Shown here piece after piece: positions 1-64,000 of a DNA stretch of 64,000 bases (positions are counted from its first letter, which is position 1; each line of letters opens with the position of its first letter). Source of the DNA: Sphaerisporangium perillae (GTDB taxonomy: Bacteria; Actinomycetota; Actinomycetes; Streptosporangiales; Streptosporangiaceae). A program made the position numbers and the translations under genes. Below the pieces are notes generated by a model that had not been told where the DNA came from, searched no databases, and saw nothing but the letters and a program-made list of their open reading frames with translations. The stretch is taken from contig NZ_JALLPO010000013.1 in assembly GCF_023276435.1 (NCBI RefSeq), positions 124,001 to 188,000 of the forward strand, written 5' to 3'.

Positions 1-889
1 CACACCCGATGCGAAGTGGCTGACCTCTGAAGATACCGCTTCTGCCACCGCCGCCATCGTCGACCATCTCCAGCAACGCGGCCGCCTCCCTAGCCTAGAG
101 GAAATGCCGCAGCAGCTCACCGCCCTCCTCGGACACTTGCGACCGGCCGAGCTGAACCGTCTCGCCCAGCAGGCCGCCGATCCGCACAAGGTCGAAGAAG
201 CTGGGAAGCGATCCTCACTAGACACCCTTCTCTTCCTTGCTCTCGAACTGTTCCATGGCCGCGGCCCCGCGAGCAGCCTCCCGCTTTCGGTTCAACTCGA
301 CATCCGGGCGTTCTTCTCGTCTTACACAGAAGCGTGCAAGCGCGCAGACCGGCTTCTACTTAAACTCCGCGATGACGCATACATTCGCCGTGCGATGGTT
401 GGGTCGGCTGCGGGGAAGTTCACCCCGACAGCCCTGTACGTGCACCGCCGCGCCGTCCACCGGATGCCCATAGTGCTCCGTCTGTATGAGCATTGCGCCA
501 GTATTGCCGCTGGCCGTCCGTCCGAGTGGACGGTTGCGAAGCTACGTCATCAAGGCCGCGGCGTGAGCTGGCTCGATTACCCCGACTTCGACACTGACCC
601 GCATCCTCGTTTGGTCTCGTCGTACACCGTCGACCTACAGACATTGAAGTCTTCATTCTTGTCCTACGCTGGCTCCTCCAACCGTCCGCTCCTTCACCGC
701 AAGCATGAGTTCCTTGCGCCGGATGACCCTGATGTGCCCAAGTACCGTCGCCTCACAGAGGCGGAGGTACGAGCGGGACTTTACGAACAACCACACCTAA
801 TCGGGACAGAGGGGGGATGGGAGAGAGAACTCCACCGGTGCGGGCGATCCCTTAAGGGACACAGGCTGATACGCCGCGCTGATAGTTAA
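1..889 (+). CDS. DNA phosphorothioation-associated putative methyltransferase, C-terminal part
   Basis: The frame is open from base 2 and continues off the left edge; the first in-window ATG (104) is probably internal. The visible 295 residues match the C-terminal half I know from the DNA-phosphorothioation-associated methyltransferase family (TIGR04096 type): RGRLPSLEE, a helical stretch, then TALYVHR, WLDYPDFDTDPHP, a segment ending LLHRKHEF, and a GLYEQPHLIG tail. The SAM-binding domain of the family is N-terminal and would lie outside the window, so activity cannot be judged. These genes are usually found with dnd genes; none is visible here. The next gene, convergent, encodes a nuclease with a likely phosphorothioate-binding domain. 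Low G+C at third positions compared with the chromosomal genes further right fits horizontal transfer. Confidence 0.8.
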   Translation, partial: TPDAKWLTSEDTASATAAIVDHLQQRGRLPSLEEMPQQLTALLGHLRPAELNRLAQQAADPHKVEEAGKRSSLDTLLFLALELFHGRGPASSLPLSVQLDIRAFFSSYTEACKRADRLLLKLRDDAYIRRAMVGSAAGKFTPTALYVHRRAVHRMPIVLRLYEHCASIAAGRPSEWTVAKLRHQGRGVSWLDYPDFDTDPHPRLVSSYTVDLQTLKSSFLSYAGSSNRPLLHRKHEFLAPDDPDVPKYRRLTEAEVRAGLYEQPHLIGTEGGWERELHRCGRSLKGHRLIRRADS

Positions 890-1056
890 GGTCAGTCGAC
901 TCAGGGACCGAGCAGGACGCTCGGCAGAGGGCTGCTGTCGTTCACAGCGACCCTGACCGGCCGGTTCACGCGTGTAGAGCCTCGCCGTACGGCATGGGCG
1001 TATGTAAGGGGCCTGCCGTAACCTGTCTGCTTCTGCAAACCCCTAGCAATCCTTGG

Positions 1057-2283
1057 TCACTTGCACCTGATTGCACCTGTCGACTGAGAGTCCTCGGAGA
1101 TGTGCCGATGGTAGGCCAGGTGTTGGGGATCCGGCGTGTGTCCGTCGGCGAGCCGGATTGGGGTGATCGGCTGGCCGGTCGGGACGTCGATGGCTACGAG
1201 GTCGTCGGTGATTGTGATTGTTCCGCCGTCGAACAGGACGTGGTGGTTGGGGCACAGGCAGAGGAGGTTGCCCGGCTCGTCGGGGCCGTTGTGAGGCGTG
1301 CCAAGCGGGCGGATGTGGGCGCCTTCGGCATAGGGGCCTCGCCTGGTCGTGAGACGGATGTCGCAGATCTGGCACTGATGGTTGTGCACGAGTTTGATCT
1401 GCTCCGCGAGCGCGGAGTCACGGATCACGCGGTTGGTCGTGACCGTGCGGCGGCTTGGTGTTGGTGTCCCGTCGCGGAGAAGTGTGGCCTCGTCCCGGGC
1501 CGGCGTAATGGCGTTGGGTTCGGGGGCAAGCCGGGTGGCCGCGAGTAACTCGTCGCGGTCGACGTCGCGGAAGTATTCGTCGAGGAGTCGCAGGACGATC
1601 TGAGCGCGCACGGCCGGATGATCTGTCACGAGGTCGTGTACCCATGAGCGTAAACCGCTGAGCGGCTGGTTCTGCCGCATCCAGCGCTGCGCCGCGCTGC
1701 CGCTGGCCCTTGGAACGTCGTTTCGGCCAGGGAGGTCCCAGAGCCCGTGGTGATACAGACGGAGTACGGGAAACTCGGCATGCAGGCCGTCGCCGGGATG
1801 GCCGAACTCCCGCAGGAGCGATTCGAGTGCGGGAGAGGCATCTCTCCACGGCACCAGGCGATCGTCGCCCCGGGACACTCTGCCAAGGGCCCAGAGAAGG
1901 GCCAAAGGCTGGTGCCGCTTCCGCGCGCCAGGCGTGGCCGATGCGGCCGTTTTGAGTGTGCCGATCTTCTGGAGCAGGCTCTGCGGGGAGTGCCCGTCGA
2001 TGATGTCGCCTGGACGGGTGACCTCGAAGCCGAGGTCGCTCAGCGCGCGTGCGACGGTGGCGTTGCCGCCGGAGAAGTCCTCGGCTCGCAGCGGCCGGCC
2101 GTCCACGTCGCGATGTGCCACGCCGGCGATGGCCTTGGAGTCGTACCGCTTCCCGTCGTATAGGAGGAAGTAACCGCGCGCCGGGCCGTATCTGTAGACC
2201 TCGAGAAAGGCGTCTCTTCCCAGCTTGTCGTACTCCTCGATAGCGGACAGAACCATCTCGCGACGGAGATCGGAAAGTGCCAT
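1057..2283 (-). CDS. Type IV restriction enzyme, ScoMcrA-like: head, sulfur-binding domain and HNH nuclease
   Basis: 408 residues. The N-terminal ~90 residues (FLEVYRYGPARGYFLLYDGKRY, KAIAGVAH) resemble the ScoMcrA head domain. Residues ~105-250 (RKRHQPLALLWALGR, LVPW, EFPVLRLYHHGLWDL) look like the sulfur-binding domain that recognises phosphorothioated DNA. Residues ~295-355 form an HNH nuclease with C304/C307, EGAHIRPL, EPGNLLCLCPNHH and a following VLFD. Family knowledge: ScoMcrA-type enzymes cut phosphorothioated (and in some cases methylated) foreign DNA. No clear Shine-Dalgarno precedes the ATG; a TATCAT lies 6 bases upstream, so the mRNA may be leaderless. It faces the methyltransferase gene, 167 bases apart. 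Target specificity is inferred, not shown. Confidence 0.75.
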   Translation of the reverse strand: MALSDLRREMVLSAIEEYDKLGRDAFLEVYRYGPARGYFLLYDGKRYDSKAIAGVAHRDVDGRPLRAEDFSGGNATVARALSDLGFEVTRPGDIIDGHSPQSLLQKIGTLKTAASATPGARKRHQPLALLWALGRVSRGDDRLVPWRDASPALESLLREFGHPGDGLHAEFPVLRLYHHGLWDLPGRNDVPRASGSAAQRWMRQNQPLSGLRSWVHDLVTDHPAVRAQIVLRLLDEYFRDVDRDELLAATRLAPEPNAITPARDEATLLRDGTPTPSRRTVTTNRVIRDSALAEQIKLVHNHQCQICDIRLTTRRGPYAEGAHIRPLGTPHNGPDEPGNLLCLCPNHHVLFDGGTITITDDLVAIDVPTGQPITPIRLADGHTPDPQHLAYHRHISEDSQSTGAIRCK

Positions 2284-2514
2284 GAGGGAATGATAGGAAC
2301 AGCTATTGCACTAAATACTGAACCTGATAGCGATATCATCCGGTTAGTATGGTTTTGTCCACTAATTTGCCCAATATGAGGCGGACTGCATGACAGCGGT
2401 GGATGGCCGCTTGCGCTGGACACCCCGCATCCACGTCATGCGCAAGCGAGATGCAATGGGCGTGGAGCACGACGCGCACGGTCCTCGGCGTGGACCACTG
2501 ATCGAGGATGTGAA

Positions 2515-3384
2515 GTGGCTCAGCGTGGTAGAACGCTCGGTGTGGAAGAGCGGCGGGATCGGTTGCGGGGGTTGGGAGAGCTGTTTCGGCGGCTGCGTCG
2601 GGAAGCTGGGCTGACGGGTAAGGAGTTGGCGCAGCGGGCGCAGGTGGGACAGCCGACGATCTCGCGGATCGAGACGGGGCAGCTTCTTCCTACTCCGGAG
2701 ACTGTTGAGCGGGTTGCGGCTGCTCTGGGGCTCGGAGAGAGGGACCGCGGTGAGCTGGATGCGTTGCTTCTGCGGTTGCGTGATGAGGTGTCGCGGCTGC
2801 GGGGTGGGCTGGCCGGCCGGGAGGCGGCTAATGCTGCCCGGGTTCGATCGGCACAGTGGATGGCGGTGTTCTCCTCGGCGGTGATCCCCGCGTTGTTGCA
2901 GACGGCCGAGTACGCGCGGTTGGCGTTGGCGGTCGGCCGGGATGTGGATGAGGAGGACGCGGCCAGGGCGGCGGCCGTGCGCGTTGAGGCGCAGGCGGTG
3001 CTGTTTGAGGAAGGTCGGAAGTTCGCGTTCGTGCTGACGGAGGGGGCGGTGCGGACGTGGCCGGGGTCGCCGTCGTTGATGGTGGCGCAGCTTGACCGGT
3101 TGGTGCAGGTGTCGACGCTGCCGCATGTACGGCTGGGCGTGGTGCCGTGGAAGACGGAGGCGCCGGCGTTTCCACTGAATGGGTTCACGATCTTCGATAA
3201 GGCGGTGAGCGTGGTTGAGAGCCTGACGGGTGATCTCACGTCGACCGAGCCAAGTGAGATTGGAACGCATGAGGAGGCTTTCGAGGCGTTTGCGGCAGCG
3301 GCGGTGTACGGGGATGAGCTGCGGGACCTTCTGGGTGAAATCGGGGCTGACTTTCGGAAGTTGGCGGCCCAGCTAGAGAAGTGA
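2515..3384 (+). CDS. XRE-family regulator with DUF5753 domain
   Basis: 289 residues. A helix-turn-helix of the XRE type lies at about 20-75 (RREAGLTGKELAQRAQVGQPTISRIETG, given here only as its core GKELAQRAQVGQPTISRIE). The remainder (about 100-280: AVIPALLQTAEYAR, WPGSPSLMVAQLDRL, LGVVPW, NGFTIFD, GDELRDLLGEIG) is the DUF5753 effector domain typical of actinomycete regulators that often pair with a DUF397 protein. No DUF397 gene follows; a HATPase gene does, 93 bases downstream. The start is a GTG (2515), and a second GTG in the same frame nearby is also possible. The 231-base gap to the divergent nuclease gene is relatively AT-rich and contains an 8-bp inverted repeat (2408-2415 and 2441-2448). 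Confidence 0.85.
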   Translation: MAQRGRTLGVEERRDRLRGLGELFRRLRREAGLTGKELAQRAQVGQPTISRIETGQLLPTPETVERVAAALGLGERDRGELDALLLRLRDEVSRLRGGLAGREAANAARVRSAQWMAVFSSAVIPALLQTAEYARLALAVGRDVDEEDAARAAAVRVEAQAVLFEEGRKFAFVLTEGAVRTWPGSPSLMVAQLDRLVQVSTLPHVRLGVVPWKTEAPAFPLNGFTIFDKAVSVVESLTGDLTSTEPSEIGTHEEAFEAFAAAAVYGDELRDLLGEIGADFRKLAAQLEK

Positions 3385-3447
3385 CGCATTTATGCGTCGA
3401 ATTCCTTGAGGATGACCAAGTGCAGGTCATACGCTCGTGACGTGGGT

Positions 3448-3463
3448 GTATAGCCCCCTAGAC
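3448..3463. promoter_or_regulatory. Operator-like site, GTATA-GCCCCC-TAGAC
   Basis: First of six related sites with the form GTCTA-N6-TAGAC (one mismatch in the left arm here). It ends 14 bases before the ATG of the HATPase gene, so a bound protein would block transcription or translation initiation of that gene. The other copies are at 4281, 4305, 6053, 6099 and 6142. Confidence 0.6.
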
Positions 3464-3477
3464 GTTGGAGCGTAACC

Positions 3478-3918
3478 ATGAGCGCATGGCGCATGTCTCG
3501 GTCCTTCCTCGGCACTTCCCCCTCGGTAAGGGAAGCCCGCCGGTTCGTCACGTCCTTCCTCGCAGGTTGGCCGATCGTGGATTCGGCCGAGCTCATCGTC
3601 AGCGAGCTGGCCGCCAACGCCGTCCGTCACACCGCCAGCGGCAGGTACGGCGGCCAGTTCCAGGTACTGATTCACGCCCAGCATGATCGGGTCTGGCTGG
3701 GCGTCGTGGACGCCGGCGCGGCACACGGCCCGAGCATCTTCTCGCCGGAGGAGGGCGAGGAGGGCGGCCGAGGCTTGATGATCGTCGGCGCCCTGGCCGA
3801 CACCTATGGAGTCCGCGGCGATGAGCGAGGCCGCACCGTATGGGCGCTGCTGCTGGTCAACGCCGGCAAGAACGCCCCGGCCGCACCTTTGCCGGGCTCC
3901 GAGGCTACGCGTGCGTGA
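3478..3918 (+). CDS. ATP-binding protein, anti-sigma regulatory factor-like HATPase
   Basis: 146 residues, the usual length for small RsbW/SpoIIAB-like HATPase_c_2 proteins of actinomycetes. Visible motifs are the N-box region ELIVSELAANAVRHT, the G1-like segment VVDAGAAHGP and the G2 segment GGRGLMIV. Proteins of this family act as serine kinases or sequestering factors that control sigma factors; the partner here is unknown. GGAG at about 3466 is a suitable ribosome site. A palindromic site at 3448-3463 sits directly upstream. No anti-anti-sigma gene is next to it. Confidence 0.8.
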   Translation: MSAWRMSRSFLGTSPSVREARRFVTSFLAGWPIVDSAELIVSELAANAVRHTASGRYGGQFQVLIHAQHDRVWLGVVDAGAAHGPSIFSPEEGEEGGRGLMIVGALADTYGVRGDERGRTVWALLLVNAGKNAPAAPLPGSEATRA

Positions 3919-4280
3919 TCGGCTGCCCGAGGCTTCGGGTGGTTCTGCCTGTAGGTCGGCGCCCAACGCTCTGACATCGCTCAGGGCCCGCGCTTCGGTG
4001 CGTGCTCGGGGTGCGGCGTGGGCGTGTGGCGGTTGTGCTCTGCTCTGCAACCTGGCTTGGACCGCGTCTTGGCCGGCATCCGCCCCTCTCGTCCTGTCGA
4101 GGTCTGTCCTGTGGTCGGGGGGATGCGCCAGGTGGGCGCTGCTCCGGTCCTCGCGCCATGAGCGTGCTCCCGTGCTGCTCGGTGGGGGAGTTCTACGGTG
4201 AGTCCGCGGGGTGTGCCCAATCGCAGGTGGAACATACGGGCGGTAAGCCTTCAAACCGGTGAACAGCTCAAACGCGTACT
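3919..4280. other. Non-coding stretch within the AICE
   Basis: No convincing gene on either strand: the open frames here have no recognisable domain and no good ribosome site. GC is high. The stretch ends at the paired palindromes that precede the HTH gene, so it probably holds that gene's upstream promoter region. Confidence 0.4.
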
Positions 4281-4320
4281 GTCTAGGGGAATAGACGACA
4301 AAGCGTCTAGGGGCCTAGAC
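4281..4320. promoter_or_regulatory. Two operator-like palindromes
   Basis: GTCTA-GGGGAA-TAGAC (4281-4296) and GTCTA-GGGGCC-TAGAC (4305-4320) both have perfect 5-bp arms and start 24 bases apart. They end 30 bases before the GTG of the HTH gene. The spacing of about two helical turns would let two dimers bind on the same face. If the HTH protein itself binds here, it would be autoregulated. Confidence 0.65.
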
Positions 4321-4350
4321 TCGGTGGAGCATCACCGAGAGGAACCGGCC

Positions 4351-5196
4351 GTGCCATCCAGCGAGCTTGAGCGTATCGCCGCGATCGAGGACCCGTTCGT
4401 CCTGCTGCGCGCGGCCACCGAGCGGCTCAACGCCGCCCAGCAGGAAGTGGCCGAACTCGCCCGGCTGAGGCGCAGGGTGATCCAGGACCTGCACGCCCAA
4501 GGCATGTCGTATGCCCAGATCGCCGAGGCCGCCGGCCTGACCCGGGGCAGGATTCACCAGATCCGGCACACCGGCCCGGCGCCGGAAGGGGCGTTCCTCG
4601 GCACGGGCACGCTCACGATCGCCACCCCGCTCAAGCAGGACGCGATCAAGGCGCGTCCTGTCGTGGCGATGGAAGATGTCACCGCGGGAAAGCGGCTGGA
4701 GGATCTGGCACGCGGCTTCGGGTTGTCGGTGGAGTTGGAGCACGTCCCCCTTGGCGGGGACATCGATCTCAACCGGCCCAATCTGATCGTGATCTGCGGT
4801 CCGCGGCTCTCGCCGGTGATGGCGCAGATGTATGAGTCCGATCCGGTGCTGGAGTGGGTCAAGGCCGACGACGGTCCGTGGACGATCCATGACAGCCGTA
4901 CCGGCACCACCTACCGGTCAGGAGAGGACAACGACCCGGCCGCCAACGTGGACTACGCCTACCTTGGCCGGCTGGCCCGGCCGGACGGGAAAGGCAACGT
5001 GCTGGTGTTCACCGGTATCCATCCGCAAGGCACCCTCGGCGTCGTCAGTCTGATCGTCTCGGAGATCAACACGCTCTGGGGTCAGGTCGGCGAAGACCGG
5101 TTCTCCACGGTGGTGGGTGTGGAGTACGACCCGGCGACCGGGGAACCGGTCAAAGCGGAACTGGCCAGCCCGCTCTACCGGCACGAGGGGGACTAG
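4351..5196 (+). CDS. Sigma-like HTH protein with C-terminal Rossmann-like domain
   Basis: 281 residues from GTG 4351, chosen because GAGAGGA lies 8 bases upstream and because longer starts would run through the two palindromes. A helical N-terminus (15-48) leads into a helix-turn-helix at about 51-72 (GMSYAQIAEAAGLTRGRIHQ), similar to sigma region 4 or recombinase-type HTHs. The C-terminal ~160 residues contain NLIVICGPRLSP (144-155), a DSRTGTTY strand pair, DYAYLGRL and VFTGIHPQGTLG (219-230), which looks like an alpha/beta nucleotide-sensor module; I cannot name the family. The gene abuts a PP2C phosphatase gene with no gap. It is the best local candidate to bind the repeated palindromes, but that is inference. 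Confidence 0.65.
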   Translation: MPSSELERIAAIEDPFVLLRAATERLNAAQQEVAELARLRRRVIQDLHAQGMSYAQIAEAAGLTRGRIHQIRHTGPAPEGAFLGTGTLTIATPLKQDAIKARPVVAMEDVTAGKRLEDLARGFGLSVELEHVPLGGDIDLNRPNLIVICGPRLSPVMAQMYESDPVLEWVKADDGPWTIHDSRTGTTYRSGEDNDPAANVDYAYLGRLARPDGKGNVLVFTGIHPQGTLGVVSLIVSEINTLWGQVGEDRFSTVVGVEYDPATGEPVKAELASPLYRHEGD

Positions 5197-6033
5197 GTGC
5201 GCGTCACCTTCGCCACCAAGCCCGTCAGCCTGGGCCGACCGAATGAGGACTTCGTCGCGGCCACGCCCGATGCCGTGGTGCTGCTGGACGGCGCGGGTAC
5301 GCCTGCCGGGTCGGAGTCCGGCTGTTCTCATGGTGTGGCGTGGTATTCGCGCATGCTCGGCTCGACGCTGCTGGCCTCGATGACGCAAAGCACCGGGACT
5401 CTGACCGAGATCCTCGGTGAGGGCATCAAGGCCGTGACCTCCATGCACGACTTCACCTGCGATCTCGCCCACGCCGGCACGCCCTCGGCCACCGTGGTCA
5501 TGCTCCGCTGTACCGGCGACATGCTGCAGTGGCTGGTGCTCGCCGACTCCGTCCTCATCCTGGACGTCGCCGATTCGGCTGAGCCGTTGGTCGTCTGCGA
5601 TGACCGCGAGGCGCAGGTCGGCTCGCGTTACCGCAGCCGCATGGACGCCCTTCCCGGTGGCAGTCCGGAACACCAGCAGGCGCACCGTGAGTACGTCGAA
5701 GCGATGCGGCAGCACCGCAACCGTGACGGCGGATTCTGGGTGGCCTCGGTGGAACCTCTCGTCGCAGAACAGGCCGAGACCGGCGCCATCCGCGCTGACC
5801 AGGTCCGTGCAGCCGCGTTGCTCAGCGACGGGGCGTCCCGCCTGGTCGACCGATTCGGCCTGGCGACCTGGCGGGAAGCCCTCGATCTCCTCGACGAGGG
5901 CGGCCCTGCTGAGTTGATCCACCGCGTAAGACAAGCCGAACGCTCTGACCTGGATGGCAGTCACTGGCCTCGTGGCAAGACGTTTGATGACGCTACCGCC
6001 GTATATGTGACGGTCAGCGAAGACGCTGAGTGA
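5197..6033 (+). CDS. PP2C-like Ser/Thr protein phosphatase
   Basis: 278 residues. The PP2C metal ligands and signature blocks are visible: N16-E17-D18, LLDGAG (D31), an ATVVML strand near 98, LLSDGAS (S210-D211-G212) and FDDATAVYV (D264/D265). The fold therefore looks complete and the metal-binding aspartates are kept. The GTG start directly follows the stop of the HTH gene, so the two are probably co-translated. A role in reversing phosphorylation of a regulator of element mobility is plausible; no kinase gene is visible in the element. Confidence 0.75.
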   Translation: MRVTFATKPVSLGRPNEDFVAATPDAVVLLDGAGTPAGSESGCSHGVAWYSRMLGSTLLASMTQSTGTLTEILGEGIKAVTSMHDFTCDLAHAGTPSATVVMLRCTGDMLQWLVLADSVLILDVADSAEPLVVCDDREAQVGSRYRSRMDALPGGSPEHQQAHREYVEAMRQHRNRDGGFWVASVEPLVAEQAETGAIRADQVRAAALLSDGASRLVDRFGLATWREALDLLDEGGPAELIHRVRQAERSDLDGSHWPRGKTFDDATAVYVTVSEDAE

Positions 6034-6052
6034 GCGACACGAAACTCTTTGC

Positions 6053-6157
6053 GTCTATCCCCCTAGACAACCGCACCGCGCCTTGCTTATCTTCTTCTGC
6101 ATAGCCCCCTAGACAGTTCGTCTCAGCGCCTCGCTGTAGCTGTCTAGAGGGGTCGAC
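6053..6157. promoter_or_regulatory. Three operator-like palindromes upstream of the pra-like gene
   Basis: GTCTA-TCCCCC-TAGAC at 6053-6068 (perfect arms), GCATA-GCCCCC-TAGAC at 6099-6114 (right arm perfect), and GTCTA-GAGGGG-TCGAC at 6142-6157 (one mismatch). The last abuts the ribosome site AGGAG (6158-6162) of the pra-like gene, a position suited to repression. The cluster marks the promoter region of the replication and transfer operon. Confidence 0.65.
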
Positions 6158-6169
6158 AGGAGATGAGCG

Positions 6170-6607
6170 ATGGGTATTCGAGGTGCCATCCCGATCAGCT
6201 TCGAGGATGTGTTCCCGCACGGCTGCTACATGGTGGGGGAGGTCGACCAGGTCAAGGACTTCGAGGCCTCCACCGCCGCCAAACCGGTCTACGCCCGCGA
6301 CAAGACCACCGGCGAGTTCGTCTGGCAGGTGACGGTGATCGACTGCGACCCCGAGGCGCGGGAGAAGACCGTCAAGGTCAAGATCCTGGCTCCGGTTCAG
6401 CCGGTGCCCCCGGCCCCGATGCCGGGACTGCCCTTCATCCCGGTGGAGTTCGACCAGCTCGCCGTCACGCCCTACGTCAACGGCAACGGCCGACTCACCT
6501 ACTCGATTAAGGCGCGCCAGATGCGCGCTCCCCGCACCACCGCCTCAACCGCCGCAGCTTCCGCCGCGGTCAAGCACACCAACGTCTCTGGAAAGGACGT
6601 CGCCTGA
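6170..6607 (+). CDS. pra: Pra-like plasmid replication, integration and excision activator
   Basis: 145 residues. GAIPISFEDVFPHGCYMVGEV near the start (19 residues visible from G5) and FVWQVTVIDCDPEAREKTVKVKI-type strands match the conserved AICE protein annotated as replication, integration and excision activator in actinomycetes, whose founding member is Pra of pSAM2. It has a proline-rich middle (about 83-95) and an Ala/Thr-rich tail. AGGAG stands 7 bases before the ATG. It is the first gene of a tight run to int and sits behind three palindromes, which fits a switch that turns the element on. Confidence 0.75.
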   Translation: MGIRGAIPISFEDVFPHGCYMVGEVDQVKDFEASTAAKPVYARDKTTGEFVWQVTVIDCDPEAREKTVKVKILAPVQPVPPAPMPGLPFIPVEFDQLAVTPYVNGNGRLTYSIKARQMRAPRTTASTAAASAAVKHTNVSGKDVA

Positions 6608-6882
6608 TGGCACGCCGCAGGACTCACCGCATCAGCACGATCACGCTCAACACCGGCAGCGGTGCCCGAGCGACCAACCACCCCTACCCGGCCCGCACCC
6701 CGGTCCTGTCCCTGGACTTCGGCGCCCTGTCGGTCCTGGTCACCACCTCCACCGGCGACGAGGTCACCGCCTCCGACCTGGAGTTCGCCCGCCAGCTCGC
6801 CCACCAGGCCCACCAGTTCGCCACCTCGGTGGAGCGCTGCTACCACGGCCTGCCCAACGGACGCGGGGTGATGGCCGCGTGA
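6607..6882 (+). CDS. Small AICE protein, paralog of the next gene
   Basis: 91 residues, no family I can name. The central part SLDFGALSVLVTTSTG and the helix DLEFARQLAHQAHQFATSVERCY recur in the following gene, so the two arose by duplication. The N-terminus is basic (MARRRTHR). Its start shares a base with the stop of the pra-like gene, so it is translated as part of that operon. Confidence 0.7.
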   Translation: MARRRTHRISTITLNTGSGARATNHPYPARTPVLSLDFGALSVLVTTSTGDEVTASDLEFARQLAHQAHQFATSVERCYHGLPNGRGVMAA

Positions 6883-7193
6883 GCGACAACCACCGTCAGC
6901 CCTACACGCACCTGCGGGCTGCGATCGATAGCGGGATCACCTGCCTGGACGTGTCGTTCTACACGTCCGACCTGGCGGTCTCGGTGTTCTGCATAGACCA
7001 GGAACGGGCGTGCCTGGACATCTCCAGCGCCGAGGGGCAGGTGACCATCTCCAGCACCGGAGGTGGCCCGGTCACCGAGGCCGACATCGCCCTGGCCCGC
7101 GAGCTCGCCCACGCGGCGGCACGCTACCTGGCCGAGTGCGAGCGCCTGTATGCCAAGCGCCACCTACCTCCGGCCATCCGAGCCGGGGCCTGA
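6879..7193 (+). CDS. Small AICE protein, paralog of the previous gene
   Basis: 104 residues. A strand segment (CLDISSAEGQVTISSTGGG) and a helix (DIALARELAHAAARYLAECERLY) align with the preceding 91-residue protein. The start GTGA overlaps the previous stop by 4 bases. Function is unknown; the position between the activator and tra fits an accessory role in transfer or replication. Confidence 0.7.
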   Translation: MSDNHRQPYTHLRAAIDSGITCLDVSFYTSDLAVSVFCIDQERACLDISSAEGQVTISSTGGGPVTEADIALARELAHAAARYLAECERLYAKRHLPPAIRAGA

Positions 7194-7275
7194 CACGAGG
7201 TGGGGCCGCTGGAACTGGTACTTCCGGCGGCCCCTGATCTCCCTGGACACAACATCAAGAGAGGGCTTAAGCCTA

Positions 7276-8703
7276 ATGTTCAAGAAGCTTCCCGGCGATG
7301 AGACAGCCCGGCTGGTCTCCACCACGCCGGACACCGCCGTCGTCTTCCGCCCGGCCGTGGTGCAGACTCCGGCCATTCTCACCCTCGCGATCGCCGCCTG
7401 GCGCATGCTGGCCGGTGCCGTTGGCCTGGTCTGGCGTCACCCGATCGCCTTGACCATCACCGCCGGTCTGGGGGTCATCTGGACCCGATACGGCTACCCG
7501 TACGTCGTCGTCCTCGCTGGCCTGACCGTCTCGGCTGGCGTCTCGTGGGCGCTGGTCGACCGGCCCTCGTTCCTCCGGCTGGTCGGCCGGCCCCTGCTCG
7601 CTTGGTGGCGGCTGGTCTCGATCTACCGGCGTCACTGGCAACCGGTGTTGATCGTCTCCGGTCTGGGACGGCACCTGCGGGGGCGCGACTGCCTTCCCCG
7701 GCTGCTCGCCGTCACCTGCACACCGTGGGCGGACTTGGTCACGGTGAAGATGCTCTCCGGGCAGGCCGTCACCGACTGGACCGCCCGGACCGAGCATCTC
7801 GCCCACGGCTTCGGCGCCACCTCCTGCCGGATCAGCGTTCAGCGCTCCGGCAGGCTCCTGCTCACGTTCCCGCGTAGCGACCCGCTCGCCGTCCCGCTCC
7901 CGGCCGTCCCCATACCTGAGACAGCCTCGGCTGGGCCGGTACAGGTCGGCATGCAGGAGAACGGCCATCCGTGGCTGCTCAAGCTCCATGGCACCCACGT
8001 CCTGGTCGCCGGAGCCACCGGGGCAGGGAAGGGCTCGGTGATCTGGTCCGCCATCCGTGGCCTGCTGCCCGCCGTCCGCGCCGGGCTGGTGCAGGTGTGG
8101 GCGCTGGACCCCAAGCTCATGGAGCTGTCCTACGGTCGCACCATCTTCGGCTGCCGCTACGCCGCCGACCCGGACGCTTGTGCCGATCTGCTGGATGCGG
8201 CGGTCAAGGTCATGCAGGAGAGGGCGGGCCGGTTTGCCGGCGTCCAGCGCAACCACACGCCCACCGTCGATGACCCGTTCGTCCTGGTGGTCGTCGACGA
8301 GGTCGCCTTCCTGACCGCCTACCAATCCGACAAGCACCTTCGCCAGCGCATCACCGCTGCTCTTGCCACCTTGACGACCCAAGGTCGGGCGGTGGGCGTC
8401 GGCGTGCTCGCCGCGCTCCAGGACCCGCGCAAGGAGGTCATGAACATCCGCAACCTGTTCCCCGACAAGATCGCCCTGCGGCTGGATGAATCCGAACAGG
8501 TCGACATGGTCCTCGGCGACGGGGCCCGGAACAGGGGAGCACTGCCCGACCTCATCTCACCCCGCCCGGAGGCCGGTGCAGGCATCGGATACATCCGCCT
8601 GGAGACCAGCCCCGACCCGGTACGTGTGCGGGCGGCATACGTCTCCGACGCCGACATCCGGGCAATGGCCGCCCAGTTCGCCCCGGTGGGTGAGGCCGTA
8701 TGA
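7276..8703 (+). CDS. FtsK/SpoIIIE-type DNA translocase, conjugation protein TraSA-like
   Basis: 475 residues from ATG 7276 (GAGAGG about 11 bases upstream); longer starts would overlap the previous gene in another frame. Two hydrophobic stretches (about 32-58 and 60-95) anchor the protein in the membrane. The motor domain has Walker A GATGAGKGS (246-254), Walker B VLVVVDE (336-342), a TQGRAVGVGVLAALQDPR segment and a conserved LPDLISPRPEAGAGIGY region. Single FtsK-like proteins of this kind move double-stranded DNA between mycelia in pSAM2-type elements. The stop overlaps the start of a 51-residue gene. Confidence 0.88.
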   Translation: MFKKLPGDETARLVSTTPDTAVVFRPAVVQTPAILTLAIAAWRMLAGAVGLVWRHPIALTITAGLGVIWTRYGYPYVVVLAGLTVSAGVSWALVDRPSFLRLVGRPLLAWWRLVSIYRRHWQPVLIVSGLGRHLRGRDCLPRLLAVTCTPWADLVTVKMLSGQAVTDWTARTEHLAHGFGATSCRISVQRSGRLLLTFPRSDPLAVPLPAVPIPETASAGPVQVGMQENGHPWLLKLHGTHVLVAGATGAGKGSVIWSAIRGLLPAVRAGLVQVWALDPKLMELSYGRTIFGCRYAADPDACADLLDAAVKVMQERAGRFAGVQRNHTPTVDDPFVLVVVDEVAFLTAYQSDKHLRQRITAALATLTTQGRAVGVGVLAALQDPRKEVMNIRNLFPDKIALRLDESEQVDMVLGDGARNRGALPDLISPRPEAGAGIGYIRLETSPDPVRVRAAYVSDADIRAMAAQFAPVGEAV

Positions 8704-8855
8704 CGCTGACTCACTTCCTCGACGGCCTGCGCTGCGAGGTGTGCCGCTGTCTCAACGTCCTGTGGCTGGACCCGGCATGCGGGCTGGTCGAGTGCCAGGA
8801 GTGCGGACAGACCGCCGTCACGCTCCCGGCCCAGGACGGCGGTGATGATCAATGA
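8700..8855 (+). CDS. 51-residue zinc-ribbon mini-protein
   Basis: The ATG (8700) overlaps the tra stop as ATGA, and its stop overlaps the rep start as ATGA, so it is translationally coupled on both sides. The product has two CxxC pairs, CEVC near residue 12 and CQEC near residue 32, which would form a small zinc ribbon, and an acidic end. The double overlap and the cysteine pairs argue that it is a real gene. Function is unknown; a Rep or Tra accessory role is a guess. Confidence 0.65.
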   Translation: MTLTHFLDGLRCEVCRCLNVLWLDPACGLVECQECGQTAVTLPAQDGGDDQ

Positions 8856-10468
8856 CCAATGCCAACGACCGGTCCCTTCCTCGGGCGGTGCGGATGGCAA
8901 TGCCGCTGGCGCGGGATGTCGTCGAGCAGATCGCCAAGCAGTACGGCGTATGCATCCGTCCCGTCGCGCTCCAACGGCTGGACATCGCGACTGGCAAGTC
9001 CGAGATCATCGATGTTCCCTGCGGCGCGACGCTGGAGTCCAAGTGCCCCTCCTGCGCGAAGCGCAACAGGCAGCTTCGGATGGCGCAGTGCCGGGAGGGC
9101 TGGCACCTGGAGGCCGAGCCGATCAACACCCCGGATGAGGCGGACGACTATCAGCGCTGCCTGGTCGAGGTACGGGCCGACGCTGAGGTCTGGCGAGATG
9201 ACGCGGAAGCCGCAGGACAGCAAACCGAGGAGCTCGATGCGGCCATCACCGAACTGGACGAGGAGATCAACAACGCCGGGATGCGCGGCAACGTCCTCGG
9301 CCGGACCACCGGCAAGCGGTCGCGGTCGACCAAGCGGCGCCAGGATGCCCCGGACCTTCCCAGGCGCAAGATGAGCGCCACGACCCTCGGCCGAGTGTTC
9401 CACGCGCCGGATGGCAAGACCTTCCGGCCGTCGATGTTCCTCACCCTCACCCTGCCGTCGTACGGGCGGATCAAGGACGGCGTCCCCGTTGACCCGGATA
9501 GCTACGACTACGTCCGGGCGGCTCGGGATGCGCTGCACTTCTCCAAGCTGGTGGACCGGTTCGTGCAGAACCTTCGCCGGGTGGCCGGCTTCGATGTGCA
9601 GTACTTCGCCGCGGTCGAGCCGCAGAAGCGGCTGGCCCCGCATCTGCATATGGCCGTGCGAGGCACGCTGCCACGGGCGGAGATCAAGCAGATCGCTGCG
9701 GCGACCTATCACCAGGTGTGGTGGCCGTCGGTCGATGAGGTGAAGTACGAGGGCGATCACCTGCCCGTCTGGTCCGATGGCGTCGGCTACCTCGACCCGG
9801 CCACTGGGGAAGTGCTGCCTACCTGGGATGAAGCCCTCGACGAGCTTGACCAGTACGAGGAGGCCGAGCCGCTGCACGTGGTGCGCTTCGGCACCCAGGT
9901 CGACGTGCAGGGTGTGCTGGCCGGGAGCAAGGACGCCGACCAGTGCATTCGGTACCTGTCCAAGTACCTCACCAAGTCCATTGGCGACACCCTCGATGGC
10001 GACAATCTGGCTCAGCGGTTCCATGCCGAACGCTTCGCGGACGCGCTTCGGTTCGAGCCGTGCTCGCCGACCTGCCCCAACTGGCTCCGGTATGGCATCC
10101 AACCCAAGAGCGCCAAGGCGGGCATGGCTCCCGGTCGCTGCCGGGGCAAGGCGCACAAGCCTGAGCACCTGGGCTACGCGGGCCGGCGCGTCCTGGTGTC
10201 GAGGAAGTGGTCGAACAAGACGCTGACCGAGCACAAGCAGGACCGCCGTACCTGGGTCCTGGAAGCCCTTGGCGTCGCAGACGAGCCGGTGGACCCCCAC
10301 CGCTACGTCTGGCGGCCCGTCCCTCAGGGAGACGCCAACGTGCCTCCGCTGGCCGTACGGCTGCTGCGGTCGGTCCATGAGCGCCAGCGGTGGCGTAACC
10401 ACATGAACCAGCTCCAGGCGCAAGGAGACGGACACGATCTTTCCGCAACTGAGGGGAGGGCAGCATGA
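8852..10468 (+). CDS. Rolling-circle replication initiator, RepSA-like
   Basis: 538 residues. The HUH-endonuclease signatures are present in order: FLTLT (196-200, motif 1), PHLHM (263-267, motif 2 with metal-binding His264 and His266), and YLSKYLTK (368-375, motif 3 with candidate nicking Tyr). An N-terminal CPSC (65-68) and a later CxxxC (CSPTC) suggest zinc binding. Pairing of RepSA-type initiators with xis and int is characteristic of AICEs that replicate after excision. The ATGA overlaps on both ends place it firmly in the operon. A 528-residue antisense frame here is a composition artefact. Confidence 0.9.
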   Translation: MTNANDRSLPRAVRMAMPLARDVVEQIAKQYGVCIRPVALQRLDIATGKSEIIDVPCGATLESKCPSCAKRNRQLRMAQCREGWHLEAEPINTPDEADDYQRCLVEVRADAEVWRDDAEAAGQQTEELDAAITELDEEINNAGMRGNVLGRTTGKRSRSTKRRQDAPDLPRRKMSATTLGRVFHAPDGKTFRPSMFLTLTLPSYGRIKDGVPVDPDSYDYVRAARDALHFSKLVDRFVQNLRRVAGFDVQYFAAVEPQKRLAPHLHMAVRGTLPRAEIKQIAAATYHQVWWPSVDEVKYEGDHLPVWSDGVGYLDPATGEVLPTWDEALDELDQYEEAEPLHVVRFGTQVDVQGVLAGSKDADQCIRYLSKYLTKSIGDTLDGDNLAQRFHAERFADALRFEPCSPTCPNWLRYGIQPKSAKAGMAPGRCRGKAHKPEHLGYAGRRVLVSRKWSNKTLTEHKQDRRTWVLEALGVADEPVDPHRYVWRPVPQGDANVPPLAVRLLRSVHERQRWRNHMNQLQAQGDGHDLSATEGRAA

Positions 10469-10677
10469 GGAAGCGTGATGAGCTGATGAGCGTCCCCGAG
10501 ATCCTCGCTGAGCTGGGCGGGATCTCGCTCCGGACCTTCTACCGCTGGCGGGAGATCGGTAAGGCGCCCAGGGGCTTCAAGCTGCCCAACGGGGAGATCC
10601 GCGTCTACCGCAGCGACTTCGACGCCTGGCTTGAGTCGCTACGGGAGACCGACCCCCGGAACGGCAGGGCCGCGTGA
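10465..10677 (+). CDS. xis: Excisionase, MerR-like HTH
   Basis: 70 residues with a winged HTH: VPEILAELGGISLRTFYRWREIG then a wing (LPNGEIRVYRSDFDAWLE), the usual form of actinomycete Xis proteins. The ATG overlaps the rep stop by 4 bases and the stop overlaps the int GTG by 4 bases. Xis bends DNA at att sites and directs the integrase toward excision. Confidence 0.88.
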   Translation: MRKRDELMSVPEILAELGGISLRTFYRWREIGKAPRGFKLPNGEIRVYRSDFDAWLESLRETDPRNGRAA

Positions 10678-12056
10678 ACACCAGCTATGACGTGAAGTTC
10701 TGGGACGTCCGCCGCAACAAGTCCAGCAAGACGGCGTCGTACGAGGTGCGCTGGAAGGTCGGCGGGCGGGAGAAGTCCAAGACTGTCCGCACCAAGGCTC
10801 TGGCCGAGAGCTTCCTGTCGGACCTCCGGCAGGCGGCCAAGGTAGGTGAGGCCTTCGACGTGGAGAGCGGCCTGCCTCTGTCGTTGGTCAAGGCCAAGGC
10901 TGCGCGGACGTGGCTCCAGTTCGCTCAGGCGTACGTGCTGGCCAAGTGGCCTCACTCGGCGGCCAAGTCGCGGGAGGGTATGACGGACGCGATGACCGGC
11001 GTCACGCTCGCTCTGCTACGTGATCGGCCGGGTAAGCCCGATCTCTGGGTCTTGCGCTCGGTTCTTCGTGGGTATGTCTTCGTGCCCGATGGCCGGCGGG
11101 GGAGTCTCGACGCTGATCAGGCTGCCGCGCTGCGCTGGCTCACCGCTTCCTCGCTGCCGGTCGTCGAGCTGGAGGAGGCCAAGACGGCTCGGGCCGCGTT
11201 GGAGGCGCTGTCGGTGACCCTCGCTGGGAAGCGGGCGGCTGACTCGACCTTCCGGCGTAAGCGGGCGGTGTTCCATCACGCGCTGGAGTACGCCGTCGAG
11301 CTGGGGGATCTTTCGGCAAATCCGCTCGACCGTGTGAACTGGAAGCCTGCGAAGGTGTCGGGGGAGGTGGACCGGCGGGTGGTGGTCAACCCCGTGCAGG
11401 CGCGCGAGCTGCTCACTGCGGTGACGTACGTGGGCCGGTCGCGAGGGGCGATGCTGGCGGGGATGTTCGCCTGCATGTACTTCGCCGGTCTTCGGCCTGC
11501 TGAGGCCGCGGGGCTCCGCGAGAAGGACTGCCATCTTCCGGCAACTGGGTGGGGCCTGCTGACCTTGGAGGAGACACGGCCGGAGAGCGGGCGGCGGTTC
11601 TCTGACTCGGGGAGCACCCATGATGTCCGCGGGCTCAAGCAGCGTCGGCGCAAGGCCATACGCGACGTGCCGATTCCGCCGGAGCTGGTGATGATCCTCC
11701 GCGAGCACATCGAACGGTATGGCACCGCGGCTGATGGGCGGTTGTTCCGGACCGCAACGGGTGGTGTCTTCTCCACGACGGCGTACGCCAAGGTCTGGAA
11801 GGAGGCGCGGACGTACGCGCTGACTCCTGATCAGGTCGGCTCGCCCTTGGCTGGCAGGCCGTATGACCTGCGGCATGCGGCCGTCTCGCTGTGGCTCAAC
11901 TCGGGGGTTCCGGCGCCGGACGTCGCCGAACGGGCCGGCCACAGCGTCGATGTGCTGCTCAGGGTCTACGCCAAGTGCATCGACGGCCAACGCGAGATGG
12001 CCAATCAGCGCATCATGGACGCGCTTTTTGGCCGGACGAGCGTGGCTACTCTCTGA
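10674..12056 (+). CDS. int: Tyrosine recombinase, AICE integrase
   Basis: 460 residues. An N-terminal arm-binding region (1-60), a SAM-like core-binding region (about 75-220) and the catalytic domain with Arg274 (AGLRPAEAAGL), Arg400 in PYDLRHAAVSLWL, His423 (ERAGHS) and Tyr432 (LLRVYAKC). All catalytic positions of the family can be matched. It begins with GTG in a 4-bp overlap with xis. The gene end is about 1 kb from tRNA-Arg(TCT), the likely attachment site. Confidence 0.92.
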   Translation: MNTSYDVKFWDVRRNKSSKTASYEVRWKVGGREKSKTVRTKALAESFLSDLRQAAKVGEAFDVESGLPLSLVKAKAARTWLQFAQAYVLAKWPHSAAKSREGMTDAMTGVTLALLRDRPGKPDLWVLRSVLRGYVFVPDGRRGSLDADQAAALRWLTASSLPVVELEEAKTARAALEALSVTLAGKRAADSTFRRKRAVFHHALEYAVELGDLSANPLDRVNWKPAKVSGEVDRRVVVNPVQARELLTAVTYVGRSRGAMLAGMFACMYFAGLRPAEAAGLREKDCHLPATGWGLLTLEETRPESGRRFSDSGSTHDVRGLKQRRRKAIRDVPIPPELVMILREHIERYGTAADGRLFRTATGGVFSTTAYAKVWKEARTYALTPDQVGSPLAGRPYDLRHAAVSLWLNSGVPAPDVAERAGHSVDVLLRVYAKCIDGQREMANQRIMDALFGRTSVATL

Positions 12057-12294
12057 ACTCCGAGCTGAGGTAGCCGTGGAACATCGAGTAAGGGTCGTAG
12101 CTGGATCTCGTTTCTTCGCCCACCCACCCCGGTGCGGCGCGATCGGACGCCCCTCCCACTCCGCCCCGGCCCGACGCTGACCGGTCCTCCCCTTAACACT
12201 GAGAAAGGCCGGATCCATAGGGGATCGCACTCGTCGCACGATTTCTGCGCGATGACCGGCTGGCCAGATTAGCCTGGGGGTGAGGAGGAACATG

Positions 12295-12486
12295 ATGGCC
12301 GAGGAAAGCCAGTCATCGGAGAAGTTCACGGATGAGGAGTACGCCAGCCTGCGTTTCTTCAGGTTCGGCAGCCTCCCGGACCGCGTCCTGCCCAGCGAGA
12401 TGGTCGAAGAGGTCGAGACGGACCAGCCGCACGAGGTCCCGGAGCCGCCACTCGACCTCCGCACGTGGGCCCCCAGGCGCATCTAG
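12295..12486 (+). CDS. Small acidic hypothetical protein
   Basis: 63 residues from ATG 12295, which has a strong AGGAGG 6 bases upstream (12283-12288); ATG 12292 is too close to it. The product is acidic (EDxEEY-rich front, EEVETDQPHEVPEPP tail) and has no family I recognise. The very good ribosome site is the main support. It lies between int and the integrase relic. Confidence 0.55.
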   Translation: MAEESQSSEKFTDEEYASLRFFRFGSLPDRVLPSEMVEEVETDQPHEVPEPPLDLRTWAPRRI

Positions 12487-12632
12487 GACAGCCACCTGCA
12501 ACGCCGCCTCACGCGCCAGTGCGGCGCGCCCGAGCACTTACGTCTGCCGGTTGCGAGACGGAGAAAGATCACCGGGATAGCGGCGTTGCGGCACATCAGA
12601 CCTCACCATGACGAAGCAAGTTCCAGCAAGTG

Positions 12633-12833
12633 GTCGCGTCGCCTCTGGCCGGCAGGCCGTACGACCTGCGGCACGCGGCCGACTCGCTCTGGCTCAACTC
12701 CGGGGTGCGCGCGCCCGACGTGGTCGAACGGGCCGGGTACAGCATGGATGTGCTGCTCAGGGTCTACGCCAAGTGCATCGACGGGCAGTGTGACATCGCG
12801 AACCAGCGGATAACCGAGGCACTCACAGCATGA
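12633..12833 (+). pseudogene. C-terminal relic of a second AICE integrase
   Basis: About 66 residues that are nearly identical to the last 70 of the intact int (SPLAGRPYDLRHAA, LLRVYAKCIDGQ). The rest of the gene is missing. The catalytic His of the HxxY segment is Tyr here (ERAGYS instead of ERAGHS), so it is also inactivated by substitution. It sits about 200 bases from tRNA-Arg, where int of an earlier element at the same site would have been. Confidence 0.8.
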
Positions 12834-12849
12834 TGGCGATCTACCTTCC

Positions 12850-12877
12850 AAGGGCCGCGGGAACCCCCGTGGCCCTT
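12850..12877 (+). terminator. Hairpin after the integrase relic
   Basis: AAGGGCC-G-CGGG and CCCG-T-GGCCCTT form a stem of 11 pairs with one mismatch around a short loop. No T-run follows, so termination strength is uncertain. It is placed at the element end, where a terminator would insulate the tRNA region. Confidence 0.5.
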
Positions 12878-13037
12878 CAATTTGCCGGTCTGACCTGGGG
12901 AAACGTCGAGATTTTCATCCCGCATATATCCCGTGAACACCCGCTGAGGGCTGCATTCGGCGGCATCCGGCTGCAGGCGACCATGATCGCCGATCAAGGA
13001 GAAAGGCCAGGTCAGAGGGCAGATGGCCCGGTCGAGA

Positions 13038-13114
13038 TGGCGCGCCCTGCAGGATTCGAACCTGCGACCGTCGGATTAGAAGTCCGATGCTCTGTCCAGC
13101 TGAGCTAAGGGCGC
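13038..13114 (-). tRNA. tRNA-Arg (anticodon TCT)
   Basis: Read on the minus strand, GCGCCCT (5' acceptor arm) pairs with AGGGCGC. A D-arm (TAGCTCAGCTGGACAGAG), an anticodon loop ACTTCTAAT with TCT, and a T-arm GGTTCGAATCC-type loop are all present. The CCA end is encoded (13040-13038). Its 3' end faces the AICE, so it is the likely attB. The intact T-arm and 3' end mean integration restored the gene. Confidence 0.95.
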
Positions 13115-13186
13115 TCTCGGATAATTGTGCATGATCTGGGGAGCGTCCGCGTACCGCTTGGGTGGGGCGCTCACCAGCATGTCCGT

Positions 13187-13942
13187 TCACCCGGATTCTA
13201 TGGGCTGATGGGCGGCGAGGCCGATGACCAGCCACATGAACAGGGTGCCGCCGATGGTCGCGAGGAGGGTGGCCTGGGTGGGATGGTCGGTGGTGTGGGC
13301 CTCGGGCAGGATGTCGGAGGTCGCCAGGTAGAGCAGGAAGCCGCCGAAGAAGCCCAGGTAGGCGGCCAGCGCCGGCTCGGGGATGTGGATCAGGAAGGTC
13401 AGGGAGGCGCCGAGTACGGGGGCGACGGCGTCCAGGAGCACCAGTGTCACGGCCCGGCGGCGCGCGTTGCCGTACAGCGTCGTGAGGGTGAAGGTGTTGA
13501 AGCCGTCGGTGAAGTCGTGCGCGATGACGGCGACGGCCACCACGACGCCCAGTTGCCCTCCTGACTGGAACGCGGCGCCGATGGCCGTGCCGTCGATGAA
13601 GCTGTGGACGACCAGCGCCGATCCGGCTCCGAGGCCGACGGCGGCGTGCCGGTGGCTGTGATGCGCGTAGTGGCCTTCCGGCAGGTCATGGACCGCCAGG
13701 GAGCGTTCGAGCGTGTGAACGGCGAGGAAGCCGAGTGCCAGCGCGAGCATCGGTACCGGCACGCCGAGCAGGCGGTAGGGGGACAGTTCCAGGCTTTCGG
13801 GGATGAGGTCGAACGCCACCACGCCGAGCATGACCCCTGCTGCCGCACCGAGCACGATGTGCCGCCTGTCGCGGACACGCTGGGCGACGACCCCGCCCAG
13901 CAGAGTCATGACGAAGGCGGCGAAGGCCAGCGCGATCGGCAT
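13187..13942 (-). CDS. ZIP-family divalent metal transporter
   Basis: 251 residues, almost all in hydrophobic helices. The metal-path motifs of ZIP proteins are visible: VVHSFIDGTAIGAAF in TM4 and VIAHDFTDGFNTFTL in TM5, with a His-rich loop (HYAHHSHRHAA) before TM4. The protein probably imports zinc, manganese or iron across the plasma membrane. ATG 13942 is chosen because the first helix begins just after it; the frame stays open further upstream without hydrophobic or family-like sequence. It follows the tRNA gene on the same strand and is monocistronic. Confidence 0.85.
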   Translation of the reverse strand: MPIALAFAAFVMTLLGGVVAQRVRDRRHIVLGAAAGVMLGVVAFDLIPESLELSPYRLLGVPVPMLALALGFLAVHTLERSLAVHDLPEGHYAHHSHRHAAVGLGAGSALVVHSFIDGTAIGAAFQSGGQLGVVVAVAVIAHDFTDGFNTFTLTTLYGNARRRAVTLVLLDAVAPVLGASLTFLIHIPEPALAAYLGFFGGFLLYLATSDILPEAHTTDHPTQATLLATIGGTLFMWLVIGLAAHQPIESG

Positions 13943-14060
13943 GGGGCCACCGTAGACACCTGAGACGGTATTGAGCGGGGCAACGCGCGGCGCGGTGGGG
14001 GAACGGCGGGGCAGACGAACCTGGGGCCGGTGGAAAGGGGACGGCGGATTGAGAGGTGGA

Positions 14061-14176
14061 GGAGGTTGGGACGGGATGCCGCAGAGGGGAGGTTGGGACG
14101 GGATGCCGCGGAGGGGAGGGTGGAGGAGCCGGTGCCGCGGAGGGGAGCAGGTTAGGACGGGGTGCCGCGGAGGGGG
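14061..14176. repeat. Degenerate 27-bp tandem repeat
   Basis: Unit GGAGGTTGGGACGGGATGCC followed by GCRGAGG, period 27. Two near-perfect copies (14061-14087 and 14088-14114) and two degraded ones follow, the last running over the stop of the oxidoreductase gene (14152). It lies between two minus-strand genes. Confidence 0.7.
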
Positions 14177-15129
14177 AGGGCGGCTTTGCGGTAGATGTCG
14201 TCGATGACGGTCATGTTGGCGATCGAGTCGCTGGGCGGCGTCAGCGGAGGAAGCCCTTCCTGGACGGCCGCCGCGAACGCGCGGAGCTGGTAGGTGTAGG
14301 TGGCCTCGCCGGGGATGCGCTCCCGGCGCCGGACGCCGTCGACCGACACCACGACGCGGTTGAAGAACTGCGGCGCGGCGTAGTTGGTGATCTGCAGTGT
14401 GCCGCGCTCGCCTTCCACGCGGGCGGCGACCTTGAGGAGCTGCCCCGACCACATGGAGGCGTGGACGCGCCCCGTCGCGCCGGTGGGGAAGCGGAGGTCG
14501 GCGGCCATGGCCCGGTCGACGCCGGGGGACTGGAGCAGGGCCGCGGCGGAGACGACGGACGGTTCGCCGGGGCCTAGGGTCCGCAGGCAGTGGACCGCGT
14601 AGCAGCCGGCGTCCATGAGCGCCCCGCCGCCGAGTTCCAGCGAGTACCGGATGTCGGTGAAGCGGGGGAGCGGGAAGCACATCCAGGTCTCGACGTGGCG
14701 GACCTCGCCCAGCTCAGTACGGACGATCTCCAGCGCGCGTTCCATCAGCGGGTGGTAGCGGTAGTGGAACGCCTCCATCACGACCAGGCCGGACTTCTCG
14801 GCGGCGTCCGCGACGGTCCTGGCCTCCGCGGCGTTGGAGGTGAAGGGCTTCTCGCAGAGGACGTGCTTGCCCGCTTCGATCGCGCGTAGCGTCCATTCGG
14901 CGTGCAGCGCGTTCGGCAGCGGGTTGTAGACCGCGTCGATGGCCGGGTCGGCGAGGAGCGAGGCGTAGGTGCCGTGGACGACGGGGATGCCGTGCTTGGT
15001 GGCGAAGGCCTCCGCGCGTGACCGGTCGCGGGCGGCGACGGCCGTCACTTGGACGCCGTCGACGGCACGAGCCGGCTTGATCAGTGCGGTGGGGGTGATC
15101 CGCGCTGCCCCAAGGGTCCCTATGCGCAT
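14152..15129 (-). CDS. Gfo/Idh/MocA-family NAD(P)-dependent oxidoreductase
   Basis: 325 residues. The Rossmann start IGTLGAARI, the AVAARDRSRAEAFA helix, AVYNPLPNALHAEW and the family hallmark CEKPF (in HVLCEKPFTSNAAEA) are present, followed by EAFHYRYHP. The C-terminal alpha/beta domain contains GGGALMDAGCYAVH. Members oxidise sugar or cyclitol substrates in the cytoplasm; the substrate cannot be read from sequence. It starts at ATG 15129 and stands alone; its 3' end runs into a small tandem repeat. Confidence 0.88.
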   Translation of the reverse strand: MRIGTLGAARITPTALIKPARAVDGVQVTAVAARDRSRAEAFATKHGIPVVHGTYASLLADPAIDAVYNPLPNALHAEWTLRAIEAGKHVLCEKPFTSNAAEARTVADAAEKSGLVVMEAFHYRYHPLMERALEIVRTELGEVRHVETWMCFPLPRFTDIRYSLELGGGALMDAGCYAVHCLRTLGPGEPSVVSAAALLQSPGVDRAMAADLRFPTGATGRVHASMWSGQLLKVAARVEGERGTLQITNYAAPQFFNRVVVSVDGVRRRERIPGEATYTYQLRAFAAAVQEGLPPLTPPSDSIANMTVIDDIYRKAALPLRGTPS

Positions 15130-15223
15130 GATCGCATCATGTCAGATGGGAATGCCTGGACTGCCCGGTTGGTCGGGGGGTTGGAAAATGGACGGACGGC
15201 TCACGTGGCCTGAGTGGCGGGAC

Positions 15224-15229
15224 TATACT
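15224..15229 (+). promoter_or_regulatory. -10 box TATACT of a probable leaderless promoter
   Basis: TATACT ends 8 bases before the ATG at 15238, so transcription would start at or within two bases of the start codon. There is no Shine-Dalgarno between them. A -35 box is not obvious. Confidence 0.45.
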
Positions 15230-15237
15230 GGTGCGCC

Positions 15238-16038
15238 ATGTCCGTCGGCACCACTTCTCCGGAGATCCGCCTCTATGGCGGTGATGTGACGGAGGGGGTC
15301 GTGCGCGTGGGCGACACCGTGCGCCGGCCGATGAGACCGACGAGCCCCGCTGTGCATGCCTTGCTGCGCCATCTGGAATCGGTGGGGTTCGAGGGGGCGC
15401 CGCGCGTGTTCGGCGTCGATGAGCGAGGGCGAGAGATCCTGTCCTTCGTTCCGGGAGAGGCGGCGCTCCGTCCGCTCCGGCCGCACGCGGTGAGTGACGA
15501 GGCGCTCGTCGAGCTGGCCAAGCTGGTGCGCCGGTTCCATGACGCGGTCGAGGGGTTCGTGCCTCCGTCGGACGCCGTGTGGGCTGACGGATCCGAGGAA
15601 GACGCCCTGCCCGAGCAGGTGGGGCATTGCGACATAACCCCAGAAAACGTGATATTTCGCGACGGAAAGCCGTGGGCGCTGATCGACTTCGACATGGCAC
15701 GGCCGACGACCCGGCTGTTCGACGTGGCGACCACCCTCCGGCACTGGGCGCCGATCGCGGACCCCATCGATCGTGACCCGTTGCAGCACGGGCTGGACGT
15801 GGGCACGCGCCTGAGGCTGTTCTGCGACGCGTACGGCTTCTCGGCGCGCGACCGACGCCGGCTCCTGGAGGTGACCCGGCTCCGGTTCGACCGCTCCTAC
15901 CTGGCCATGCGATCGCGGGCCATGAGGGACGGCGGGGGCTGGGCTCGAATGTGGCAGGAAGGCGCGGGTGAGCGCATCCGCAGAGCGGCCGCCTGGCTGG
16001 ACGACCACTGGGAAGAGCTCGATGCCCACCTGCGCTAG
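15238..16038 (+). CDS. Aminoglycoside phosphotransferase-family kinase
   Basis: 266 residues. The APH-type catalytic loop is GHCDITPENVIF (Asp and Asn for catalysis and Mg) and the metal-binding segment is ALIDFDMA, followed by RLFDVATTLRHW. A reduced N-lobe precedes it (VRVGDTVRRP). The family phosphorylates small molecules such as antibiotics, choline or homoserine; the substrate here is unknown and resistance should not be assumed. ATG 15238 is preferred over an upstream in-frame ATG because of the -10 box close to it. cobD overlaps its end by 17 bases. Confidence 0.82.
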   Translation: MSVGTTSPEIRLYGGDVTEGVVRVGDTVRRPMRPTSPAVHALLRHLESVGFEGAPRVFGVDERGREILSFVPGEAALRPLRPHAVSDEALVELAKLVRRFHDAVEGFVPPSDAVWADGSEEDALPEQVGHCDITPENVIFRDGKPWALIDFDMARPTTRLFDVATTLRHWAPIADPIDRDPLQHGLDVGTRLRLFCDAYGFSARDRRRLLEVTRLRFDRSYLAMRSRAMRDGGGWARMWQEGAGERIRRAAAWLDDHWEELDAHLR

Positions 16039-17071
16039 GCCGCCGGCCTTGGTGACCCGAGTCTCACGTCCGTCCTCCCCGCTCGCCGCCTCGACCCCTC
16101 CTGTTTCGCGATCTCCGTGGAGCGCCAGGACCGTCGGGTTGCTGGCCGGGGTCGCCCTGGACGCCGTGTTCGCCGACCCGCGCAGCGGCGTCCATCCCGT
16201 CGCGGTGTTCGGCCGTGCCGCGGCGGCCGTGGAGCACCGCCTGTACGGGAAGGCGCGTGGCCCGGGCGTGGCACATGTGGGGGTGTGCGTCGGCTCGGTG
16301 ACGCTCCTCGGCGTGGCGGCCGAGCGCCTGACCCGGCGGAGGCCCGCAGCCCGCGCGGCGCTCACCGCGGCGGCCACCTGGGCGGTGCTCGGCGGCACCA
16401 CCCTGGCCCGCGAGGGTGCGTTCATGGCCGGCGCCCTGGAGTCGGGCGACCTGGCGGCCGCGCGCGCGAGGCTGCCGCATCTGTGCGGGCGGGACCCGTC
16501 CGGCCTGTCCACGGGCGAGCTGGCCCGGGCGACGGTCGAGTCGATCGCGGAGAACACCTCCGACGCCGTCGTGGCGCCGCTCGCGTGGGGTGCCGTGGCG
16601 GGCGTGCCCGGGCTGCTGGCCTACCGGGCGATCAACACGCTCGACGCGATGGTCGGACACCGATCGGAGCGCTATGAGAAGTTCGGCTGGGCCGCCGCCC
16701 GGCTGGACGACGTGGCCAACTACATCCCCGCCCGCGTCACCGGGGCGCTGGCATGCGTGCTGGCCCCGCTGGTGGGCGGATCTCCCCGCGAGGCGGCGAC
16801 CGTTCTGCGCAAGGACGGACGCCGGCATCCGAGCCCGAACTCCGGGCGGTGCGAGGCGGCGTTCGCCGGGGCGCTGGGCGTGCGGCTCGGCGGGCGCAAC
16901 GACTACGGCGGCCGGGTGGAGCACCGTCCCGAGCTGGGGGACGGCCGCAGGCCCGAGGTCGGCGACATCGCCAGGTCCGTACGGCTCGCGCGTGCGGTGA
17001 ACCTCGCGTCGGCCGGGCTCGCCGTCGCCTCGGCATGGGCCCTGCACGCGTGGCGCCGGCGCCGCCGGTGA
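16022..17071 (+). CDS. cobD: Adenosylcobinamide-phosphate synthase CobD/CbiB
   Basis: 349 residues from ATG 16022 (GGAAGAG 5 bases upstream); GTG 16052 is an alternative. Family segments: [21 protein letters not shown] at the start (read from L41), [45 protein letters not shown] and [14 protein letters not shown]. It is a multi-helix membrane protein that joins the aminopropanol arm to adenosylcobyric acid in cobalamin synthesis. cobQ, the preceding pathway step, follows with a GTGA overlap. I saw no cobalamin riboswitch upstream. Confidence 0.93.
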
Positions 17072-18618
17072 GGCATGGTCGTACGGTGGTCAAAGGGACG
17101 TTGCTGGTGGCGGGTACGGCTTCGGACGCCGGCAAGAGCGTCGTCACGGCGGGAATCTGCCGGTGGCTGGCCCGCCGCGGCGTGCGCGTGGCGCCGTTCA
17201 AGGCGCAGAACATGTCGCTGAACTCCTTCGTGACCGCCGACGGCGCCGAGATCGGGCGGGCGCAGGTGGCCCAGGCGCAGGCGGCGGGCGTCGAGCCGAC
17301 GGCCGACATGAACCCCATCCTGCTCAAGCCCGGCAGTGACCGGCGCAGCCAGGTCGTGGTGCTGGGCAGGCCGCTCGCCGATGTGGACGCCATGGAGTAC
17401 GGCACGTACAGGGACCACCTCAGAACGGTCGCCCTGGAGTCGTTCAACCGGCTCCGCTCGTCGTACGACGTGGTGGTCTGCGAGGGTGCGGGCAGCCCGG
17501 CGGAGATCAACCTGCGCCGGGGCGACATCGCGAACATGGGGCTGGCACGTGCGGCCGACGTCCCGGTGGTCGTCGTCGGGGACATCGACCGGGGCGGCGT
17601 CTTCGCCTCGCTCTACGGGACCCTCGCCCTGCTCGACGCCGAAGATCAGGCGCTCATCAGCGGGTTCCTGATCAACAAGTTCCGAGGCGCGGCCGAGCTG
17701 CTCGAACCCGGGCTCGACATGCTGCGGCAGCTGACCGGACGCCCGGTGTACGGGGTGCTGCCCTGGCTCGACGGGCTCTGGATGGACCTGGAGGACTCCC
17801 TCGCGCTGGACGGCCGGCTCCCCACGATGGCGGCGGGGACGGGGACGGCCGGGGATCTTCGGTCGGGGACCTCGGAGGTCCTGCGGGTGGCGGTGGTCCG
17901 GTATCCGAGGATCTCCAACTTCACCGATGTCGACGCTCTCGCCGCCGAGCCCGGCGTGGTGGTCCGGTTCGTCACCTCGCCCGCCGAGATCGCCGAGCTC
18001 CACGAGGCGGACCTGGTGATCCTGCCCGGGTCGCGCGCCACGGTCGCCGACCTGGAATGGCTGCGCCGTACCGGCCTGGCCGCGGCGCTCCTCGCCCGAA
18101 GCGGGCCGATCCTCGGCGTCTGCGGCGGGTACCAGATGCTCGCCCGGTCCATCCGCGACGAGGTGGAGTCGGGCGCCGGGCTGGTGGAGGGCCTTGGCCT
18201 GCTGCCCGTGACCGTCGAGTTCGCCGCGGACAAGACCCTGTCCCGGCCGGTAGGCGAGGCGTACGGCTGCCGCGTCGCCGCCTACGAGATCCACCACGGC
18301 ATCGTGACGGTCATGGACGGCGCGGGCGCGGAGCCGTTCCTCGACGGTTGCCGGGCCGGCGCGGTGTGGGGGACCACCTGGCACGGCGCCCTGGAGAACG
18401 ACGACTTCCGCCGCGCCTTCCTCACCGACGTCGCCTCCACAGCGGGCCGTGACTTCGTCCCCACGCCGGGGATCTCGTTCGCGGCGCTCAGAGAGCGTCA
18501 TCTGGACGCGCTCGGTGATCTGATCGAGCAGTATGTGGATACCGACGCGCTGCTCGCGCTCGTGGAGAAGGGCGCGCCGGCCGGCCTGCTCACGCTGCCT
18601 CCCGGAGGAACACCATGA
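17068..18618 (+). CDS. cobQ: Cobyric acid synthase CobQ
   Basis: 516 residues from GTG 17068, which overlaps the cobD stop as GTGA; GTG 17086 is an alternative start. N-terminal dethiobiotin-synthetase-like ATPase domain with [14 protein letters not shown] (P-loop), [22 protein letters not shown] and [11 protein letters not shown]. The C-terminal class I-like amidotransferase has the nucleophile in [11 protein letters not shown] and a His in YEIHHG and TWHGALEN. It amidates cobyrinic acid side chains b, d, e and g with glutamine and ATP in the cytoplasm. Confidence 0.95.
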
Positions 18619-18827
18619 GTGCGCTCGCGCTTCTGATCGTCGTCGCCGTCCTCGCCGTCGGCGCGGCGGTGCTGGTGGCGGTCATCGTGCTGGTCACGCG
18701 GGCACTGAGCCCGCGCAGGCCCGATCAGTCCGACCCCCGTGAGATCCTGCGGCTCCGGTACGCCGCGGGCGAGATCAGCGAGGATGAGTACCACCAGCGA
18801 ATGGCCGGCCTCCAGCGGCCCTGGTAG
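18615..18827 (+). CDS. Small SHOCT-domain membrane protein
   Basis: 70 residues: one N-terminal transmembrane helix ([19 protein letters not shown] region), a basic turn (SPRRPDQ) and a C-terminal SHOCT motif ([24 protein letters not shown]). The ATGA overlap with cobQ makes it translationally coupled, although a link to cobalamin is not obvious. SHOCT tails are thought to mediate oligomerisation. Confidence 0.8.
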
Positions 18828-18828
18828 C

Positions 18829-18940
18829 GGCGGCTCGAACGCGTGCCCGTGGCGGCTTGAACGCGTGCCCGTGGCGGCTTGAACGCGTGTGCGCGTGGTG
18901 GCTCGAAGGCGTGCCCGTGGTGGCTCGAAGGCGTGTGCGA
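18829..18940. repeat. Five tandem copies of a 22-bp unit
   Basis: Unit GGCGGCTTGAACGCGTGCCC plus GT. Copies start at 18829, 18851, 18873 (24 bp), 18897 and 18919, with C/T, A/G and G/T changes. The array fills the gap between the SHOCT gene and the DCC gene and ends 10 bases before the latter's ATG. Confidence 0.85.
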
Positions 18941-18950
18941 GAATCGTCGG

Positions 18951-19307
18951 ATGCTGGTGTATGACGGCGACTGCGGGTTCTGCCGGCGGTGCGTGGAATT
19001 CGGGCGCCGGCATCTCCCTCTCATGCCGCGCGTGAGCGCCTGGCAGGAGCTCGACCTTGCCGATCATGGTCTGACCCTGGACGAGGTGACCCGGTCGGTG
19101 CAGCTGCTCGGCCCGCACGGGCTCCGCGCCTCGGGAGCGCGTGCCGTCGCCGTGCTGCTCGCGCTGCAACCCAGGCCGTGGTGGCGTGCGGCGGGCCTGG
19201 TCATGATGGCGCCCCCGGTGAGCTGGGCAGCCGAGGCGGTCTACCGCCTGATCGCCCGCTACCGCCACCGCCTCCCCGGCGGCACGGGCGCCTGCGCCAT
19301 CGGCTAG
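18951..19307 (+). CDS. DCC-family thiol-disulfide oxidoreductase (DUF393)
   Basis: 118 residues. YDGDCGFCRRCVEF near the start carries the DxxCxxC signature of the DCC family, a thioredoxin-like group, here with an extra Cys. The C-terminal AVYRLIARYRHRLPGGTGAC is typical, including the closing Cys. ATG 18951 follows the tandem repeat directly and has no clear ribosome site. Confidence 0.82.
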   Translation: MLVYDGDCGFCRRCVEFGRRHLPLMPRVSAWQELDLADHGLTLDEVTRSVQLLGPHGLRASGARAVAVLLALQPRPWWRAAGLVMMAPPVSWAAEAVYRLIARYRHRLPGGTGACAIG

Positions 19308-19574
19308 CCCCGGCGCCCCTTCGAACCTTCGCCGGTTCCCCACCGTACGGTGGCGCCGGCATCGCCGTACCCCGTCTCGCCGCCGCGGCGCCAGTCACCC
19401 GACCACCACACCGGGGCGGAAGGTGGTGGGGCGGTCGGATGGGTGTGCCCGGGGCGGGGGTGGGGTGGTAGAGCTTTTTTGGGGGTGGGTTGCCGGGTTC
19501 GGGAAGGGAACGGGGGCGCAAGTGTCCTGGTGTGCTCCTGTCGTGCCGGGCGCCGGGGCGTCAAGATTCGGTGC

Positions 19575-20480
19575 ATGACAGCAGTGGTGGAGACCGAGGG
19601 GCTGACGAAGTTCTACGGTAAGCGCCGGGGGCTCGAGGATCTGACCCTCGAGATCCATCCCGGTGAGGTGTTCGGGTACCTCGGCCCGAACGGTGCCGGG
19701 AAGACGACGACGATCCGGCTGCTCCTGGATGTGATCCGCCCCACGCGCGGCCTGGCCCGGGTGCTCGGCGCCGACCCGCGGGACGCGGCGATCCGCGGCA
19801 GGATCGGCTACCTGCCGGGTGAGCTGGCGCTGGAAGGCCGGGAGAAGGCGAGCGAGTACCTGGAGTTCCTGGCGGGGGTCAGGGGCGGCGTGGCCAAGGG
19901 GCGGATCGAGGCGCTCGCGGAGCGGCTGGAGGCGGACCTGTCCGTCAGGATGGGGCAGCTGTCCAAGGGCAACAAGCAGAAGGTCGGCCTCATCCAGGCG
20001 TTCATGCATGAGCCCGAGTTCCTGATCCTCGACGAGCCGACCAGCGGACTGGACCCGCTCGTGCAGCAGGAGTTCCTGGCGATGGTCCGTGAGGTCCGTA
20101 CGGCGGGCCGGACGGTGCTGATGTCGTCGCACGTGCTGGCCGAGGTGGAGCATGTCTCCGACCGGGTGGGCATCGTGCGGCGGGGGCGGCTGGTCGCGGT
20201 GGAGGACATCGCGGCGCTGCGCGAGAAGGCGGTGCGCAAGGTGGAGCTGCACTTCGACGCGCCGGTCCCCGAGGAGGCGTTCCGTGACCTGCCGGGGGTG
20301 CGCGAGCTGAAGGTGGAGGGCGCGAGCCTGCGCTGTACGATCGACGGCCGCCCGGACGCGCTCATCAAGGCGGCGGCGCGCTTCACGGTCGTCCACATGG
20401 TCTCCGCGGAGCCCGACCTGGAGGAGATCTTCCTCACCTACTACAGCGAGGATGTGCACCATGCCCCTGTTGGTGCGTAA
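19575..20480 (+). CDS. ABC transporter ATP-binding protein
   Basis: 301 residues from ATG 19575; the open frame upstream is GC-rich non-coding sequence. Walker A is GPNGAGKTT, the signature is LSKGNKQKVGL, Walker B is FLILDEPTSGLDP and the switch His is in MSSHVLAEVEHV. A C-terminal ~75-residue extension follows. This is the DrrA/CcmA-type ATPase that pairs with a one-piece permease for export. It overlaps the permease gene by 20 bases. Confidence 0.92.
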   Translation: MTAVVETEGLTKFYGKRRGLEDLTLEIHPGEVFGYLGPNGAGKTTTIRLLLDVIRPTRGLARVLGADPRDAAIRGRIGYLPGELALEGREKASEYLEFLAGVRGGVAKGRIEALAERLEADLSVRMGQLSKGNKQKVGLIQAFMHEPEFLILDEPTSGLDPLVQQEFLAMVREVRTAGRTVLMSSHVLAEVEHVSDRVGIVRRGRLVAVEDIAALREKAVRKVELHFDAPVPEEAFRDLPGVRELKVEGASLRCTIDGRPDALIKAAARFTVVHMVSAEPDLEEIFLTYYSEDVHHAPVGA

Positions 20481-21261
20481 GACGCTGCGCGACTACCGGC
20501 GCGCGCTCATCGGCTGGACCATCGGCATCTGCCTCTTTAGCGGGATGTACACCTCTTTCTTCCCGCAAATGCGGGAAAACCCCGACTTCTACAGCCAGGC
20601 GGCGCTCGCCAAGTACCCCGACGGCGTTCGCAAGCTCATGGGCGGCCTGGAGAACATCACCAGCGGCACCGGGTTCCTCCAGGCGGTCGTCTACCAGCTC
20701 TTCGTGCCCCTCCTGTTCACCATGTGCGCCGTGGTCCTGGCCAACAGGGCCCTCGCGGCGCCCGAGGAGTCCGGGACGCTGGAGCTGACCCTCACGCTGC
20801 CGGTCGACCGCAAGCGGCTGGTCCTGGAGCGCTTCGCGGGCCTGGCCGTCGCGCTCCTCGTGGTCGCGGTGGTCTCGCTCGCCGTGCTGGCCATCCTCGG
20901 CTCGGCGGTGGGTCTCGACGTCTCCTTCGACAGGATCCTCGCCGCGCATACCGGCCTGTACCTGCTCGTCCTGCTCTTCGGTACCCTCGCGCTGGCCGTG
21001 GGGGCGGCGACCGGCAAGAAGGCCCTGGCCATGTCGGTCGCCGGCGCGTACGCGGTCGTCGGGTACGTGGTCAACGCGCTGTCCGCCGACGTCGAGGTGA
21101 TGAAATGGCTGAACGTGTTCTCGCCGTTCCATTACTACAGTGAGGGAAACCCGCTGGTCAACGGCTTCCCGATCGGGGACTACCTGGTGTTGCTGGCCGC
21201 GACGGCCGTGCTGACCCTGACCGCCGTCCTCTCCTTCGACCGGCGCGATGTAGGAGTGTGA
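20461..21261 (+). CDS. ABC transporter permease (ABC-2 type)
   Basis: 266 residues with about six hydrophobic helices: one near 20-40, then after a periplasmic loop (YPDGVRKLMGGLENI) helices around 85-105, 125-150, 155-185, 195-215 and 240-258. It forms the membrane part of an exporter with the preceding ATPase. Substrate unknown; the following PucR-type regulator overlaps its stop and may control it. Confidence 0.85.
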   Translation: MPLLVRKTLRDYRRALIGWTIGICLFSGMYTSFFPQMRENPDFYSQAALAKYPDGVRKLMGGLENITSGTGFLQAVVYQLFVPLLFTMCAVVLANRALAAPEESGTLELTLTLPVDRKRLVLERFAGLAVALLVVAVVSLAVLAILGSAVGLDVSFDRILAAHTGLYLLVLLFGTLALAVGAATGKKALAMSVAGAYAVVGYVVNALSADVEVMKWLNVFSPFHYYSEGNPLVNGFPIGDYLVLLAATAVLTLTAVLSFDRRDVGV

Positions 21262-22331
21262 TGGACGTTCTCGCTCAGGTGAGCGAGGCCACCGGGGTGC
21301 CCGCCGACCTGCTCGGCGGGTACCTTCCGGTGCTGACCGCCGCCTCGTCCACGGGCCGCTTACCCGGCCGGGACGTCGTCGAGGAGCTGCGCGCGCTCGG
21401 GACGGCTGCCGCCGAACGTGGTGTGCCGATGCGCTCCCTCGCCGACGCGTGCCTGCTCGCCTCCGAGCTGACCTCCCGCCCCGCCGAGGCGACCGTCCTC
21501 GGTGCCGTGCGGCGGGCGCTGGGGGCCTATTTCGAGGGGTACGAGGAGGCACAGCTGCGGGCGCTCCGGCACGAGGACCAGGCGCGGCGGGAGTTCATCG
21601 GCGATCTGCTGCAGGGACGCGCGGACCGGCTGGCCGAGCGTGCCGAGCATTTCGGGCTGCGGCTGGCCGAGGCGTACGTCGTCGCGGTGGCGCGGGACAC
21701 CAAGCCGATCAGCGAGGGCGACCCGATCGTCCGGCGCATCGAGCAGGCTCTCATCGCCCGGTTCGGCTCGCACAACATCCTGATCGCGGCCCGCGACGGC
21801 CTGCTGGTCTGCGTCGCGCCCGGCACCCTGACCGCGGCCACCGGAGAGTTCACCCACCACGTGCGCGGCAACCTCGACCCGGGCTGGCGGGTGGGCGTCG
21901 GCCGCCCGCATCGCGGGCCGGGAGGCGTGGTGACCTCCTTTCGCGAGGCGAGTGACGCCATCGGGCTGGGCGAGCGGCTGGGGCTGCGGCCGCAGGTGCT
22001 CAAAGCCTCGGACCTGCTGGTCTTCCCGGTGCTGCTGCGTGACAGGGAGGCGATAGAGGATCTCGTCGCCACGGTGCTCAGCCCTTTGCTGGACGCGCGG
22101 GGCGGCCCCGAACCTCTGCTCTCGACCCTGGAGGCGGTGTTCGGCGCGCAGGGCAACCAGACGGCCGCGGCGCGCAAGCTCGGGATCAGCACCCGGGCGG
22201 TCACCTACCGGCTGGAGCGGATCCGCCGGCTCACCGGCTTCTCGCCCGACGATCCGACCCAGCGCTTCACGCTGGAGACCGCCGTCCTCGGCGCCCGCCT
22301 GCTCGGCTGGCCCGCCGACCCCGCTCCCTGA
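21261..22331 (+). CDS. PucR-family transcriptional regulator
   Basis: 356 residues. The C-terminal HTH_30 is clear: TLEAVFGAQGNQTAAARKLGISTRAVTYRLERI, shown here by its core NQTAAARKLGISTRAVTYRL. A central CdaR GGDEF-like region (about 125-240: AYVVAVARD, HHVRGNLDPGWRVGVGRP) precedes it. ATG 21261 shares a base with the permease stop and has GGAG 4 bases upstream; GTG 21258 is possible. Members sense metabolites; co-transcription suggests it regulates the exporter. Confidence 0.88.
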   Translation: MDVLAQVSEATGVPADLLGGYLPVLTAASSTGRLPGRDVVEELRALGTAAAERGVPMRSLADACLLASELTSRPAEATVLGAVRRALGAYFEGYEEAQLRALRHEDQARREFIGDLLQGRADRLAERAEHFGLRLAEAYVVAVARDTKPISEGDPIVRRIEQALIARFGSHNILIAARDGLLVCVAPGTLTAATGEFTHHVRGNLDPGWRVGVGRPHRGPGGVVTSFREASDAIGLGERLGLRPQVLKASDLLVFPVLLRDREAIEDLVATVLSPLLDARGGPEPLLSTLEAVFGAQGNQTAAARKLGISTRAVTYRLERIRRLTGFSPDDPTQRFTLETAVLGARLLGWPADPAP

Positions 22332-22453
22332 ACGCGCCGGCCCGCGACCTCCGTGGGTGCTTCGGTCCCGGCCGAGAAGAGGGCGAGAAGATGTGATGTA
22401 CCGGCTTGATAAGCCCTGTCCCCTTATGGGAATGGTGCCCTACTATACGGAGC

Positions 22454-23233
22454 GTGATCACCCCCCCTCAGCTGATCCGCAAGTCGATTGGGATCCTCCT
22501 GGGGTTAGGCGGCCTGACCTGCTGCCTGACCATGTTGTTCCTGACCTCGCGCCAGCTCATGAGCATCGGCGGAAGCTGTGCCTCCGGTGGGCCGTACGTC
22601 GTCGCCACCCCGTGCCCGGACGGCGCGTGGCTCATACCGGTCTCGATCGTCGGCGGCGTGGTGGCGCTGGGCGTCTACGCCGTCAGCGTCCTGCCGGTGG
22701 GGCCGCGCTGGGCGCCGCTCGCCTGGCCCGCGCTGTTCCTCAGCCTCGGCTGGAACTTCCTCCAGGGCGCCCTCTCGGGGCCCGAGGTCGAGTGGGGGTT
22801 CATGGTCTGCGCGATCGTCTTCGGGCTGATGGGCGGGCTGCCGCTGCTCGCCCTGTTCGGTAAGGACGCGCGGCGCGCCGTCTTCTGGGGGAGGTCGCCG
22901 CGGCCCGCAACGCCGTCCCCGGCGCGGGCGACAGGCCCGGGACACCTACGGTGGACGACCTCGGTGGTGCTGCCCGGCGAGAACGACGCCCCGCGCGGCG
23001 CGCCCTCCTGGGAGGCGTCACCCCAGGACGCGCCACCTCGGGACGCTCCGCCGCGCGACACCTACGGCGGTCCGCGGTCGCGCTTCGTCGGCCTGACCCC
23101 GGTGGACGCTCCGGCCGGCGCCGATGACCTGGTCGACCGGCTCGAGCGGTTGGCCGCGCTCCACGCGGCCGGCAGGCTCGACGACGCCGAGTACGCCGCG
23201 GCCAAGGCCCGCCTGCTCAACGGCTCCCATTGA
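22454..23233 (+). CDS. Membrane protein with C-terminal SHOCT motif
   Basis: 259 residues from GTG 22454. Four transmembrane helices (about 10-30, 60-85, 92-110, 115-135), then a long Pro/Arg/Asp-rich cytoplasmic linker with repeated DAPPRD, and a SHOCT motif at the end (LVDRLERLAALHAAGRLDDAEYAAAKARLL). No catalytic motif. A TACTAT hexamer 7 bases upstream of the GTG suggests a possible leaderless mRNA. Confidence 0.7.
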   Translation: MITPPQLIRKSIGILLGLGGLTCCLTMLFLTSRQLMSIGGSCASGGPYVVATPCPDGAWLIPVSIVGGVVALGVYAVSVLPVGPRWAPLAWPALFLSLGWNFLQGALSGPEVEWGFMVCAIVFGLMGGLPLLALFGKDARRAVFWGRSPRPATPSPARATGPGHLRWTTSVVLPGENDAPRGAPSWEASPQDAPPRDAPPRDTYGGPRSRFVGLTPVDAPAGADDLVDRLERLAALHAAGRLDDAEYAAAKARLLNGSH

Positions 23234-23253
23234 CGGCCGCGGAAGGGGACACC

Positions 23254-23367
23254 ATGAAGAACGAGACGGCGCTACGCGCCTGGGCGATCGCGCTGCACGT
23301 GATCGCGATCGCCGGAGGCATCTACCTGGCGGTCCTGATCGTCGGCCTGGTCACGTCCGGCGGGTGA
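23254..23367 (+). CDS. 37-residue single-helix membrane protein
   Basis: ATG 23254 follows GGAAGGGGA with good spacing. The product has a short charged N-terminus (MKNETALRAW) and one helix (AIALHVIAIAGGIYLAVLIV), and ends GLVTSGG. The strong ribosome site and the clean helix support it as a real small gene, probably co-transcribed with the SHOCT protein 20 bases upstream. Confidence 0.6.
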   Translation: MKNETALRAWAIALHVIAIAGGIYLAVLIVGLVTSGG

Positions 23368-23429
23368 CCGCGGCGCCGAGTGCGGGCATCGGATCGGGTG
23401 ACCGCGGCGCCGAGTGCGGGCATCGGATC
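23362..23429. repeat. Two perfect copies of a 34-bp repeat
   Basis: Period 34: copies begin GGGTGACCGCGGCGCC at 23362 and 23396. The first copy includes the stop codon of the 37-residue gene, so the second arose by duplication of the gene end. Confidence 0.85.
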
Positions 23430-23475
23430 GGGCGGACGTGGAGCCGGGACCGGGTCGAAGGCGGGGGTCGCCCCG

Positions 23476-24438
23476 CTAGGGGATCAGCAGAAGTTTGCCG
23501 GTCGTCCGGCGGCCTTCGAGGTCGTCGTGCGCCCTCTTGGCGTCGGCCAGCGGGTAGCGGGCGGAGATGTGCACCTTGAGGGCCCCGGAGGCCACCCAGC
23601 CGAGCACCTCATCGGCCCGTTCCAGCAGCTCCTCGCGGGTGGCGGTGTAGTGGGCCAGCGTGGGCCTGGTCACGTACAGCGAGCCGGCCGGGTTCAGCCG
23701 CTGCAGGTCGAACGGCGGCACCGGCCCGCTCGACGCGCCGTACAGGGCCAGCAGGCCGCGCCGGCGCAGCGAGGCGAGGCTCCCCTCGAAGGTGCTCGCC
23801 CCGACGCCGTCGTACACGACGTGGACGCCTTGGCCGCCGGTCAGCTCGCGCACCGCCTCGGCGAAGCCCTCGTAGCGCATCACGTCGTCGGCCCCGGCGT
23901 CCCGCGCCAGCTTCTCCTTCTCCTCGGTCGAGACCGTGCCGATCACCCGGCCGCCGCGGAGCTTGATCATCTGGGTGAGCAGGAGCCCCATCCCGCCCGC
24001 CGCCGCGTGGACGAGCGTGTCGTCGCCGCTCTTCACCGCGTACGTCGAGTGGGTCAGGTAGTGGGCGGTGAGGCCCTGGAGGAGCACGGCCGCCGCCTGC
24101 TCGAAGTCCAGCCCTTCCGGCAGCGGGATCGTTCTCGCCGCCGGTACGACGGCCTTCTCCGCGTAGGCGCCCAGCACTCCGTGCCAGCCCACCCGGTCGC
24201 CGGGCGCGACGTCGGTCACGTTCGCCCCGACGGCCGCGACGGTGCCCACGCCCTCCGAACCGGGGACGAACGGCGTCGGGACGGAGTAGCGCCCCTCGCG
24301 GTGGTAGACGTCGATGAAGTTCACCCCGATCGCCTTGACGTCGACCAGCACGTCATCGGGCCCGGGCACGGGATCGGGCACCTCGGTGTAGGTGAGCGCG
24401 GAGGACCCTCCGGGGTCGGCGACGACGATGGCATGCAT
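23476..24438 (-). CDS. NADPH:quinone reductase, zinc-free MDR (zeta-crystallin) family
   Basis: 320 residues from ATG 24438 with GGAG 8 bases upstream. Family segments: VKAIGVNFIDVYHREGRY, PFVPGSEGVGTV, the AAAVLLQGLTAHYL helix, the nucleotide-binding HAAAGGMGLLLTQ, and VVYDGVGASTFEGSL. It lacks the structural zinc cysteines, as usual for quinone oxidoreductase-like MDR enzymes. It is divergent from the GH1-LacI gene. Confidence 0.92.
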   Translation of the reverse strand: MHAIVVADPGGSSALTYTEVPDPVPGPDDVLVDVKAIGVNFIDVYHREGRYSVPTPFVPGSEGVGTVAAVGANVTDVAPGDRVGWHGVLGAYAEKAVVPAARTIPLPEGLDFEQAAAVLLQGLTAHYLTHSTYAVKSGDDTLVHAAAGGMGLLLTQMIKLRGGRVIGTVSTEEKEKLARDAGADDVMRYEGFAEAVRELTGGQGVHVVYDGVGASTFEGSLASLRRRGLLALYGASSGPVPPFDLQRLNPAGSLYVTRPTLAHYTATREELLERADEVLGWVASGALKVHISARYPLADAKRAHDDLEGRRTTGKLLLIP

Positions 24439-24676
24439 GGCCTGAACTCCTTCATGGTCGAACGGTGCCTCGCCGGTGCCCAACCTCCGGCGGCTCACTC
24501 CTTGTTCCCGGCTTGTTCTCGGCATCCCTGACGTATCAGGCATCTCGGGCGTTTCCCGCCGATTTTGACGTGCGCTCGCTGATCGGGACGGCGAGAATGG
24601 CTCTGCCGCTGTTCCCTCACATTGTGGCCGCAGCCGACCGGCCTCCGGCACAACGGCAGACAGGAGTCGTCGAACG

Positions 24677-27133
24677 ATGTCCGCGACGAGCATCGCGACC
24701 AGGGGACAGACGCTCGCCTTCCCCGATGGGTTCATCTGGGGTGCCGCCACGGGCGCCTACCAGGTCGAGGGGGCCGTGCGGGAGGACGGCCGGGGCCCGT
24801 CGATCTGGGACACCTTCTGCGACAGGCCCGGCGCGATCGCGGACGGCCACACCGGCGAGGTGACCTGCGACCAATATCACCGGTACGCGGACGACATCCG
24901 CCTGATGGAGCGGCTCGGCCTGGAGGTCTACCGGTTCTCGGTGGCCTGGTCCAGGGTGCAGCCGAGCGGCTCCGGCCCGGTCAACGCGGCGGGCCTGGAC
25001 TTCTACGAGCGACTGGTGGACAACCTGCTCGAGGCGGGCATCGAGCCGTACGTGACCCTCTACCACTGGGATCTTCCGCAGGCGCTCGAAGATCTCGGCG
25101 GCTGGGCTCGGCGGGACACGGCCTACCGGTTCGCCGACTACGCCGCGGTCGTCCACGACCGGCTCGGCGACCGTGTCGGCAATTGGATGACCATCAACGA
25201 GCCGTGGGTGGCGGCCTTCCTCGGGTACGGCATCGGCGTGCACGCGCCGGGCCGCACCTCCTCGGCGGACGCCTTCCGCGCCTCCCACCACCTGCTGCTC
25301 GCCCACGGGCTCGGCGTACAGGCGCTGCGCGGCGCGGGCGCCCGCGAGATCACGCTCACGCTCAACCTCGCGCCCGTGCTCACCCCAGGACAGGTGAACG
25401 ACCCCGCCCTCACCCTGTCCCCCAAGGACGCCGAGGCGGTCGACCGGGTGGACTCGCTGATCAACCGGCAGTTCCTCGACCCGGTGCTGCGCGGCGAGTA
25501 TCCGGCCAGGGTGCTGCCGATCGTCGAGCGCTTCGCCGGCCTCGCCCACATCCACGACGGCGACCTGGCGGTCATCAACCAGCCCATCGACCTGCTCGGG
25601 GTCAACTACTACACCCCCTGCGTCGTCCGATCCGGGCCCGGCGAGCCGGCCAACCCCGCCTACCCCGGCACCGAGGACATCGAGTTCACCGGCGCCTACG
25701 CCCCGACGACGGCCATGGGCTGGCCGATCGTGCCGACCGGCCTCTCCCAGCTCCTGCTGCGGCTCGCGCGGGACTACCCGGAGGTGGGCCTGCTGGTGAC
25801 GGAGAACGGCGCCGCCTTCGAGGACGTGGTGACCGGCGACCGCGTGCACGACACCGACCGCACCGCCTTCATCGAGGGCCACCTGCGTGCGGCGCACGCC
25901 GCCATCGAGGCCGGAGCCGACCTGCGCGGATACCTGGTCTGGTCGCTGCTGGACAACTTCGAGTGGGCCGAGGGGTACAACAAGCGCTTCGGCATCGTCC
26001 ACGTCGACTTCGAGACCCAGCGCAGGCTGCTCAAGGACAGCGCGCTGTGGTACCGCGAGGTGATCCGGCGCAACGGGGTGTGGAAGGAACGTGCCAGGCG
26101 TCCCACCCTGGAGGAGGTCGCGGCACGGGCGGGCGTGTCACGGTCGACGGTGTCCCGGGTGATCAACGGCCAGGCCACGGTCAGCCCGGAGTCCCGCGAG
26201 ACCGTCATGGACGCCGTCAACGAGCTCGGCTACGTGCCGAACTCCGCGGCCCGGAGCCTGGTGACCCAGCGCACGGACACCGTCGGCCTGGTCGTACTCG
26301 ACTCTCCCCTCGGAACCGGCAGCTCTCCCGGTGAAGATCCAGACGGCCCGCGCTTTGGGGCGGCGGGGGACGATCCGCTGTTCTCGGCGGTGGTCCGGTC
26401 GGCGGGGCACGCGCTGGAGGAGGCGGGCAAGCAGGTCACGCTGATGCTCGGCGGCTCGCGGGACAGCCGCCGGCGCGTCGAGAAGTACGTCGTCGCCGGG
26501 CACGTCGACGGCATCGTGATCGTGCCGGGCCGGGGCGCGGACCCGCTGCTCAGCGAGCTGGCCCGCACGGGCGTCCCCATGGTGTCCCTGGGCAGGCCCG
26601 CCGCCTCCCTGGCCGTCCCGTACGTCGGGGGCGACGACACCGGCGGCGCGAGGGCGGCGGTCACCCACCTGCTCGGCCAGGGCCGGCGCCGGATCGCCAT
26701 GATCTGCGGGCCGCTGGAGAGCGCCGCCGCGCACGACCGGCTCGCGGGCTACCGCGACACCCTGCGTGACGCCGGCCGCAGGTCGGTCGTCGCCATGGGC
26801 GACCTCACCCGGGCGTCGGGTGCGAGGGCGATGCGCGAGCTGCTCCAGGACGACTCCTACTTGGACGCCGTCTTCGCGGCCGGCGACCTGATGGCGATCG
26901 GGGCGCTGAGCGTCCTGCACGAGGCCGGCCGCCGGGTGCCCGACGACGTCGCGGTGGTCGGATTCGACGACATCGAGGCCGCTTCGTACGCGACTCCGCC
27001 GCTCACCACGGTCCGCAGCCCGGCGGAGGACCAGGCCCGGGCCGCCGTCCGCCTGCTACTCCGCCAGATCGACGGCGGCCCGATCTCCTCGGTCATCCTC
27101 CCCACCGAACTGATCGTCCGCAGCTCCACGTGA
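24677..27133 (+). CDS. GH1 beta-glucosidase fused to LacI-type repressor
   Basis: One frame of 818 residues. Residues ~12-467 are a complete GH1 enzyme: FIWGAATGAYQVEG, acid/base Glu175 in TINEPW, NYYTP near 310, nucleophile Glu376 in VTENGAAF, and LLDNFEWAEGYNKRFGI. Residues ~475-818 are a complete LacI/GalR repressor: HTH at 477-498 (TLEEVAARAGVSRSTVSRVI), hinge helix ending NSAARSL, and a sugar-binding domain ending near ELIVRSS. The join (NGVWKERARRP, 467-475) has no stop; normally the enzyme ends about here and a separate repressor gene begins. A GTG at 26079 could still start a free repressor. I saw no perfect CebR-type palindrome upstream. A sequencing error is the main alternative. 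Confidence 0.85.
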   Translation: MSATSIATRGQTLAFPDGFIWGAATGAYQVEGAVREDGRGPSIWDTFCDRPGAIADGHTGEVTCDQYHRYADDIRLMERLGLEVYRFSVAWSRVQPSGSGPVNAAGLDFYERLVDNLLEAGIEPYVTLYHWDLPQALEDLGGWARRDTAYRFADYAAVVHDRLGDRVGNWMTINEPWVAAFLGYGIGVHAPGRTSSADAFRASHHLLLAHGLGVQALRGAGAREITLTLNLAPVLTPGQVNDPALTLSPKDAEAVDRVDSLINRQFLDPVLRGEYPARVLPIVERFAGLAHIHDGDLAVINQPIDLLGVNYYTPCVVRSGPGEPANPAYPGTEDIEFTGAYAPTTAMGWPIVPTGLSQLLLRLARDYPEVGLLVTENGAAFEDVVTGDRVHDTDRTAFIEGHLRAAHAAIEAGADLRGYLVWSLLDNFEWAEGYNKRFGIVHVDFETQRRLLKDSALWYREVIRRNGVWKERARRPTLEEVAARAGVSRSTVSRVINGQATVSPESRETVMDAVNELGYVPNSAARSLVTQRTDTVGLVVLDSPLGTGSSPGEDPDGPRFGAAGDDPLFSAVVRSAGHALEEAGKQVTLMLGGSRDSRRRVEKYVVAGHVDGIVIVPGRGADPLLSELARTGVPMVSLGRPAASLAVPYVGGDDTGGARAAVTHLLGQGRRRIAMICGPLESAAAHDRLAGYRDTLRDAGRRSVVAMGDLTRASGARAMRELLQDDSYLDAVFAAGDLMAIGALSVLHEAGRRVPDDVAVVGFDDIEAASYATPPLTTVRSPAEDQARAAVRLLLRQIDGGPISSVILPTELIVRSST

Positions 27134-27194
27134 CGAGGTCGGAGAGCCGTGCACCTCACCTGCGCAGGCTGGAGGCCGGTGCCATGGACCGCCA

Positions 27195-27749
27195 TCACCC
27201 GGGCTCGAAGGGGTCGAGGGGGCCCTGGAGCCTGGGGCGTTCGAGGGGAGACCGGCCGGAGGGAGGGTAGGCCGGCGGGCGCCATAGGTGGCGCGTGACA
27301 GCTGTCCGCGCGATCTGCGGCAGGGCCGTGGCGAACTGTTCCAGGTCGGCTGGGCCCTGCCGCACCCAGGGGCGGTTGTGCCGATCAGAACCGATGACGT
27401 TCCCCAGGGCCGATTCCAGGGCTTGGAGCAGCCGGGGCTGAGCCTCCATGGTCTCCGCGTCGTCCCTCGCCCAGGGCACGACCACGGTGGGGGCGGATCG
27501 CTGAGGCCATCGAGCCGGCGCAGAAGGAAGGGCGGCGACGGTGGCGCGGCGGGAGCGGAGCTGGCGGCGGCTGTGACCTCGCAGGCGGAGTGGACGGCCG
27601 GGGTGACCTCGGGTGCGGTGAGGAGTTTGCGCGCGCCACTATCCCGATAGCCGTCCGCTCGCTCGTACCGCATGCGGGCCTCACGGACCGCCTCAGCGAA
27701 CCCGTGGGGGTCTCCCTCGGCGAAGTGCTCCAGGACCAGGATCTTCTTT
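27195..27749 (-). pseudogene. 3' part of a gene split by the composite transposon
   Basis: On the minus strand the sequence reads KKILVLEHFAEGDPHGFAEA, then REARMRYERADGYRDSG and ARKLLTAPEV. A frame shift in the proline-rich middle (near 27,480) leads to a second readable part (LLQALESALGNVIGSDRHN to the stop at 27195). Its upstream end stops exactly at the transposon border; the missing start is at 31955-32007. I do not recognise the family. The frameshift suggests continued decay after the insertion. Confidence 0.7.
27741..27749. repeat. Target-site duplication, left copy (ATCTTCTTT)
   Basis: Nine bases identical to 31955-31963, directly outside the two inverted element ends. Removing one copy together with 27750-31954 restores an in-frame gene. 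Confidence 0.9.
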
Positions 27750-27859
27750 GGGTGTAGCTCTTCTACAGTGACCTGCTGAGCTGGGCGTTTGCTGTCCTGG
27801 CTGTTTGATCGTGAAACCGCCTTCTACTGTGGGTGTAGGCGTGCGAGGCGGTGGCGGCG
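27750..27859 (+). repeat. Terminal inverted repeat region, left
   Basis: Similar to the reverse complement of 31845-31954 over its whole length with scattered changes and small gaps: shared blocks GGGTGTAGCTCTT, CTGTTTGATC, AACCGCCTT and TACTGTG. It carries the IS end and the leader of ORF1. Confidence 0.85.
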
Positions 27860-28642
27860 ATGGCTTCGTTGCTGGAGGAACTGGCGCGGCGGCAGGCCGA
27901 GTCCCGGCAGTGGATTGAGGAGCTGGGTGAACAGCTCGCCGAGGTGCGGGCGCGGCTGGAGGCTGAGGAGACTCGGCTGTCTGGGCTGCTGGTCGCGCAG
28001 GAGGTGATGGAGGAGATCCTGGGCGAGGCGGGCCGGCTGATCGCGGACCCGGTCCTGGCGGGTGGGGATGCTGAGTCCGCAACGCGGCATGACGGACAGG
28101 ACAGCGCGGCCGAGGTGGTGCGGCGGGGCGTGGTGACGGCGCCGTCCTGGTGTCCGAAAGTGGAGCCTTCGGTGTTGCCCCGGGCGTATCGGGATGTGTT
28201 GGAGGTGCTGGCCGATGCCGGGTGGGCGATGCGGGCCGGGAAGATCTCCTCAGCGTTGGGGCGGGGTGAGTCTGCCGCGGCGGTGGAGGGTCTGCGGGGC
28301 AAGCTGAGGCGGCTGGTGGAACGGGGCTGGCTGGCCCAGGATGAACCGGGGGCTGTTCGCCCTGACCTAGCAGGTCCGCCGGCAGATCGCCCGGTAGAGG
28401 GCAAGGGGCGGGCGGCAGTGGCTTGTCACCGTGATGCGCCGTGGTGGTGGTTGGGCGGGGGTTCTTGCTTGCCGGAGGTTCGAAGGTCCCCCGGGTGGGT
28501 CGCCGCCCGCCAAGCCTGCGAAGACCAGGCCCGTCAGACGTTAGGTGAGCCCGCCTACCAGCGTGCCTATCGTCCGCGTCCCCATTCTTCCGGGGTAACC
28601 GATGATCCCTTGAAGCATCGGTTTCGTGATCACGATTCATGA
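27860..28642 (+). pseudogene. ISKra4-associated ORF1, left copy, frame-shifted
   Basis: Starts at ATG 27860, aligned with the start of the right copy. The N-terminus is a coiled coil (LLEELARRQAESRQWIEELG and on to about residue 60), then VLPRAYRDVLEVLADAGWAM and a winged-helix-like segment ending LRRLVERGWLAQDEPG. The right copy continues GPGLFTV, while here a one-base shift makes GAVRPD and the frame runs on to 28642 through unrelated sequence. That tail includes ARQTLGEPAYQRAYR, which resembles the end of LuxR/BTAD-type regulators. No transposase follows. Function of ORF1 is unknown. Confidence 0.65.
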
Positions 28643-28673
28643 TGGTCTAGCGAAAAACACCTTCTTAAGACCA

Positions 28674-29561
28674 TCAGGCGGCGTCGACGCCTTCGATGAA
28701 ACCGAGAACCGCCTTCGCCAGCGCCTCGGGGGCCTCCATCGCGGCGTAGTGGCCCACGCCGCCGAGTTGCACGGAACTGATCTCGGTCGACGCGGCCTGG
28801 GACATGGTGCGTGCCGTGAAGGGACCGCCGCCGGCGCCGACCGCCAGTACAGGCCTCTTCAACCTAGTAGATTCCGCGAGGGCCCTGATCTGGGGGCCTT
28901 CCCGCAGCATTGACTGGTAGAGGCCGATCGCGCCGCGCCAGCCGTCAGGACGTGAGTAGGTGCGGGCGAACTCGTCGATGTCGGCGTCGGTGATCGCTCC
29001 CGGGGTCGCGTTCATGGCCGGGAACGCGTACTGGCTGAGAAACTCGCGTTCGCGGCGGGCCAGCAGCAGTTCGGGGATGCCAGGTGCGGCGAGGACCCCG
29101 ATGTGCCAGGCGCCGCCGCGGGTGACGTCGGCCAGCGCTTCGAGGCCGAATCCGGCCAGGCCCATCTCGATGGCGGTGAGGCTGAGCACGTCCTCGGGAT
29201 GCGTGGTGGCCAGGCGGAAGACGGTCGCGCCGCTGATGTCCTGCCCGGTGAGGTGGACCGGGCCGACGCCGAGGTGCGCGATCAGCAGGTGGAGGTCTTC
29301 GGCCGAGGTCGTGCTGTCGTACTCTCCCGGCCCGTTGTCCGAGTCGCCAAAGCCGCGCAGATCGACGGCGAAGACGCGGTGGGCAACCGCAAGCAGGGGG
29401 ATGAGCTTGTGAAAGGTCCACCAGGTCTCGGGGAACCCGTGGACCAGCAGGATCGGGGATCCGCTGGTTCCGGCGGCAACGTAGTGCAGCGTGGTCCCGT
29501 TGACCTCGGCGCGGTGGTGGGTGATCCCCGGCAGCGTGGTACCGGCTGGCGTGATGGTCAT
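28674..29561 (-). CDS. Alpha/beta hydrolase, epoxide hydrolase-like
   Basis: 295 residues from ATG 29561 (GAGGAGAGG just upstream). Oxyanion motif HGFPETWW (HGxP), [10 protein letters not shown], nucleophile region [12 protein letters not shown] where Asp replaces the usual Ser (the epoxide hydrolase or haloalkane dehalogenase pattern), and catalytic His in [15 protein letters not shown]. It is divergent from the MarR gene, with a large palindrome between them, so MarR probably represses it. It is cargo of the composite transposon. Confidence 0.87.
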
Positions 29562-29576
29562 GCCTCTCCTCAATTC

Positions 29577-29614
29577 GACAGTCAGGGTGTCGAAATATAG
29601 ACACTCTGACTGTC
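29577..29614. promoter_or_regulatory. 38-bp palindrome, probable MarR operator
   Basis: Two 15-bp arms (GACAGTCAGGGTGTC and GACACTCTGACTGTC) pair at 14 of 15 positions around GAAATATA. It occupies the 84-base gap between the divergent hydrolase and MarR genes, so one bound dimer or a dimer pair could shut both promoters. The AT-rich centre may be part of a -10 box. Confidence 0.8.
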
Positions 29615-29645
29615 TTTTGTCCAGTCGGTGCCGTAGTCTTCTCCC

Positions 29646-30125
29646 ATGTCTCGCGCTGGCGCCGATCTTGCGTTGTTGCTGCTGGGGGGCTTCCGCACGC
29701 TTGTGGACGCCGCGATCTCCGAGTTGGCCCAGCGCGGCCACGAGGACGTGCGTCCCGTCCACGACTTCGCCATGCGGGCCATCGCCGCGGGCGCCGACAG
29801 CGCCTCAGAACTGGGCCGCCGCCTGTCGATCTCCAAGCAGTCGGCGGCAAGGACCATCGCGGTGCTGCAAGAGCGCGGCTACGTCGCACGCGACCCTGAC
29901 CCGAACGACGCCCGCCGCAAACGCCTCCAGGTCACCGCGCTGGGCTTCAAGGTGTTGCGCCAGGGAGAAGCGATCTTCGACGAGCTGCGCGACCAGTGGG
30001 GGCAGCAGATCGGTGCCGCTGAGCTCGAAGCCTTCGAGGCGCACCTGACGGCGCTGGTGGGCAGGCAGCCCGTGCGCTTCGACACACCGGGCTGGATCGC
30101 CCGTGACCTCGGCGAGTCGGACTGA
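29646..30125 (+). CDS. MarR-family transcriptional regulator
   Basis: 159 residues. Winged [24 protein letters not shown] with wing [22 protein letters not shown], where DxRxxR is the MarR wing signature. Flanking helices form the dimer interface. The neighbouring hydrolase gene is the likely target through the 38-bp palindrome. Confidence 0.9.
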
Positions 30126-30156
30126 GGCCCTGCGGCGAGATGGGTGACTGAAGCGA

Positions 30157-31282
30157 TCAAGCCGTGAGGGCGTATCCGTCCTGGTAACCGCTCTGATGAA
30201 CACGCTCGTGCTGCCGGGCGAGGTGGAAACTCCAGTACTCCTCGAAGTGACCGTTGGCGACCAACGCGCGGAGTTTCAGCACCGCTTCGGCTCCGGCCAG
30301 GCCCCAGCGTGCCCCGGCCAGGTCGAACCTGTCGGCGATCAGATGACGGCACGCGCCCTCGATCACTCCGGTCGCGATCGGCCATCCCGCATCGAGCGCC
30401 TGGTCATAGCGCAGGTGCTCGGCGTTGTTGGACAGATAGCGGATGCAGGCGTCGATGCCGTCGCGACGCCGGGCGCCGACGGTGGCGGCCTGGGCGGCCA
30501 GCGCGCTGATGACATGACCGGTGTGCCCGGCCAGCAGGGCCAGGGCGTGGGAGGCGACCCAGTCCTCCGCGGCCGGCGCGGCGGGCGGATACAGGCTCCA
30601 CGCAGCAGCCCATAATTTCTCCAGTACGTGCACGAAGTCGATCACGATGTGGACGCGGATGCCGCGGCGGGCGGCCTGCGACGCGATCAGATCGAGCTGG
30701 TGCCGGGCCCCGTCGACGAGTACGACCCAGGGACGGACATGGCCGGGGTCGCGGGCCTCGGCATGGTTGAACACCTTGGCGATCACAGCGCCGGGGCCGG
30801 TGATGACCGAGCCGCACAGCCACTTGCGCATCGCGCGCGGCCGGGCCCGCGGCCGGCGCTGACCGGCTCGCCCGCCCGGGACGGCGATCACATCGTGCGG
30901 CCGCCGCGGCGCCGGTTCGGCGTCGTAGACCACCCCCAAGGTCGCCATCCTTTTGCGGGCCGCCTTCTCCCCGGCCGCCAGCCGCGTCCGGAACGTGCCG
31001 CAGCTCGCGCAGCGCCCGCAGATCAAGGTGCGCCTGCAGCAGCCGGCGCTGCAGCTCCCGCCCCTGCTCGACGATCGTCTCCTCCAGCCGGTCATGGGGC
31101 AGCGTCCCGGTCGCCGCATCGGCGAGGTATCCGATGAGACAGTTGAATGTGTTCTTCGCCTCCGCAAAGACGTCAGCGGTGAGGCCGGTGTCGTACGGTG
31201 CTTGCACAGGGCTCTTCCTTCGTCGGGAACGGTTGGGTTCGCACCTTCGAACCTGACGGCGGGAGAGCCCCGCCACAATCAC
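30157..31282 (-). pseudogene. ISKra4-family transposase, frame-shifted and internally deleted
   Basis: The N-terminal part (from GTG 31282: FAEAKNTFNCLIGYLADAAT, GRELQRRLLQAHLDLRALRE) and the C-terminal part (MATLGVVYDAEPAPRRPHDV, WVVLVDGARHQLDLI, HIVIDFVHVLEKLW, GWPIATGVIEGACRHLIADR, GARWGLAGAEAVLKLRAL) lie in different frames. A middle segment of ~100 residues or more, normally present in this family, is missing. The start overlaps the ORF1 stop as GTGA. The transposase cannot be active. Confidence 0.85.
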
Positions 31283-31844
31283 CCGCCCGGTGACGGCGCG
31301 ATTGCGTCCCGTGACGCCGCGCCATCCTGCTCGGCCACCTCGCGAGCCACCGGATCGGTCACCGTGAACAATCCCGGCCCCTCTTCCGCGCCCAGCCGCG
31401 TTCCATCAGCCGCTTTGGCTTGGACCGCAGCCCCTCCCGCTTGGCGGCCTCATCTGGCAATCCCATCGCCACCGCGATCTGCCCGGCACGCATCGCCGCA
31501 CCGGCATCGGCCATGATCTCCACCGCGTCCCGGTAGGCGCGCGGCAGCACCCCCGCCTTCATGCCCGGCCGCCACGGCGGCACCGTCACCACACCCAGCA
31601 CCGGCGGCCGCACCGGCGCTGCGCCCGCCCCGGCGAGGCCGACCTGTCCTTCGGGCTCATCGAGCGGCCGGGCTGCTTCGCCCAGGATCTCCTCCACGGT
31701 CTCCCGCGTGATCGTCAGCCGTGACAACCGGTCCTGCTCGTCCTCCAGCTGTGACGCCAGCGCGGCGATCTGCTCGTGGATTTCCTCGATCCGCTGCCGG
31801 ACCACGGCTTCACGCCGCGCCAGTTCCCCCAGCAACGAGCCCAT
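31279..31844 (-). pseudogene. ISKra4-associated ORF1, right copy, frame-shifted
   Basis: Paralog of the left copy: LLGELARREAVVRQRIEEIH coiled coil, VEEILGEAARPL, VLPRAYRDAVEIMADAGAAM and RLMERGWA. A 1- or 2-base change at about 31,400 moves the frame to an early stop at 31359. In the ancestral frame the protein continues GPGLFTVTDPVAREVAEQDG and ends at 31279, overlapping the transposase GTG. So ORF1 and transposase formed one translationally coupled IS operon. Confidence 0.75.
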
Positions 31845-31954
31845 CGTCACCACCGCCTCACACCTTTGCACTCACAGTAAAAGGCGGTTCCCGGATCAAA
31901 CAGTCACGTCCGCAAAGGCCCAGGTCAGACACTCACTGCAAAAGAGCTACACCC
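31845..31954 (-). repeat. Terminal inverted repeat region, right
   Basis: Reverse-complement counterpart of 27750-27859. It begins GGGTGTAGCTCTT on the minus strand and leads to the ORF1 start at 31844. Confidence 0.85.
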
Positions 31955-32514
<560 letters not shown>

Positions 32515-32714
32515 CGATCCCCTGGGGAGCCAATACACGAGTATTGGCACGGCACAGGAGCGGCGCGAGAGCGCCTCAGTGGTCACGCCGTCAGTGTGGT
32601 TGGATTCGACAATAACCTCGGCTTGGTGCACCGCCCTGTTCGTACGCATGGTGCGGGATGAAGACGCCGTCCGTGACGCAGGTCGCCGCCATTCCGGCGA
32701 TCGTTCGTGATGCG

Positions 32715-33905
32715 TCAGTCGGTCACTCGCACGACGATCGCCGCTCCGGTGTCACCTGCTGCGCACCCGGTGAACAGGCCGATCCCCCCGCCGCGCAGCC
32801 GTAGTTCCTCAATGAGCTCGGCGATGGACCGCAACCCGGTCGGCGCCTGTGGATGACCGAAAATGAGGCTGCATCCATAGGAGTTCATGCGCTCCAAGGG
32901 GAAACCAAGCTTGCGGGAGAAGTAAACGTCGTTGACCGCGAAGGGATTATGGGTGGTCACCGCGTCCACCTGATCAATACTCAGGCCGGCGTCGTTCAGG
33001 GCTGCGAGTGCCGCGGGTACCGGTGCCTCCGGCATGCGGCTCCGGCCGACCCTCGCCATGCCGGTGGCCAGAATGTGTACGACGCCCTCTCCTCCGCTGA
33101 GCTCCCTTGCCTGTGCCACAGAAGTGACGATCGCCCCGGCGCACCCGTCGGCCGGATGAGTCTGAGTGGCGAAGGTGTGTGTGCCGCCCGGCGCGGCCGA
33201 CCGTAGCCTGGCGATTTCCTCTCGCACAACCGGGCGCACCCCCTCGTCGGCGTCAATCGTCGTCTTGGCGCCACGCCGCCCGGGAGCCTCTACGGGAACC
33301 AGATAGCGGCGCTGGAAGGCGCGGCCATCGGCGAGTGCCTTGTGGTATTGCTCCCAGCGCAGAATGGCCAGTTCGTCGAGTTCGGCCCGGGTAACTCCAG
33401 ACTCCGCCGCCACGGCATCACCCGCGGCCAGCATGGATGTGCCCGCCCAGGGATCGTGGGCGAAGCTGTCGAGCACCCAGTGCGTGGATTGCGGTGCGCC
33501 GCCGGGTGCGTTAGGGCGAGGGTAGAGCACTTGCGGGCCGTTGCTCGTGCGATCGGTCACGACGACGAGCTGGGTGCCGCCACCCGACGTGACCCGGCCC
33601 GCCGCGGCCTCCAGGGATGCCACAGAGGTCGCGCACGCCTGGCTGATCATGGGGCCGGACAGCCCCAATGCGCCGATCTGGGCGGCCAGTAGAGAAGCGC
33701 CGTAGAAGATGTCGGGCTGGGGCACCGTCCAGCCCAGAACCAGCCCGTCGAGGGCGTCCGGGGTCAGGTGCCGCACGGCGAGGGCACGTGCTGTGACATC
33801 GGCGGCCAGATCAAGGGCCGAGACGTCGGCCAGTGAACCCTGCCACCGGGCGAACGGCGAGCTCCATGCGTGCCCGGCCGGAATCGCCACGTCCTGGTAT
33901 TTCAT
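32715..33905 (-). CDS. Thiolase, probable beta-ketoacyl-CoA thiolase of the ketone pathway
   Basis: 396 residues. Thiolase landmarks: acyl-binding Cys91 in SQACATSV, His319 in THNPFAVND, His351 in IFGHPQAPTG and Cys381 in TGCAAGDTG. The usual NxxGG before GHP is NSYGCSLIFGHP, so this is a divergent member, but the catalytic set is kept. It would cleave a beta-ketoacyl-CoA (for example benzoylacetyl-CoA) with CoA to an acyl-CoA and acetyl-CoA. The start overlaps the CoA-ligase stop by 4 bases. Confidence 0.85.
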   Translation of the reverse strand: MKYQDVAIPAGHAWSSPFARWQGSLADVSALDLAADVTARALAVRHLTPDALDGLVLGWTVPQPDIFYGASLLAAQIGALGLSGPMISQACATSVASLEAAAGRVTSGGGTQLVVVTDRTSNGPQVLYPRPNAPGGAPQSTHWVLDSFAHDPWAGTSMLAAGDAVAAESGVTRAELDELAILRWEQYHKALADGRAFQRRYLVPVEAPGRRGAKTTIDADEGVRPVVREEIARLRSAAPGGTHTFATQTHPADGCAGAIVTSVAQARELSGGEGVVHILATGMARVGRSRMPEAPVPAALAALNDAGLSIDQVDAVTTHNPFAVNDVYFSRKLGFPLERMNSYGCSLIFGHPQAPTGLRSIAELIEELRLRGGGIGLFTGCAAGDTGAAIVVRVTD

Positions 33906-35734
33906 GAACCCTCCTTGCGTGAAGAGACGATGACCTCGCCGGGCGGCGCGTCGCGGTAGAGAAGGCCGACCAGTTCTGCTCGTTGAGCCAGCACTCGCCG
34001 CTGATTCACATAGCCCTTGTCGGTGATCTCACCGGCGTCCAGAGTGGCTGGACGTGCCATGACCAGGAGCCGTTGAATCCGCGACGCCGAGCCGGCACTG
34101 GCGTTCAGCTCGCCCAGGATCGGCGCCAGGTACGCGGCCAGCTCGGCGGAATACAAGACCTCGCCCTGGGTGTCTGGGAGCTCGCCGAGCACGCGGCCGG
34201 CCTCGGTGGCATTGAGCCAGGCCAGGGCGCACACGTCGCCACGGTTCTCTCCGACTATGACGGCGTCGGAGAGAACCGGCGCGGCCGACAGGAGCGCGGT
34301 GCGCAGCGAGCCCACGCGTACGAAGGTGCCGGTGGACAACTTGAAGTCCTCGGCGAGGCGCCCGCGGAACAGCAGCCCCGCATTGGGGTCGGCCGGATCG
34401 GCGAAGCTCACCGCATCCCCGGGGCAGTAGAAGCCCTCCTCGTCGAAGGCCGCGTCGGACAGATCCGGGCGGCGGTGGTAACCCGGCGTGATCAGCTTGC
34501 CCCGTACGCGAATCTCATAACTGTCCTCGTCGGCCGGAACGAGCTTGAGCGTCACACCCGGCAGCGGAACGCCGATGCAGCGCGCGTCGGTGTAGTCGAA
34601 GTGGGCCGTGGTGGCCGCCGGCGCCGTCTCCGTCGTGCCCCAAGATCCGGTCACCGGAATGTCTCGTCCGGTGGCCTCCCGGGCAAGCACCTTCAGCCGA
34701 TGCCGCAGCGTGGACGGCAGCGCCGCCGCCGCGTTGAACAGCAGGCGGATACGGTCGAAGAACCGCTCGGCAAGATCGTGGTCCCGCTCCAATGCAGGAA
34801 CGAGCTGCGCCCAGCCGGATGGCACGTTGAACGCCAGCGTGGGTGATACGTCCCGATAGTTGGCCAGGCTCCTGGCCAGCAGTCCGGGGGTCGGGCGTCC
34901 ATCGTCGATGTGGAGAGTGCCACCGTTGGCCAGCACCATGTTTACGTTGTGATTGCCGCCGAAGGTGTGGCTCCACGGTAACCAGTCCACGAGCACGGGT
35001 CGCTCCCCCGTCAGGAACGGCCAGACCTGCCGCATCATCTGCTGATTGGCGCACAACATGCCGTGGGTGGTGATGACACCCTTCGGCATCCCCGTCGAGC
35101 CGGAGGTGAACAAGATCTTGGCAACGGTGTCATCGGCGATCTGCGCACCGGCGTCCGCCACCTCCCTGCCGGGCGCCGTCGAGAGCAACGCGTCCAGTGA
35201 GTGCTCAGCCGGGCCGCCCACCGCGGAAATCAGCATCGGGTCGCCGCCCAGCGCCGACACCGCGGGACGGAACGGCTCGACGTCCTCGGCGTACACCGCG
35301 CCCGGCCGTACGAGTTCGCCGATCATCTTGATTCGGGCGTGGTCACGGCTCTGCAGCGAGTACGCCACACTGATCGGTACCACCGGGATACCGGCGGTCA
35401 TCGCGCCGAGCGTCATCAGCAGATGCCCGACGGAGTTGCCGGACAGGACCATCAGCGGCCGCTCGCTCGACAGGCCTCGCTCGTGCAGTGCCTGCCCTAT
35501 CGAGTCGGCGGCGGCGAGCGCCTGGCTGTACGTCTTGCCCCACCACGTCCCGTCCGGCCCGCGCTGGGCGACGAGCATTTGCTCGGGGTCGAGCGCGGCC
35601 CACCCCCGTAGCATCTCGACGACGCCGCCGGGGCTGGGCTGCAGTGGCGTAGCCGACTCCAGCAGCACGCAGCCGTCCGCGCGGTCCCGGCGGACGATCG
35701 ACGGGCGTGAGTACAGGTGCGCTACTTTTTTCAT
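33902..35734 (-). CDS. Acyl-CoA ligase, feruloyl-CoA synthase-like
   Basis: 610 residues of the AMP-forming acyl-CoA synthetase family. P-loop-like motif TSGSTGMPKG (210-219), a GSWGTTETAPA motif near 370, and FYCPGDAV plus LLFRGRLAEDFKLSTGTFV further on. The overall pattern is closest to feruloyl-CoA synthases that act on aromatic acids. In an apc-type operon this position is held by benzoylacetate-CoA ligase (bal), so activation of a beta-keto aryl acid is the likely role. It overlaps the thiolase gene and follows a strong hairpin. Confidence 0.85.
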   Translation of the reverse strand: MKKVAHLYSRPSIVRRDRADGCVLLESATPLQPSPGGVVEMLRGWAALDPEQMLVAQRGPDGTWWGKTYSQALAAADSIGQALHERGLSSERPLMVLSGNSVGHLLMTLGAMTAGIPVVPISVAYSLQSRDHARIKMIGELVRPGAVYAEDVEPFRPAVSALGGDPMLISAVGGPAEHSLDALLSTAPGREVADAGAQIADDTVAKILFTSGSTGMPKGVITTHGMLCANQQMMRQVWPFLTGERPVLVDWLPWSHTFGGNHNVNMVLANGGTLHIDDGRPTPGLLARSLANYRDVSPTLAFNVPSGWAQLVPALERDHDLAERFFDRIRLLFNAAAALPSTLRHRLKVLAREATGRDIPVTGSWGTTETAPAATTAHFDYTDARCIGVPLPGVTLKLVPADEDSYEIRVRGKLITPGYHRRPDLSDAAFDEEGFYCPGDAVSFADPADPNAGLLFRGRLAEDFKLSTGTFVRVGSLRTALLSAAPVLSDAVIVGENRGDVCALAWLNATEAGRVLGELPDTQGEVLYSAELAAYLAPILGELNASAGSASRIQRLLVMARPATLDAGEITDKGYVNQRRVLAQRAELVGLLYRDAPPGEVIVSSRKEGS

Positions 35735-35768
35735 GGCTACGACTCCTCGGGCTCGGGAGAGCCTTGGT

Positions 35769-35799
35769 GGGCGGCGACCGGTCCGGACGGTCGCCGCCC
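35769..35799 (-). promoter_or_regulatory. Strong intercistronic hairpin
   Basis: A perfect 12-bp stem (GGGCGGCGACCG and CGGTCGCCGCCC) with a 7-base loop, in the 96-base gap between the 226-residue protein gene and the CoA-ligase gene. No T-run follows on the minus strand. It may set different transcript levels or mRNA stability for carboxylase and ligase/thiolase parts. Confidence 0.6.
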
Positions 35800-35830
35800 C
35801 CTCGTATACGGAAGGGGACGAACGGGGCGG

Positions 35831-36511
35831 TCAGCCGCGTACGGCGTTGATCCAGTCCCGCAGCACTTCGATGTCGGTGTGACGGGAGAGTTGCCGGTCC
35901 GTCACGGTGACCCCGCGTCCCGCACCCGGCGTGTCCAGCGAGACGACGGTGGCCGCGGCCAGCCCATACCGGGTGACCGGGTGGCACAGTGCCAGTGCCT
36001 GGTGGAAGCGCGCGACATTGGCCAGGGTCGACAGGCCGGCGCCGGAGGGTTCGGCGTGGTCGCCGATCAGGATGACGTCCGCTCCGGCGGCCAGGAACCT
36101 CCTTCCCAGCGCCAGTACGGCGTCGGCTGCGGCGTCGGGTCCGGCCGCGCAGCAATCCATGATCGCGGCAGGGCCGGGCAACTCCGCGACCAGCGCGATC
36201 CGGTCCCCCGCCGAGGCGCGCAGCCGGCGGGTCGCTTCGAGGGCGACGTCGAGCTGCTCGCTGGAGAGGAGTCGCGCCGTGTCGGGGCAGCCGACCAGGA
36301 GCACCTCGGGGGCGGTGACGGGCACGCCGTCCGGATCCACCGCTTCGGTCAGATCCCGCAGTGCGTTGGCGAGATGGGTGGGGTCGTAGACGAAGTCCTC
36401 GGCGTCGCGTTCCTGGATACGAGCCGCCACTTGCAGTGCCAGGGGAATGGCGAGCACGCCGCCCTCTTGACCGGCAAGCAGCGCCCGTACCGCATTGCGA
36501 GGGGTAGTCAC
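35831..36511 (-). CDS. Unidentified protein in the ketone carboxylase operon (ApcE position)
   Basis: 226 residues. It looks like part of an alpha/beta barrel: EVLLVGCPDTARLLS, AGDRIALVAELPGPAAIMDC, ADVILIGDHAEPSGAG. The pattern vaguely recalls URO-D/CmuA-like barrels, but I would not assign it. It lies between the HyuB-type subunit and the CoA ligase, the place of apcE in the Aromatoleum operon as I remember it, although ApcE is larger (about 34 kDa). The gap to the HyuB gene is 4 bases, so it is co-translated. Confidence 0.6.
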   Translation of the reverse strand: MTTPRNAVRALLAGQEGGVLAIPLALQVAARIQERDAEDFVYDPTHLANALRDLTEAVDPDGVPVTAPEVLLVGCPDTARLLSSEQLDVALEATRRLRASAGDRIALVAELPGPAAIMDCCAAGPDAAADAVLALGRRFLAAGADVILIGDHAEPSGAGLSTLANVARFHQALALCHPVTRYGLAAATVVSLDTPGAGRGVTVTDRQLSRHTDIEVLRDWINAVRG

Positions 36512-36515
36512 CGGA

Positions 36516-38570
36516 TCACATCCGGATCAGCGGGGTGACGACCGAGCCGTCGGGCCAGGAGCCGAAGAACTCTAGGATCTCCTCCGGCGGCTTGCGCTGA
36601 GACCAGTCGGCCTCGAACTCCTCGTAAGGCCGGCCCCGCTCCAGCCGGGCCGCGATCATGCTCTCCCGGCTCGCCCGGGTGGCCTCGTCGTCGACCCGGC
36701 CGCTGACCGGGTCGATCGCGACGCCGTAGATGTCGCGGGCCACATGGACGGAGACCAGGTTCTTGGTGACGTCGGCTGCCACGGAAGCCGGATCGCGGGC
36801 GAGCGGATCGCCGTACCCCGTACCTCCGGTCGACAGGCCGACGATGATGCTCTGCCCACCCGGCACCGGGTGCACCGCGCTGCCGTAGGGCCCGGACACG
36901 ACGGTGCCGCCGAACTCGCCCCGCAGCAGTGCCTCCAGCGTCAGAGTTCCTGTCTTGGCCGAGGCCATCGCCTCGGCGACGTCGATGCCGTCAAGCCTGA
37001 TGCCGGGCACGGTGGGCGGGGCGTACCCGCCGAAGAGTGGCTGCGGCGTCTGGATGACGGAGTTGTCGGCGATCGCCATCTGGAACAGCATCGGCACGTG
37101 GTGGGTGACCCACAACTGGGCCGTTCCGACCCCTCCGCGGTGCTTGCCGTGCCCGCCGCTGTCCTTCCAGTGCGAGGAGAACGGGATCAGCATGGGGAAC
37201 TCGTTCTCCATGCTCTCCACGTCCGGGGCGCGACCGAACGCGCACCATGGGAAGCCGTAGGCGTCCATGCCGTCGCTGGTGGCCCGGGCGCCCTGGCCCT
37301 CGGTGTTGATCGGATAGGCGATCATGTCGGCAAAGTTGGCACCCCACTGGCTGACTCCGGCGAGCACGATGGCGTTGCCGCCGTTGCCCTGACTGGCGGC
37401 CACCTGCTTCCACTCGTCGGAGCCGAATCTGGCACGGCTGATGCAGTTGGCCACGGCGCTCATGGCGCCGGTCGCCGCCATCACCGAGCAGGACGTGGCG
37501 GCCCGCGCGTCGGGCGAGAGGATCGAGTTCGGCGGGAAGACGAAGTCGATCGGCTCGAAGGTGGCCGAGCTGACCGGCAGGTCGTGGAAGACGTACTCGT
37601 AGATGTAGTTGGCCATGTGGCCGATGACGGCCTGCGGGTGGGCGTTGTAGCTCGACGGGGTCTCCGGGCTGGTGCCGGTGAAGTCGAACAGCAGGTGGTC
37701 GCCCTTCTTGATCATCGTCATCGCGCAGTTGCGGATGAGGCCGGGAGCCAGCCCGGCCGCGTCGCTGAAGGTCACCGTCCGGTAGGTGCCATCGGGCCAG
37801 TGAGCGATGCGCTTGCGGGCGCCCGCCTCTGCTTCGTCGAGCATCCGGCGCATAAGCCCGACCACGAAGTCCTTGCCCTCGCGGGCGATCATCTCCAGCA
37901 GCCGCACCCGCACCCGGTCGGCTGTGGTCGCACGGGCCCGCATGTCCACCGTGACGTTGGCCTCGGCGCGGATGCCGAAGGCGGCGAACATCTCCAGGAC
38001 ATCGGTGTTGATCTGAAAGTCGGTTCCGACGCGCATGGGCGGCAGGTTCATGCCCTCCTGGAACCGGGCGGTGGCCGCCAGCGGCATCCCACCCGGCTCC
38101 ACCGCGCCGGTCTCGGTGGTGTGGGACAGCGCCGCCGTCCACGCCACCAGCTCGCCTTCGAAGAACACCGGCATGATCGCAACTTGGTCGGGGTTGTGGA
38201 TTCCGCCGTAGAGCGCGTCGTTGGTATACCAGATGTCCCCGTCGTTGATCCCGGGGTTCTTCGAGTGCCGGGACAGGATGTACTTGATGACGATCGGGGG
38301 GATGACCGCGTGCAGGTAGGTGCCCGCCGAGGCGTTTACCAGATCGCCGGCCGCGTTGAAGATCGCCACGATCGAGTCGCCGGCCACGCCCATGGACGAC
38401 CGGGACGAGCGCATGAAGATCTCGTATCCCTCGTCGAGAATGTCGGCGGTACGCTGCACCCCGATCTCGTAGTCGCCGGGTCGCAGCGAGTCGGCGCAGG
38501 CGCGCTCGTACGCGCTGGGAGCGGAGACCTTCAGTGCCGCGAGCTTCTCCTCCAGTGTCGGGTGGCTCAT
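36516..38570 (-). CDS. HyuB-type carboxylase subunit (ApcD-like)
   Basis: 684 residues, full length for the hydantoinase B/oxoprolinase family. Conserved pieces: LDEGYEIFMRSSRSSMGV, GDLVNASAGTYLH, GDIWYTNDALYGGIHNPDQ, FDFTGTSPETPSSYNAH and GGHGKHRGGVG. Members form the carboxylating or ring-opening half of ATP-dependent hydantoinases, acetone and acetophenone carboxylases. The start overlaps the HyuA stop as ATGA. Its estimated mass (about 75 kDa) fits ApcD. Confidence 0.87.
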   Translation of the reverse strand: MSHPTLEEKLAALKVSAPSAYERACADSLRPGDYEIGVQRTADILDEGYEIFMRSSRSSMGVAGDSIVAIFNAAGDLVNASAGTYLHAVIPPIVIKYILSRHSKNPGINDGDIWYTNDALYGGIHNPDQVAIMPVFFEGELVAWTAALSHTTETGAVEPGGMPLAATARFQEGMNLPPMRVGTDFQINTDVLEMFAAFGIRAEANVTVDMRARATTADRVRVRLLEMIAREGKDFVVGLMRRMLDEAEAGARKRIAHWPDGTYRTVTFSDAAGLAPGLIRNCAMTMIKKGDHLLFDFTGTSPETPSSYNAHPQAVIGHMANYIYEYVFHDLPVSSATFEPIDFVFPPNSILSPDARAATSCSVMAATGAMSAVANCISRARFGSDEWKQVAASQGNGGNAIVLAGVSQWGANFADMIAYPINTEGQGARATSDGMDAYGFPWCAFGRAPDVESMENEFPMLIPFSSHWKDSGGHGKHRGGVGTAQLWVTHHVPMLFQMAIADNSVIQTPQPLFGGYAPPTVPGIRLDGIDVAEAMASAKTGTLTLEALLRGEFGGTVVSGPYGSAVHPVPGGQSIIVGLSTGGTGYGDPLARDPASVAADVTKNLVSVHVARDIYGVAIDPVSGRVDDEATRASRESMIAARLERGRPYEEFEADWSQRKPPEEILEFFGSWPDGSVVTPLIRM

Positions 38571-40699
38571 CGCCCGCCCTCCTTCTCGATGACGCCGAGT
38601 GCGTGCTGGTCGATGCTCATTTGCTGGCCGGGCGGAACGACGATCGTCGAGTACTCCATCTCGACGATCGCCGGGCCAGTGACGACATTGCCCGGCCGGA
38701 GTGCGTCGAAGGCGAAGACCTCGGTATCGCGCCGTTCGCCGAGTTCGGGCCAGTACGCCGGTCTGGCGCCGGAACGGGCCGCCGACGGGTCGGCGGCTTC
38801 GAGTGGATAGGTGGGCAGATCGAGCTTCTCGGTGAGAACGGTGGCCTTGAGGACGATGGCGTCGAGGTAGACCCCGCCGGGCCGGTTCACCACATGAGGG
38901 CTGAAGGCGTCGGCGAACTCCTTTTCGAACTCCTCGTACACGAGGCGGGCGTCGTCATCGGACTCTATGGTGATGACCGGCGAAGAGACTCGCTTGACCT
39001 GCACCAGCCCGCCGTACAGCATGTCGAGTTCGACGCTGAAGACGGTCTCACGGTCGCTCAGCCCCTCGGCCTCCAGATCCTTTCGTGCGCGCCGCATCAG
39101 CTCCTCAACCCGGGCGTTGAACGCCTCCAGGTCGATCACGATCTCCTCGGTGACGGGCGCCATGAACTGCATACGGCCGCTCTGTTCGTAGACGTGCATG
39201 ATGTCCATGACGGAGCTGCCCAGCGCCGAGAAGACCGGAGCCTGCGGGAAGATCACCGCGGTGGGCACGTCGGCACGGTAGCCCGCCACGTGCGTAGGCC
39301 CGCCACCGCCGAAGGCGAACAGGACGAAGTCCTCCGGGTGGTAGCCGCGCAGGTGGACCTCACGCTTGATCGCCGAGGCCATGTTCTGCTCGACGATGCG
39401 GCGGACGAGGGCGGCCGCCTCGTCCACGGTCACGCCGAGCGGATCGGCGATCTTCGTACGGATCGCTTCTACAGCCTTGTCCCTGTTCAGGGGCATGTTG
39501 CCGCCGAAGTACCCATCCGGGGAGATGTAGCCGAGAACGACGTCGGCGTCGGTGACGGTGGGCTCGGTACCGCCCAGGTCGTAGCAGACCGGACCCGGGT
39601 AGGACCCGGCGCTGCGCGGCCCCACCTCCAGGCGGCCGCCGAGCAGGTCGTTGATCCAGGCGATTGAGCCGCCCCCCGCACCCATGGTGGTCGTCTGCAG
39701 CATCGAGATGCCGACCATCCATCGATCGATGATCGGCCGGAACTCGTACGACCGGACTGACGCGTCCACCACCATGCCGACGTCGAAGCTGGTACCGCCG
39801 ACGTCCGAGGCGATCACGTTGCGGTAGCCGAGTGCCTTGCCGATGTGGAAGGAACCCATCAAGCCGGAGACCGGTCCGCCGTTGAAGGTCCGGCTGGCGG
39901 TGGTCTTGAAGATCTCCGCACTGCCGCCGGTATTGTGGGTGAGCAGGAACGTGCCCCGGTAACCGTTCTCCCGCAACTGGTCCCAGGTGGTCTCCAGCTC
40001 GAATTTGATGCTGGTCTGCAGATAGGCGTCCAGCACGGCGGTCATGGTCCGCTCGTACTCGCCGACCTTGCCGACAACCTCGTGCGACAGGACCACCGGC
40101 AGATAGCCGACGTGGTAGCTCTTGTACTCCTCGCGGATGATCCGGCGGATCACCCGCTCGTGCTCCGGGTTGGCGAACGACCACAGCAGCGACACGGCGA
40201 TGGCGCGGGCTCCCCGGTCGACGAGGTCGCGCAGCTTGGCGCGCACGTCGTCCTCGTCCAGCGCCCGGATCACGTTCCCGGCCGAGTCGATCCGCTCGGC
40301 CACGCCGACGATCATGTCGCGCCGCACCAGTGGCTCGGGCTTGCGCTGCACGGCCAGATTGCGGCGCTCGCCGATACGCGTTCCGTCGGTCCACTGGGCG
40401 CCGCGGCCGATGAGGATCGCGTCCTCGTGGCCCTCGGTGGTGATCAGACCAAGCCTGGGCCCCTTCCGCTCGATCAGCCGGTTCATCGCCACCGTCGTGG
40501 AGTACCGGACGATCTCGATGTGCGGCAGCACCTCCTGTAGCGGGCGACCGAGCTGAGCGGCCCCGGCGTGCAACACGTTGAGGAAGCCGACCGACAGGTC
40601 GTAGGGCGTGGTGGGCGACTTGGCAACGACCCGCCGGTCGTCCCAGGTCAGCACCATGTCGGTGAAGGTGCCGCCCACATCGATGTCGATCGCCTTCAT
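38567..40699 (-). CDS. HyuA-type carboxylase subunit 2 (ApcC-like)
   Basis: 710 residues from ATG 40699, which overlaps the small-subunit stop. ASKHA-type ATP-binding blocks: DIDVGGTFTDMV at the start, YSTTVAMNRLIERKGPRLGL, NVIASDVGGTSFDVGMV and FAFGGGGPTHVAGY. The family phosphorylates the substrate or carboxyl group with ATP. It is a paralog of the HyuA gene at 41081; two HyuA-type subunits in one operon is a trait of acetophenone carboxylase (ApcA and ApcC), not of acetone carboxylase. Confidence 0.87.
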   Translation of the reverse strand: MKAIDIDVGGTFTDMVLTWDDRRVVAKSPTTPYDLSVGFLNVLHAGAAQLGRPLQEVLPHIEIVRYSTTVAMNRLIERKGPRLGLITTEGHEDAILIGRGAQWTDGTRIGERRNLAVQRKPEPLVRRDMIVGVAERIDSAGNVIRALDEDDVRAKLRDLVDRGARAIAVSLLWSFANPEHERVIRRIIREEYKSYHVGYLPVVLSHEVVGKVGEYERTMTAVLDAYLQTSIKFELETTWDQLRENGYRGTFLLTHNTGGSAEIFKTTASRTFNGGPVSGLMGSFHIGKALGYRNVIASDVGGTSFDVGMVVDASVRSYEFRPIIDRWMVGISMLQTTTMGAGGGSIAWINDLLGGRLEVGPRSAGSYPGPVCYDLGGTEPTVTDADVVLGYISPDGYFGGNMPLNRDKAVEAIRTKIADPLGVTVDEAAALVRRIVEQNMASAIKREVHLRGYHPEDFVLFAFGGGGPTHVAGYRADVPTAVIFPQAPVFSALGSSVMDIMHVYEQSGRMQFMAPVTEEIVIDLEAFNARVEELMRRARKDLEAEGLSDRETVFSVELDMLYGGLVQVKRVSSPVITIESDDDARLVYEEFEKEFADAFSPHVVNRPGGVYLDAIVLKATVLTEKLDLPTYPLEAADPSAARSGARPAYWPELGERRDTEVFAFDALRPGNVVTGPAIVEMEYSTIVVPPGQQMSIDQHALGVIEKEGGR

Positions 40700-41070
40700 C
40701 GGGTCGCCTCCAGCTTGCCGTGCTCGTCGATGCGAACCGCGCCCGAAGCGAGCCGGGCCATGATGGCGTCGACGTCCAGCGCGGTGTCCTGGGTCAGGGG
40801 GTGGCCGGGGGGCAGGTATTCGGTTTCCACCTGCCTTCCGCAACCGGGGCAGTAGAACTCGACGATGCGGATCCAGTCGCCGTTGGGCGCGAAGGTGTAC
40901 GCGCCCTCCAGCACCGGCGGATGCACCTCGCGGGGATCGCGTTCGGCCACCAGGAGGCCGCGCTTGTAGTCCGAGCGCAGCGGCCCGAAGTCGTGCCCGC
41001 ACTCGTGGCAGTGCCAGCGTTCGGTGTCCAGGTCGGCATCGAGATACTCGCCGACGTGCAGTCTGGGCAT
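40696..41070 (-). CDS. Small zinc-ribbon carboxylase subunit (ApcB/AcxC-like)
   Basis: 124 residues, about 14 kDa. Two CxxC pairs, CHEC and CPGC, about 50 residues apart, would bind a metal; around them are GHDFGPLRSDYKRG, LVAERDPREVHPP and EFYCPGCGRQVETEY. The sequence style is that of the gamma subunit of acetone carboxylase and the 15-kDa ApcB. It lies between the two HyuA genes, 10 bases from the first and overlapping the second. Confidence 0.75.
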   Translation of the reverse strand: MPRLHVGEYLDADLDTERWHCHECGHDFGPLRSDYKRGLLVAERDPREVHPPVLEGAYTFAPNGDWIRIVEFYCPGCGRQVETEYLPPGHPLTQDTALDVDAIMARLASGAVRIDEHGKLEATR

Positions 41071-41080
41071 GTCTCGTCTC

Positions 41081-42970
41081 CTACTCGCGGGTCAGGGACG
41101 CATCGCCGAACGCGTCTGTGGACAGGGACCAGCCGCGGGTGACCAGCCAGGTGTAACTGCCGCCGTCGACCAGCAGCGGCCCGGTCAGGTCGACGCTGGC
41201 CAGTTCGACGCCGTCGTAAGTGGCCAGCGAACCGTCGGCGCCGAAAGGCGAGGGCCGGCCTCCGGTCGCCTCGGTCTCGCCCGGTCCGTCGATTTCCGAC
41301 TGCCGCAGCCTTGGCAGCGGATGGCGTGCGGTGAGTCGGACGAGCGTCGGCTCGCCGTCGTGCGGTGCGGGCGGCAGCTCGCCTTCCCCCTGTACCGCGC
41401 CCTTCGCTGACCTGACGTCCCAGTGGAGGAACGCGACGGAGGGGTCGAATCCCTCGGCCCGCAGGTCCCGGCGCGCCTGGTCCGCCAGGTGTGCGCCGAC
41501 GCTTTCCAGGTGCCCGCGGTCGGTCAGGGCCGACTCGTAAACATGCACCACATCGGAGATGGCCGAGCCGTAGGCCGAGTAGACGTGCCCGTAGCGGAAG
41601 AACCTCGCGTTGCGGGCACCGAGCCGTTCGGCGACGGCGGTGACGAACAACGGGCCGTTGCCTCCGTAAGCGTAGATGACGCAGTCGGCCGGATCCCAGC
41701 CCGCCTCTTCGGCGGTCCCCCTGGCGAGTTGGGCGACGGCGTCCCAGGCGGCCTCGACGACAGCCTGGGCGGCGGCCGGCGGGGCCAGCCCGAGCGGCGT
41801 GCCGACGTGCTTGTCGAGCGCGGTCCGGGCGCGGTCGGCGTCGAGGACGCGTTTGCCTCCCAGGAAGGCGGTTGGTGAGATGAACCCGCACAGAAAGAAC
41901 GCGTCGGTGACCGTGGCGTTGCGGCCGCCGAGCCCATAGCAGGCCGGTCCCGGCGCGGCGCCCATGCTGTCGGGGCCGAGCACGACCCGGCCGTCGGTCA
42001 CCCGGGCGACGCTGCCCCCGCCCAGGGCCATCGAGCGCAGCAACGGCATGTCCAGCCGCAGCGGAATGTCGAAGAGGTGGCCCGATTCCTTGGAGACCAC
42101 CTGGCCGGCCCGTACCGCGCTGGCCTTGGCGGTGGTGCCGCCCACGTCGATCGCGATGACCTTGTCGTCGCCGAACCTGCCCGCTGTGACCGCGCAGGCG
42201 TGCGTGCCGAACAGCGGCCCGGACTCGATGGTGTCGAACGCCTTGGTCTTGCCAATGCGCGCGACGCCTCCGTTGATGTGGCCGATCAGGACGTTTCCCT
42301 GCCAGCCGTGCTCGTCGCGGACGATCTCCTCGGCCCGGTAGAGCGAGGTGGCCAGGGCGGGGTGCACATAAGCGTTGATGAGAGAGGCGACGGTACGCGT
42401 GCTGTCGTCCGGGCGGAGCACCACGTCGCTACCGGCCAGCGCTGGGATAGAGCCGAGGAAGTGGTCCGGGTAGTCCTGCGCGATCATGTCGATGATGCGC
42501 CGTTCGGCTTGGCCGTCAGGGAAGGCGTCGCGCAGGCTGACGTTGATGCGGCGGATGCCCTTGTCCAGCAGTGATTTGATCGCCAGCCGCAGTTCGTGCT
42601 CGTCGGCGTCCGAGGGGATGCCGCTGATGTCCCCGGCCGAGACCAGCACGCCGACGACCGCCCGCGCGGCCTCCTCGTCGTACAGATCCTTCTCGTGGCC
42701 GGCGCTGACCAGCAGGCCGAGCTTGGGGCCGACCCGCTGGGCGAGGACGTTCGACGTGATGGTGGACGACCACCGGATCACCTCGACCCGGTCAAGGAAA
42801 GAGCGCAGGTCGGCAAAGCCGAACTCCCGCTGAGCCGCCTTGAGGATGTCCAGGAACGCGACCGTTACATCGTGGGGTGTCGTCTCGACCTTGAGCGCCA
42901 GGACCGTCCCGCCTCCGCAGACGAGGCCGTCGGTCATGGTGCCGCCGGTGTCGATGTCGACGTTGTACAT
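41081..42970 (-). CDS. HyuA-type carboxylase subunit 1 (ApcA-like)
   Basis: 629 residues from ATG 42970, preceded by GGAGGTGTTGGC, the best ribosome site of the operon. ASKHA blocks: VDIDTGGTMTDGLV, WSSTITSNVLAQRVGPKLGL, KVIAIDVGGTTAKASAVR and YAYGGNGPLFV. It is shorter than the second HyuA subunit and about 67 kDa, as expected for ApcA (about 70 kDa). It is the first structural gene after araC, and a perfect 10-bp hairpin lies just upstream of its ribosome site. Confidence 0.87.
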   Translation of the reverse strand: MYNVDIDTGGTMTDGLVCGGGTVLALKVETTPHDVTVAFLDILKAAQREFGFADLRSFLDRVEVIRWSSTITSNVLAQRVGPKLGLLVSAGHEKDLYDEEAARAVVGVLVSAGDISGIPSDADEHELRLAIKSLLDKGIRRINVSLRDAFPDGQAERRIIDMIAQDYPDHFLGSIPALAGSDVVLRPDDSTRTVASLINAYVHPALATSLYRAEEIVRDEHGWQGNVLIGHINGGVARIGKTKAFDTIESGPLFGTHACAVTAGRFGDDKVIAIDVGGTTAKASAVRAGQVVSKESGHLFDIPLRLDMPLLRSMALGGGSVARVTDGRVVLGPDSMGAAPGPACYGLGGRNATVTDAFFLCGFISPTAFLGGKRVLDADRARTALDKHVGTPLGLAPPAAAQAVVEAAWDAVAQLARGTAEEAGWDPADCVIYAYGGNGPLFVTAVAERLGARNARFFRYGHVYSAYGSAISDVVHVYESALTDRGHLESVGAHLADQARRDLRAEGFDPSVAFLHWDVRSAKGAVQGEGELPPAPHDGEPTLVRLTARHPLPRLRQSEIDGPGETEATGGRPSPFGADGSLATYDGVELASVDLTGPLLVDGGSYTWLVTRGWSLSTDAFGDASLTRE

Positions 42971-42991
42971 GCCAACACCTCCAATTCGAAC

Positions 42992-43014
42992 GTGAGCCGG
43001 CGAAGCCGGCTCAC
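42992..43014 (-). promoter_or_regulatory. Leader hairpin of the ketone carboxylase operon
   Basis: GTGAGCCGGC and GCCGGCTCAC form a perfect 10-bp stem with a GAA loop, about 10 bases upstream of the ribosome site of the first HyuA gene. It could end the araC transcript, protect the operon mRNA, or attenuate it. Confidence 0.55.
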
Positions 43015-43061
43015 CGCCGCGGTGTGACACACCCGACAGCGTCACGGAGATGTTCGACAAA

Positions 43062-43100
43062 TTACGCGTGTAACGTCAATGCTTCGTAGTGTTAACTACG
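43062..43100 (-). promoter_or_regulatory. Promoter/operator region of the carboxylase operon
   Basis: Two short palindromes lie in an AT-richer stretch: TTAC-GCGT-GTAA (43062-43073) and CGTAGT-GTTA-ACTACG (43085-43100). This is the only such stretch between araC and the first HyuA gene, so it is the likely control region. AraC proteins usually bind direct repeats, so the palindromes may serve another factor. Confidence 0.4.
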
Positions 43101-43141
43101 CCGGTCGCACAGAGGACTGCACGATCGGCACAGAACGTCGT

Positions 43142-44101
43142 TCAGGTGCGGCGCAACGCCATCTCGCGGAACAGGCGCGGGGTGATGCCTTCGACCGCGC
43201 GGAAGAGCCGGGCGAACGCCGACGGGTTCACCATGCCGTGCGATTCGGCGATCCGTGCGATCGGCCGCTGTGCCAGCCGGGGATCGGCGAGATCCCGGCG
43301 GATCGCGATCAGGCGCTCCTGCCGAATCTGGGTGCTTACTGACCGTTCGTGGCGTTCGAACAGCGCGTGCAGCCGCCGTACCGAGATCCCGTGCCGGTGC
43401 GCGATGAGCGCGGGATCGAGGGATGGGTCGGCGTGGTGTTCGGCGATGAAGGCCAGGACCGAGTGCAGGAGCACCGCGTCCCGGTCCGCGACGTCCCATG
43501 GCTTGCCGAAGTGAGAGCGGACCATCGTCGCGATCAGGTCGGCGGCGTTCTCACCGAGAGCGGCCGCACCCGGATCGCCCTCGAAGAAACGGGCCTCGGT
43601 GGCCAGGTTGCGCAGGAACTGGAAGACCACCCGTGCGACGCCGCGCTCGGACGACAGCGGGACGGCAGTGATCTGCGCCAACTCGCTCTCCGGGCGGCGT
43701 AGCTTCACCTTGGGTAGCAGGAAGACCTGCCAGTGGAATCGCTCCTCCATCACCAAGGTGAACGGCCGCGAGCTGTCATACACGACCATGTCACCTGGCC
43801 CAAGGACGGCCTCCCTGCCGTCCTGGATCAGGATCGATCCCCCCTGCAGGGGTGTCCCGATCTGCACGGTCTCGGGATCGCCGCGGCGCAGGCAGGCCTG
43901 GTCGCGGGTGTACACGTGATCGCCACCGACCACGTCCCTGATGCGCAGCGATCCGAGGGTGCTGCATGCCATGCCCGCCTGCGGGACGCGGTCATGACGG
44001 GGGTCGATGCTCACCGGAAGGATCTGATTGCAGACGACCTCCAGCCAGAACTGCAGGCGTTGCGCAGGAGGTTGAGTGCTTGTCACGAATTTGTCACCCA
44101 C
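43142..44101 (-). CDS. AraC-family regulator of the ketone carboxylase operon
   Basis: 319 residues. N-terminal AraC-ligand-binding-type sensor (about 10-190: RLQFWLEVVCNQILPVSID, GPGDMVVYDSSRPFTLVM) and C-terminal double HTH (about 220-315: DPALIAHRHGISVRRLHALF, QRPIARIAESHGMVNPSAFA, RLFRAVEGITPRLFR). The sensor resembles those of aromatic-catabolism activators. It is on the same strand, 171 bases upstream of the first HyuA gene, and probably activates it in response to substrate. Confidence 0.88.
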   Translation of the reverse strand: MGDKFVTSTQPPAQRLQFWLEVVCNQILPVSIDPRHDRVPQAGMACSTLGSLRIRDVVGGDHVYTRDQACLRRGDPETVQIGTPLQGGSILIQDGREAVLGPGDMVVYDSSRPFTLVMEERFHWQVFLLPKVKLRRPESELAQITAVPLSSERGVARVVFQFLRNLATEARFFEGDPGAAALGENAADLIATMVRSHFGKPWDVADRDAVLLHSVLAFIAEHHADPSLDPALIAHRHGISVRRLHALFERHERSVSTQIRQERLIAIRRDLADPRLAQRPIARIAESHGMVNPSAFARLFRAVEGITPRLFREMALRRT

Positions 44102-44329
44102 GGCCTCTCCCCTGAACGAGTAATTCCGAATACGGGGTTCTCAGATGGTGGGAGGGTCTCCAGCATCGGGGTGTGACGACCGCGCTGGACACCCTACTGA
44201 CGGCACTGTATGTGCATATCGAGTGCGCCACGAGGTTCTGTTGCGCACGCAACTCGGCCAGCGGCGCTACCACGTGCGCCTGGCCAACGCCCTGCTGATG
44301 GCGGCCGAGATGGAGGCGATGCTCGCCGA

Positions 44330-44546
44330 AACCCTCGGCTGCGATCCGCCGCCGCCCGTTGACGATCTCCGCGCCGCCCGGGGCCAGCCGCTCCGCCTCG
44401 GCCCAGCACTGGTCCGCCCGGTCGAGGTCGCCCTGCTGGGCGTGGATGCGAGCCAGCAGGTCCAGCACGGCCACGCTGGGCTCCCCTTGGAGATCCTCCA
44501 GCAGCTCCGCGGCCTCGCCGTGGCGCCAGGGTCCTGGCCTGGCCAA
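44330..44546 (-). pseudogene. TPR protein fragment
   Basis: The minus strand reads AAELLEDLQGEPSVAVLDLL, ARIHAQQGDLDRADQCWAEA and ERLAPGGAEIVNGRRRIA, a typical tetratricopeptide end of a large actinomycete protein. Nothing upstream continues it; the next bases belong to an MFS fragment on the other strand. It is a rearrangement remnant. Confidence 0.45.
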
Positions 44547-44579
44547 GGACCAGCTCGCGGGTGATGGAAGGGGACATGC

Positions 44580-45103
44580 GTCCCGGCCCGCAACGCACTA
44601 CTGGCCGACATCGTCCCCGCCTCCGCCCACGGCACCACCACAGCGACCACCATCGCGCTGGGCCTTTACGTCGCCTACAACGCCGCCGCCACGCTCGCCT
44701 CGGTCCCGGCCGGACACCTCGCCGACCGGCTCGGCGCCCGCGGCTCGGTCCGCGTGCTGGCCGGTGGAGTCGCCTCCTTCGCCGCCGCCTACACCCTGTT
44801 CGCCGTCACCAGCCCGGCCATCGCTCTGCTCGCGGTCCCGTTCGTCCTGGCTGGGATCGGCATCGGCGCCGTCGAAACCGCCCAGCACGCCGCGGTCGCC
44901 ACCCTCGCCCCAACGGGCCTACGCGGTTCGGCCTTCGGTCTACTGGCCACCGTCCAGTCCCTGGGCAATCTCGCCGCCAGCGGCATCGCCGGCCTTCTAT
45001 GGACCCTCGCCTCTCCGGCCACCGCGTTCTTCTATCTGACCGCCTGGATGATCCTCGCCTTGATCGGCTTGCTCTTCACCGCCCGACCGATCGTGATGCC
45101 CGA
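44580..45103 (+). pseudogene. MFS transporter, C-terminal fragment
   Basis: Frame from 44580: VPARNALLADIVPASAHGTT, NAAATLASVPAGHLADRLGA (the MFS loop motif), then helices LAGGVASFAAAYTLFAV, LAVPFVLAGIGIGAVETAQH and FGLLATVQSLGNLAASGIAG. This is the second half of a 12-helix major facilitator; the first half is absent. The joint with the TPR remnant lies at about 44,560-44,580. A short frame at 45,170-45,290 (LNGRPTLRVSWAGGRNRYIL) is another unassigned fragment. Confidence 0.7.
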
Positions 45104-45341
45104 CCCCTGCCTCACGTGCCTGACACTGATCCAGCGTCACTACCTGCGCAAAGAGCGATTAGCTAGAGATAAACATCGTGCTCAACGGCCGGCCCACGCT
45201 CCGCGTCTCCTGGGCAGGCGGCCGGAACCGGTACATCCTCGCCTACTGCCGGACGATCCCTCTGTGCCAAGCTCAAGTGGGACATATGGTGATGAAGTTC
45301 CCCGTGTGGCATGAGTAGGGCGAGACTTGGTGTAGCAGGCT

Positions 45342-45755
45342 GTGACGATGACGAAGCACGACCTGGAGGCCGGCGGGCCTCGGGCTGATCGACCGAAGCG
45401 CCGGCACTTCTCGGCGGAGTACAAATTGCGGGTGGTCGCCGAGTACGACGCCGCCTCGTCCGGCGAGAAGGGTGCCATTCTCCGGCGTGAGGGGTTGTAT
45501 GACTCCAGCATTCAGTTGTGGCGTAAGCAGCGCGACGAGGGCGCCTTGAAGGGCGTGTCCGGAGAAAAGCAGGTCACTTCGGGCGAGGCGGCGAGGGAGC
45601 GGGCGAAGGAGAAGGCTGAGAGGGAGAAACTGGAGCGCGAGAACGCCCGTCTGAAGAAGAAGCTCGCGCAGACCGAGGCCGCCCTGGAGATCATGGGGAA
45701 GTGGCACGCGCTCTTGGAGACGATGTCCGAGAGCGCGGACTCGGAGAACTCGTGA
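45342..45755 (+). CDS. IS3-family transposase OrfA
   Basis: 137 residues: HTH (FSAEYKLRVVAEYDAASSGEKGA, LRREGLYDSSIQLWRKQRDE) and a leucine-zipper helix (REKLERENARLKKKLAQTEA). This is the DNA-binding part of IS3 transposases, normally joined to OrfB by -1 frameshifting. The gene itself is intact. Confidence 0.88.
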   Translation: MTMTKHDLEAGGPRADRPKRRHFSAEYKLRVVAEYDAASSGEKGAILRREGLYDSSIQLWRKQRDEGALKGVSGEKQVTSGEAARERAKEKAEREKLERENARLKKKLAQTEAALEIMGKWHALLETMSESADSENS

Positions 45756-46618
45756 CCGGGCTGCGCGACGAAGCCCGTGAGCAACTCGAACCCCATGTCG
45801 GCATTCAAGGGTCATGCATGCTGACCGGGATCAACCGATCGACGCTGTATCGGCGGCGGGCGCCGAAGCAGAGCAGGCCGGAAACGGTGCGGCCGACCCC
45901 GCCGAACGCGCTGTCCAAGGAAGAATGCGATGAGCTGATCCGAGTTCTCAATAGCCGCGAGTTCGTGGACAAGTCGCCTCGCCAAGTGTGGGCGATCTTG
46001 ATCGATCGCGGCGTCTACCTGGCGTCGGTGTCGACGATGTACCGGGGTGATGCGTGCGCAGGGCCTGGTCCGCGAGCGGCGTGCTCTGGCCCGGCACGAG
46101 GCCAAGAAGAAACCGCATCTGGTCGCCAGAGCTCCCAATGAGGTGTGGAGCTGGGATATCACCAAGCTCCCGTCCGTCGAGCGGGGAAAGTACTTCGAGC
46201 TGTATGTGATGATCGACATCTTCTCGCGGTGCGTGGTGCATTGGGAGGTGCACGTCCGCGAATCTGCGGAGCTTGCGAAGCAGTTCATTGAGAACTGCAT
46301 CCGGGCCAATGGCGGAACTGCGCCGCGGACGATTCACTCCGACCGGGGCCCGTCGATGACGTCGAAGTCAGTGGCGAACCTGCTGTCGGACCTGGACATC
46401 GTAAAGTCACATTCTCGGCCGAAGGTGAGCAACGACAACCCGTACAGCGAGGCGAACTTCAAGACTATGAAGTATTGCCCGACATTCCCGGAGGTGTTCG
46501 GGTCGGCGCAGGACGCGCGAACGTTCTGCCGTCGATTCTTCGAGTACTACAATCATCGGCACTATCATTCGGGAATCGGGCTGCACACGCCATTTACCGT
46601 GCATATCGGCACCGCGCA
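45752..46618 (+). pseudogene. IS3-family transposase OrfB, frame-shifted and truncated
   Basis: HTH-like front (GSCMLTGINRSTLYRRRAPK), then SPRQVWAILIDRGVYLASVS. An extra G at about 46,044 breaks the frame (MYRGDA instead of MYRVMRAQG). The rve core continues: ARAPNEVWSWDITKLP (first Asp), IHSDRGPSM (second Asp) and SNDNPYSEANFKTMKY (Glu). The last ~20-40 residues are lost after HIGTAQAI. No active enzyme is made. Confidence 0.82.
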
Positions 46619-46620
46619 GG

Positions 46621-46931
46621 CTATTCAAGGGTCGGGGCGCACACCGCGATCGCCAAGCGGCTGGCACTGCCGGTTCCGGAGCCGCCGTCGAACGCGCTCG
46701 ACAGAGACTCGTAATTGGGCGGCTCGACCTCGGTGAGCCGAGTGGACCGTCCGACCTCGACGATGCCGCGCGCCAGGTTGTAGTCGAACTGGATCGACCG
46801 AGCCACCTCGGGCATTTCCTCCGAAGGAACCGGGACCCAGATGGCCGGGGTGATCGTCTCGATCCTCCCGGAGATCTGGTTCTCCCGGCGGAAGCCGTAA
46901 ACGAACAGGACGGTCGTGTAGGCCGCCTGGC
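46621..46931 (-). pseudogene. Unidentified gene fragment next to the IS3 element
   Basis: The minus strand gives a protein-like stretch: TVLFVYGFRRENQISGRIET, AIWVPVPSEEMPEVARSIQF and TRLTEVEPPNYESLSSAF, ending at the IS junction. I do not recognise it, and it has no proper start; it is probably the middle of a gene cut by the IS and by rearrangement with the Mut7-C gene. Confidence 0.4.
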
Positions 46932-47678
46932 ATGCTGGGCCTTGTGGGGGAGCAGGGGCTGTGCCTGCTGGTCGAGCGTGGGTTGTGGGTGTTCCTCGCG
47001 CCGCGGCACCGGCGGGACGAGGTGCGTGTGACCTGCGATGGGACCTCGTCGCTAGGCCATGTGGTCGAGTCGGTCGGCGTCCCGCTGCCCGAGGTGGGCC
47101 GGCTGGTCGTGGACGGCCGGGCGGTGTCACCCTCGTACCGGCCGGCGGCGGGGGACGTCGTGCGCGTCCTCGCGGTGCGGCGGCCGCAGCCGGTCCCGTC
47201 CCACCGGTTCCTTCTCGACGTGCATCTGGGGACGCTCGCGCGGCGGCTGCGCCTGGTCGGGGTGGACGCCGCCTACGACAACGATCTCGACGACGACACC
47301 CTGATCGCCTGGGCGAACGCCGAGCGGCGCGTGCTGCTGACCCGGGACCGGGGGCTGCTGCGCCGCCGGAGCCTCTGGCTCGGGGCGCACGTGCGGGGAT
47401 CGAGGCCGGAGGAGCAGTTCCTCGACGTCCTCACGCGTTTCGCGCCCCCGCTGGCGCCGTGGACGAGGTGCACGGCGTGCAACGGCGCGCTCGCGCCGGT
47501 GGGGAAGGACGAGGTCGAGCGCTCGCTGCGGCCGGGCACCCGCCGCAGCTACGACGCCTTCGCTCGGTGCCTCGCGTGCGGCCGGGTGTACTGGCGTGGG
47601 GCGCACGGACCCCACCTGGAGGCGATCGTGGCCGAGGCGGAGAGCGCCGTCGCCGTGTCCGCCGCCGGCTCGCGGTGA
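46932..47678 (+). CDS. Mut7-C RNase-domain protein with ubiquitin-like N-terminus
   Basis: 248 residues. About 15-80 is a beta-grasp Ub-Mut7C domain (LWVFLAPRHRRDEVRV, GHVVESVGVPLPEVGRLVVD, PAAGDVVRVLAVRRPQP). About 88-235 is the Mut7-C PIN-like domain: LDVHLGTLARRLRLVGVDAA, DTLIAWANAERRVLLTRDRG, and a zinc ribbon (RCTACNGAL, ARCLACGRVYW). Expected to act on RNA; the physiological role is unknown. The first ~12 residues are not typical of the family, and the true start may be GTG 46944 or changed by the upstream rearrangement. Confidence 0.85.
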   Translation: MLGLVGEQGLCLLVERGLWVFLAPRHRRDEVRVTCDGTSSLGHVVESVGVPLPEVGRLVVDGRAVSPSYRPAAGDVVRVLAVRRPQPVPSHRFLLDVHLGTLARRLRLVGVDAAYDNDLDDDTLIAWANAERRVLLTRDRGLLRRRSLWLGAHVRGSRPEEQFLDVLTRFAPPLAPWTRCTACNGALAPVGKDEVERSLRPGTRRSYDAFARCLACGRVYWRGAHGPHLEAIVAEAESAVAVSAAGSR

Positions 47679-48039
47679 GCGGATGGCGGTATGAGGGATG
47701 GGCCCATGGCGAGATGATGCCGGACCGGTGGTGACAGAGGTGGGAATCCCCTGGTGACACAGGTGGAGGCCGTGGTGGCGGGTGGTGAGGGGGTGGCGGT
47801 AGGGGGTGAAGTGGGGTGGCCCCGTGTTGAGCCGGTCGGTGGCCCCAGACAGAACGGGGCACCCATTGGGAAACGGGACGGAGGCCCCCCTGTTCTGCAA
47901 TCATGACTTTTTGTAGCCTCGCCCTGTCGAACGGGGAAACGCGACATGACCGGCGCAACGGCTACGTCCTGCGGGCGTGACGCGGACCTCTACGCGATCA
48001 CCCCACCTGTGGCCTTGTAGACACGAGGATTGAGCGCCG
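47679..48039. other. Intergenic region, no gene seen
   Basis: 361 bases of G-rich sequence (TGGTGACAGAGGTGG and TGGTGACACAGGTGG are a loose direct repeat near 47,730-47,770) leading to the MFS promoter. No ORF on either strand has family-like sequence. The AT-richer stretch near 47,900-47,920 may carry the promoter. Confidence 0.4.
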
Positions 48040-49512
48040 GTGAGCGAGAAGCTGGGAGAGGTCGAGGGGGAGGCCGCGGGGGCGGCCACGGACGACGCCG
48101 GGCCTTCCGGGCGCTCCGGACGGAGCACGGCAGAGGCCGACGAACCGATGCCCGAGGCCGCGGCGGATCGGCCGGCGACGTTCCGGGACGTGTTCGGAGT
48201 CGCGGAATACCGTTCGCTGTTCGGCGCGGCGGTCCTGTCCTGGGTGGGTGACTACTTCGCCAAGGTCGCGGTGACCTACCTCGTCTTCAGCAACACCGGC
48301 TCGGTGCTGCTGTCGGCCATCGGCTTCGCGATCAGCTACCTGCCCTGGGTGGCCGGAGGTCCGGTGCTCGCCGCGCTGGCCGAGCGCTACCCGTACCGCC
48401 GGGTCATGATCATCTGTGATGTCGCGCGGATGGTGCTGGTGGGCCTCATGGCCATCCCGGGCACGCCGCTCGCCGTCCTGCTCCTCCTGCTGCTCGGCGC
48501 GTCGCTGCTCACGCCGCCGTTCCAGGCGGCGCGCTCCGCCATGGTGGCGCAGTTGCTGACCGGCGACAGGTACGTCGTCGGGCTGTCCTTCCAGAACATG
48601 GCGGGCCAGGCGGCGCAGGTCGCCGGGTACGCGGTCGGCGGCGTGGTGACCGCCATCGACCCGCACGGCGCACTGCTGATCAACGCCGCGACGTTCGCGG
48701 CCTCGACGGTGCTGCTCTGGCGGGGCGTGCGGCCCCGGCCGCTCCCCGTGACCCACGTCGAGCGGCGGTCGCTTCTCCGCGAGACCGCCGACGGCCTCGG
48801 GTTCGTCTTCGGGCACCGGGTCATGCGGCCCACCGCCCTGGTGGTGTTCAGCGTCGTGGGGATCATCATCGTCCCCGAAGGGCTCGCCGCGGCCTGGGCG
48901 CCCACCTACGGAGGCGGGTCCGAGATCACCGGCCTGCTGATGGCCGCCCTCCCGGTCGGCGCGGTCATCGGAGCCGTCGTGACCCGCCTGACAGGCCCGG
49001 AACGGCGGCTGAGGCTCCTTCGGCCACTCCTGATCGCGGCCCCGCTGCTCATGGTGCCGGTCCTCGCCTCGCCGCCGTTCATCGTGGCGATCACGCTCGT
49101 CCTGCTGGCGGCCGCCGCCGTGAACACGGTTCTCGTCCCGCTGAACGGGCTGTTCGTCCAGATGCTCCCGAACGCCTTCCGTGCCCGGGCCTTCGGCATC
49201 ATGCAAGGCGGCATCCAGCTCACCCACGCGGTGACGGTGCTCGCCGCGGGCGCGTTCGCCGAGCGGTTCCCGGTGCCGGTCGTCGTCGGGACCTGGGCGC
49301 TGTTCGGCCTGGTCCTCATGGCGGTCGCCGTGACCACGTGGCCGGGACGCGACGTCATCAAGGAGGAGGTCGCCCGCGCGACCGCGCTCAACAACGTCGC
49401 CTCGCCGGTCCAGCCGCAACCGCAACCGCAACCGCAGCCCGCGCCTACGCAGCCGGCGCCTACGCAGCCGGCGCCTACGCAGACTCCGCCTATGCAGGCC
49501 GCTTCGACGTAG
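48040..49512 (+). CDS. MFS transporter with Pro/Gln-rich repeat tail
   Basis: 490 residues. A polar N-terminal extension (~48 residues) precedes helices of the MFS fold: SLFGAAVLSWVGDYFAKVAV, ISYLPWVAGGPVLAALAERY (motif A-like loop with RYPYRRVMI) and FQAARSAMVAQLLTGDRY. It resembles the DHA3-type drug exporters. The last ~35 residues are PQ repeats and three copies of APTQP, encoded by 6-bp and 15-bp tandem DNA repeats (about 49,418-49,490). Starts with GTG. Confidence 0.85.
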   Translation: MSEKLGEVEGEAAGAATDDAGPSGRSGRSTAEADEPMPEAAADRPATFRDVFGVAEYRSLFGAAVLSWVGDYFAKVAVTYLVFSNTGSVLLSAIGFAISYLPWVAGGPVLAALAERYPYRRVMIICDVARMVLVGLMAIPGTPLAVLLLLLLGASLLTPPFQAARSAMVAQLLTGDRYVVGLSFQNMAGQAAQVAGYAVGGVVTAIDPHGALLINAATFAASTVLLWRGVRPRPLPVTHVERRSLLRETADGLGFVFGHRVMRPTALVVFSVVGIIIVPEGLAAAWAPTYGGGSEITGLLMAALPVGAVIGAVVTRLTGPERRLRLLRPLLIAAPLLMVPVLASPPFIVAITLVLLAAAAVNTVLVPLNGLFVQMLPNAFRARAFGIMQGGIQLTHAVTVLAAGAFAERFPVPVVVGTWALFGLVLMAVAVTTWPGRDVIKEEVARATALNNVASPVQPQPQPQPQPAPTQPAPTQPAPTQTPPMQAAST

Positions 49513-49572
49513 GCCGCGTCTGCGCAGGCCGCTTCGACGTAGACGCGAGGCGGCGGGTCACCTGCTCGCGGG

Positions 49573-51759
49573 TCACCCGGTCTTGGAGGCGGCGGAGGAC
49601 GGGCCCTGGACGGTGAAGTCGTCGAAGCAGGTCTTCATCGACGCGCCGGACTTCTCCGGCACGCGTGCGAGGAAGCCCACGTCGCCGTTCGGCAGGCTGG
49701 AGGGCGAGCCGGAATTGTCGACATAGGACTGCACCAGATCGCCGTTCACCCACATGGTGAGCTGCATCCCATGGTCGGTCGGGCTGCACTCCGCCTGCAC
49801 CTTGACGGCGTGGCCCTTCTTCACGTCGCTCACGGGGACGGGCGTGGTGAGGTTGCCGCCGGTGCCCTTCGTGACGCGCCGGATGCGCGCCTCCCCTTGA
49901 TCGGTGAGCAGGAACTCGTACCGGCTCTGCCGGTACTCCTCGTCGGCCCGGCAGAACACCCCGAGCTCGCCGGGCCCCTTGAAGTCCTTCACGGTCGCCG
50001 TGACGGTCAGGAGCAGGCGTTCGGGCGTCGTGGGCGTCGGGCTCGTGGAGGGGGCCGGGGTGGGGGGCTGCCGCGGGACGAAGGGGATGGGAGCCTTCTC
50101 GATGCGCTCGGCGTGCTGGTCGTCCACGTCCACCGCGTAGTACCCGCCCGGCGCGTAGCCGTACAGGCCGTACTCCTGCCCGGTGTACTCGCCGCCGCCC
50201 CAGCCGGTGCCGCTCTCGTTGAAGTCGTCCCTGTAGAGGAAGCTCAGGTCGGTCGGCGGCCCGGGCGACGCGAGCAGCGCCCGCAGGCTGAACCCGCCCG
50301 CCACGAGCACGATCACCGCCGCCACGCCGATGCCGATCAGCCGCTTGCGACGGTCGGCGGAATCCCAGGCCCGGCCCGGAACGCCCGGCCCCTGCCCCGG
50401 AGGCTGTCCGTGGAAGGACCCCTGCCCATGTACCGGCCCCTGCCCTGGAGGCTGTCCGTGGAAGGACCCCTGCCCATGTACCGGCCCCTGCCCTGGAGGC
50501 TGTCCATGGAAGGACCCCTGCCCGTGAACCGGCGGTCGCGCATGGAAGGGCGCTCGCCCGTGGAGCGTGGCCTGTTCATGGACCGACCCTTGTCCGGGGA
50601 GTGTCTCCTGTCCGGGATTCGTCGCCTGCCCGTACGGAGGCTGCCCCTGTTGGAAGCCCGGCGCGGGACCTTGCATGGTCGGCGGCTGCCCATGGGCGGT
50701 CGGCGCGGAACCCTGGACGGTCGGTGGTGCCCCCTGGACGGTCGGCGGGAGGCCTTGGACGGTGGGCTGCCCCTGGAGGGTCGGCGGCTGTCCCTGGAGG
50801 GTCGCGGCCGCGCCGGGGAAGCCCTGCCCCTGTCCCGGACCGGCCGGGCGGGTGGAGGCGGGCGCCTGGCCGGCGTCCGTCCCCGCCGCGCCGGGGTAGG
50901 CCGGGGTCTGCTGCCAGGCCTGGACGACGGAGTGCTCGGCGCGCTCGGGGGTCGTGCGGCCGACCATCTGGTCGAGGATCTGCTGGGCGGTGGGCCTGCG
51001 CGCCGGGTCCTTGTTCAGCGTCGCCACCACCAGCCCCCGCAGCGGGCCCTCCACGCCTTCCAGTGCGGGCTCGGTGTTGAGCACCTGGTACACGATCGAG
51101 GGCAGCGACTCGCCGCCGAACGGGGACCGCCCGCTGGCGGCGAAGGCGACCAGGCAGCCCCAGGAGAACACGTCGCAGGCCGGCGAGGCCGGATCGCCGC
51201 GCAGCACCTCGGGGGCCATGTACCGGGGCGTGCCCATGAGCTCGCCGGTGCCGGTGATCCCGCTCAGCGTGTCCAGCGCGCGGGCGATGCCGAAGTCGAT
51301 GACCCGGGGGCCGACGGGCGAGAGCAGCACGTTGGAGGGCTTGAGGTCGCGGTGGACGATGCCCGCGCTGTGGATCGCGGTCAGCGCGGTGGCGACGCCG
51401 ACGGCCAGCGCGTCCAGGCTGGAGCCGCGCAGCGGCCCGGAGGACTGCACGGCCTCGTGCAGGTTCGGCCCGTCGACGTACTCGGTGACGACGTACAGCT
51501 GGTCGCCGTCGAGGTCGGCGTCCAGGACCGCCGCCGTGCAGAAGCGGCGGACCCGGCGAGCGGACTCGGCTTCGCGGCGGAAGCGCACGCGGAACTGCTC
51601 GTGCTGGCTGTACTCGGGGTTGATCACCTTGACGGCGACCCGCTGCCCGGTGTCGTCCTGGCCGAGATAGACCGTGCCCATGCCACCGCGGCCCAGCCGG
51701 CCGAGCAACTGGTAACGGCCGATCTGAAGGGGTTCACCCGGACTTAGGTTGTTCACCAC
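49573..51759 (-). CDS. Receptor-type Ser/Thr protein kinase
   Basis: 728 residues. Kinase domain ~14-270: LGRGGMGTVYLG, AVKVI, HRDLKPSNVLL, IDFGIAR, GTPRYMAPEV and DVFSWGC; all catalytic residues are present. Then a Gln/Pro/Gly-rich linker (~290-465) with PTLQGQPTVQG-type repeats and three perfect PPGQGPVHGQGSFHGQ units, one transmembrane helix (~475-497: GIGVAAVIVLVAGGFSLRAL) and an outer domain of ~220 residues that looks like a concanavalin/laminin-G-type beta sandwich. It should sense an outer signal; it has no PASTA repeats. Confidence 0.9.
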   Translation of the reverse strand: MVNNLSPGEPLQIGRYQLLGRLGRGGMGTVYLGQDDTGQRVAVKVINPEYSQHEQFRVRFRREAESARRVRRFCTAAVLDADLDGDQLYVVTEYVDGPNLHEAVQSSGPLRGSSLDALAVGVATALTAIHSAGIVHRDLKPSNVLLSPVGPRVIDFGIARALDTLSGITGTGELMGTPRYMAPEVLRGDPASPACDVFSWGCLVAFAASGRSPFGGESLPSIVYQVLNTEPALEGVEGPLRGLVVATLNKDPARRPTAQQILDQMVGRTTPERAEHSVVQAWQQTPAYPGAAGTDAGQAPASTRPAGPGQGQGFPGAAATLQGQPPTLQGQPTVQGLPPTVQGAPPTVQGSAPTAHGQPPTMQGPAPGFQQGQPPYGQATNPGQETLPGQGSVHEQATLHGRAPFHARPPVHGQGSFHGQPPGQGPVHGQGSFHGQPPGQGPVHGQGSFHGQPPGQGPGVPGRAWDSADRRKRLIGIGVAAVIVLVAGGFSLRALLASPGPPTDLSFLYRDDFNESGTGWGGGEYTGQEYGLYGYAPGGYYAVDVDDQHAERIEKAPIPFVPRQPPTPAPSTSPTPTTPERLLLTVTATVKDFKGPGELGVFCRADEEYRQSRYEFLLTDQGEARIRRVTKGTGGNLTTPVPVSDVKKGHAVKVQAECSPTDHGMQLTMWVNGDLVQSYVDNSGSPSSLPNGDVGFLARVPEKSGASMKTCFDDFTVQGPSSAASKTG
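50387..50530. repeat. Three 48-bp tandem repeats inside the kinase gene
   Basis: Copies at 50387-50434, 50435-50482 and 50483-50530 differ at only a few bases. Each codes for 16 residues in the juxtamembrane linker. Such arrays change copy number easily. Confidence 0.92.
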
Positions 51760-51969
51760 GTCGCCTTACCGCTATGCACCTGTATGCGTCCGCCAGCCTA
51801 TCGAGATCGCCGCCGTCCGGCGGGAAACCTTTCGCCGGAGCCGCTGCTCCGAGGCTCCGAGCCGCCGCCCGGAGCCGCTCGCCCGGAGCCGCCGCCCGGG
51901 GGGACGGGCGGCGGGGCGGCCGGGGTGCCGGGCGGTGTCCCGATCACCCGATGGTGGCGGGCGGAGGTC

Positions 51970-53043
51970 TCACTCGGCCACGGCGACGGCCGGCGCGAGG
52001 GCCGCAGTGCGCTCGGCGACCAGGACGGGCCGCTCGACGAGCCGGACGGTGGCACGGCCGCCGGGAGCGAGCAGTGCCGCGTCGTGCCCGGGCAGGTCGG
52101 CGAGGAGCTCCGTCCCGTCCTCCAGGCGCAGGAGCAGCCGTACGGACGCCCCCCGGAACGAGGAGGTGACGACGAGCGCCTCCCCCTCCTCGGCCGGGGT
52201 GACCAGCACGGTCTCCGGGCGGATGAGCACGTCGACGTCGGCGGTGCCGGGCGTGGGCCCGTGGACGGGCAGCCGCTGCCCGACGACCTCGACCTCCTGC
52301 CCGCTGAGCCGGCCGGGCAGGTGGTTCATCGCGCCGACGAACTCGGCCACGAACGGCGTCGCCGGACGGTCGTAGATCTCGGCGGGCGGCCCGGACTGCT
52401 CCAGCCGCCCGTCCTTGAGCACCGCGACGTGGTCGGCGATCGACAGCGCCTCCTCCTGGTCGTGGGTCACGAAGATCGTGGTGATGCCCAGCGACAGTTG
52501 CAGCCGCCGGATCTCCTCGCGCAGCGTGACCCTGACCTTCGCGTCCAGCGCCGAGAGCGGCTCGTCCAGCAGCAGTACGCGGGGTTCGAGGGCGAGCGCG
52601 CGGGCGAGCGCGACCCGCTGCTGCTGCCCGCCGGACAGCTGGTGGGGGTAGCGCTCACCGTGCGAGGGCAGGCCGACCAGCTCCAGCAGTTCGGCCGCGC
52701 GGGCGTGCCGCTTGGCCGCCGGCGCCTTGCGCACCCGCAGCCCGAACGCCACGTTGTCGCGGGCGTTCAGGTTGGGGAACAGGCTGTAGGACTGGAAGAC
52801 CATCCCGGCGTCGCGGCGGTTGGCCGGTACGCGGGTGATGTCCTCTCCGTCGAGCAGCACGGCCCCGGCGTCGGGGCTCTCGAACCCCGCGACGCAGCGC
52901 AGCGCCGTCGTCTTGCCGCAGCCGGAGGGGCCGAGCAGGGCGACCAGCTCGCCCGGTTCGATGGTCAGATCCAGCCCGTCGAGGGCGACGGTGGTGCCGA
53001 ACGCACGGCGAAGCCCTCGGAACTCCACCCGAGCCCCGTTCAC
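51970..53043 (-). CDS. ABC importer ATPase (PotA/FbpC/PhnT type)
   Basis: 357 residues. Walker A GPSGCGKTT, Q-loop FQSYSLF, signature LSGGQQQRVALARAL, Walker B VLLLDEPLSALD and switch VTHDQEEAL; C-terminal TOBE/OB fold (~235-350) with LIRPETVLV. It energises the two permeases upstream. Overlaps the permease gene by 4 bases. Confidence 0.93.
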   Translation of the reverse strand: MNGARVEFRGLRRAFGTTVALDGLDLTIEPGELVALLGPSGCGKTTALRCVAGFESPDAGAVLLDGEDITRVPANRRDAGMVFQSYSLFPNLNARDNVAFGLRVRKAPAAKRHARAAELLELVGLPSHGERYPHQLSGGQQQRVALARALALEPRVLLLDEPLSALDAKVRVTLREEIRRLQLSLGITTIFVTHDQEEALSIADHVAVLKDGRLEQSGPPAEIYDRPATPFVAEFVGAMNHLPGRLSGQEVEVVGQRLPVHGPTPGTADVDVLIRPETVLVTPAEEGEALVVTSSFRGASVRLLLRLEDGTELLADLPGHDAALLAPGGRATVRLVERPVLVAERTAALAPAVAVAE

Positions 53044-53912
53044 GAACCACTCCTTTGCCTGGTACCGGCGGTGGAAAGCACGAGCAGCAACAGCCAGGCG
53101 AACAGCAGGCTGAAGATAGAGACGGCGACCGAGAGGGGGGCGTTAGAGCCGGAGATCGTGACGATCCACACCGGGAACGGCTGGTAGCCGAGCAGCCGCG
53201 CGACCGTGTACTCCCCGAGCACCAGGGCCAGGGTGAGGAAGGACGCGCTCGCCAGCCCCGACCTCAGGTTGGGGATGATCACCCGGAGCATCACGTGCGG
53301 CCAGGAGGCCCCGCAGTTCCTGGCGGCCTCCACCAGGGTGCGGACGTCCATCGCGCCCAGCCCGGCGTCCAGCGCCCGGTAGACGAACGGCAGCGCCAGC
53401 ACGACGTAGGCGACCACCAGCACCACGGGGAACGCCGGGTCCTGGATGGCGATGATCGTCTGGTAGAAGGGCGTGGTCGCGAGGTAGTCGGGACCCCAGC
53501 GGAGCACCGTGCTGATCCCGGCCACGAAGGTGATCGGCGGCACGACCAGCGGAAGCGTGCACAGCACCTCCATCACCGGCCGCAGCCGGGGCGCGCTGAG
53601 CCGTACGGCCAGCATCGCCGGGAGGGTCAGGACCAGCACGGTGACGATCGTCGCGACGGCCAGCCCGAGCGAGAGCAGCAGGCTCTGGACGAACCCCTCG
53701 GCGGAGAAGATCTCCTGGTAGGCGTCGAGCGTGAAGCCCGCCGTCGGATCGTTGACCGTGAACACGAACGACGCCAGCAGCGGCGTGAGGAAGTACAGCG
53801 CGGCCACGGTCAGCACCACGCCGCGCCAGACGCGCACGCGGCGGGGACGGCCGGTCTGCGGGGCGGGCGCGCCGGTGACGTCGGGCAGCACCGTGGGGGT
53901 CAGCGCGGCCAT
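53040..53912 (-). CDS. ABC importer permease 2
   Basis: 290 residues with six helices and the EAA loop (LVEAARNCGASWPHVMLRVI) that contacts the ATPase. It belongs to the PotC/FbpB-like group of iron, polyamine and phosphonate importers. Confidence 0.9.
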   Translation of the reverse strand: MAALTPTVLPDVTGAPAPQTGRPRRVRVWRGVVLTVAALYFLTPLLASFVFTVNDPTAGFTLDAYQEIFSAEGFVQSLLLSLGLAVATIVTVLVLTLPAMLAVRLSAPRLRPVMEVLCTLPLVVPPITFVAGISTVLRWGPDYLATTPFYQTIIAIQDPAFPVVLVVAYVVLALPFVYRALDAGLGAMDVRTLVEAARNCGASWPHVMLRVIIPNLRSGLASASFLTLALVLGEYTVARLLGYQPFPVWIVTISGSNAPLSVAVSIFSLLFAWLLLLVLSTAGTRQRSGS

Positions 53913-53946
53913 CGGGCGCTCCCGGGCCTTGGAGGATGGGCGGAGG

Positions 53947-54840
53947 TCAGCGGAGCCATCGGGCGCTCCTGCGCTGGAGGGGCAGGTAGACGGCCATGAC
54001 CAGGCCGGCCACCACGATCATGTCGAAGCTGAGGGCCAGCGCCACGTTCTCGTGGCCGATCAGCACGTTCCCGGTGAGCGCGTCGGCGATCTGCAGGGTG
54101 ACCAGCGGGACGACGGTGCCGACCATGGCCGCCGCGGTCGCGTACGCCGCGAAGGCGCCGCCGAACAGCAGCACCACGCCGCCGAGCAGGCTCGGGGTGA
54201 GCACCGGGATGCCGACGTAGCGCCAGAACTGCCAGGCGCTCGCGCCGTTGTTCTGCGCCGCCTCCCGCCACTGCGGGCGCAGCCCGTCGAGGGCGGGCAC
54301 GATGACCAGCACCATCAGCGGGACCGAGAAGTAGAGGTACACAAGGGCCAGGCCCCAGAAGCTGTACAGGCTCCAGCCGTGGTCGCCGAGGCCCAGCCGG
54401 GTCGTCAGCACACCGGAGTTGCCGAGCGTGGCGATCCAGGCGAAGGCCAGCGGGACGCCGCCGAAGTTGGCGAGCACCCCCGAGGCGGTCAGCACGGCAT
54501 CGCGCAGCGCGCGGAACCGGGAGGTCACGACGGCCTGGGCGAGGAACGTGCCGAGGACGGCTCCCACCACCGCGACGAGCGCGGACAGCTTGACGCTGCT
54601 GAGCAGCGCCGTCAGGTAGGCGCCCCGCAGGGATTCGGTGAGGTTGGCCAGGCTCGGCGAGCCGTTCGAGGTGAACGCCCCGCCGAGCAGCGCGAGCGCG
54701 GGGATCCCGAAGGCGAGGCCCACGAACACCAGCAGCGGGAGCGCCCCGGTCCAGCCCTTGGAGCGGGCCCGGCTCCCGCCCGCGCGGACCGGGTTCCGCG
54801 CGGGAAGGCCGACGGGAGCCGTCGAGCGTGTGTCAGCCAT
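53947..54840 (-). CDS. ABC importer permease 1
   Basis: 297 residues, six helices, EAA loop QWREAAQNNGASAWQFWRYV. It pairs with permease 2 in the membrane. Starts at ATG 54840, 45 bases after the binding-protein gene ends. Confidence 0.9.
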   Translation of the reverse strand: MADTRSTAPVGLPARNPVRAGGSRARSKGWTGALPLLVFVGLAFGIPALALLGGAFTSNGSPSLANLTESLRGAYLTALLSSVKLSALVAVVGAVLGTFLAQAVVTSRFRALRDAVLTASGVLANFGGVPLAFAWIATLGNSGVLTTRLGLGDHGWSLYSFWGLALVYLYFSVPLMVLVIVPALDGLRPQWREAAQNNGASAWQFWRYVGIPVLTPSLLGGVVLLFGGAFAAYATAAAMVGTVVPLVTLQIADALTGNVLIGHENVALALSFDMIVVAGLVMAVYLPLQRRSARWLR

Positions 54841-54885
54841 GTGCGCGAACCGATCGGGAGGCGGTCGCGGTGGCCGGGCCGCCGG

Positions 54886-56049
54886 TCATCCGGAGACCGC
54901 GGCGCCCCAGCCGGTGGCCAGGACCTCTTTGGCCTTGTTGACCTGGGCGTCGGTGGCGAACTCCGGCGTGCCGTCGACCTTGGGCAGCTTCTCGACCAGC
55001 GCCGCGTCGGCGGTGCCGTCGGTCTGCATGGCGGGCAGCAGCACGGCGCGGGCGTACCCCTTCAGGAAGAGGTTCTGGCCCTCGGGGCTGTAGAGGAACT
55101 CCTGCCACAGCCGCGCGGCGGCCGGGTGGGGGGCGTCCTTGTTGATCGCCTGGGCGTAGTACTGCGCGTACTTGCCGTCCGTGGGGACCGCGACCTTCCA
55201 GTCGACGCCCTTGCTCGCGAACTCGTCGGTGTACCCGGCGTTGAGGTAGTCCCAGTCGATGCTGATCGGGGTCTCGCCGTTCTGGACGGTCGCGGGGGTG
55301 GACTCGACGGGGTTGAAGTTGCCGGCGGCCTTGAGCTTTTTGAAGAACTCCAGGCCCGGCTGGATGTCGTCGAAGGAGCCGCCGTTGGCCACGGACGCGG
55401 CGAACACGCCGGCGAACGCGGAGCCCGACTTGGTCGGGTTGCCGTTCAGCGCGACCTTGCCCTTGTACTCGGGCTTGAGCAGCTCGGCGTAGGTCGTCGG
55501 GCAGGTCTTCACGCGCTTGGCGTCGCAGCCGATGGAGACGTAGCCGCCGTAGTCGTTGTACCAGGTGCCGTTCGCGTCCTTCTGGCCCTCGGGGATCTTG
55601 TCCCAGGTCTGGACCTTGTACGGGGCGAACAGGCCTTCCTGCGCGCCGCTGAGCGCGAAGGCGAGGCCGAGGTCGAGCACGTCGGGAGCGCGGTCCTGGC
55701 CCTTGCGGGTCTTGACGGCGTTGATCTCGTCAGAGCTGGAGCCGTCGGGGTTCTCGCTGTTGATCTTGATGCTGTACTTGTCGGTGAACGCCTTGATGAT
55801 CTCGCCGTAGTTGGCCCAGTTGGGAGGAAGGGCGATGACGTTGAGCTGGCCTTCCTTCTTGGCCGCCTCGACGAGCTTGTCCAGTCCGCCGAGGTCCGCG
55901 GCGGAGGCCGCGGTCGCGGCGGCGGCTCCGCCGGAGGCGCCCCCGCTCTGGGAGGCGGTCGTCGGCGCGGCGCCGCAGGCTGCGCCGAGGGAAGTCGCAA
56001 CGGTCAGGGCGGCCGCGAAGCCGATGATCCGCGTTCTGGGTGAATGCAC
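54886..56049 (-). CDS. Extracellular solute-binding lipoprotein
   Basis: 387 residues from GTG 56049, placing a signal peptide directly at the start (HSPRTRIIGFAAALTVATSL) with lipobox LGAAC, then an Ala/Gly/Ser linker. Family 1 binding-protein features: KEGQLNVIALPPNWANYGEI, DRAPDVLDLGLAFA, YKGKVALNGNP and ARLWQEFLYSPEGQNLFLKG. It is most like binding proteins for Fe3+, 2-aminoethylphosphonate or polyamines; the ligand cannot be decided from sequence. First gene of the four-gene importer operon. Confidence 0.88.
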   Translation of the reverse strand: MHSPRTRIIGFAAALTVATSLGAACGAAPTTASQSGGASGGAAAATAASAADLGGLDKLVEAAKKEGQLNVIALPPNWANYGEIIKAFTDKYSIKINSENPDGSSSDEINAVKTRKGQDRAPDVLDLGLAFALSGAQEGLFAPYKVQTWDKIPEGQKDANGTWYNDYGGYVSIGCDAKRVKTCPTTYAELLKPEYKGKVALNGNPTKSGSAFAGVFAASVANGGSFDDIQPGLEFFKKLKAAGNFNPVESTPATVQNGETPISIDWDYLNAGYTDEFASKGVDWKVAVPTDGKYAQYYAQAINKDAPHPAAARLWQEFLYSPEGQNLFLKGYARAVLLPAMQTDGTADAALVEKLPKVDGTPEFATDAQVNKAKEVLATGWGAAVSG

Positions 56050-56282
56050 GCTTTGTCCCACTTTCGGAGGTGTGGGATGACGATAGAGGCGCCGGGACAA
56101 CATAATGCATCTACTTCGCTGCGTTCAGGTGTCGTTGTGTGAACAAACGGTGACCTGCGCGTTCACTCTCGCCCGGGACGCCGCCCGGCCAGGCGTCCGG
56201 CCCAGGTCTTCTGCCGTTTCCAGGACGATCGGCCGATCCGTAGCGGCACGCGTGGGCTGCGGTGATTTGCTCTCTGGGCGCT

Positions 56283-56298
56283 GAGAACATATGTTCGA
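56283..56298. promoter_or_regulatory. LexA-like SOS box upstream of dnaE2
   Basis: GAGAACATATGTTCGA: a 12-bp palindrome GAACATATGTTC that matches the actinobacterial LexA consensus TCGAAC-N4-GTTCGA at all but two left-hand positions. It lies 66 bases before the start of the DUF6504 gene. The rest of the 314-base gap to the divergent lipoprotein gene (56050-56363) holds no gene; an AT-richer patch near 56,100 may be the importer promoter. Confidence 0.8.
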
Positions 56299-56363
56299 AG
56301 GTAGCACCGCCCGCCTTCCCCCGGGTGCTCACCAGTTCCTAAGGCCCAGGGAGAAGAAGCGCC

Positions 56364-56630
56364 TTGAGCAGAATCTATGGGGATCCCATCGAGGTGTGGA
56401 CGCGAGACGGCGAGCCTGCCCGTTTCGTCTGGCGCGACCGTCTCTACGTGGTCCACCGGGTCCTCGACCACTGGGTGACCTCCCGCGAGTGGTGGAAGAT
56501 CTCCGAGAACGATCCGGGTGAGCGCCGGTTCTGGCGGGTCGAGGCGAGCCCCGGCACCCAGGTCGGCACCTACGAGCTGCGGTTCGACACCGCCGGCGGC
56601 GGCTGGTTGATGCTCAGGGCGTGGGACTGA
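56364..56630 (+). CDS. DUF6504-family protein, dnaE2 partner
   Basis: 88 residues starting with TTG 56364 behind GGGAGAAGAAG. It has many aromatic residues: GDPIEVWTRDGEPARFVWRD, VVHRVLDHWVTSREWW, and FWRVEASPGTQVGTYELRFD. This small family sits next to dnaE2 or imuB in actinomycetes. Its stop overlaps the dnaE2 ATG by one base, so it is co-translated. Role in translesion synthesis unproven. Confidence 0.8.
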   Translation: MSRIYGDPIEVWTRDGEPARFVWRDRLYVVHRVLDHWVTSREWWKISENDPGERRFWRVEASPGTQVGTYELRFDTAGGGWLMLRAWD

Positions 56631-59600
56631 TGTTCCCCCACCTCCACGTCGCCTCCGCCTACTCCCTGCGGTACGGCACGGCGTTCCCCAAGGAGCTGGT
56701 CGCGCGTGCCGCCGAGCACGGGATGGACATCCTCGCGCTGACCGACCGCGACGGGATGTACGGCGCGGTCAAGCACGTCCAGGCCTGCTTCGACGCCGGG
56801 ATCAAGCCCGTCGTGGGCGTCGACCTGGTGTTGCAGGGGCCGGCGGGGCAGGCCGGCGACGGCGAGGAGCGCGTCACCGTGCTGGCGCGGGCCGGCGGGT
56901 GGGCCCACCTGTGCCGCCTCACCACCGACGCCCACCACGCGGGACGGCGAGGCGAGCCCCGGGTGACCCGCGAGCTGGTCGCCCGGCACGCGGACGGGCT
57001 GCTGGTCATGCTGGGCCCGCGCTCCGACGTCGGGCGGGCGGTGGCCGCGCGCCGCGACGAGCACGCCCGCGCGCTGCTGGACGCCTGGCGGTCGGCGGTT
57101 CCCGATCTGGTGGTCGAGGTCGCCGACCAGTACGGGCACCACGAGGCGAGCACCGCCCTGCGCATGCTCGCCCTGGCCGAGTCGATGCGCGTGCCCGCCG
57201 TGCTGACCAACGCCGTGCGCCACCTCGACCCGGGGGACTACCGGGTCGGGGACGTGCTCGACGCCGCGCGCAAGCTCGTGCCGCTCCACACCCGGCACCT
57301 GGAGCACTCCGCCTCGCACGCCTACCTCAAGAGCGGCAAGGAGATGGGCCAGGTCGCGGCGCGCGTCTGCGGCGGCGACCACGATCGGGCGCGCCGGCTG
57401 CTCGCCCGCACCCGGGAGGTCGCCGAGCGCTGCGTGCTCGACCCCCTGGACATCCTCGCGCTGCGCAACGAACCCGAACGGGTCCACCTGCCCGAGGTCG
57501 GCGGGGATCCCGTTCCCCTGCTGCGTCACCGGTGCGAGGACGGGCTCGCCGCTCGCGGGCTGGAACGATCCAGTCACGCGCGGGAGCGGCTGGAGACGGA
57601 GCTGCGCGTCATCGAGCGGAAACAGCTGTCCGGATATTTCATCGTCGTCTCTGGCATAACCGACATGATCCGCGGGATGGGGGTCCGCTGCGCGATCAGG
57701 GGATCCGGCGCGGGCAGCCTGGTCAACTACCTCATCCGCATCGGAGAGGTGAACCCGCTCGACCACGGCCTCCTCATGGAACGCTTCCTGTCCGAAGGCC
57801 GCAAAGGGCTCCCCGACATCGACGTGGACGTGGAGTCGGCGCGGCGGCTCGACTGCTACCAGGCCATCCTCGACCGGTACGGCGAGAACCGGGTGGCCTG
57901 CGTCTCCATGATGGAGACCTACCGGGCGCGCAGCGCCATCCGCGACGTCGGGGCGGCCATGGGGCTGCCGCCGCACGAGACCGACGTCATCGCCAAGGCG
58001 TTCCCGCACATCAGGGCCCGCCAGATCCGCGCCGCCCTGTCCGACCTGCCCGAACTGCGGGGCAGCGGCCTGGACGACCGGGCGCTGGAGACGATGTTCC
58101 GGCTCGCGGAAAGGCTCGACGGGCTTCCCCGCCACATCGCCCTGCATCCTTGCGGCGTGCTCGTCGGCAACTCAGGGCTGCGCGACCGCACCCCCGTCGA
58201 GCGCAGCCTGCTGGACTTCCCGATGAGCCAGTTCGACAAGGAGGACGTCGAGGAGGCCGGGCTGCTCAAACTCGACGTGCTCGGCGTGCGGATGCAGTCG
58301 GCCATGGCGTACGCGCTGAGCGAGATCAAGCGGGTGGACGGCGCGGACATCGACCTCGACCGGGGCGTCCCGAAGGACGACCGGGCGACCTACGACATGA
58401 TCTGCACCGGCCGCACGCTCGGCTGCTTCCAGATCGAGTCGCCCGGGCAGCGCGAGCTGGTGACCAAGCTCGAACCACGCGAAATGCACGACCTGATCGT
58501 CGACATCTCGCTGTTCCGTCCCGGTCCGGTCAACTCCGACATGGTCACCCCGTACCTGGAGGCCAGGCACGGCTGGCGCGCGCCGTACTACCCCCACCCG
58601 AAGCTCCGGGCGGCGTTGCAGGAGACCCACGGCGTCGTCGTCTTCCACGAGCAGGTCCTGAAGATCGTCGACGTCATGACCGGCTGCGGCCTGTCGGAGG
58701 CCGAGAAGGTCCGCCGCGGGCTCGGCACCCCCGAGGGGCGAGAGCGGATCCGGGCGTGGTGGGAGGCCGAGGTGCTCCCCGAGTTCGACCGGGAGACGAC
58801 CGACCGGGCGTGGCAGGTCCTCGACGCGTTCGGCTCGTTCGGGTTCTGCAAGGCCCACGCGGCGGCGTTCGCGCTGCCCACCTACCAGTCGGCCTGGCTG
58901 AAACGGCACCACGCGGCCGCGTTCTTCGCCGGCGTGCTCACACACGATCCCGGCATGTACCCAGGAAGGGTGATCCTCGACGAGGCCCGCCAGTGCGGGG
59001 TGAGCGTCCTGCCGCTCGACATCAACCATTCCGGCAGAGACTGGCTCGTCGAACGCCTCCCCGCACCACCTCCCGACCACGAAACCCTGAAAGCCGCAAA
59101 GGGTCCGGAGGGCTCGAAGGGTCCGGAGGGCTCGGGAGCCTCGGAGGCTCCGGGGGTCTCGGAAGGCCGGGGTGCTCTCTCGGAGGGGTACGGGCTGCGG
59201 GTGCCGTTCTCGTCGGTCAAGGGCATCAGCGAGGCCGAGGTCGAACGCATGGTCGCGGGCCGGCCGTACACCTCGCTGGCCGACTTCTGGGAACGCGCCC
59301 GGCCGTCGAGGCCGGTCGCCGAGCGCATCGTGCAGGTCGGCGGCCTCGACACGCTCTACGGGCTGCATCCCGGCGGCCCGCGCTGGCGTCCGGGAGAGCT
59401 GACCAGGCGCGACCTGCTCGCCCAGGTCGGCGCCCTGGACCGGGCGTCCGCCAGCGGCGTGACGGCGAGAAGGAAGGGGCGCGCCGGCTCCCGCGCACGC
59501 CCCGGCGCCTCCGCCCCCGGCCTCCGGTCCACCTCTACTTCCGGCCCCACCCCCGGCTCCGGCTCGGGCTCCGGCGGTTCCGCTTCTGGAGGTTCCGGTT

Positions 59601-60529
59601 CGAGTCCCGGTTCCGATTCGGGTCCCGGTCCGGGTTCCGGTTCCGGGGGAGGCGAGGCGGCGGGCATGGGCGGACCGGCTCCGGCCGTGCAGATCCCCAT
59701 GGCGTTCACCGAGCGCATCGAACCCGGCGAGCTGCCGGAGATGACCGAGGCGGAGGCCGTGGAGGCGGAGCTGGAGATCCTCGGCATGGACGTCAGCCGG
59801 CACGTGATCGGCTTCTACGGCGAGCTGCTCGACGCGATCGGCGTCGTCAGGTCCAGGGAGCTGCTCACGATGCGGAACGGCGCCGAGATCCTGGTCGCCG
59901 GAGTGAAGGTCGCCACGCAGACCCCGGCGATCCGCTCCGGGCAGCGCATCATCTTCACCACGCTGGACGACTCGACCGGCCCGATCGACCTGACCTTCTT
60001 CGAGTCGGTCCAGGGACGCTGCGCCGCCACGGTCTTCGGGTCCTGGCTGCTGGTCGCCAGGGGCGTCGTACGGCGGGTCGGCGCGCGGGCGGTGTCGCTG
60101 CGCGCCGTGGACTGCTGGAACCTCGTCGAGCTGGACCAGGTGTGGCGCACCGAGGGCCTGCGGGAGGTGTGGGCCATGCTCGGCATCACCCGCGAGGGAG
60201 CCGGAGCCTCCGGTGAGCCGGGCCTCACCCGCGAGGGAGCGGCAGCAGGCGGGCCGGGCGTCTCCCGGGAGGAGTCCGGAGGCGTCGGGGGGCGCCGCAT
60301 CGAGTACGGCAACGGCTACCGCCTCTCCCCGTACGCCGACATCGGGCCCGCGCCCGGTGTGACCACCCCGCCCCGCAAGCTCTGGCACGCCAGCCCGGGC
60401 AGCTCCGGACCTGCTCCGGGGCTCACTCCCCGGTCGGATAGGTGTGCCGGGGAAGCGACCGCAGCGCGGGCAGCAGCTTCAGCGAAGGCGCGATCGGGGA
60501 AGGACGGGCGCTCAGCCTCGCCTGGGTGA
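56630..60529 (+). CDS. dnaE2: Error-prone DNA polymerase DnaE2 (ImuC)
   Basis: 1299 residues from ATG 56630. PHP domain (HLHVASAYSLRYG, ALTDRDGMYGAV), polymerase core with catalytic PDIDVD (in GLPDIDVDVESARRLDCY), RGSGAGSLVNYLIRIGEVNP, FQIESPGQRELVTKLEP, and SFGFCKAHAAAFALPTYQSAW, then HhH and OB-fold regions (AGVKVATQTPAIRSGQRIIF). Longer than usual because of low-complexity inserts: GPEGS repeats at ~825-850, a Gly/Ser/Pro tract at ~960-1015, and an REG-rich part near the C-terminus. Behind a LexA-like box. imuA and imuB are not next to it. The end overlaps the convergent DUF4328 gene by 107 bases. Confidence 0.92.
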   Translation: MFPHLHVASAYSLRYGTAFPKELVARAAEHGMDILALTDRDGMYGAVKHVQACFDAGIKPVVGVDLVLQGPAGQAGDGEERVTVLARAGGWAHLCRLTTDAHHAGRRGEPRVTRELVARHADGLLVMLGPRSDVGRAVAARRDEHARALLDAWRSAVPDLVVEVADQYGHHEASTALRMLALAESMRVPAVLTNAVRHLDPGDYRVGDVLDAARKLVPLHTRHLEHSASHAYLKSGKEMGQVAARVCGGDHDRARRLLARTREVAERCVLDPLDILALRNEPERVHLPEVGGDPVPLLRHRCEDGLAARGLERSSHARERLETELRVIERKQLSGYFIVVSGITDMIRGMGVRCAIRGSGAGSLVNYLIRIGEVNPLDHGLLMERFLSEGRKGLPDIDVDVESARRLDCYQAILDRYGENRVACVSMMETYRARSAIRDVGAAMGLPPHETDVIAKAFPHIRARQIRAALSDLPELRGSGLDDRALETMFRLAERLDGLPRHIALHPCGVLVGNSGLRDRTPVERSLLDFPMSQFDKEDVEEAGLLKLDVLGVRMQSAMAYALSEIKRVDGADIDLDRGVPKDDRATYDMICTGRTLGCFQIESPGQRELVTKLEPREMHDLIVDISLFRPGPVNSDMVTPYLEARHGWRAPYYPHPKLRAALQETHGVVVFHEQVLKIVDVMTGCGLSEAEKVRRGLGTPEGRERIRAWWEAEVLPEFDRETTDRAWQVLDAFGSFGFCKAHAAAFALPTYQSAWLKRHHAAAFFAGVLTHDPGMYPGRVILDEARQCGVSVLPLDINHSGRDWLVERLPAPPPDHETLKAAKGPEGSKGPEGSGASEAPGVSEGRGALSEGYGLRVPFSSVKGISEAEVERMVAGRPYTSLADFWERARPSRPVAERIVQVGGLDTLYGLHPGGPRWRPGELTRRDLLAQVGALDRASASGVTARRKGRAGSRARPGASAPGLRSTSTSGPTPGSGSGSGGSASGGSGSSPGSDSGPGPGSGSGGGEAAGMGGPAPAVQIPMAFTERIEPGELPEMTEAEAVEAELEILGMDVSRHVIGFYGELLDAIGVVRSRELLTMRNGAEILVAGVKVATQTPAIRSGQRIIFTTLDDSTGPIDLTFFESVQGRCAATVFGSWLLVARGVVRRVGARAVSLRAVDCWNLVELDQVWRTEGLREVWAMLGITREGAGASGEPGLTREGAAAGGPGVSREESGGVGGRRIEYGNGYRLSPYADIGPAPGVTTPPRKLWHASPGSSGPAPGLTPRSDRCAGEATAARAAASAKARSGKDGRSASPG

Positions 60530-61100
60530 CCTCCCTGACGGTCGCCGCGCACAGCAGGGCGGCCAGCACCGCCACCGCGAGCTCGGAAGGGCCGAGCCCG
60601 GTCAGATCCTTGCCCTGAGGCGAGTGGGTGACCGGCAGCCGCGCCAGGATGAGGAAGACCATGGCCAGCCAGCTCGCCCACCATCCGGCGAGCAGCACGA
60701 GCCAGAACCGGCGGCGGCCCTCCCGCAGCCCCGCGTCCTCCCTGAGGGCGTGGACGAGCAGCGCCGGCGCCGCGAGGTTGAGCACGGGCACGAACCACGC
60801 GATGGCGATCATGCGCGGGGTCGCACCGGCTTGGCGGAGCCAGGCGAAGTAGGAGCAGCCGGCGGCGATCGTCGCCGAGACCACCAGGAGGATCAGCACG
60901 GCGAACCACGTCACCGCGCCGACGACGGCCTCGGCCCCGGGCGCGTGCGGATCGTTCCCGAGCATCGCCACCTGCTGCGCGAGCAGCTTGCCCCGTGCTT
61001 CCTCGAAGACGACCAGGCAGGTCAGGGTGGCGATCTGTGCGGCGAGCGCCAGGTAGACGCCGATCGCCGACCTGCTCACTGCGGATCGGGCATAGCGCAT
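60423..61100 (-). CDS. DUF4328-like integral membrane protein
   Basis: 225 residues with about five helices: GVYLALAAQIATLTCLVVF, VTWFAVLILLVVSATIAAGC, MIAIAWFVPVLNLAAPALLV, FWLVLLAGWWASWLAMVFLI and ELAVAVLAALLCAATV. The WFVPVLNLxxP pattern is typical of DUF4328. It converges with dnaE2 and overlaps its last 107 bases, unusual for actinomycetes but possible because both ends are low-complexity. Confidence 0.75.
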   Translation of the reverse strand: MRYARSAVSRSAIGVYLALAAQIATLTCLVVFEEARGKLLAQQVAMLGNDPHAPGAEAVVGAVTWFAVLILLVVSATIAAGCSYFAWLRQAGATPRMIAIAWFVPVLNLAAPALLVHALREDAGLREGRRRFWLVLLAGWWASWLAMVFLILARLPVTHSPQGKDLTGLGPSELAVAVLAALLCAATVREVTQARLSARPSPIAPSLKLLPALRSLPRHTYPTGE

Positions 61101-61401
61101 GAGTGTCTCCCCCCGGCATGCGCTGGTAAGTCGTGTATGCCTGCGACGTAGCGCGACGCCTGACTCACTCCTATCCAGCGCACCTCTCCGCTAATCGGCG
61201 GAGGCGATGGAGAAGATCCTGGATCTACACGAGATGATCTAGGGTTGGCCTCCGCCCGGGATACGCAGTGAAAAGGGCACATCCGACTTGATCAATACAT
61301 GCCCGTCGCGGCCGCGTTTCTGGCTACCGTGGCATCGAATTCATGACCCTTCTGGACCATGTCGGGACCACATTCCGACCATCGCCGCCCTGACTTTCGT
61401 C
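61101..61401. other. Intergenic region with lower GC
   Basis: About 300 bases between the divergent DUF4328 and ABM genes. It is less GC-rich than its surroundings (around 61,200-61,350), as expected for promoters, and has no frame with family-like sequence. Confidence 0.4.
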
Positions 61402-61431
61402 CAGACCGTCGACCGGTCTGCCCTCAGACCG
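61402..61431. promoter_or_regulatory. Operator-like palindrome plus half site
   Basis: CAGACCG-TCGAC-CGGTCTG (61402-61420, perfect 7-bp arms), followed by a third CAGACCG at 61425-61431, 27 bases before the ABM gene. The form suits a TetR- or MarR-type repressor, but no such gene is adjacent. Confidence 0.55.
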
Positions 61432-61457
61432 TCGGCTCACCAACGAATGAGGGTGCG

Positions 61458-61778
61458 ATGATCGCAAGAATCTGGCGCGCGACCGCCACGATCCAGGGCG
61501 CCGAGGCCTACCGGCGGCACTTCGCCGAGTCCGTCCTCCCCGTGCTGCAGAGCCTCGACGGCCACCGGGGCGCCTACCTGCTCCGGCGCGACCGGAGCGG
61601 CGGTGCCGAGATCGAGGTGATGACCTTGTGGGAGTCCCTGGACGCGGTGCAGGACTTTGCCGGTCCCGACTTCGAGTCGGCCGTCATCGAACCCGAGGCG
61701 CGCGCCGTCCTGGCGGAATTCGACACCAGCGTCACCCACCACGACGTCGTCATCGAAACGGTCTCCGACCTGCCGTGA
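61458..61778 (+). CDS. Antibiotic biosynthesis monooxygenase (ABM) domain protein
   Basis: 106 residues: MIARIWRATATIQGAEAYRR, GAYLLRRDRSGGAEIEVMTL and WESLDAVQDFAGPDFESAVI form the ferredoxin-like ABM fold. Such proteins are small oxygenases or stress proteins; no catalytic residue identifies the substrate. A palindrome sits directly upstream. Confidence 0.8.
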   Translation: MIARIWRATATIQGAEAYRRHFAESVLPVLQSLDGHRGAYLLRRDRSGGAEIEVMTLWESLDAVQDFAGPDFESAVIEPEARAVLAEFDTSVTHHDVVIETVSDLP

Positions 61779-61811
61779 CACCGCGCGGCGGTCACGTTGG
61801 CGCTGTGCGGG

Positions 61812-62456
61812 TCAGCGGACGATGCCGGATTCCCATGCCCAGGCGGCGGTCTCCACGCGGTTGCGGGCGCCCAGCTTGGTCTGGATGCTCGCGAGGTGCG
61901 TCTTCACCGTGGACAGGGAGATGAACAGCTCCCCGGCGACCTCCTGGTTGGTCCGGCCACGCGCGACCAGGCGTACGACGTCCAGCTCGCGCTGTGTGAG
62001 CGGCTCCCGTGGCGGCCGCGCCTGGACGGCGGCCGGCCTGGCCAGGTGGGACAGCAGCCGCACCGTGACCGACGGCGAGACCAGGGCGTCCCCGTTGGCG
62101 GCGGCGCGCACGGCCTCGATGAGCAGCGTGGGACCGCTGTCCTTGAGCAGGAACCCGCAGGCGCCCGCGCGCAGCGCGCCGTAGACGTACTCGTCCAGGT
62201 CGAAGGTCGTGACGATCACCACGCGCAGCGGGTCGGGCACGCCGGGACCGGCCAGGATCCTCGTGACCTCCAGCCCGTCGAGCCGGGGCATCCGGATGTC
62301 CAGCAGGCAGACGTCCGGCCGGAGGTGGCGTGCCTGCTCCACGGCGGCCGCGCCGTCGGCCACGGCCGCGACCACCTCGATATCGGGCTGCGCGTTGAGG
62401 ATCATCTGGAATCCAGTGCGCACGAGCTCCTGATCATCCGCGATGAGTACCCTCAC
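61812..62456 (-). CDS. NarL/LuxR-family response regulator
   Basis: 214 residues. Receiver domain (1-120) with acidic pocket IADDQE, phosphoacceptor Asp in CLLDIRMPR, Thr in VIVTTF and Lys in FLLKDSG. C-terminal LuxR HTH (~150-212): LTQRELDVVRLVARGRTNQE, LFISLSTVKTHLASIQTKLG. All phosphorylation residues are kept. No histidine kinase gene is adjacent in the window; a divergent ABC exporter starts 131 bases away and is a likely target. Confidence 0.92.
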   Translation of the reverse strand: MRVLIADDQELVRTGFQMILNAQPDIEVVAAVADGAAAVEQARHLRPDVCLLDIRMPRLDGLEVTRILAGPGVPDPLRVVIVTTFDLDEYVYGALRAGACGFLLKDSGPTLLIEAVRAAANGDALVSPSVTVRLLSHLARPAAVQARPPREPLTQRELDVVRLVARGRTNQEVAGELFISLSTVKTHLASIQTKLGARNRVETAAWAWESGIVR

Positions 62457-62586
62457 CCGACCGATTCTGCCAGCAAGCGGACGCTCGTCCCGCCGGGAAG
62501 ATCAGACTTTCGGCCGATGGGTCCGGCGTGCGGATCGGGCGGTCGGCCGATCCGCCGCACCCGGGCTCGGGGCGAGGCTTCTCACC

Positions 62587-63402
62587 ATGTCGCAAATCGT
62601 TCTCGAAGGACGGGACCTGAAGAAGAGCTTCGGGCCGACCGTCGCCCTCGCCGGCGTGGACTTCGTGGTCCATCGCGGCGAGGCCGTCGCCATCATGGGG
62701 CCGAGCGGCTCCGGCAAGTCGACCTTGCTGCACTGCCTGGCAGGGATCATGAGACCGGACTCCGGCGAGGTCCACCTGCTCGGGCAGCGCATCGACACGC
62801 TCGGCGAGCGCAAGCGCAGCGCGCTGCGGCGCACCCGCTTCGGGTTCGTCTTCCAGTTCGGCCAGCTCCTGCCCGAGCTGCCCGCCGACGAGAACGTCGC
62901 CCTGCCGCTCATGCTCGGCGACGTCCCGCGCGCCCAGGCCGTACAGCAGGCCAGGTCCTGGTTCGGGCCGCTCGGGCTCGCGGGCATGGAGGGAAGGCGG
63001 CCGGGCGAGCTGTCGGGGGGACAGGCACAGCGGGTCGCGATCGCCCGGGCGCTGGCCACCCGGCCCGCGGTGGTGTTCGCCGACGAGCCCACCGGTGCCC
63101 TGGACCAGGCCACCGGGCACGACACGATGCGCCTGCTGGTCGATGCGACCAGGCGGAACGATGCCTCCCTGGTCGTCGTGACCCATGATCCCGAGGTGGC
63201 CCGCTGGTGCGACCGCGTGGTCGAGGTCCGCGACGGCCGCATCCTGACCGGTCCTCCGCACACCGGCTACGTGACCCCGGCCGGCTTGCCCAACGCCGGG
63301 TACGCGACCACGGTCGCCCCGTCCTACACCGGGCACGTGCCGGCGCCGCAGGTACCTCAGGAATCCCCGCGGGGATGGCGGCCCGAGGCGGGCGAGCGAT
63401 GA
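62587..63402 (+). CDS. ABC exporter ATPase (MacB/FtsE type)
   Basis: 271 residues from ATG 62587. Walker A GPSGSGKST, FQFGQLLPELPADENVALPL, signature LSGGQAQRVAIARAL, Walker B VVFADEPTGALD and switch VTHDPEVARW. The C-terminal ~45 residues are a repeat-like tail (GYVTPAGLPNAGYATTVAPS). Its stop overlaps the FtsX permease start as ATGA. Confidence 0.92.
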   Translation: MSQIVLEGRDLKKSFGPTVALAGVDFVVHRGEAVAIMGPSGSGKSTLLHCLAGIMRPDSGEVHLLGQRIDTLGERKRSALRRTRFGFVFQFGQLLPELPADENVALPLMLGDVPRAQAVQQARSWFGPLGLAGMEGRRPGELSGGQAQRVAIARALATRPAVVFADEPTGALDQATGHDTMRLLVDATRRNDASLVVVTHDPEVARWCDRVVEVRDGRILTGPPHTGYVTPAGLPNAGYATTVAPSYTGHVPAPQVPQESPRGWRPEAGER

Positions 63403-64000
63403 GCAACCTGCTGCGACTCACCTGGCGGCTGCTGAAGGGCGGAGGACGCCAGGGCCTGCTCGGGTCGTCCCTGACCATCGTCGCGGTCGCCGTCTCGACC
63501 GCGTTGCTGCTGTTCGCCGTGGCGGTCAACTTCGCCTTCGCCGGCCGGGCCGATCGCGGAGCCTGGCGCCACCCCGTGCCGGCCAAGGGCGAGGCCCGCG
63601 CGGTCGAGGCGCTCCACATCGACTTCCTCGGCGACCGGCCGATCACCGTGGTGGACGTCGCGGTGCTCGAACCGGGCGTCGCGCCTCCCCGGGGACTGTC
63701 CCGGCTGCCCATGCCCGGCGAGGTGGCGATATCGCCCGCGCTCGCCGGCGAGCCCGCCCTGCGCGGCCGGTACCCGGGGAAGATCGTGGGGACGATCGGC
63801 GACGAGGGGCTCGTCCATCCCGGTGAGCTGGTCGCCGTCGTGGGACACGCACCCGGCGACGCGGCGGTGAGCGCGAAGTGGAAGGGCGACTACCGGCTCG
63901 GCCAGTCGGCGACGAAGGTGGCCGACTTCACCGGCGCCCCATCGTCGGACGCCGTGGCGTACCGCTTCCTCGCGATCATCGCGAGCGTGTTCATGGTCGT
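63399..64000 (+). CDS. FtsX-like ABC permease, N-terminal part
   Basis: Starts at ATG 63399 and runs past the right edge without a stop. The first transmembrane helix is GSSLTIVAVAVSTALLLFAV, followed by an outer domain (GDRPITVVDVAVLEPGVAPP and onwards), and the second helix begins at the edge (RFLAIIASVFMVV). Layout and coupling to a MacB-type ATPase identify the FtsX/MacB permease family. Substrate unknown. Confidence 0.85.
   Translation, partial: MSNLLRLTWRLLKGGGRQGLLGSSLTIVAVAVSTALLLFAVAVNFAFAGRADRGAWRHPVPAKGEARAVEALHIDFLGDRPITVVDVAVLEPGVAPPRGLSRLPMPGEVAISPALAGEPALRGRYPGKIVGTIGDEGLVHPGELVAVVGHAPGDAAVSAKWKGDYRLGQSATKVADFTGAPSSDAVAYRFLAIIASVFMV

What the first reader, a model, noticed from the sequence alone, without database searches (positions are those of the whole stretch)
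32715..44101. Complete ATP-dependent ketone carboxylation locus in an actinomycete
Gene order is araC, HyuA, small zinc-ribbon, HyuA, HyuB, unidentified protein, acyl-CoA ligase, thiolase. It parallels apcABCDE-bal for acetophenone as described in Aromatoleum, including two HyuA paralogs and a ~14-kDa CxxC subunit, and adds the thiolase for the last step. It predicts ketone to beta-keto acid to beta-ketoacyl-CoA to acyl-CoA plus acetyl-CoA. Such systems are best known from anaerobic proteobacteria; an aerobic actinomycete version with its own regulator would be notable. Substrate could be another aryl or alkyl ketone.
Basis: partly seen in the sequence, partly recalled or inferred. Interest (0 to 1): 0.78.

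Follow-up and report, generated by a model that had tools for sequence, protein, structure and literature searches.

The report
Acetophenone-type carboxylase operon with thiolase
An actinomycete carries a full set of genes that looks able to add CO2 to an aromatic ketone, attach coenzyme A and split the product into a benzoyl-CoA-like unit and acetyl-CoA; it is a variant of a known bacterial system, with a candidate for its unassigned last enzyme in the same operon.

Summary
On the minus strand lie an AraC-like regulator and one tight run: apcA-apcB-apcC-apcD-X-acyl-CoA ligase-thiolase. Both HyuA proteins fall in the two different subunit clades of Aromatoleum acetophenone carboxylase (Apc), not with hydantoinases or oxoprolinases; Zn subunit and HyuB match Apc far better than acetone carboxylase. 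The 'unidentified protein' X is the fifth subunit, ApcE: its model matches solved ApcE 9fou first. Six of seven proposed pocket residues equal Apc's. No subunit reaches its NCBIfam equivalog cut-off, so it belongs to the Apc branch and is not shown to be acetophenone carboxylase. Twenty related contigs were found; a thiolase is linked in 8 of 17 with DNA past apcE. In one MAG the run continues into benzoate-CoA ligase, boxC and boxB. BoxB occurs in 19 of 20 of these genomes, though it is also common without apc; the host has two. Likely route: aryl ketone, beta-keto acid, aroyl-CoA, aerobic box pathway. Actinobacterial apc clusters are already in print; the thiolase and box links I did not find there.

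The parts
43142..44101 (-). AraC-family regulator (AraC_binding_2 + HTH_18), nearest NCBIfam model FeaR but below its cut-off; likely regulator of the operon (inferred from place)
   Evidence: Pfam; NCBIfam (106 bits, cut-off 199); a 55% identical AraC sits at the same place in Modestobacter lapidis L018
41081..42970 (-). apcA: HyuA-type subunit alpha-prime, proposed bicarbonate kinase
   Evidence: PDB 5l9w_b E=1e-158; NCBIfam ApcA 634 bits, cut-off 1250; tree clade with Aromatoleum ApcA, SH-aLRT 99; E248/D274/K281 kept
40696..41070 (-). apcB: small Zn-ribbon subunit (two CxxC pairs), Acetone_carb_G domain
   Evidence: PDB 5l9w_C 161 bits against 35 for acetone carboxylase; Pfam PF08882; NCBIfam ApcB 177.5 bits, cut-off 250
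38567..40699 (-). apcC: HyuA-type subunit alpha, proposed ketone kinase
   Evidence: PDB 5l9w_B 1073 bits against 348 acetone carboxylase and 341 oxoprolinase; pocket residues 6 of 7 as in Aromatoleum; tree
36516..38570 (-). apcD: HyuB-type core subunit
   Evidence: PDB 5l9w_A 935 bits against 166 acetone carboxylase; NCBIfam ApcD 1021 bits, cut-off 1500
   Evidence: phmmer 9fou E=7e-5 for the whole protein; NCBIfam ApcE 40 bits, cut-off 450; model pLDDT 93.1; Foldseek first three hits 9fou, E=7e-15, prob 1.00
33902..35734 (-). acyl-CoA ligase of the PRK12582 family, in the slot of Bal (beta-keto acid-CoA ligase)
   Evidence: NCBIfam PRK12582 695 bits, cut-off 777; 53-54% to the ligases of the Pseudonocardia and Blastococcus apc loci and 74% to a ligase in the host's own box cluster L106
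32715..33905 (-). thiolase with C91, H351, C381 motifs; proposed beta-ketoacyl-CoA thiolase of the pathway
   Evidence: Pfam; 66-70% to Pseudonocardia, 55% to the L032 copy a few genes before boxCB; motifs in 9 of 9 apc-linked thiolases aligned, this one included
45342..46736 (+). IS3-like transposase (weak HTH_Tnp_1 match and rve integrase core; 'IS3-like' is my label) upstream of the operon; flanking, not part of the enzyme system
   Evidence: Pfam; one full copy in the genome and two partial relatives
32179..32514 (+). integrase-core remnant (rve_3) downstream of the operon; flanking
   Evidence: Pfam

Best explanation
This is an Apc-type, biotin-independent, ATP-dependent ketone carboxylase operon with its downstream steps. 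Proposed working: ApcC phosphorylates the enol form of an aryl methyl ketone and ApcA phosphorylates bicarbonate, each with one ATP; ApcD and ApcB complete the core; ApcE is needed to finish the carboxylation; the resulting beta-keto acid (benzoylacetate or a close relative) is bound to CoA by the PRK12582-type ligase and cleaved by the thiolase to an aroyl-CoA and acetyl-CoA. The aroyl-CoA then enters the aerobic benzoyl-CoA (box) pathway, which the same genome encodes elsewhere. Shown here: gene content, family, subunit phylogeny, conserved residues, modelled ApcE fold, operon conservation, and presence of box genes. Inferred: the reactions, the substrate, the flow between the two clusters and control by the AraC protein. 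I put the chance that the substrate is an aryl alkyl ketone at about 0.8 and that it is unsubstituted acetophenone at about 0.5.
For: Subunit order and set apcABCDE, which PMC5214803 gives as the mark of Apc clusters. Scores against solved structures: apcC 1073 bits to Apc against 348 and 341 to acetone carboxylase and oxoprolinase; apcD 935 against 166 and 146; apcA 533 to its Apc chain, 240 to the other Apc HyuA chain and 169 to the best non-Apc chain; apcB 161 against 35. Tree of 84 HyuA sequences: each paralogue sits in the clade of its own Aromatoleum counterpart, SH-aLRT 100 and 99. Pocket residues M F N P I Q T against L F N P I Q T in Aromatoleum (6 of 7); acetone carboxylase shares 2 of 7, oxoprolinase 4, methylhydantoinase 2. 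X models as ApcE, and an ApcE follows apcD in 18 of 18 related loci whose DNA runs past apcD. Of 17 loci with DNA past apcE, 16 have a CoA ligase within about 2 kb of the apc genes and 8 a thiolase without stops in the matched stretch. L032: apcABCDE-thiolase-benzoate-CoA ligase (742 bits, over cut-off)-hydrolase-boxC-boxB-regulator, the last three over their cut-offs. BoxB over cut-off in 19 of 20 apc genomes and twice in the host, with two boxC, while 10 of 10 other members of the host genus lack both ApcB and BoxB matches. The host box cluster carries a 74% relative of the operon's ligase. G339, another genome of the order with an Apc-like Zn subunit (160 bits), also has BoxB.
Against: All five Apc subunits miss the NCBIfam equivalog cut-offs, ApcE widely (40 of 450 bits). 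BoxB is common anyway: 111 of 345 genomes in the host's order and 52 of 62 Pseudonocardia, so the co-occurrence says little for the three Pseudonocardia entries; no background was measured for the proteobacterial ones, and the 20 genomes are not independent (L024, L026 and L031 carry nearly identical apcC). One apc genome, L017, has no BoxB; G343 of the order, with an Apc-like Zn subunit of 112 bits, has no BoxB match either. The ligases near apc belong to several families, so 'Bal' is named by place, not descent. No full thiolase was found in 9 of 17 loci with DNA past apcE; L017 has little room there, and L016 keeps a remnant. Oxoprolinase keeps 4 of the 7 pocket residues, so the pocket match is only partly specific. 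Nothing here shows expression or activity.
Confidence: 0.8

Rival explanations
1. Same chemistry, but the true substrate is a substituted or longer aryl ketone (hydroxy- or methoxyacetophenone from lignin, propiophenone) and the product is not benzoyl-CoA itself.
For: Apc-type enzymes are diverse and the 2017 structure paper warns against reading substrate from sequence. Pocket position 281 is Phe in the window group and Tyr in the Pseudonocardia and all but one of the proteobacterial loci aligned. The L017 locus stands beside PaaA/PaaC/PaaD-like and PaaK-like genes and its genome has no BoxB match, so other ring-opening routes may be served.
Against: boxC and boxB in line with apc in L032, BoxB in 19 of 20 genomes, window pocket nearly identical to Aromatoleum Apc. 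For 4-hydroxyacetophenones Rhodococcus GD02 uses a kinase plus biotin carboxylase, Hpe (PMC9618137, passages).
Confidence: 0.35
2. An acetone or alkyl-ketone carboxylase.
For: The Zn subunit is in Pfam Acetone_carb_G and the chemistry is shared.
Against: Acetone carboxylase clusters have one HyuA gene and no epsilon subunit; here there are two HyuA genes and ApcE; scores and pocket residues favour Apc.
Confidence: 0.05
3. An ATP-dependent hydantoinase, oxoprolinase or lactamase, misread because HyuA and HyuB are shared.
For: HyuA and HyuB domains are the defining parts of those enzymes too; oxoprolinase keeps 4 of 7 pocket residues.
Against: They consist of two subunits, without the Zn subunit, second HyuA and ApcE; the tree keeps both window HyuA apart from 6yra, 7hk5 and the three further HyuA proteins found in the host.
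Confidence: 0.03
4. An acquired island that no longer works, with X a shortened remnant of ApcE.
For: Transposase pieces lie on both sides; 10 of 10 other genomes of the genus lack an ApcB match; X is 226 aa against 303 in the solved ApcE; a Blastococcus MAG keeps only a remnant of its thiolase.
Against: All frames are open and overlapping; ApcE of 203-241 aa is the rule among relatives, 16 of 17 complete ones, and X models with high confidence; catalytic and pocket residues are kept.
Confidence: 0.07

Closest known systems
Acetophenone carboxylase apcABCDE-bal of Aromatoleum aromaticum EbN1
   Same: Gene order apcABCDE then a CoA ligase; two HyuA-type kinase subunits, HyuB, Zn subunit, epsilon subunit; motifs, pocket and alpha-prime residues largely the same
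   Different: Here ApcE is short and very divergent, the ligase is followed by a thiolase in the same run (in Aromatoleum the thiolase was 'so far unknown', PMC4729919), an AraC-like regulator stands in place of the two-component AdiRS named there, and scores lie under the equivalog cut-offs. Whether Aromatoleum Bal is in the PRK12582 family was not tested
apc loci of Pseudonocardia (P. dioxanivorans CB1190, P. sulfidoxydans, P. kujensis), found here
   Same: apcABCDE, thiolase (68-70%) and PRK12582-type ligase (53-54%) in one run
   Different: GntR-type regulator and an extra PaaK-like ligase upstream, thiolase before ligase, Tyr at pocket position 281
Salinisphaeraceae MAG locus L032, found here
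   Same: apcABCDE-thiolase with 55% thiolase identity
   Different: Longer ApcE (269 aa, 146 bits to the ApcE model); benzoate-CoA-ligase-type ligase; boxC, boxB and a benzoate regulator follow
Acetone carboxylase AcxABC
   Same: ATP-dependent ketone carboxylation, HyuA/HyuB/Zn-subunit core
   Different: One HyuA, no epsilon subunit, other subunit lengths and pocket
Hpe pathway of Rhodococcus rhodochrous GD02
   Same: Aerobic actinobacterial carboxylation of an aryl methyl ketone, then a CoA synthetase
   Different: Separate kinase and biotin-dependent carboxylase not homologous to Apc, CoA-ester hydrolase in place of thiolase (PMC9618137, passages). For acetophenone that paper proposes a Baeyer-Villiger monooxygenase

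Membership tests
[quoted passage not shown]
Apc-type (acetophenone carboxylase branch) ketone carboxylases | Two HyuA paralogues, one in each of the Apc alpha and alpha-prime clades | tested here: met
   84 rows, quick method, SH-aLRT 100 and 99; the tool warns of long branches, among them acetone carboxylase, whose place is unsure
Apc-type (acetophenone carboxylase branch) ketone carboxylases | Zn subunit with four cysteines in two CxxC pairs | tested here: met
   alignment to 5l9w_C
Apc-type (acetophenone carboxylase branch) ketone carboxylases | Fifth subunit ApcE (not present in every cluster) | tested here: met
   sequence (E=7e-5 whole protein, 0.046 for the best stretch alone), fold (E=7e-15)
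Apc-type (acetophenone carboxylase branch) ketone carboxylases | Fingerprint R/KERiDsxG in alpha, not in alpha-prime | tested here: inconclusive
   apcC reads AERIDSAG: all but the first residue; apcA shows no such stretch (by eye)
NCBIfam equivalogs NF042960, NF042974-NF042977 (acetophenone carboxylase proper) | Score over the curated cut-off | tested here: not met
   634/1250, 177.5/250, 1186/1500, 1021/1500, 40/450 bits; so it is not filed as acetophenone carboxylase proper
Acetophenone carboxylase proper | Carboxylates acetophenone with two ATP | not testable with these tools
   needs purified protein
Acetone carboxylase | acxABC, a single HyuA, no ApcE | tested here: not met
Hydantoinase/oxoprolinase | hydAB only, subunits in the hydantoinase branch | tested here: not met
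Thiolase | Catalytic Cys-His-Cys (residues recalled, not from a call) | tested here: met
   QAC, GHP, GCAAG in 9 of 9 aligned; none of the 25 NCBIfam thiolase models shown is over its cut-off, so its substrate class is open

The most novel reading that the evidence does not exclude
The window and its relatives define a hybrid aerobic pathway that I did not find described in my searches: ATP-dependent Apc carboxylation of an aryl methyl ketone, CoA ligation, and an operon-borne thiolase that feeds benzoyl-CoA into the box epoxidation pathway. It occurs in actinobacteria and proteobacteria, needs no oxygenase before benzoyl-CoA, and carries a reduced UroD-like ApcE barrel that may be the site where CO2 and enol phosphate meet.
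Probability: 0.45. Interest if true: 0.6.

Novelty: new variant of a known kind. Interest (0 to 1): 0.45.

Why it matters
By 2017 only one Apc enzyme had been characterised biochemically and close relatives of its fifth subunit were reported from two other clusters (PMC5214803); its thiolase was unknown in 2016 (PMC4729919). The group found here supplies a conserved short ApcE, a candidate thiolase, and named strains (Pseudonocardia dioxanivorans CB1190 among them) in which an aerobic route can be tested. It would be a third aerobic route for aryl methyl ketones in actinobacteria beside Baeyer-Villiger oxidation and the Hpe pathway.

Tried and rejected
Rejected readings: hydantoinase, oxoprolinase, caprolactamase and acetone carboxylase (scores and tree). 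Decay of X: held unlikely because 16 of 17 complete relatives are equally short (starts there were chosen nearest to the window protein's start, so lengths are approximate).

Led nowhere: structural comparison by VIA-align was not available. No 16S match was found in the host assembly, so the host was placed only through its right flank, where 7 pieces covering 42% of a 16.1-kb query, spread over about 12 kb, align at 81% to Nonomuraea gerenzanensis (Streptosporangiaceae); its genus is not told. The operon has no megablast match among plasmid records, and the best plasmid HyuB protein is 43% identical to ApcD. A sample across the class found the ApcD group only in the host: 1 of 394 genomes at E<=1e-100.

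Weak link kept in view: BoxB co-occurrence (19 of 20) loses weight against backgrounds of 111 of 345 and 52 of 62.

Rows set aside: of 53 loci, 20 were counted as Apc-type (L016-L033, L035, L036: ApcD 57% or more identical, with other Apc genes beside it) and 33 left out, among them L034 (41% ApcD, no other Apc subunit type seen) and L037 (Zn subunit 52%, apcC 37%, another type). One search scanned with six short peptide patterns, so it does not list all relatives. L031 and L035 end inside apcD (18 left for ApcE), L025 ends inside apcE (17 left for ligase and thiolase). L025 was left out of the ApcE alignment (18 rows with the window). Hits under 300 query residues and translations under 400 aa were left out of the tree, which removed among others the broken apcC of L028 and the cut apcC of L029; I did not count these rows.

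Full report
What is there. The minus strand of window 32715-44101 holds eight open frames in one direction. After an AraC-family regulator come HyuA (629 aa), a 124-aa Zn-ribbon protein, a second HyuA (710 aa), HyuB (684 aa), a 226-aa protein, an acyl-CoA ligase and a thiolase. Three joints overlap by 4 bases and the largest gap from apcA on is 96 nt, as expected of one operon.

Which family. Pfam finds Hydantoinase_A twice, Acetone_carb_G, Hydantoinase_B, AMP-binding and Thiolase. In NCBIfam the best model of each of the five subunits is the corresponding acetophenone carboxylase equivalog, ApcA to ApcE, but none reaches its cut-off: 634 of 1250, 177.5 of 250, 1186 of 1500, 1021 of 1500 and 40 of 450 bits. 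Against solved structures, apcC scores 1073 bits with the Apc chain and 348 and 341 with acetone carboxylase and oxoprolinase; apcD 935 against 166; apcA 533 with its Apc chain, 240 with the other Apc HyuA chain and 169 with the best chain outside Apc; apcB 161 against 35. In a maximum-likelihood tree of 84 HyuA sequences, quick method, each window paralogue lies in the clade of its own Aromatoleum counterpart (SH-aLRT 100 and 99), away from the oxoprolinase and methylhydantoinase references and three further HyuA proteins of the host. The tool warns about long branches, including acetone carboxylase, whose place is unsure. Within the Apc branch the tree sets Aromatoleum and the Salinisphaeraceae MAG L032 apart from a second group that holds the window, other actinobacteria and proteobacterial MAGs (99 for both subunits).

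The unidentified protein is ApcE. Sequence search gave 9fou, acetophenone carboxylase epsilon subunit, at E=7e-5 for the whole protein, though the best stretch alone has only 0.046. An AlphaFold2 model from an alignment of 18 sequences (pLDDT 93.1, pTM 0.91) matches 9fou chains as the first three hits (E=7e-15, probability 1.00, TM by query 0.78), followed by Methanosarcina methyltransferases and uroporphyrinogen decarboxylases. The 2017 paper names close ApcE relatives in two other clusters only (PMC5214803, section 3 read whole). Here an ApcE follows apcD in 18 of 18 related loci whose DNA runs past apcD; 17 were read complete, 16 of them 203-241 aa and L032 269 aa (lengths depend on the start chosen). 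By the NCBIfam ApcE model four of these that I scanned score 146 (L032), 105 (L022), 28 (L030) and 25 bits (L018), all under its cut-off of 450. Fifteen columns are invariant in the 18-row alignment, among them N165 and F169 in an N-[VI]-x-x-F-[HY] stretch that the Aromatoleum protein also has.

Catalytic residues. The seven residues proposed to line the acetophenone pocket (PMC5214803) read M F N P I Q T in the window against L F N P I Q T in Aromatoleum, 6 of 7. Acetone carboxylase shares 2 of 7, methylhydantoinase 2 and oxoprolinase 4, so the match is suggestive and not fully specific. Glu248, Asp274 and Lys281 of alpha-prime are kept in all 18 non-reference apcA rows aligned, the window included. 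The two CxxC pairs of apcB are kept. The thiolase keeps QAC, GHP and GCAAG motifs, as do the eight other apc-linked thiolases aligned; that these hold the catalytic residues is recalled knowledge.

Relatives. A pattern scan of one genome for each of 84,980 species with ApcD gave 53 loci, of which 20 are Apc-type: a Blastococcus MAG, a Nitriliruptorales MAG, Modestobacter lapidis, three Pseudonocardia species, and 14 proteobacterial contigs, one of them Salinisphaeraceae. Of 17 with DNA past apcE, 16 have a CoA ligase within about 2 kb of the apc genes; the ligases belong to at least four kinds (PRK12582-type, PaaK-like, benzoate-CoA-ligase type, long-chain type). Eight have a thiolase related to the window's; a Blastococcus MAG keeps a thiolase remnant. 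A CoA-ligase step is thus nearly constant while the enzyme filling it changes. The group is rare: 1 of 394 genomes sampled across the class, the host itself, and 5 of 62 Pseudonocardia. In the host's order 8 of 345 genomes have an ApcB match at E<=0.001, most of them weak; G339 (160 bits) and G343 (112 bits) are the next best after the host.

Where the product goes. In L032 the run continues thiolase, benzoate-CoA ligase (742 bits, cut-off 375), a hydrolase, boxC (884, cut-off 712), boxB (856, cut-off 499) and a benzoate regulator (313, cut-off 204). BoxB is over its cut-off in 19 of 20 apc genomes. The host has two boxB and two boxC genes over cut-off, while 10 of 10 other genomes of its genus have neither a BoxB nor an ApcB match. 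One host box cluster (L106) starts with a ligase 74% identical to the operon's and ends with an amidohydrolase-like protein 63% identical to one beside the apc ligase in Blastococcus ('amidohydrolase' is named by eye, NCBIfam gave no match for the Blastococcus one). Against this: BoxB is found over cut-off in 111 of 345 genomes of the order and in 52 of 62 Pseudonocardia; the 20 genomes are not independent; L017 lacks BoxB and has PaaA/PaaC/PaaD-like genes beside apc instead; G343 has no BoxB match, G339 has one.

Mechanism. By the scheme proposed for Aromatoleum (PMC5214803): two kinase sites make enol phosphate and carboxyphosphate, ApcE is needed to complete the reaction, and a beta-keto acid leaves. 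Ligase and thiolase then give aroyl-CoA and acetyl-CoA. All reactions here are inferred from homology.

Setting. The operon lies between a transposase (45342-46736) and an integrase-core remnant (32179-32514), in DNA of 67-69% G+C between stretches of 71-73% on either side, though the first 16 kb of the window are as low or lower. The right flank aligns with Nonomuraea gerenzanensis at 81% in 7 pieces spread over about 12 kb; the operon has no megablast match in that collection and no Nonomuraea record among the ApcD matches at E<=1e-60. It is probably an acquired accessory operon in a member of Streptosporangiaceae or near it (inference).

What is known in print. Actinobacterial apc clusters: Rubrobacter xylanophilus (PMC5214803, section read; that it is an actinobacterium is recalled), Rhodococcus ruber Chol-4 apc1-4 (PMC6498646, passages), Paraconexibacter (PMC11737030, passage), and an Apc3 gene in Rhodococcus IGTS8 (PMC7358434, passage). 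Aromatoleum uses the pathway aerobically as well, and its thiolase was 'so far unknown', with two candidates named (PMC4729919, introduction read). Rhodococcus GD02 is proposed to use a Baeyer-Villiger monooxygenase for acetophenone and the biotin-dependent Hpe pathway for hydroxyacetophenones (PMC9618137, passages). The search for acetophenone with boxB and benzoyl-CoA gave 0 papers; benzoylacetyl-CoA with thiolase gave 2, one read in part (PMC4729919), the plant paper seen in the listing only; Pseudonocardia with acetophenone gave 9, 8 listed, none about apc by title, passages read of one (PMC10470539). The library lacks most subscription journals, and no title in the 29-paper listing is about the ApcE structure 9fou.

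Verdict. Observation confirmed, interpretation supported, novelty moderate: a variant of Apc-type ketone carboxylation with a linked thiolase, a reduced ApcE and a likely aerobic box outlet.

Noticed in passing
L017:142-3723 and 3793-5364: Beside apc in a Nitriliruptorales MAG lie PaaA-, PaaC-, PaaD- and PaaK-like genes, all below cut-offs, while its genome has no BoxB match: perhaps another aroyl-CoA epoxidase serves the product there.
   Followed up: partly
L106:6321-14052 (G000:C38): Host box cluster: PRK12582-type ligase, boxC, boxB, benzoate-CoA-ligase-like, amidohydrolase-like; a second boxB/boxC set lies in L107, and contig C47 has only short pieces of both genes.
   Followed up: partly
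L016:4487-5934: In the Blastococcus MAG the thiolase between ApcE and ligase is only a remnant, and a beta-lactamase-family-like frame (named by eye) stands before it.
   Followed up: no
ApcC position equivalent to Phe281: Phe in Aromatoleum, L032, the window, L016, L017 and L018; Tyr in the three Pseudonocardia and the other proteobacterial loci aligned: a possible mark of different ketones.
   Followed up: no
NZ_CP084319.1:156225-158246: Haloterrigena alkaliphila plasmid encodes a HyuB 43% identical to ApcD over 98% of its length, a possible haloarchaeal Apc-like system.
   Followed up: no
window 27749-28050 and 31654-31955: A 302-nt inverted pair, 75% alike, overlaps two frames (27851-28642 and 31359-31871) without Pfam match.
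   Followed up: no
window 10674-13114: Phage-type integrase (10674-12056) near tRNA-Arg (13038-13114): possible integrated element at a tRNA gene.
   Followed up: no
NZ_LT559118.1: PLSDB holds an 11.85-Mb Nonomuraea gerenzanensis record titled plasmid; its size suggests a chromosome.
   Followed up: no
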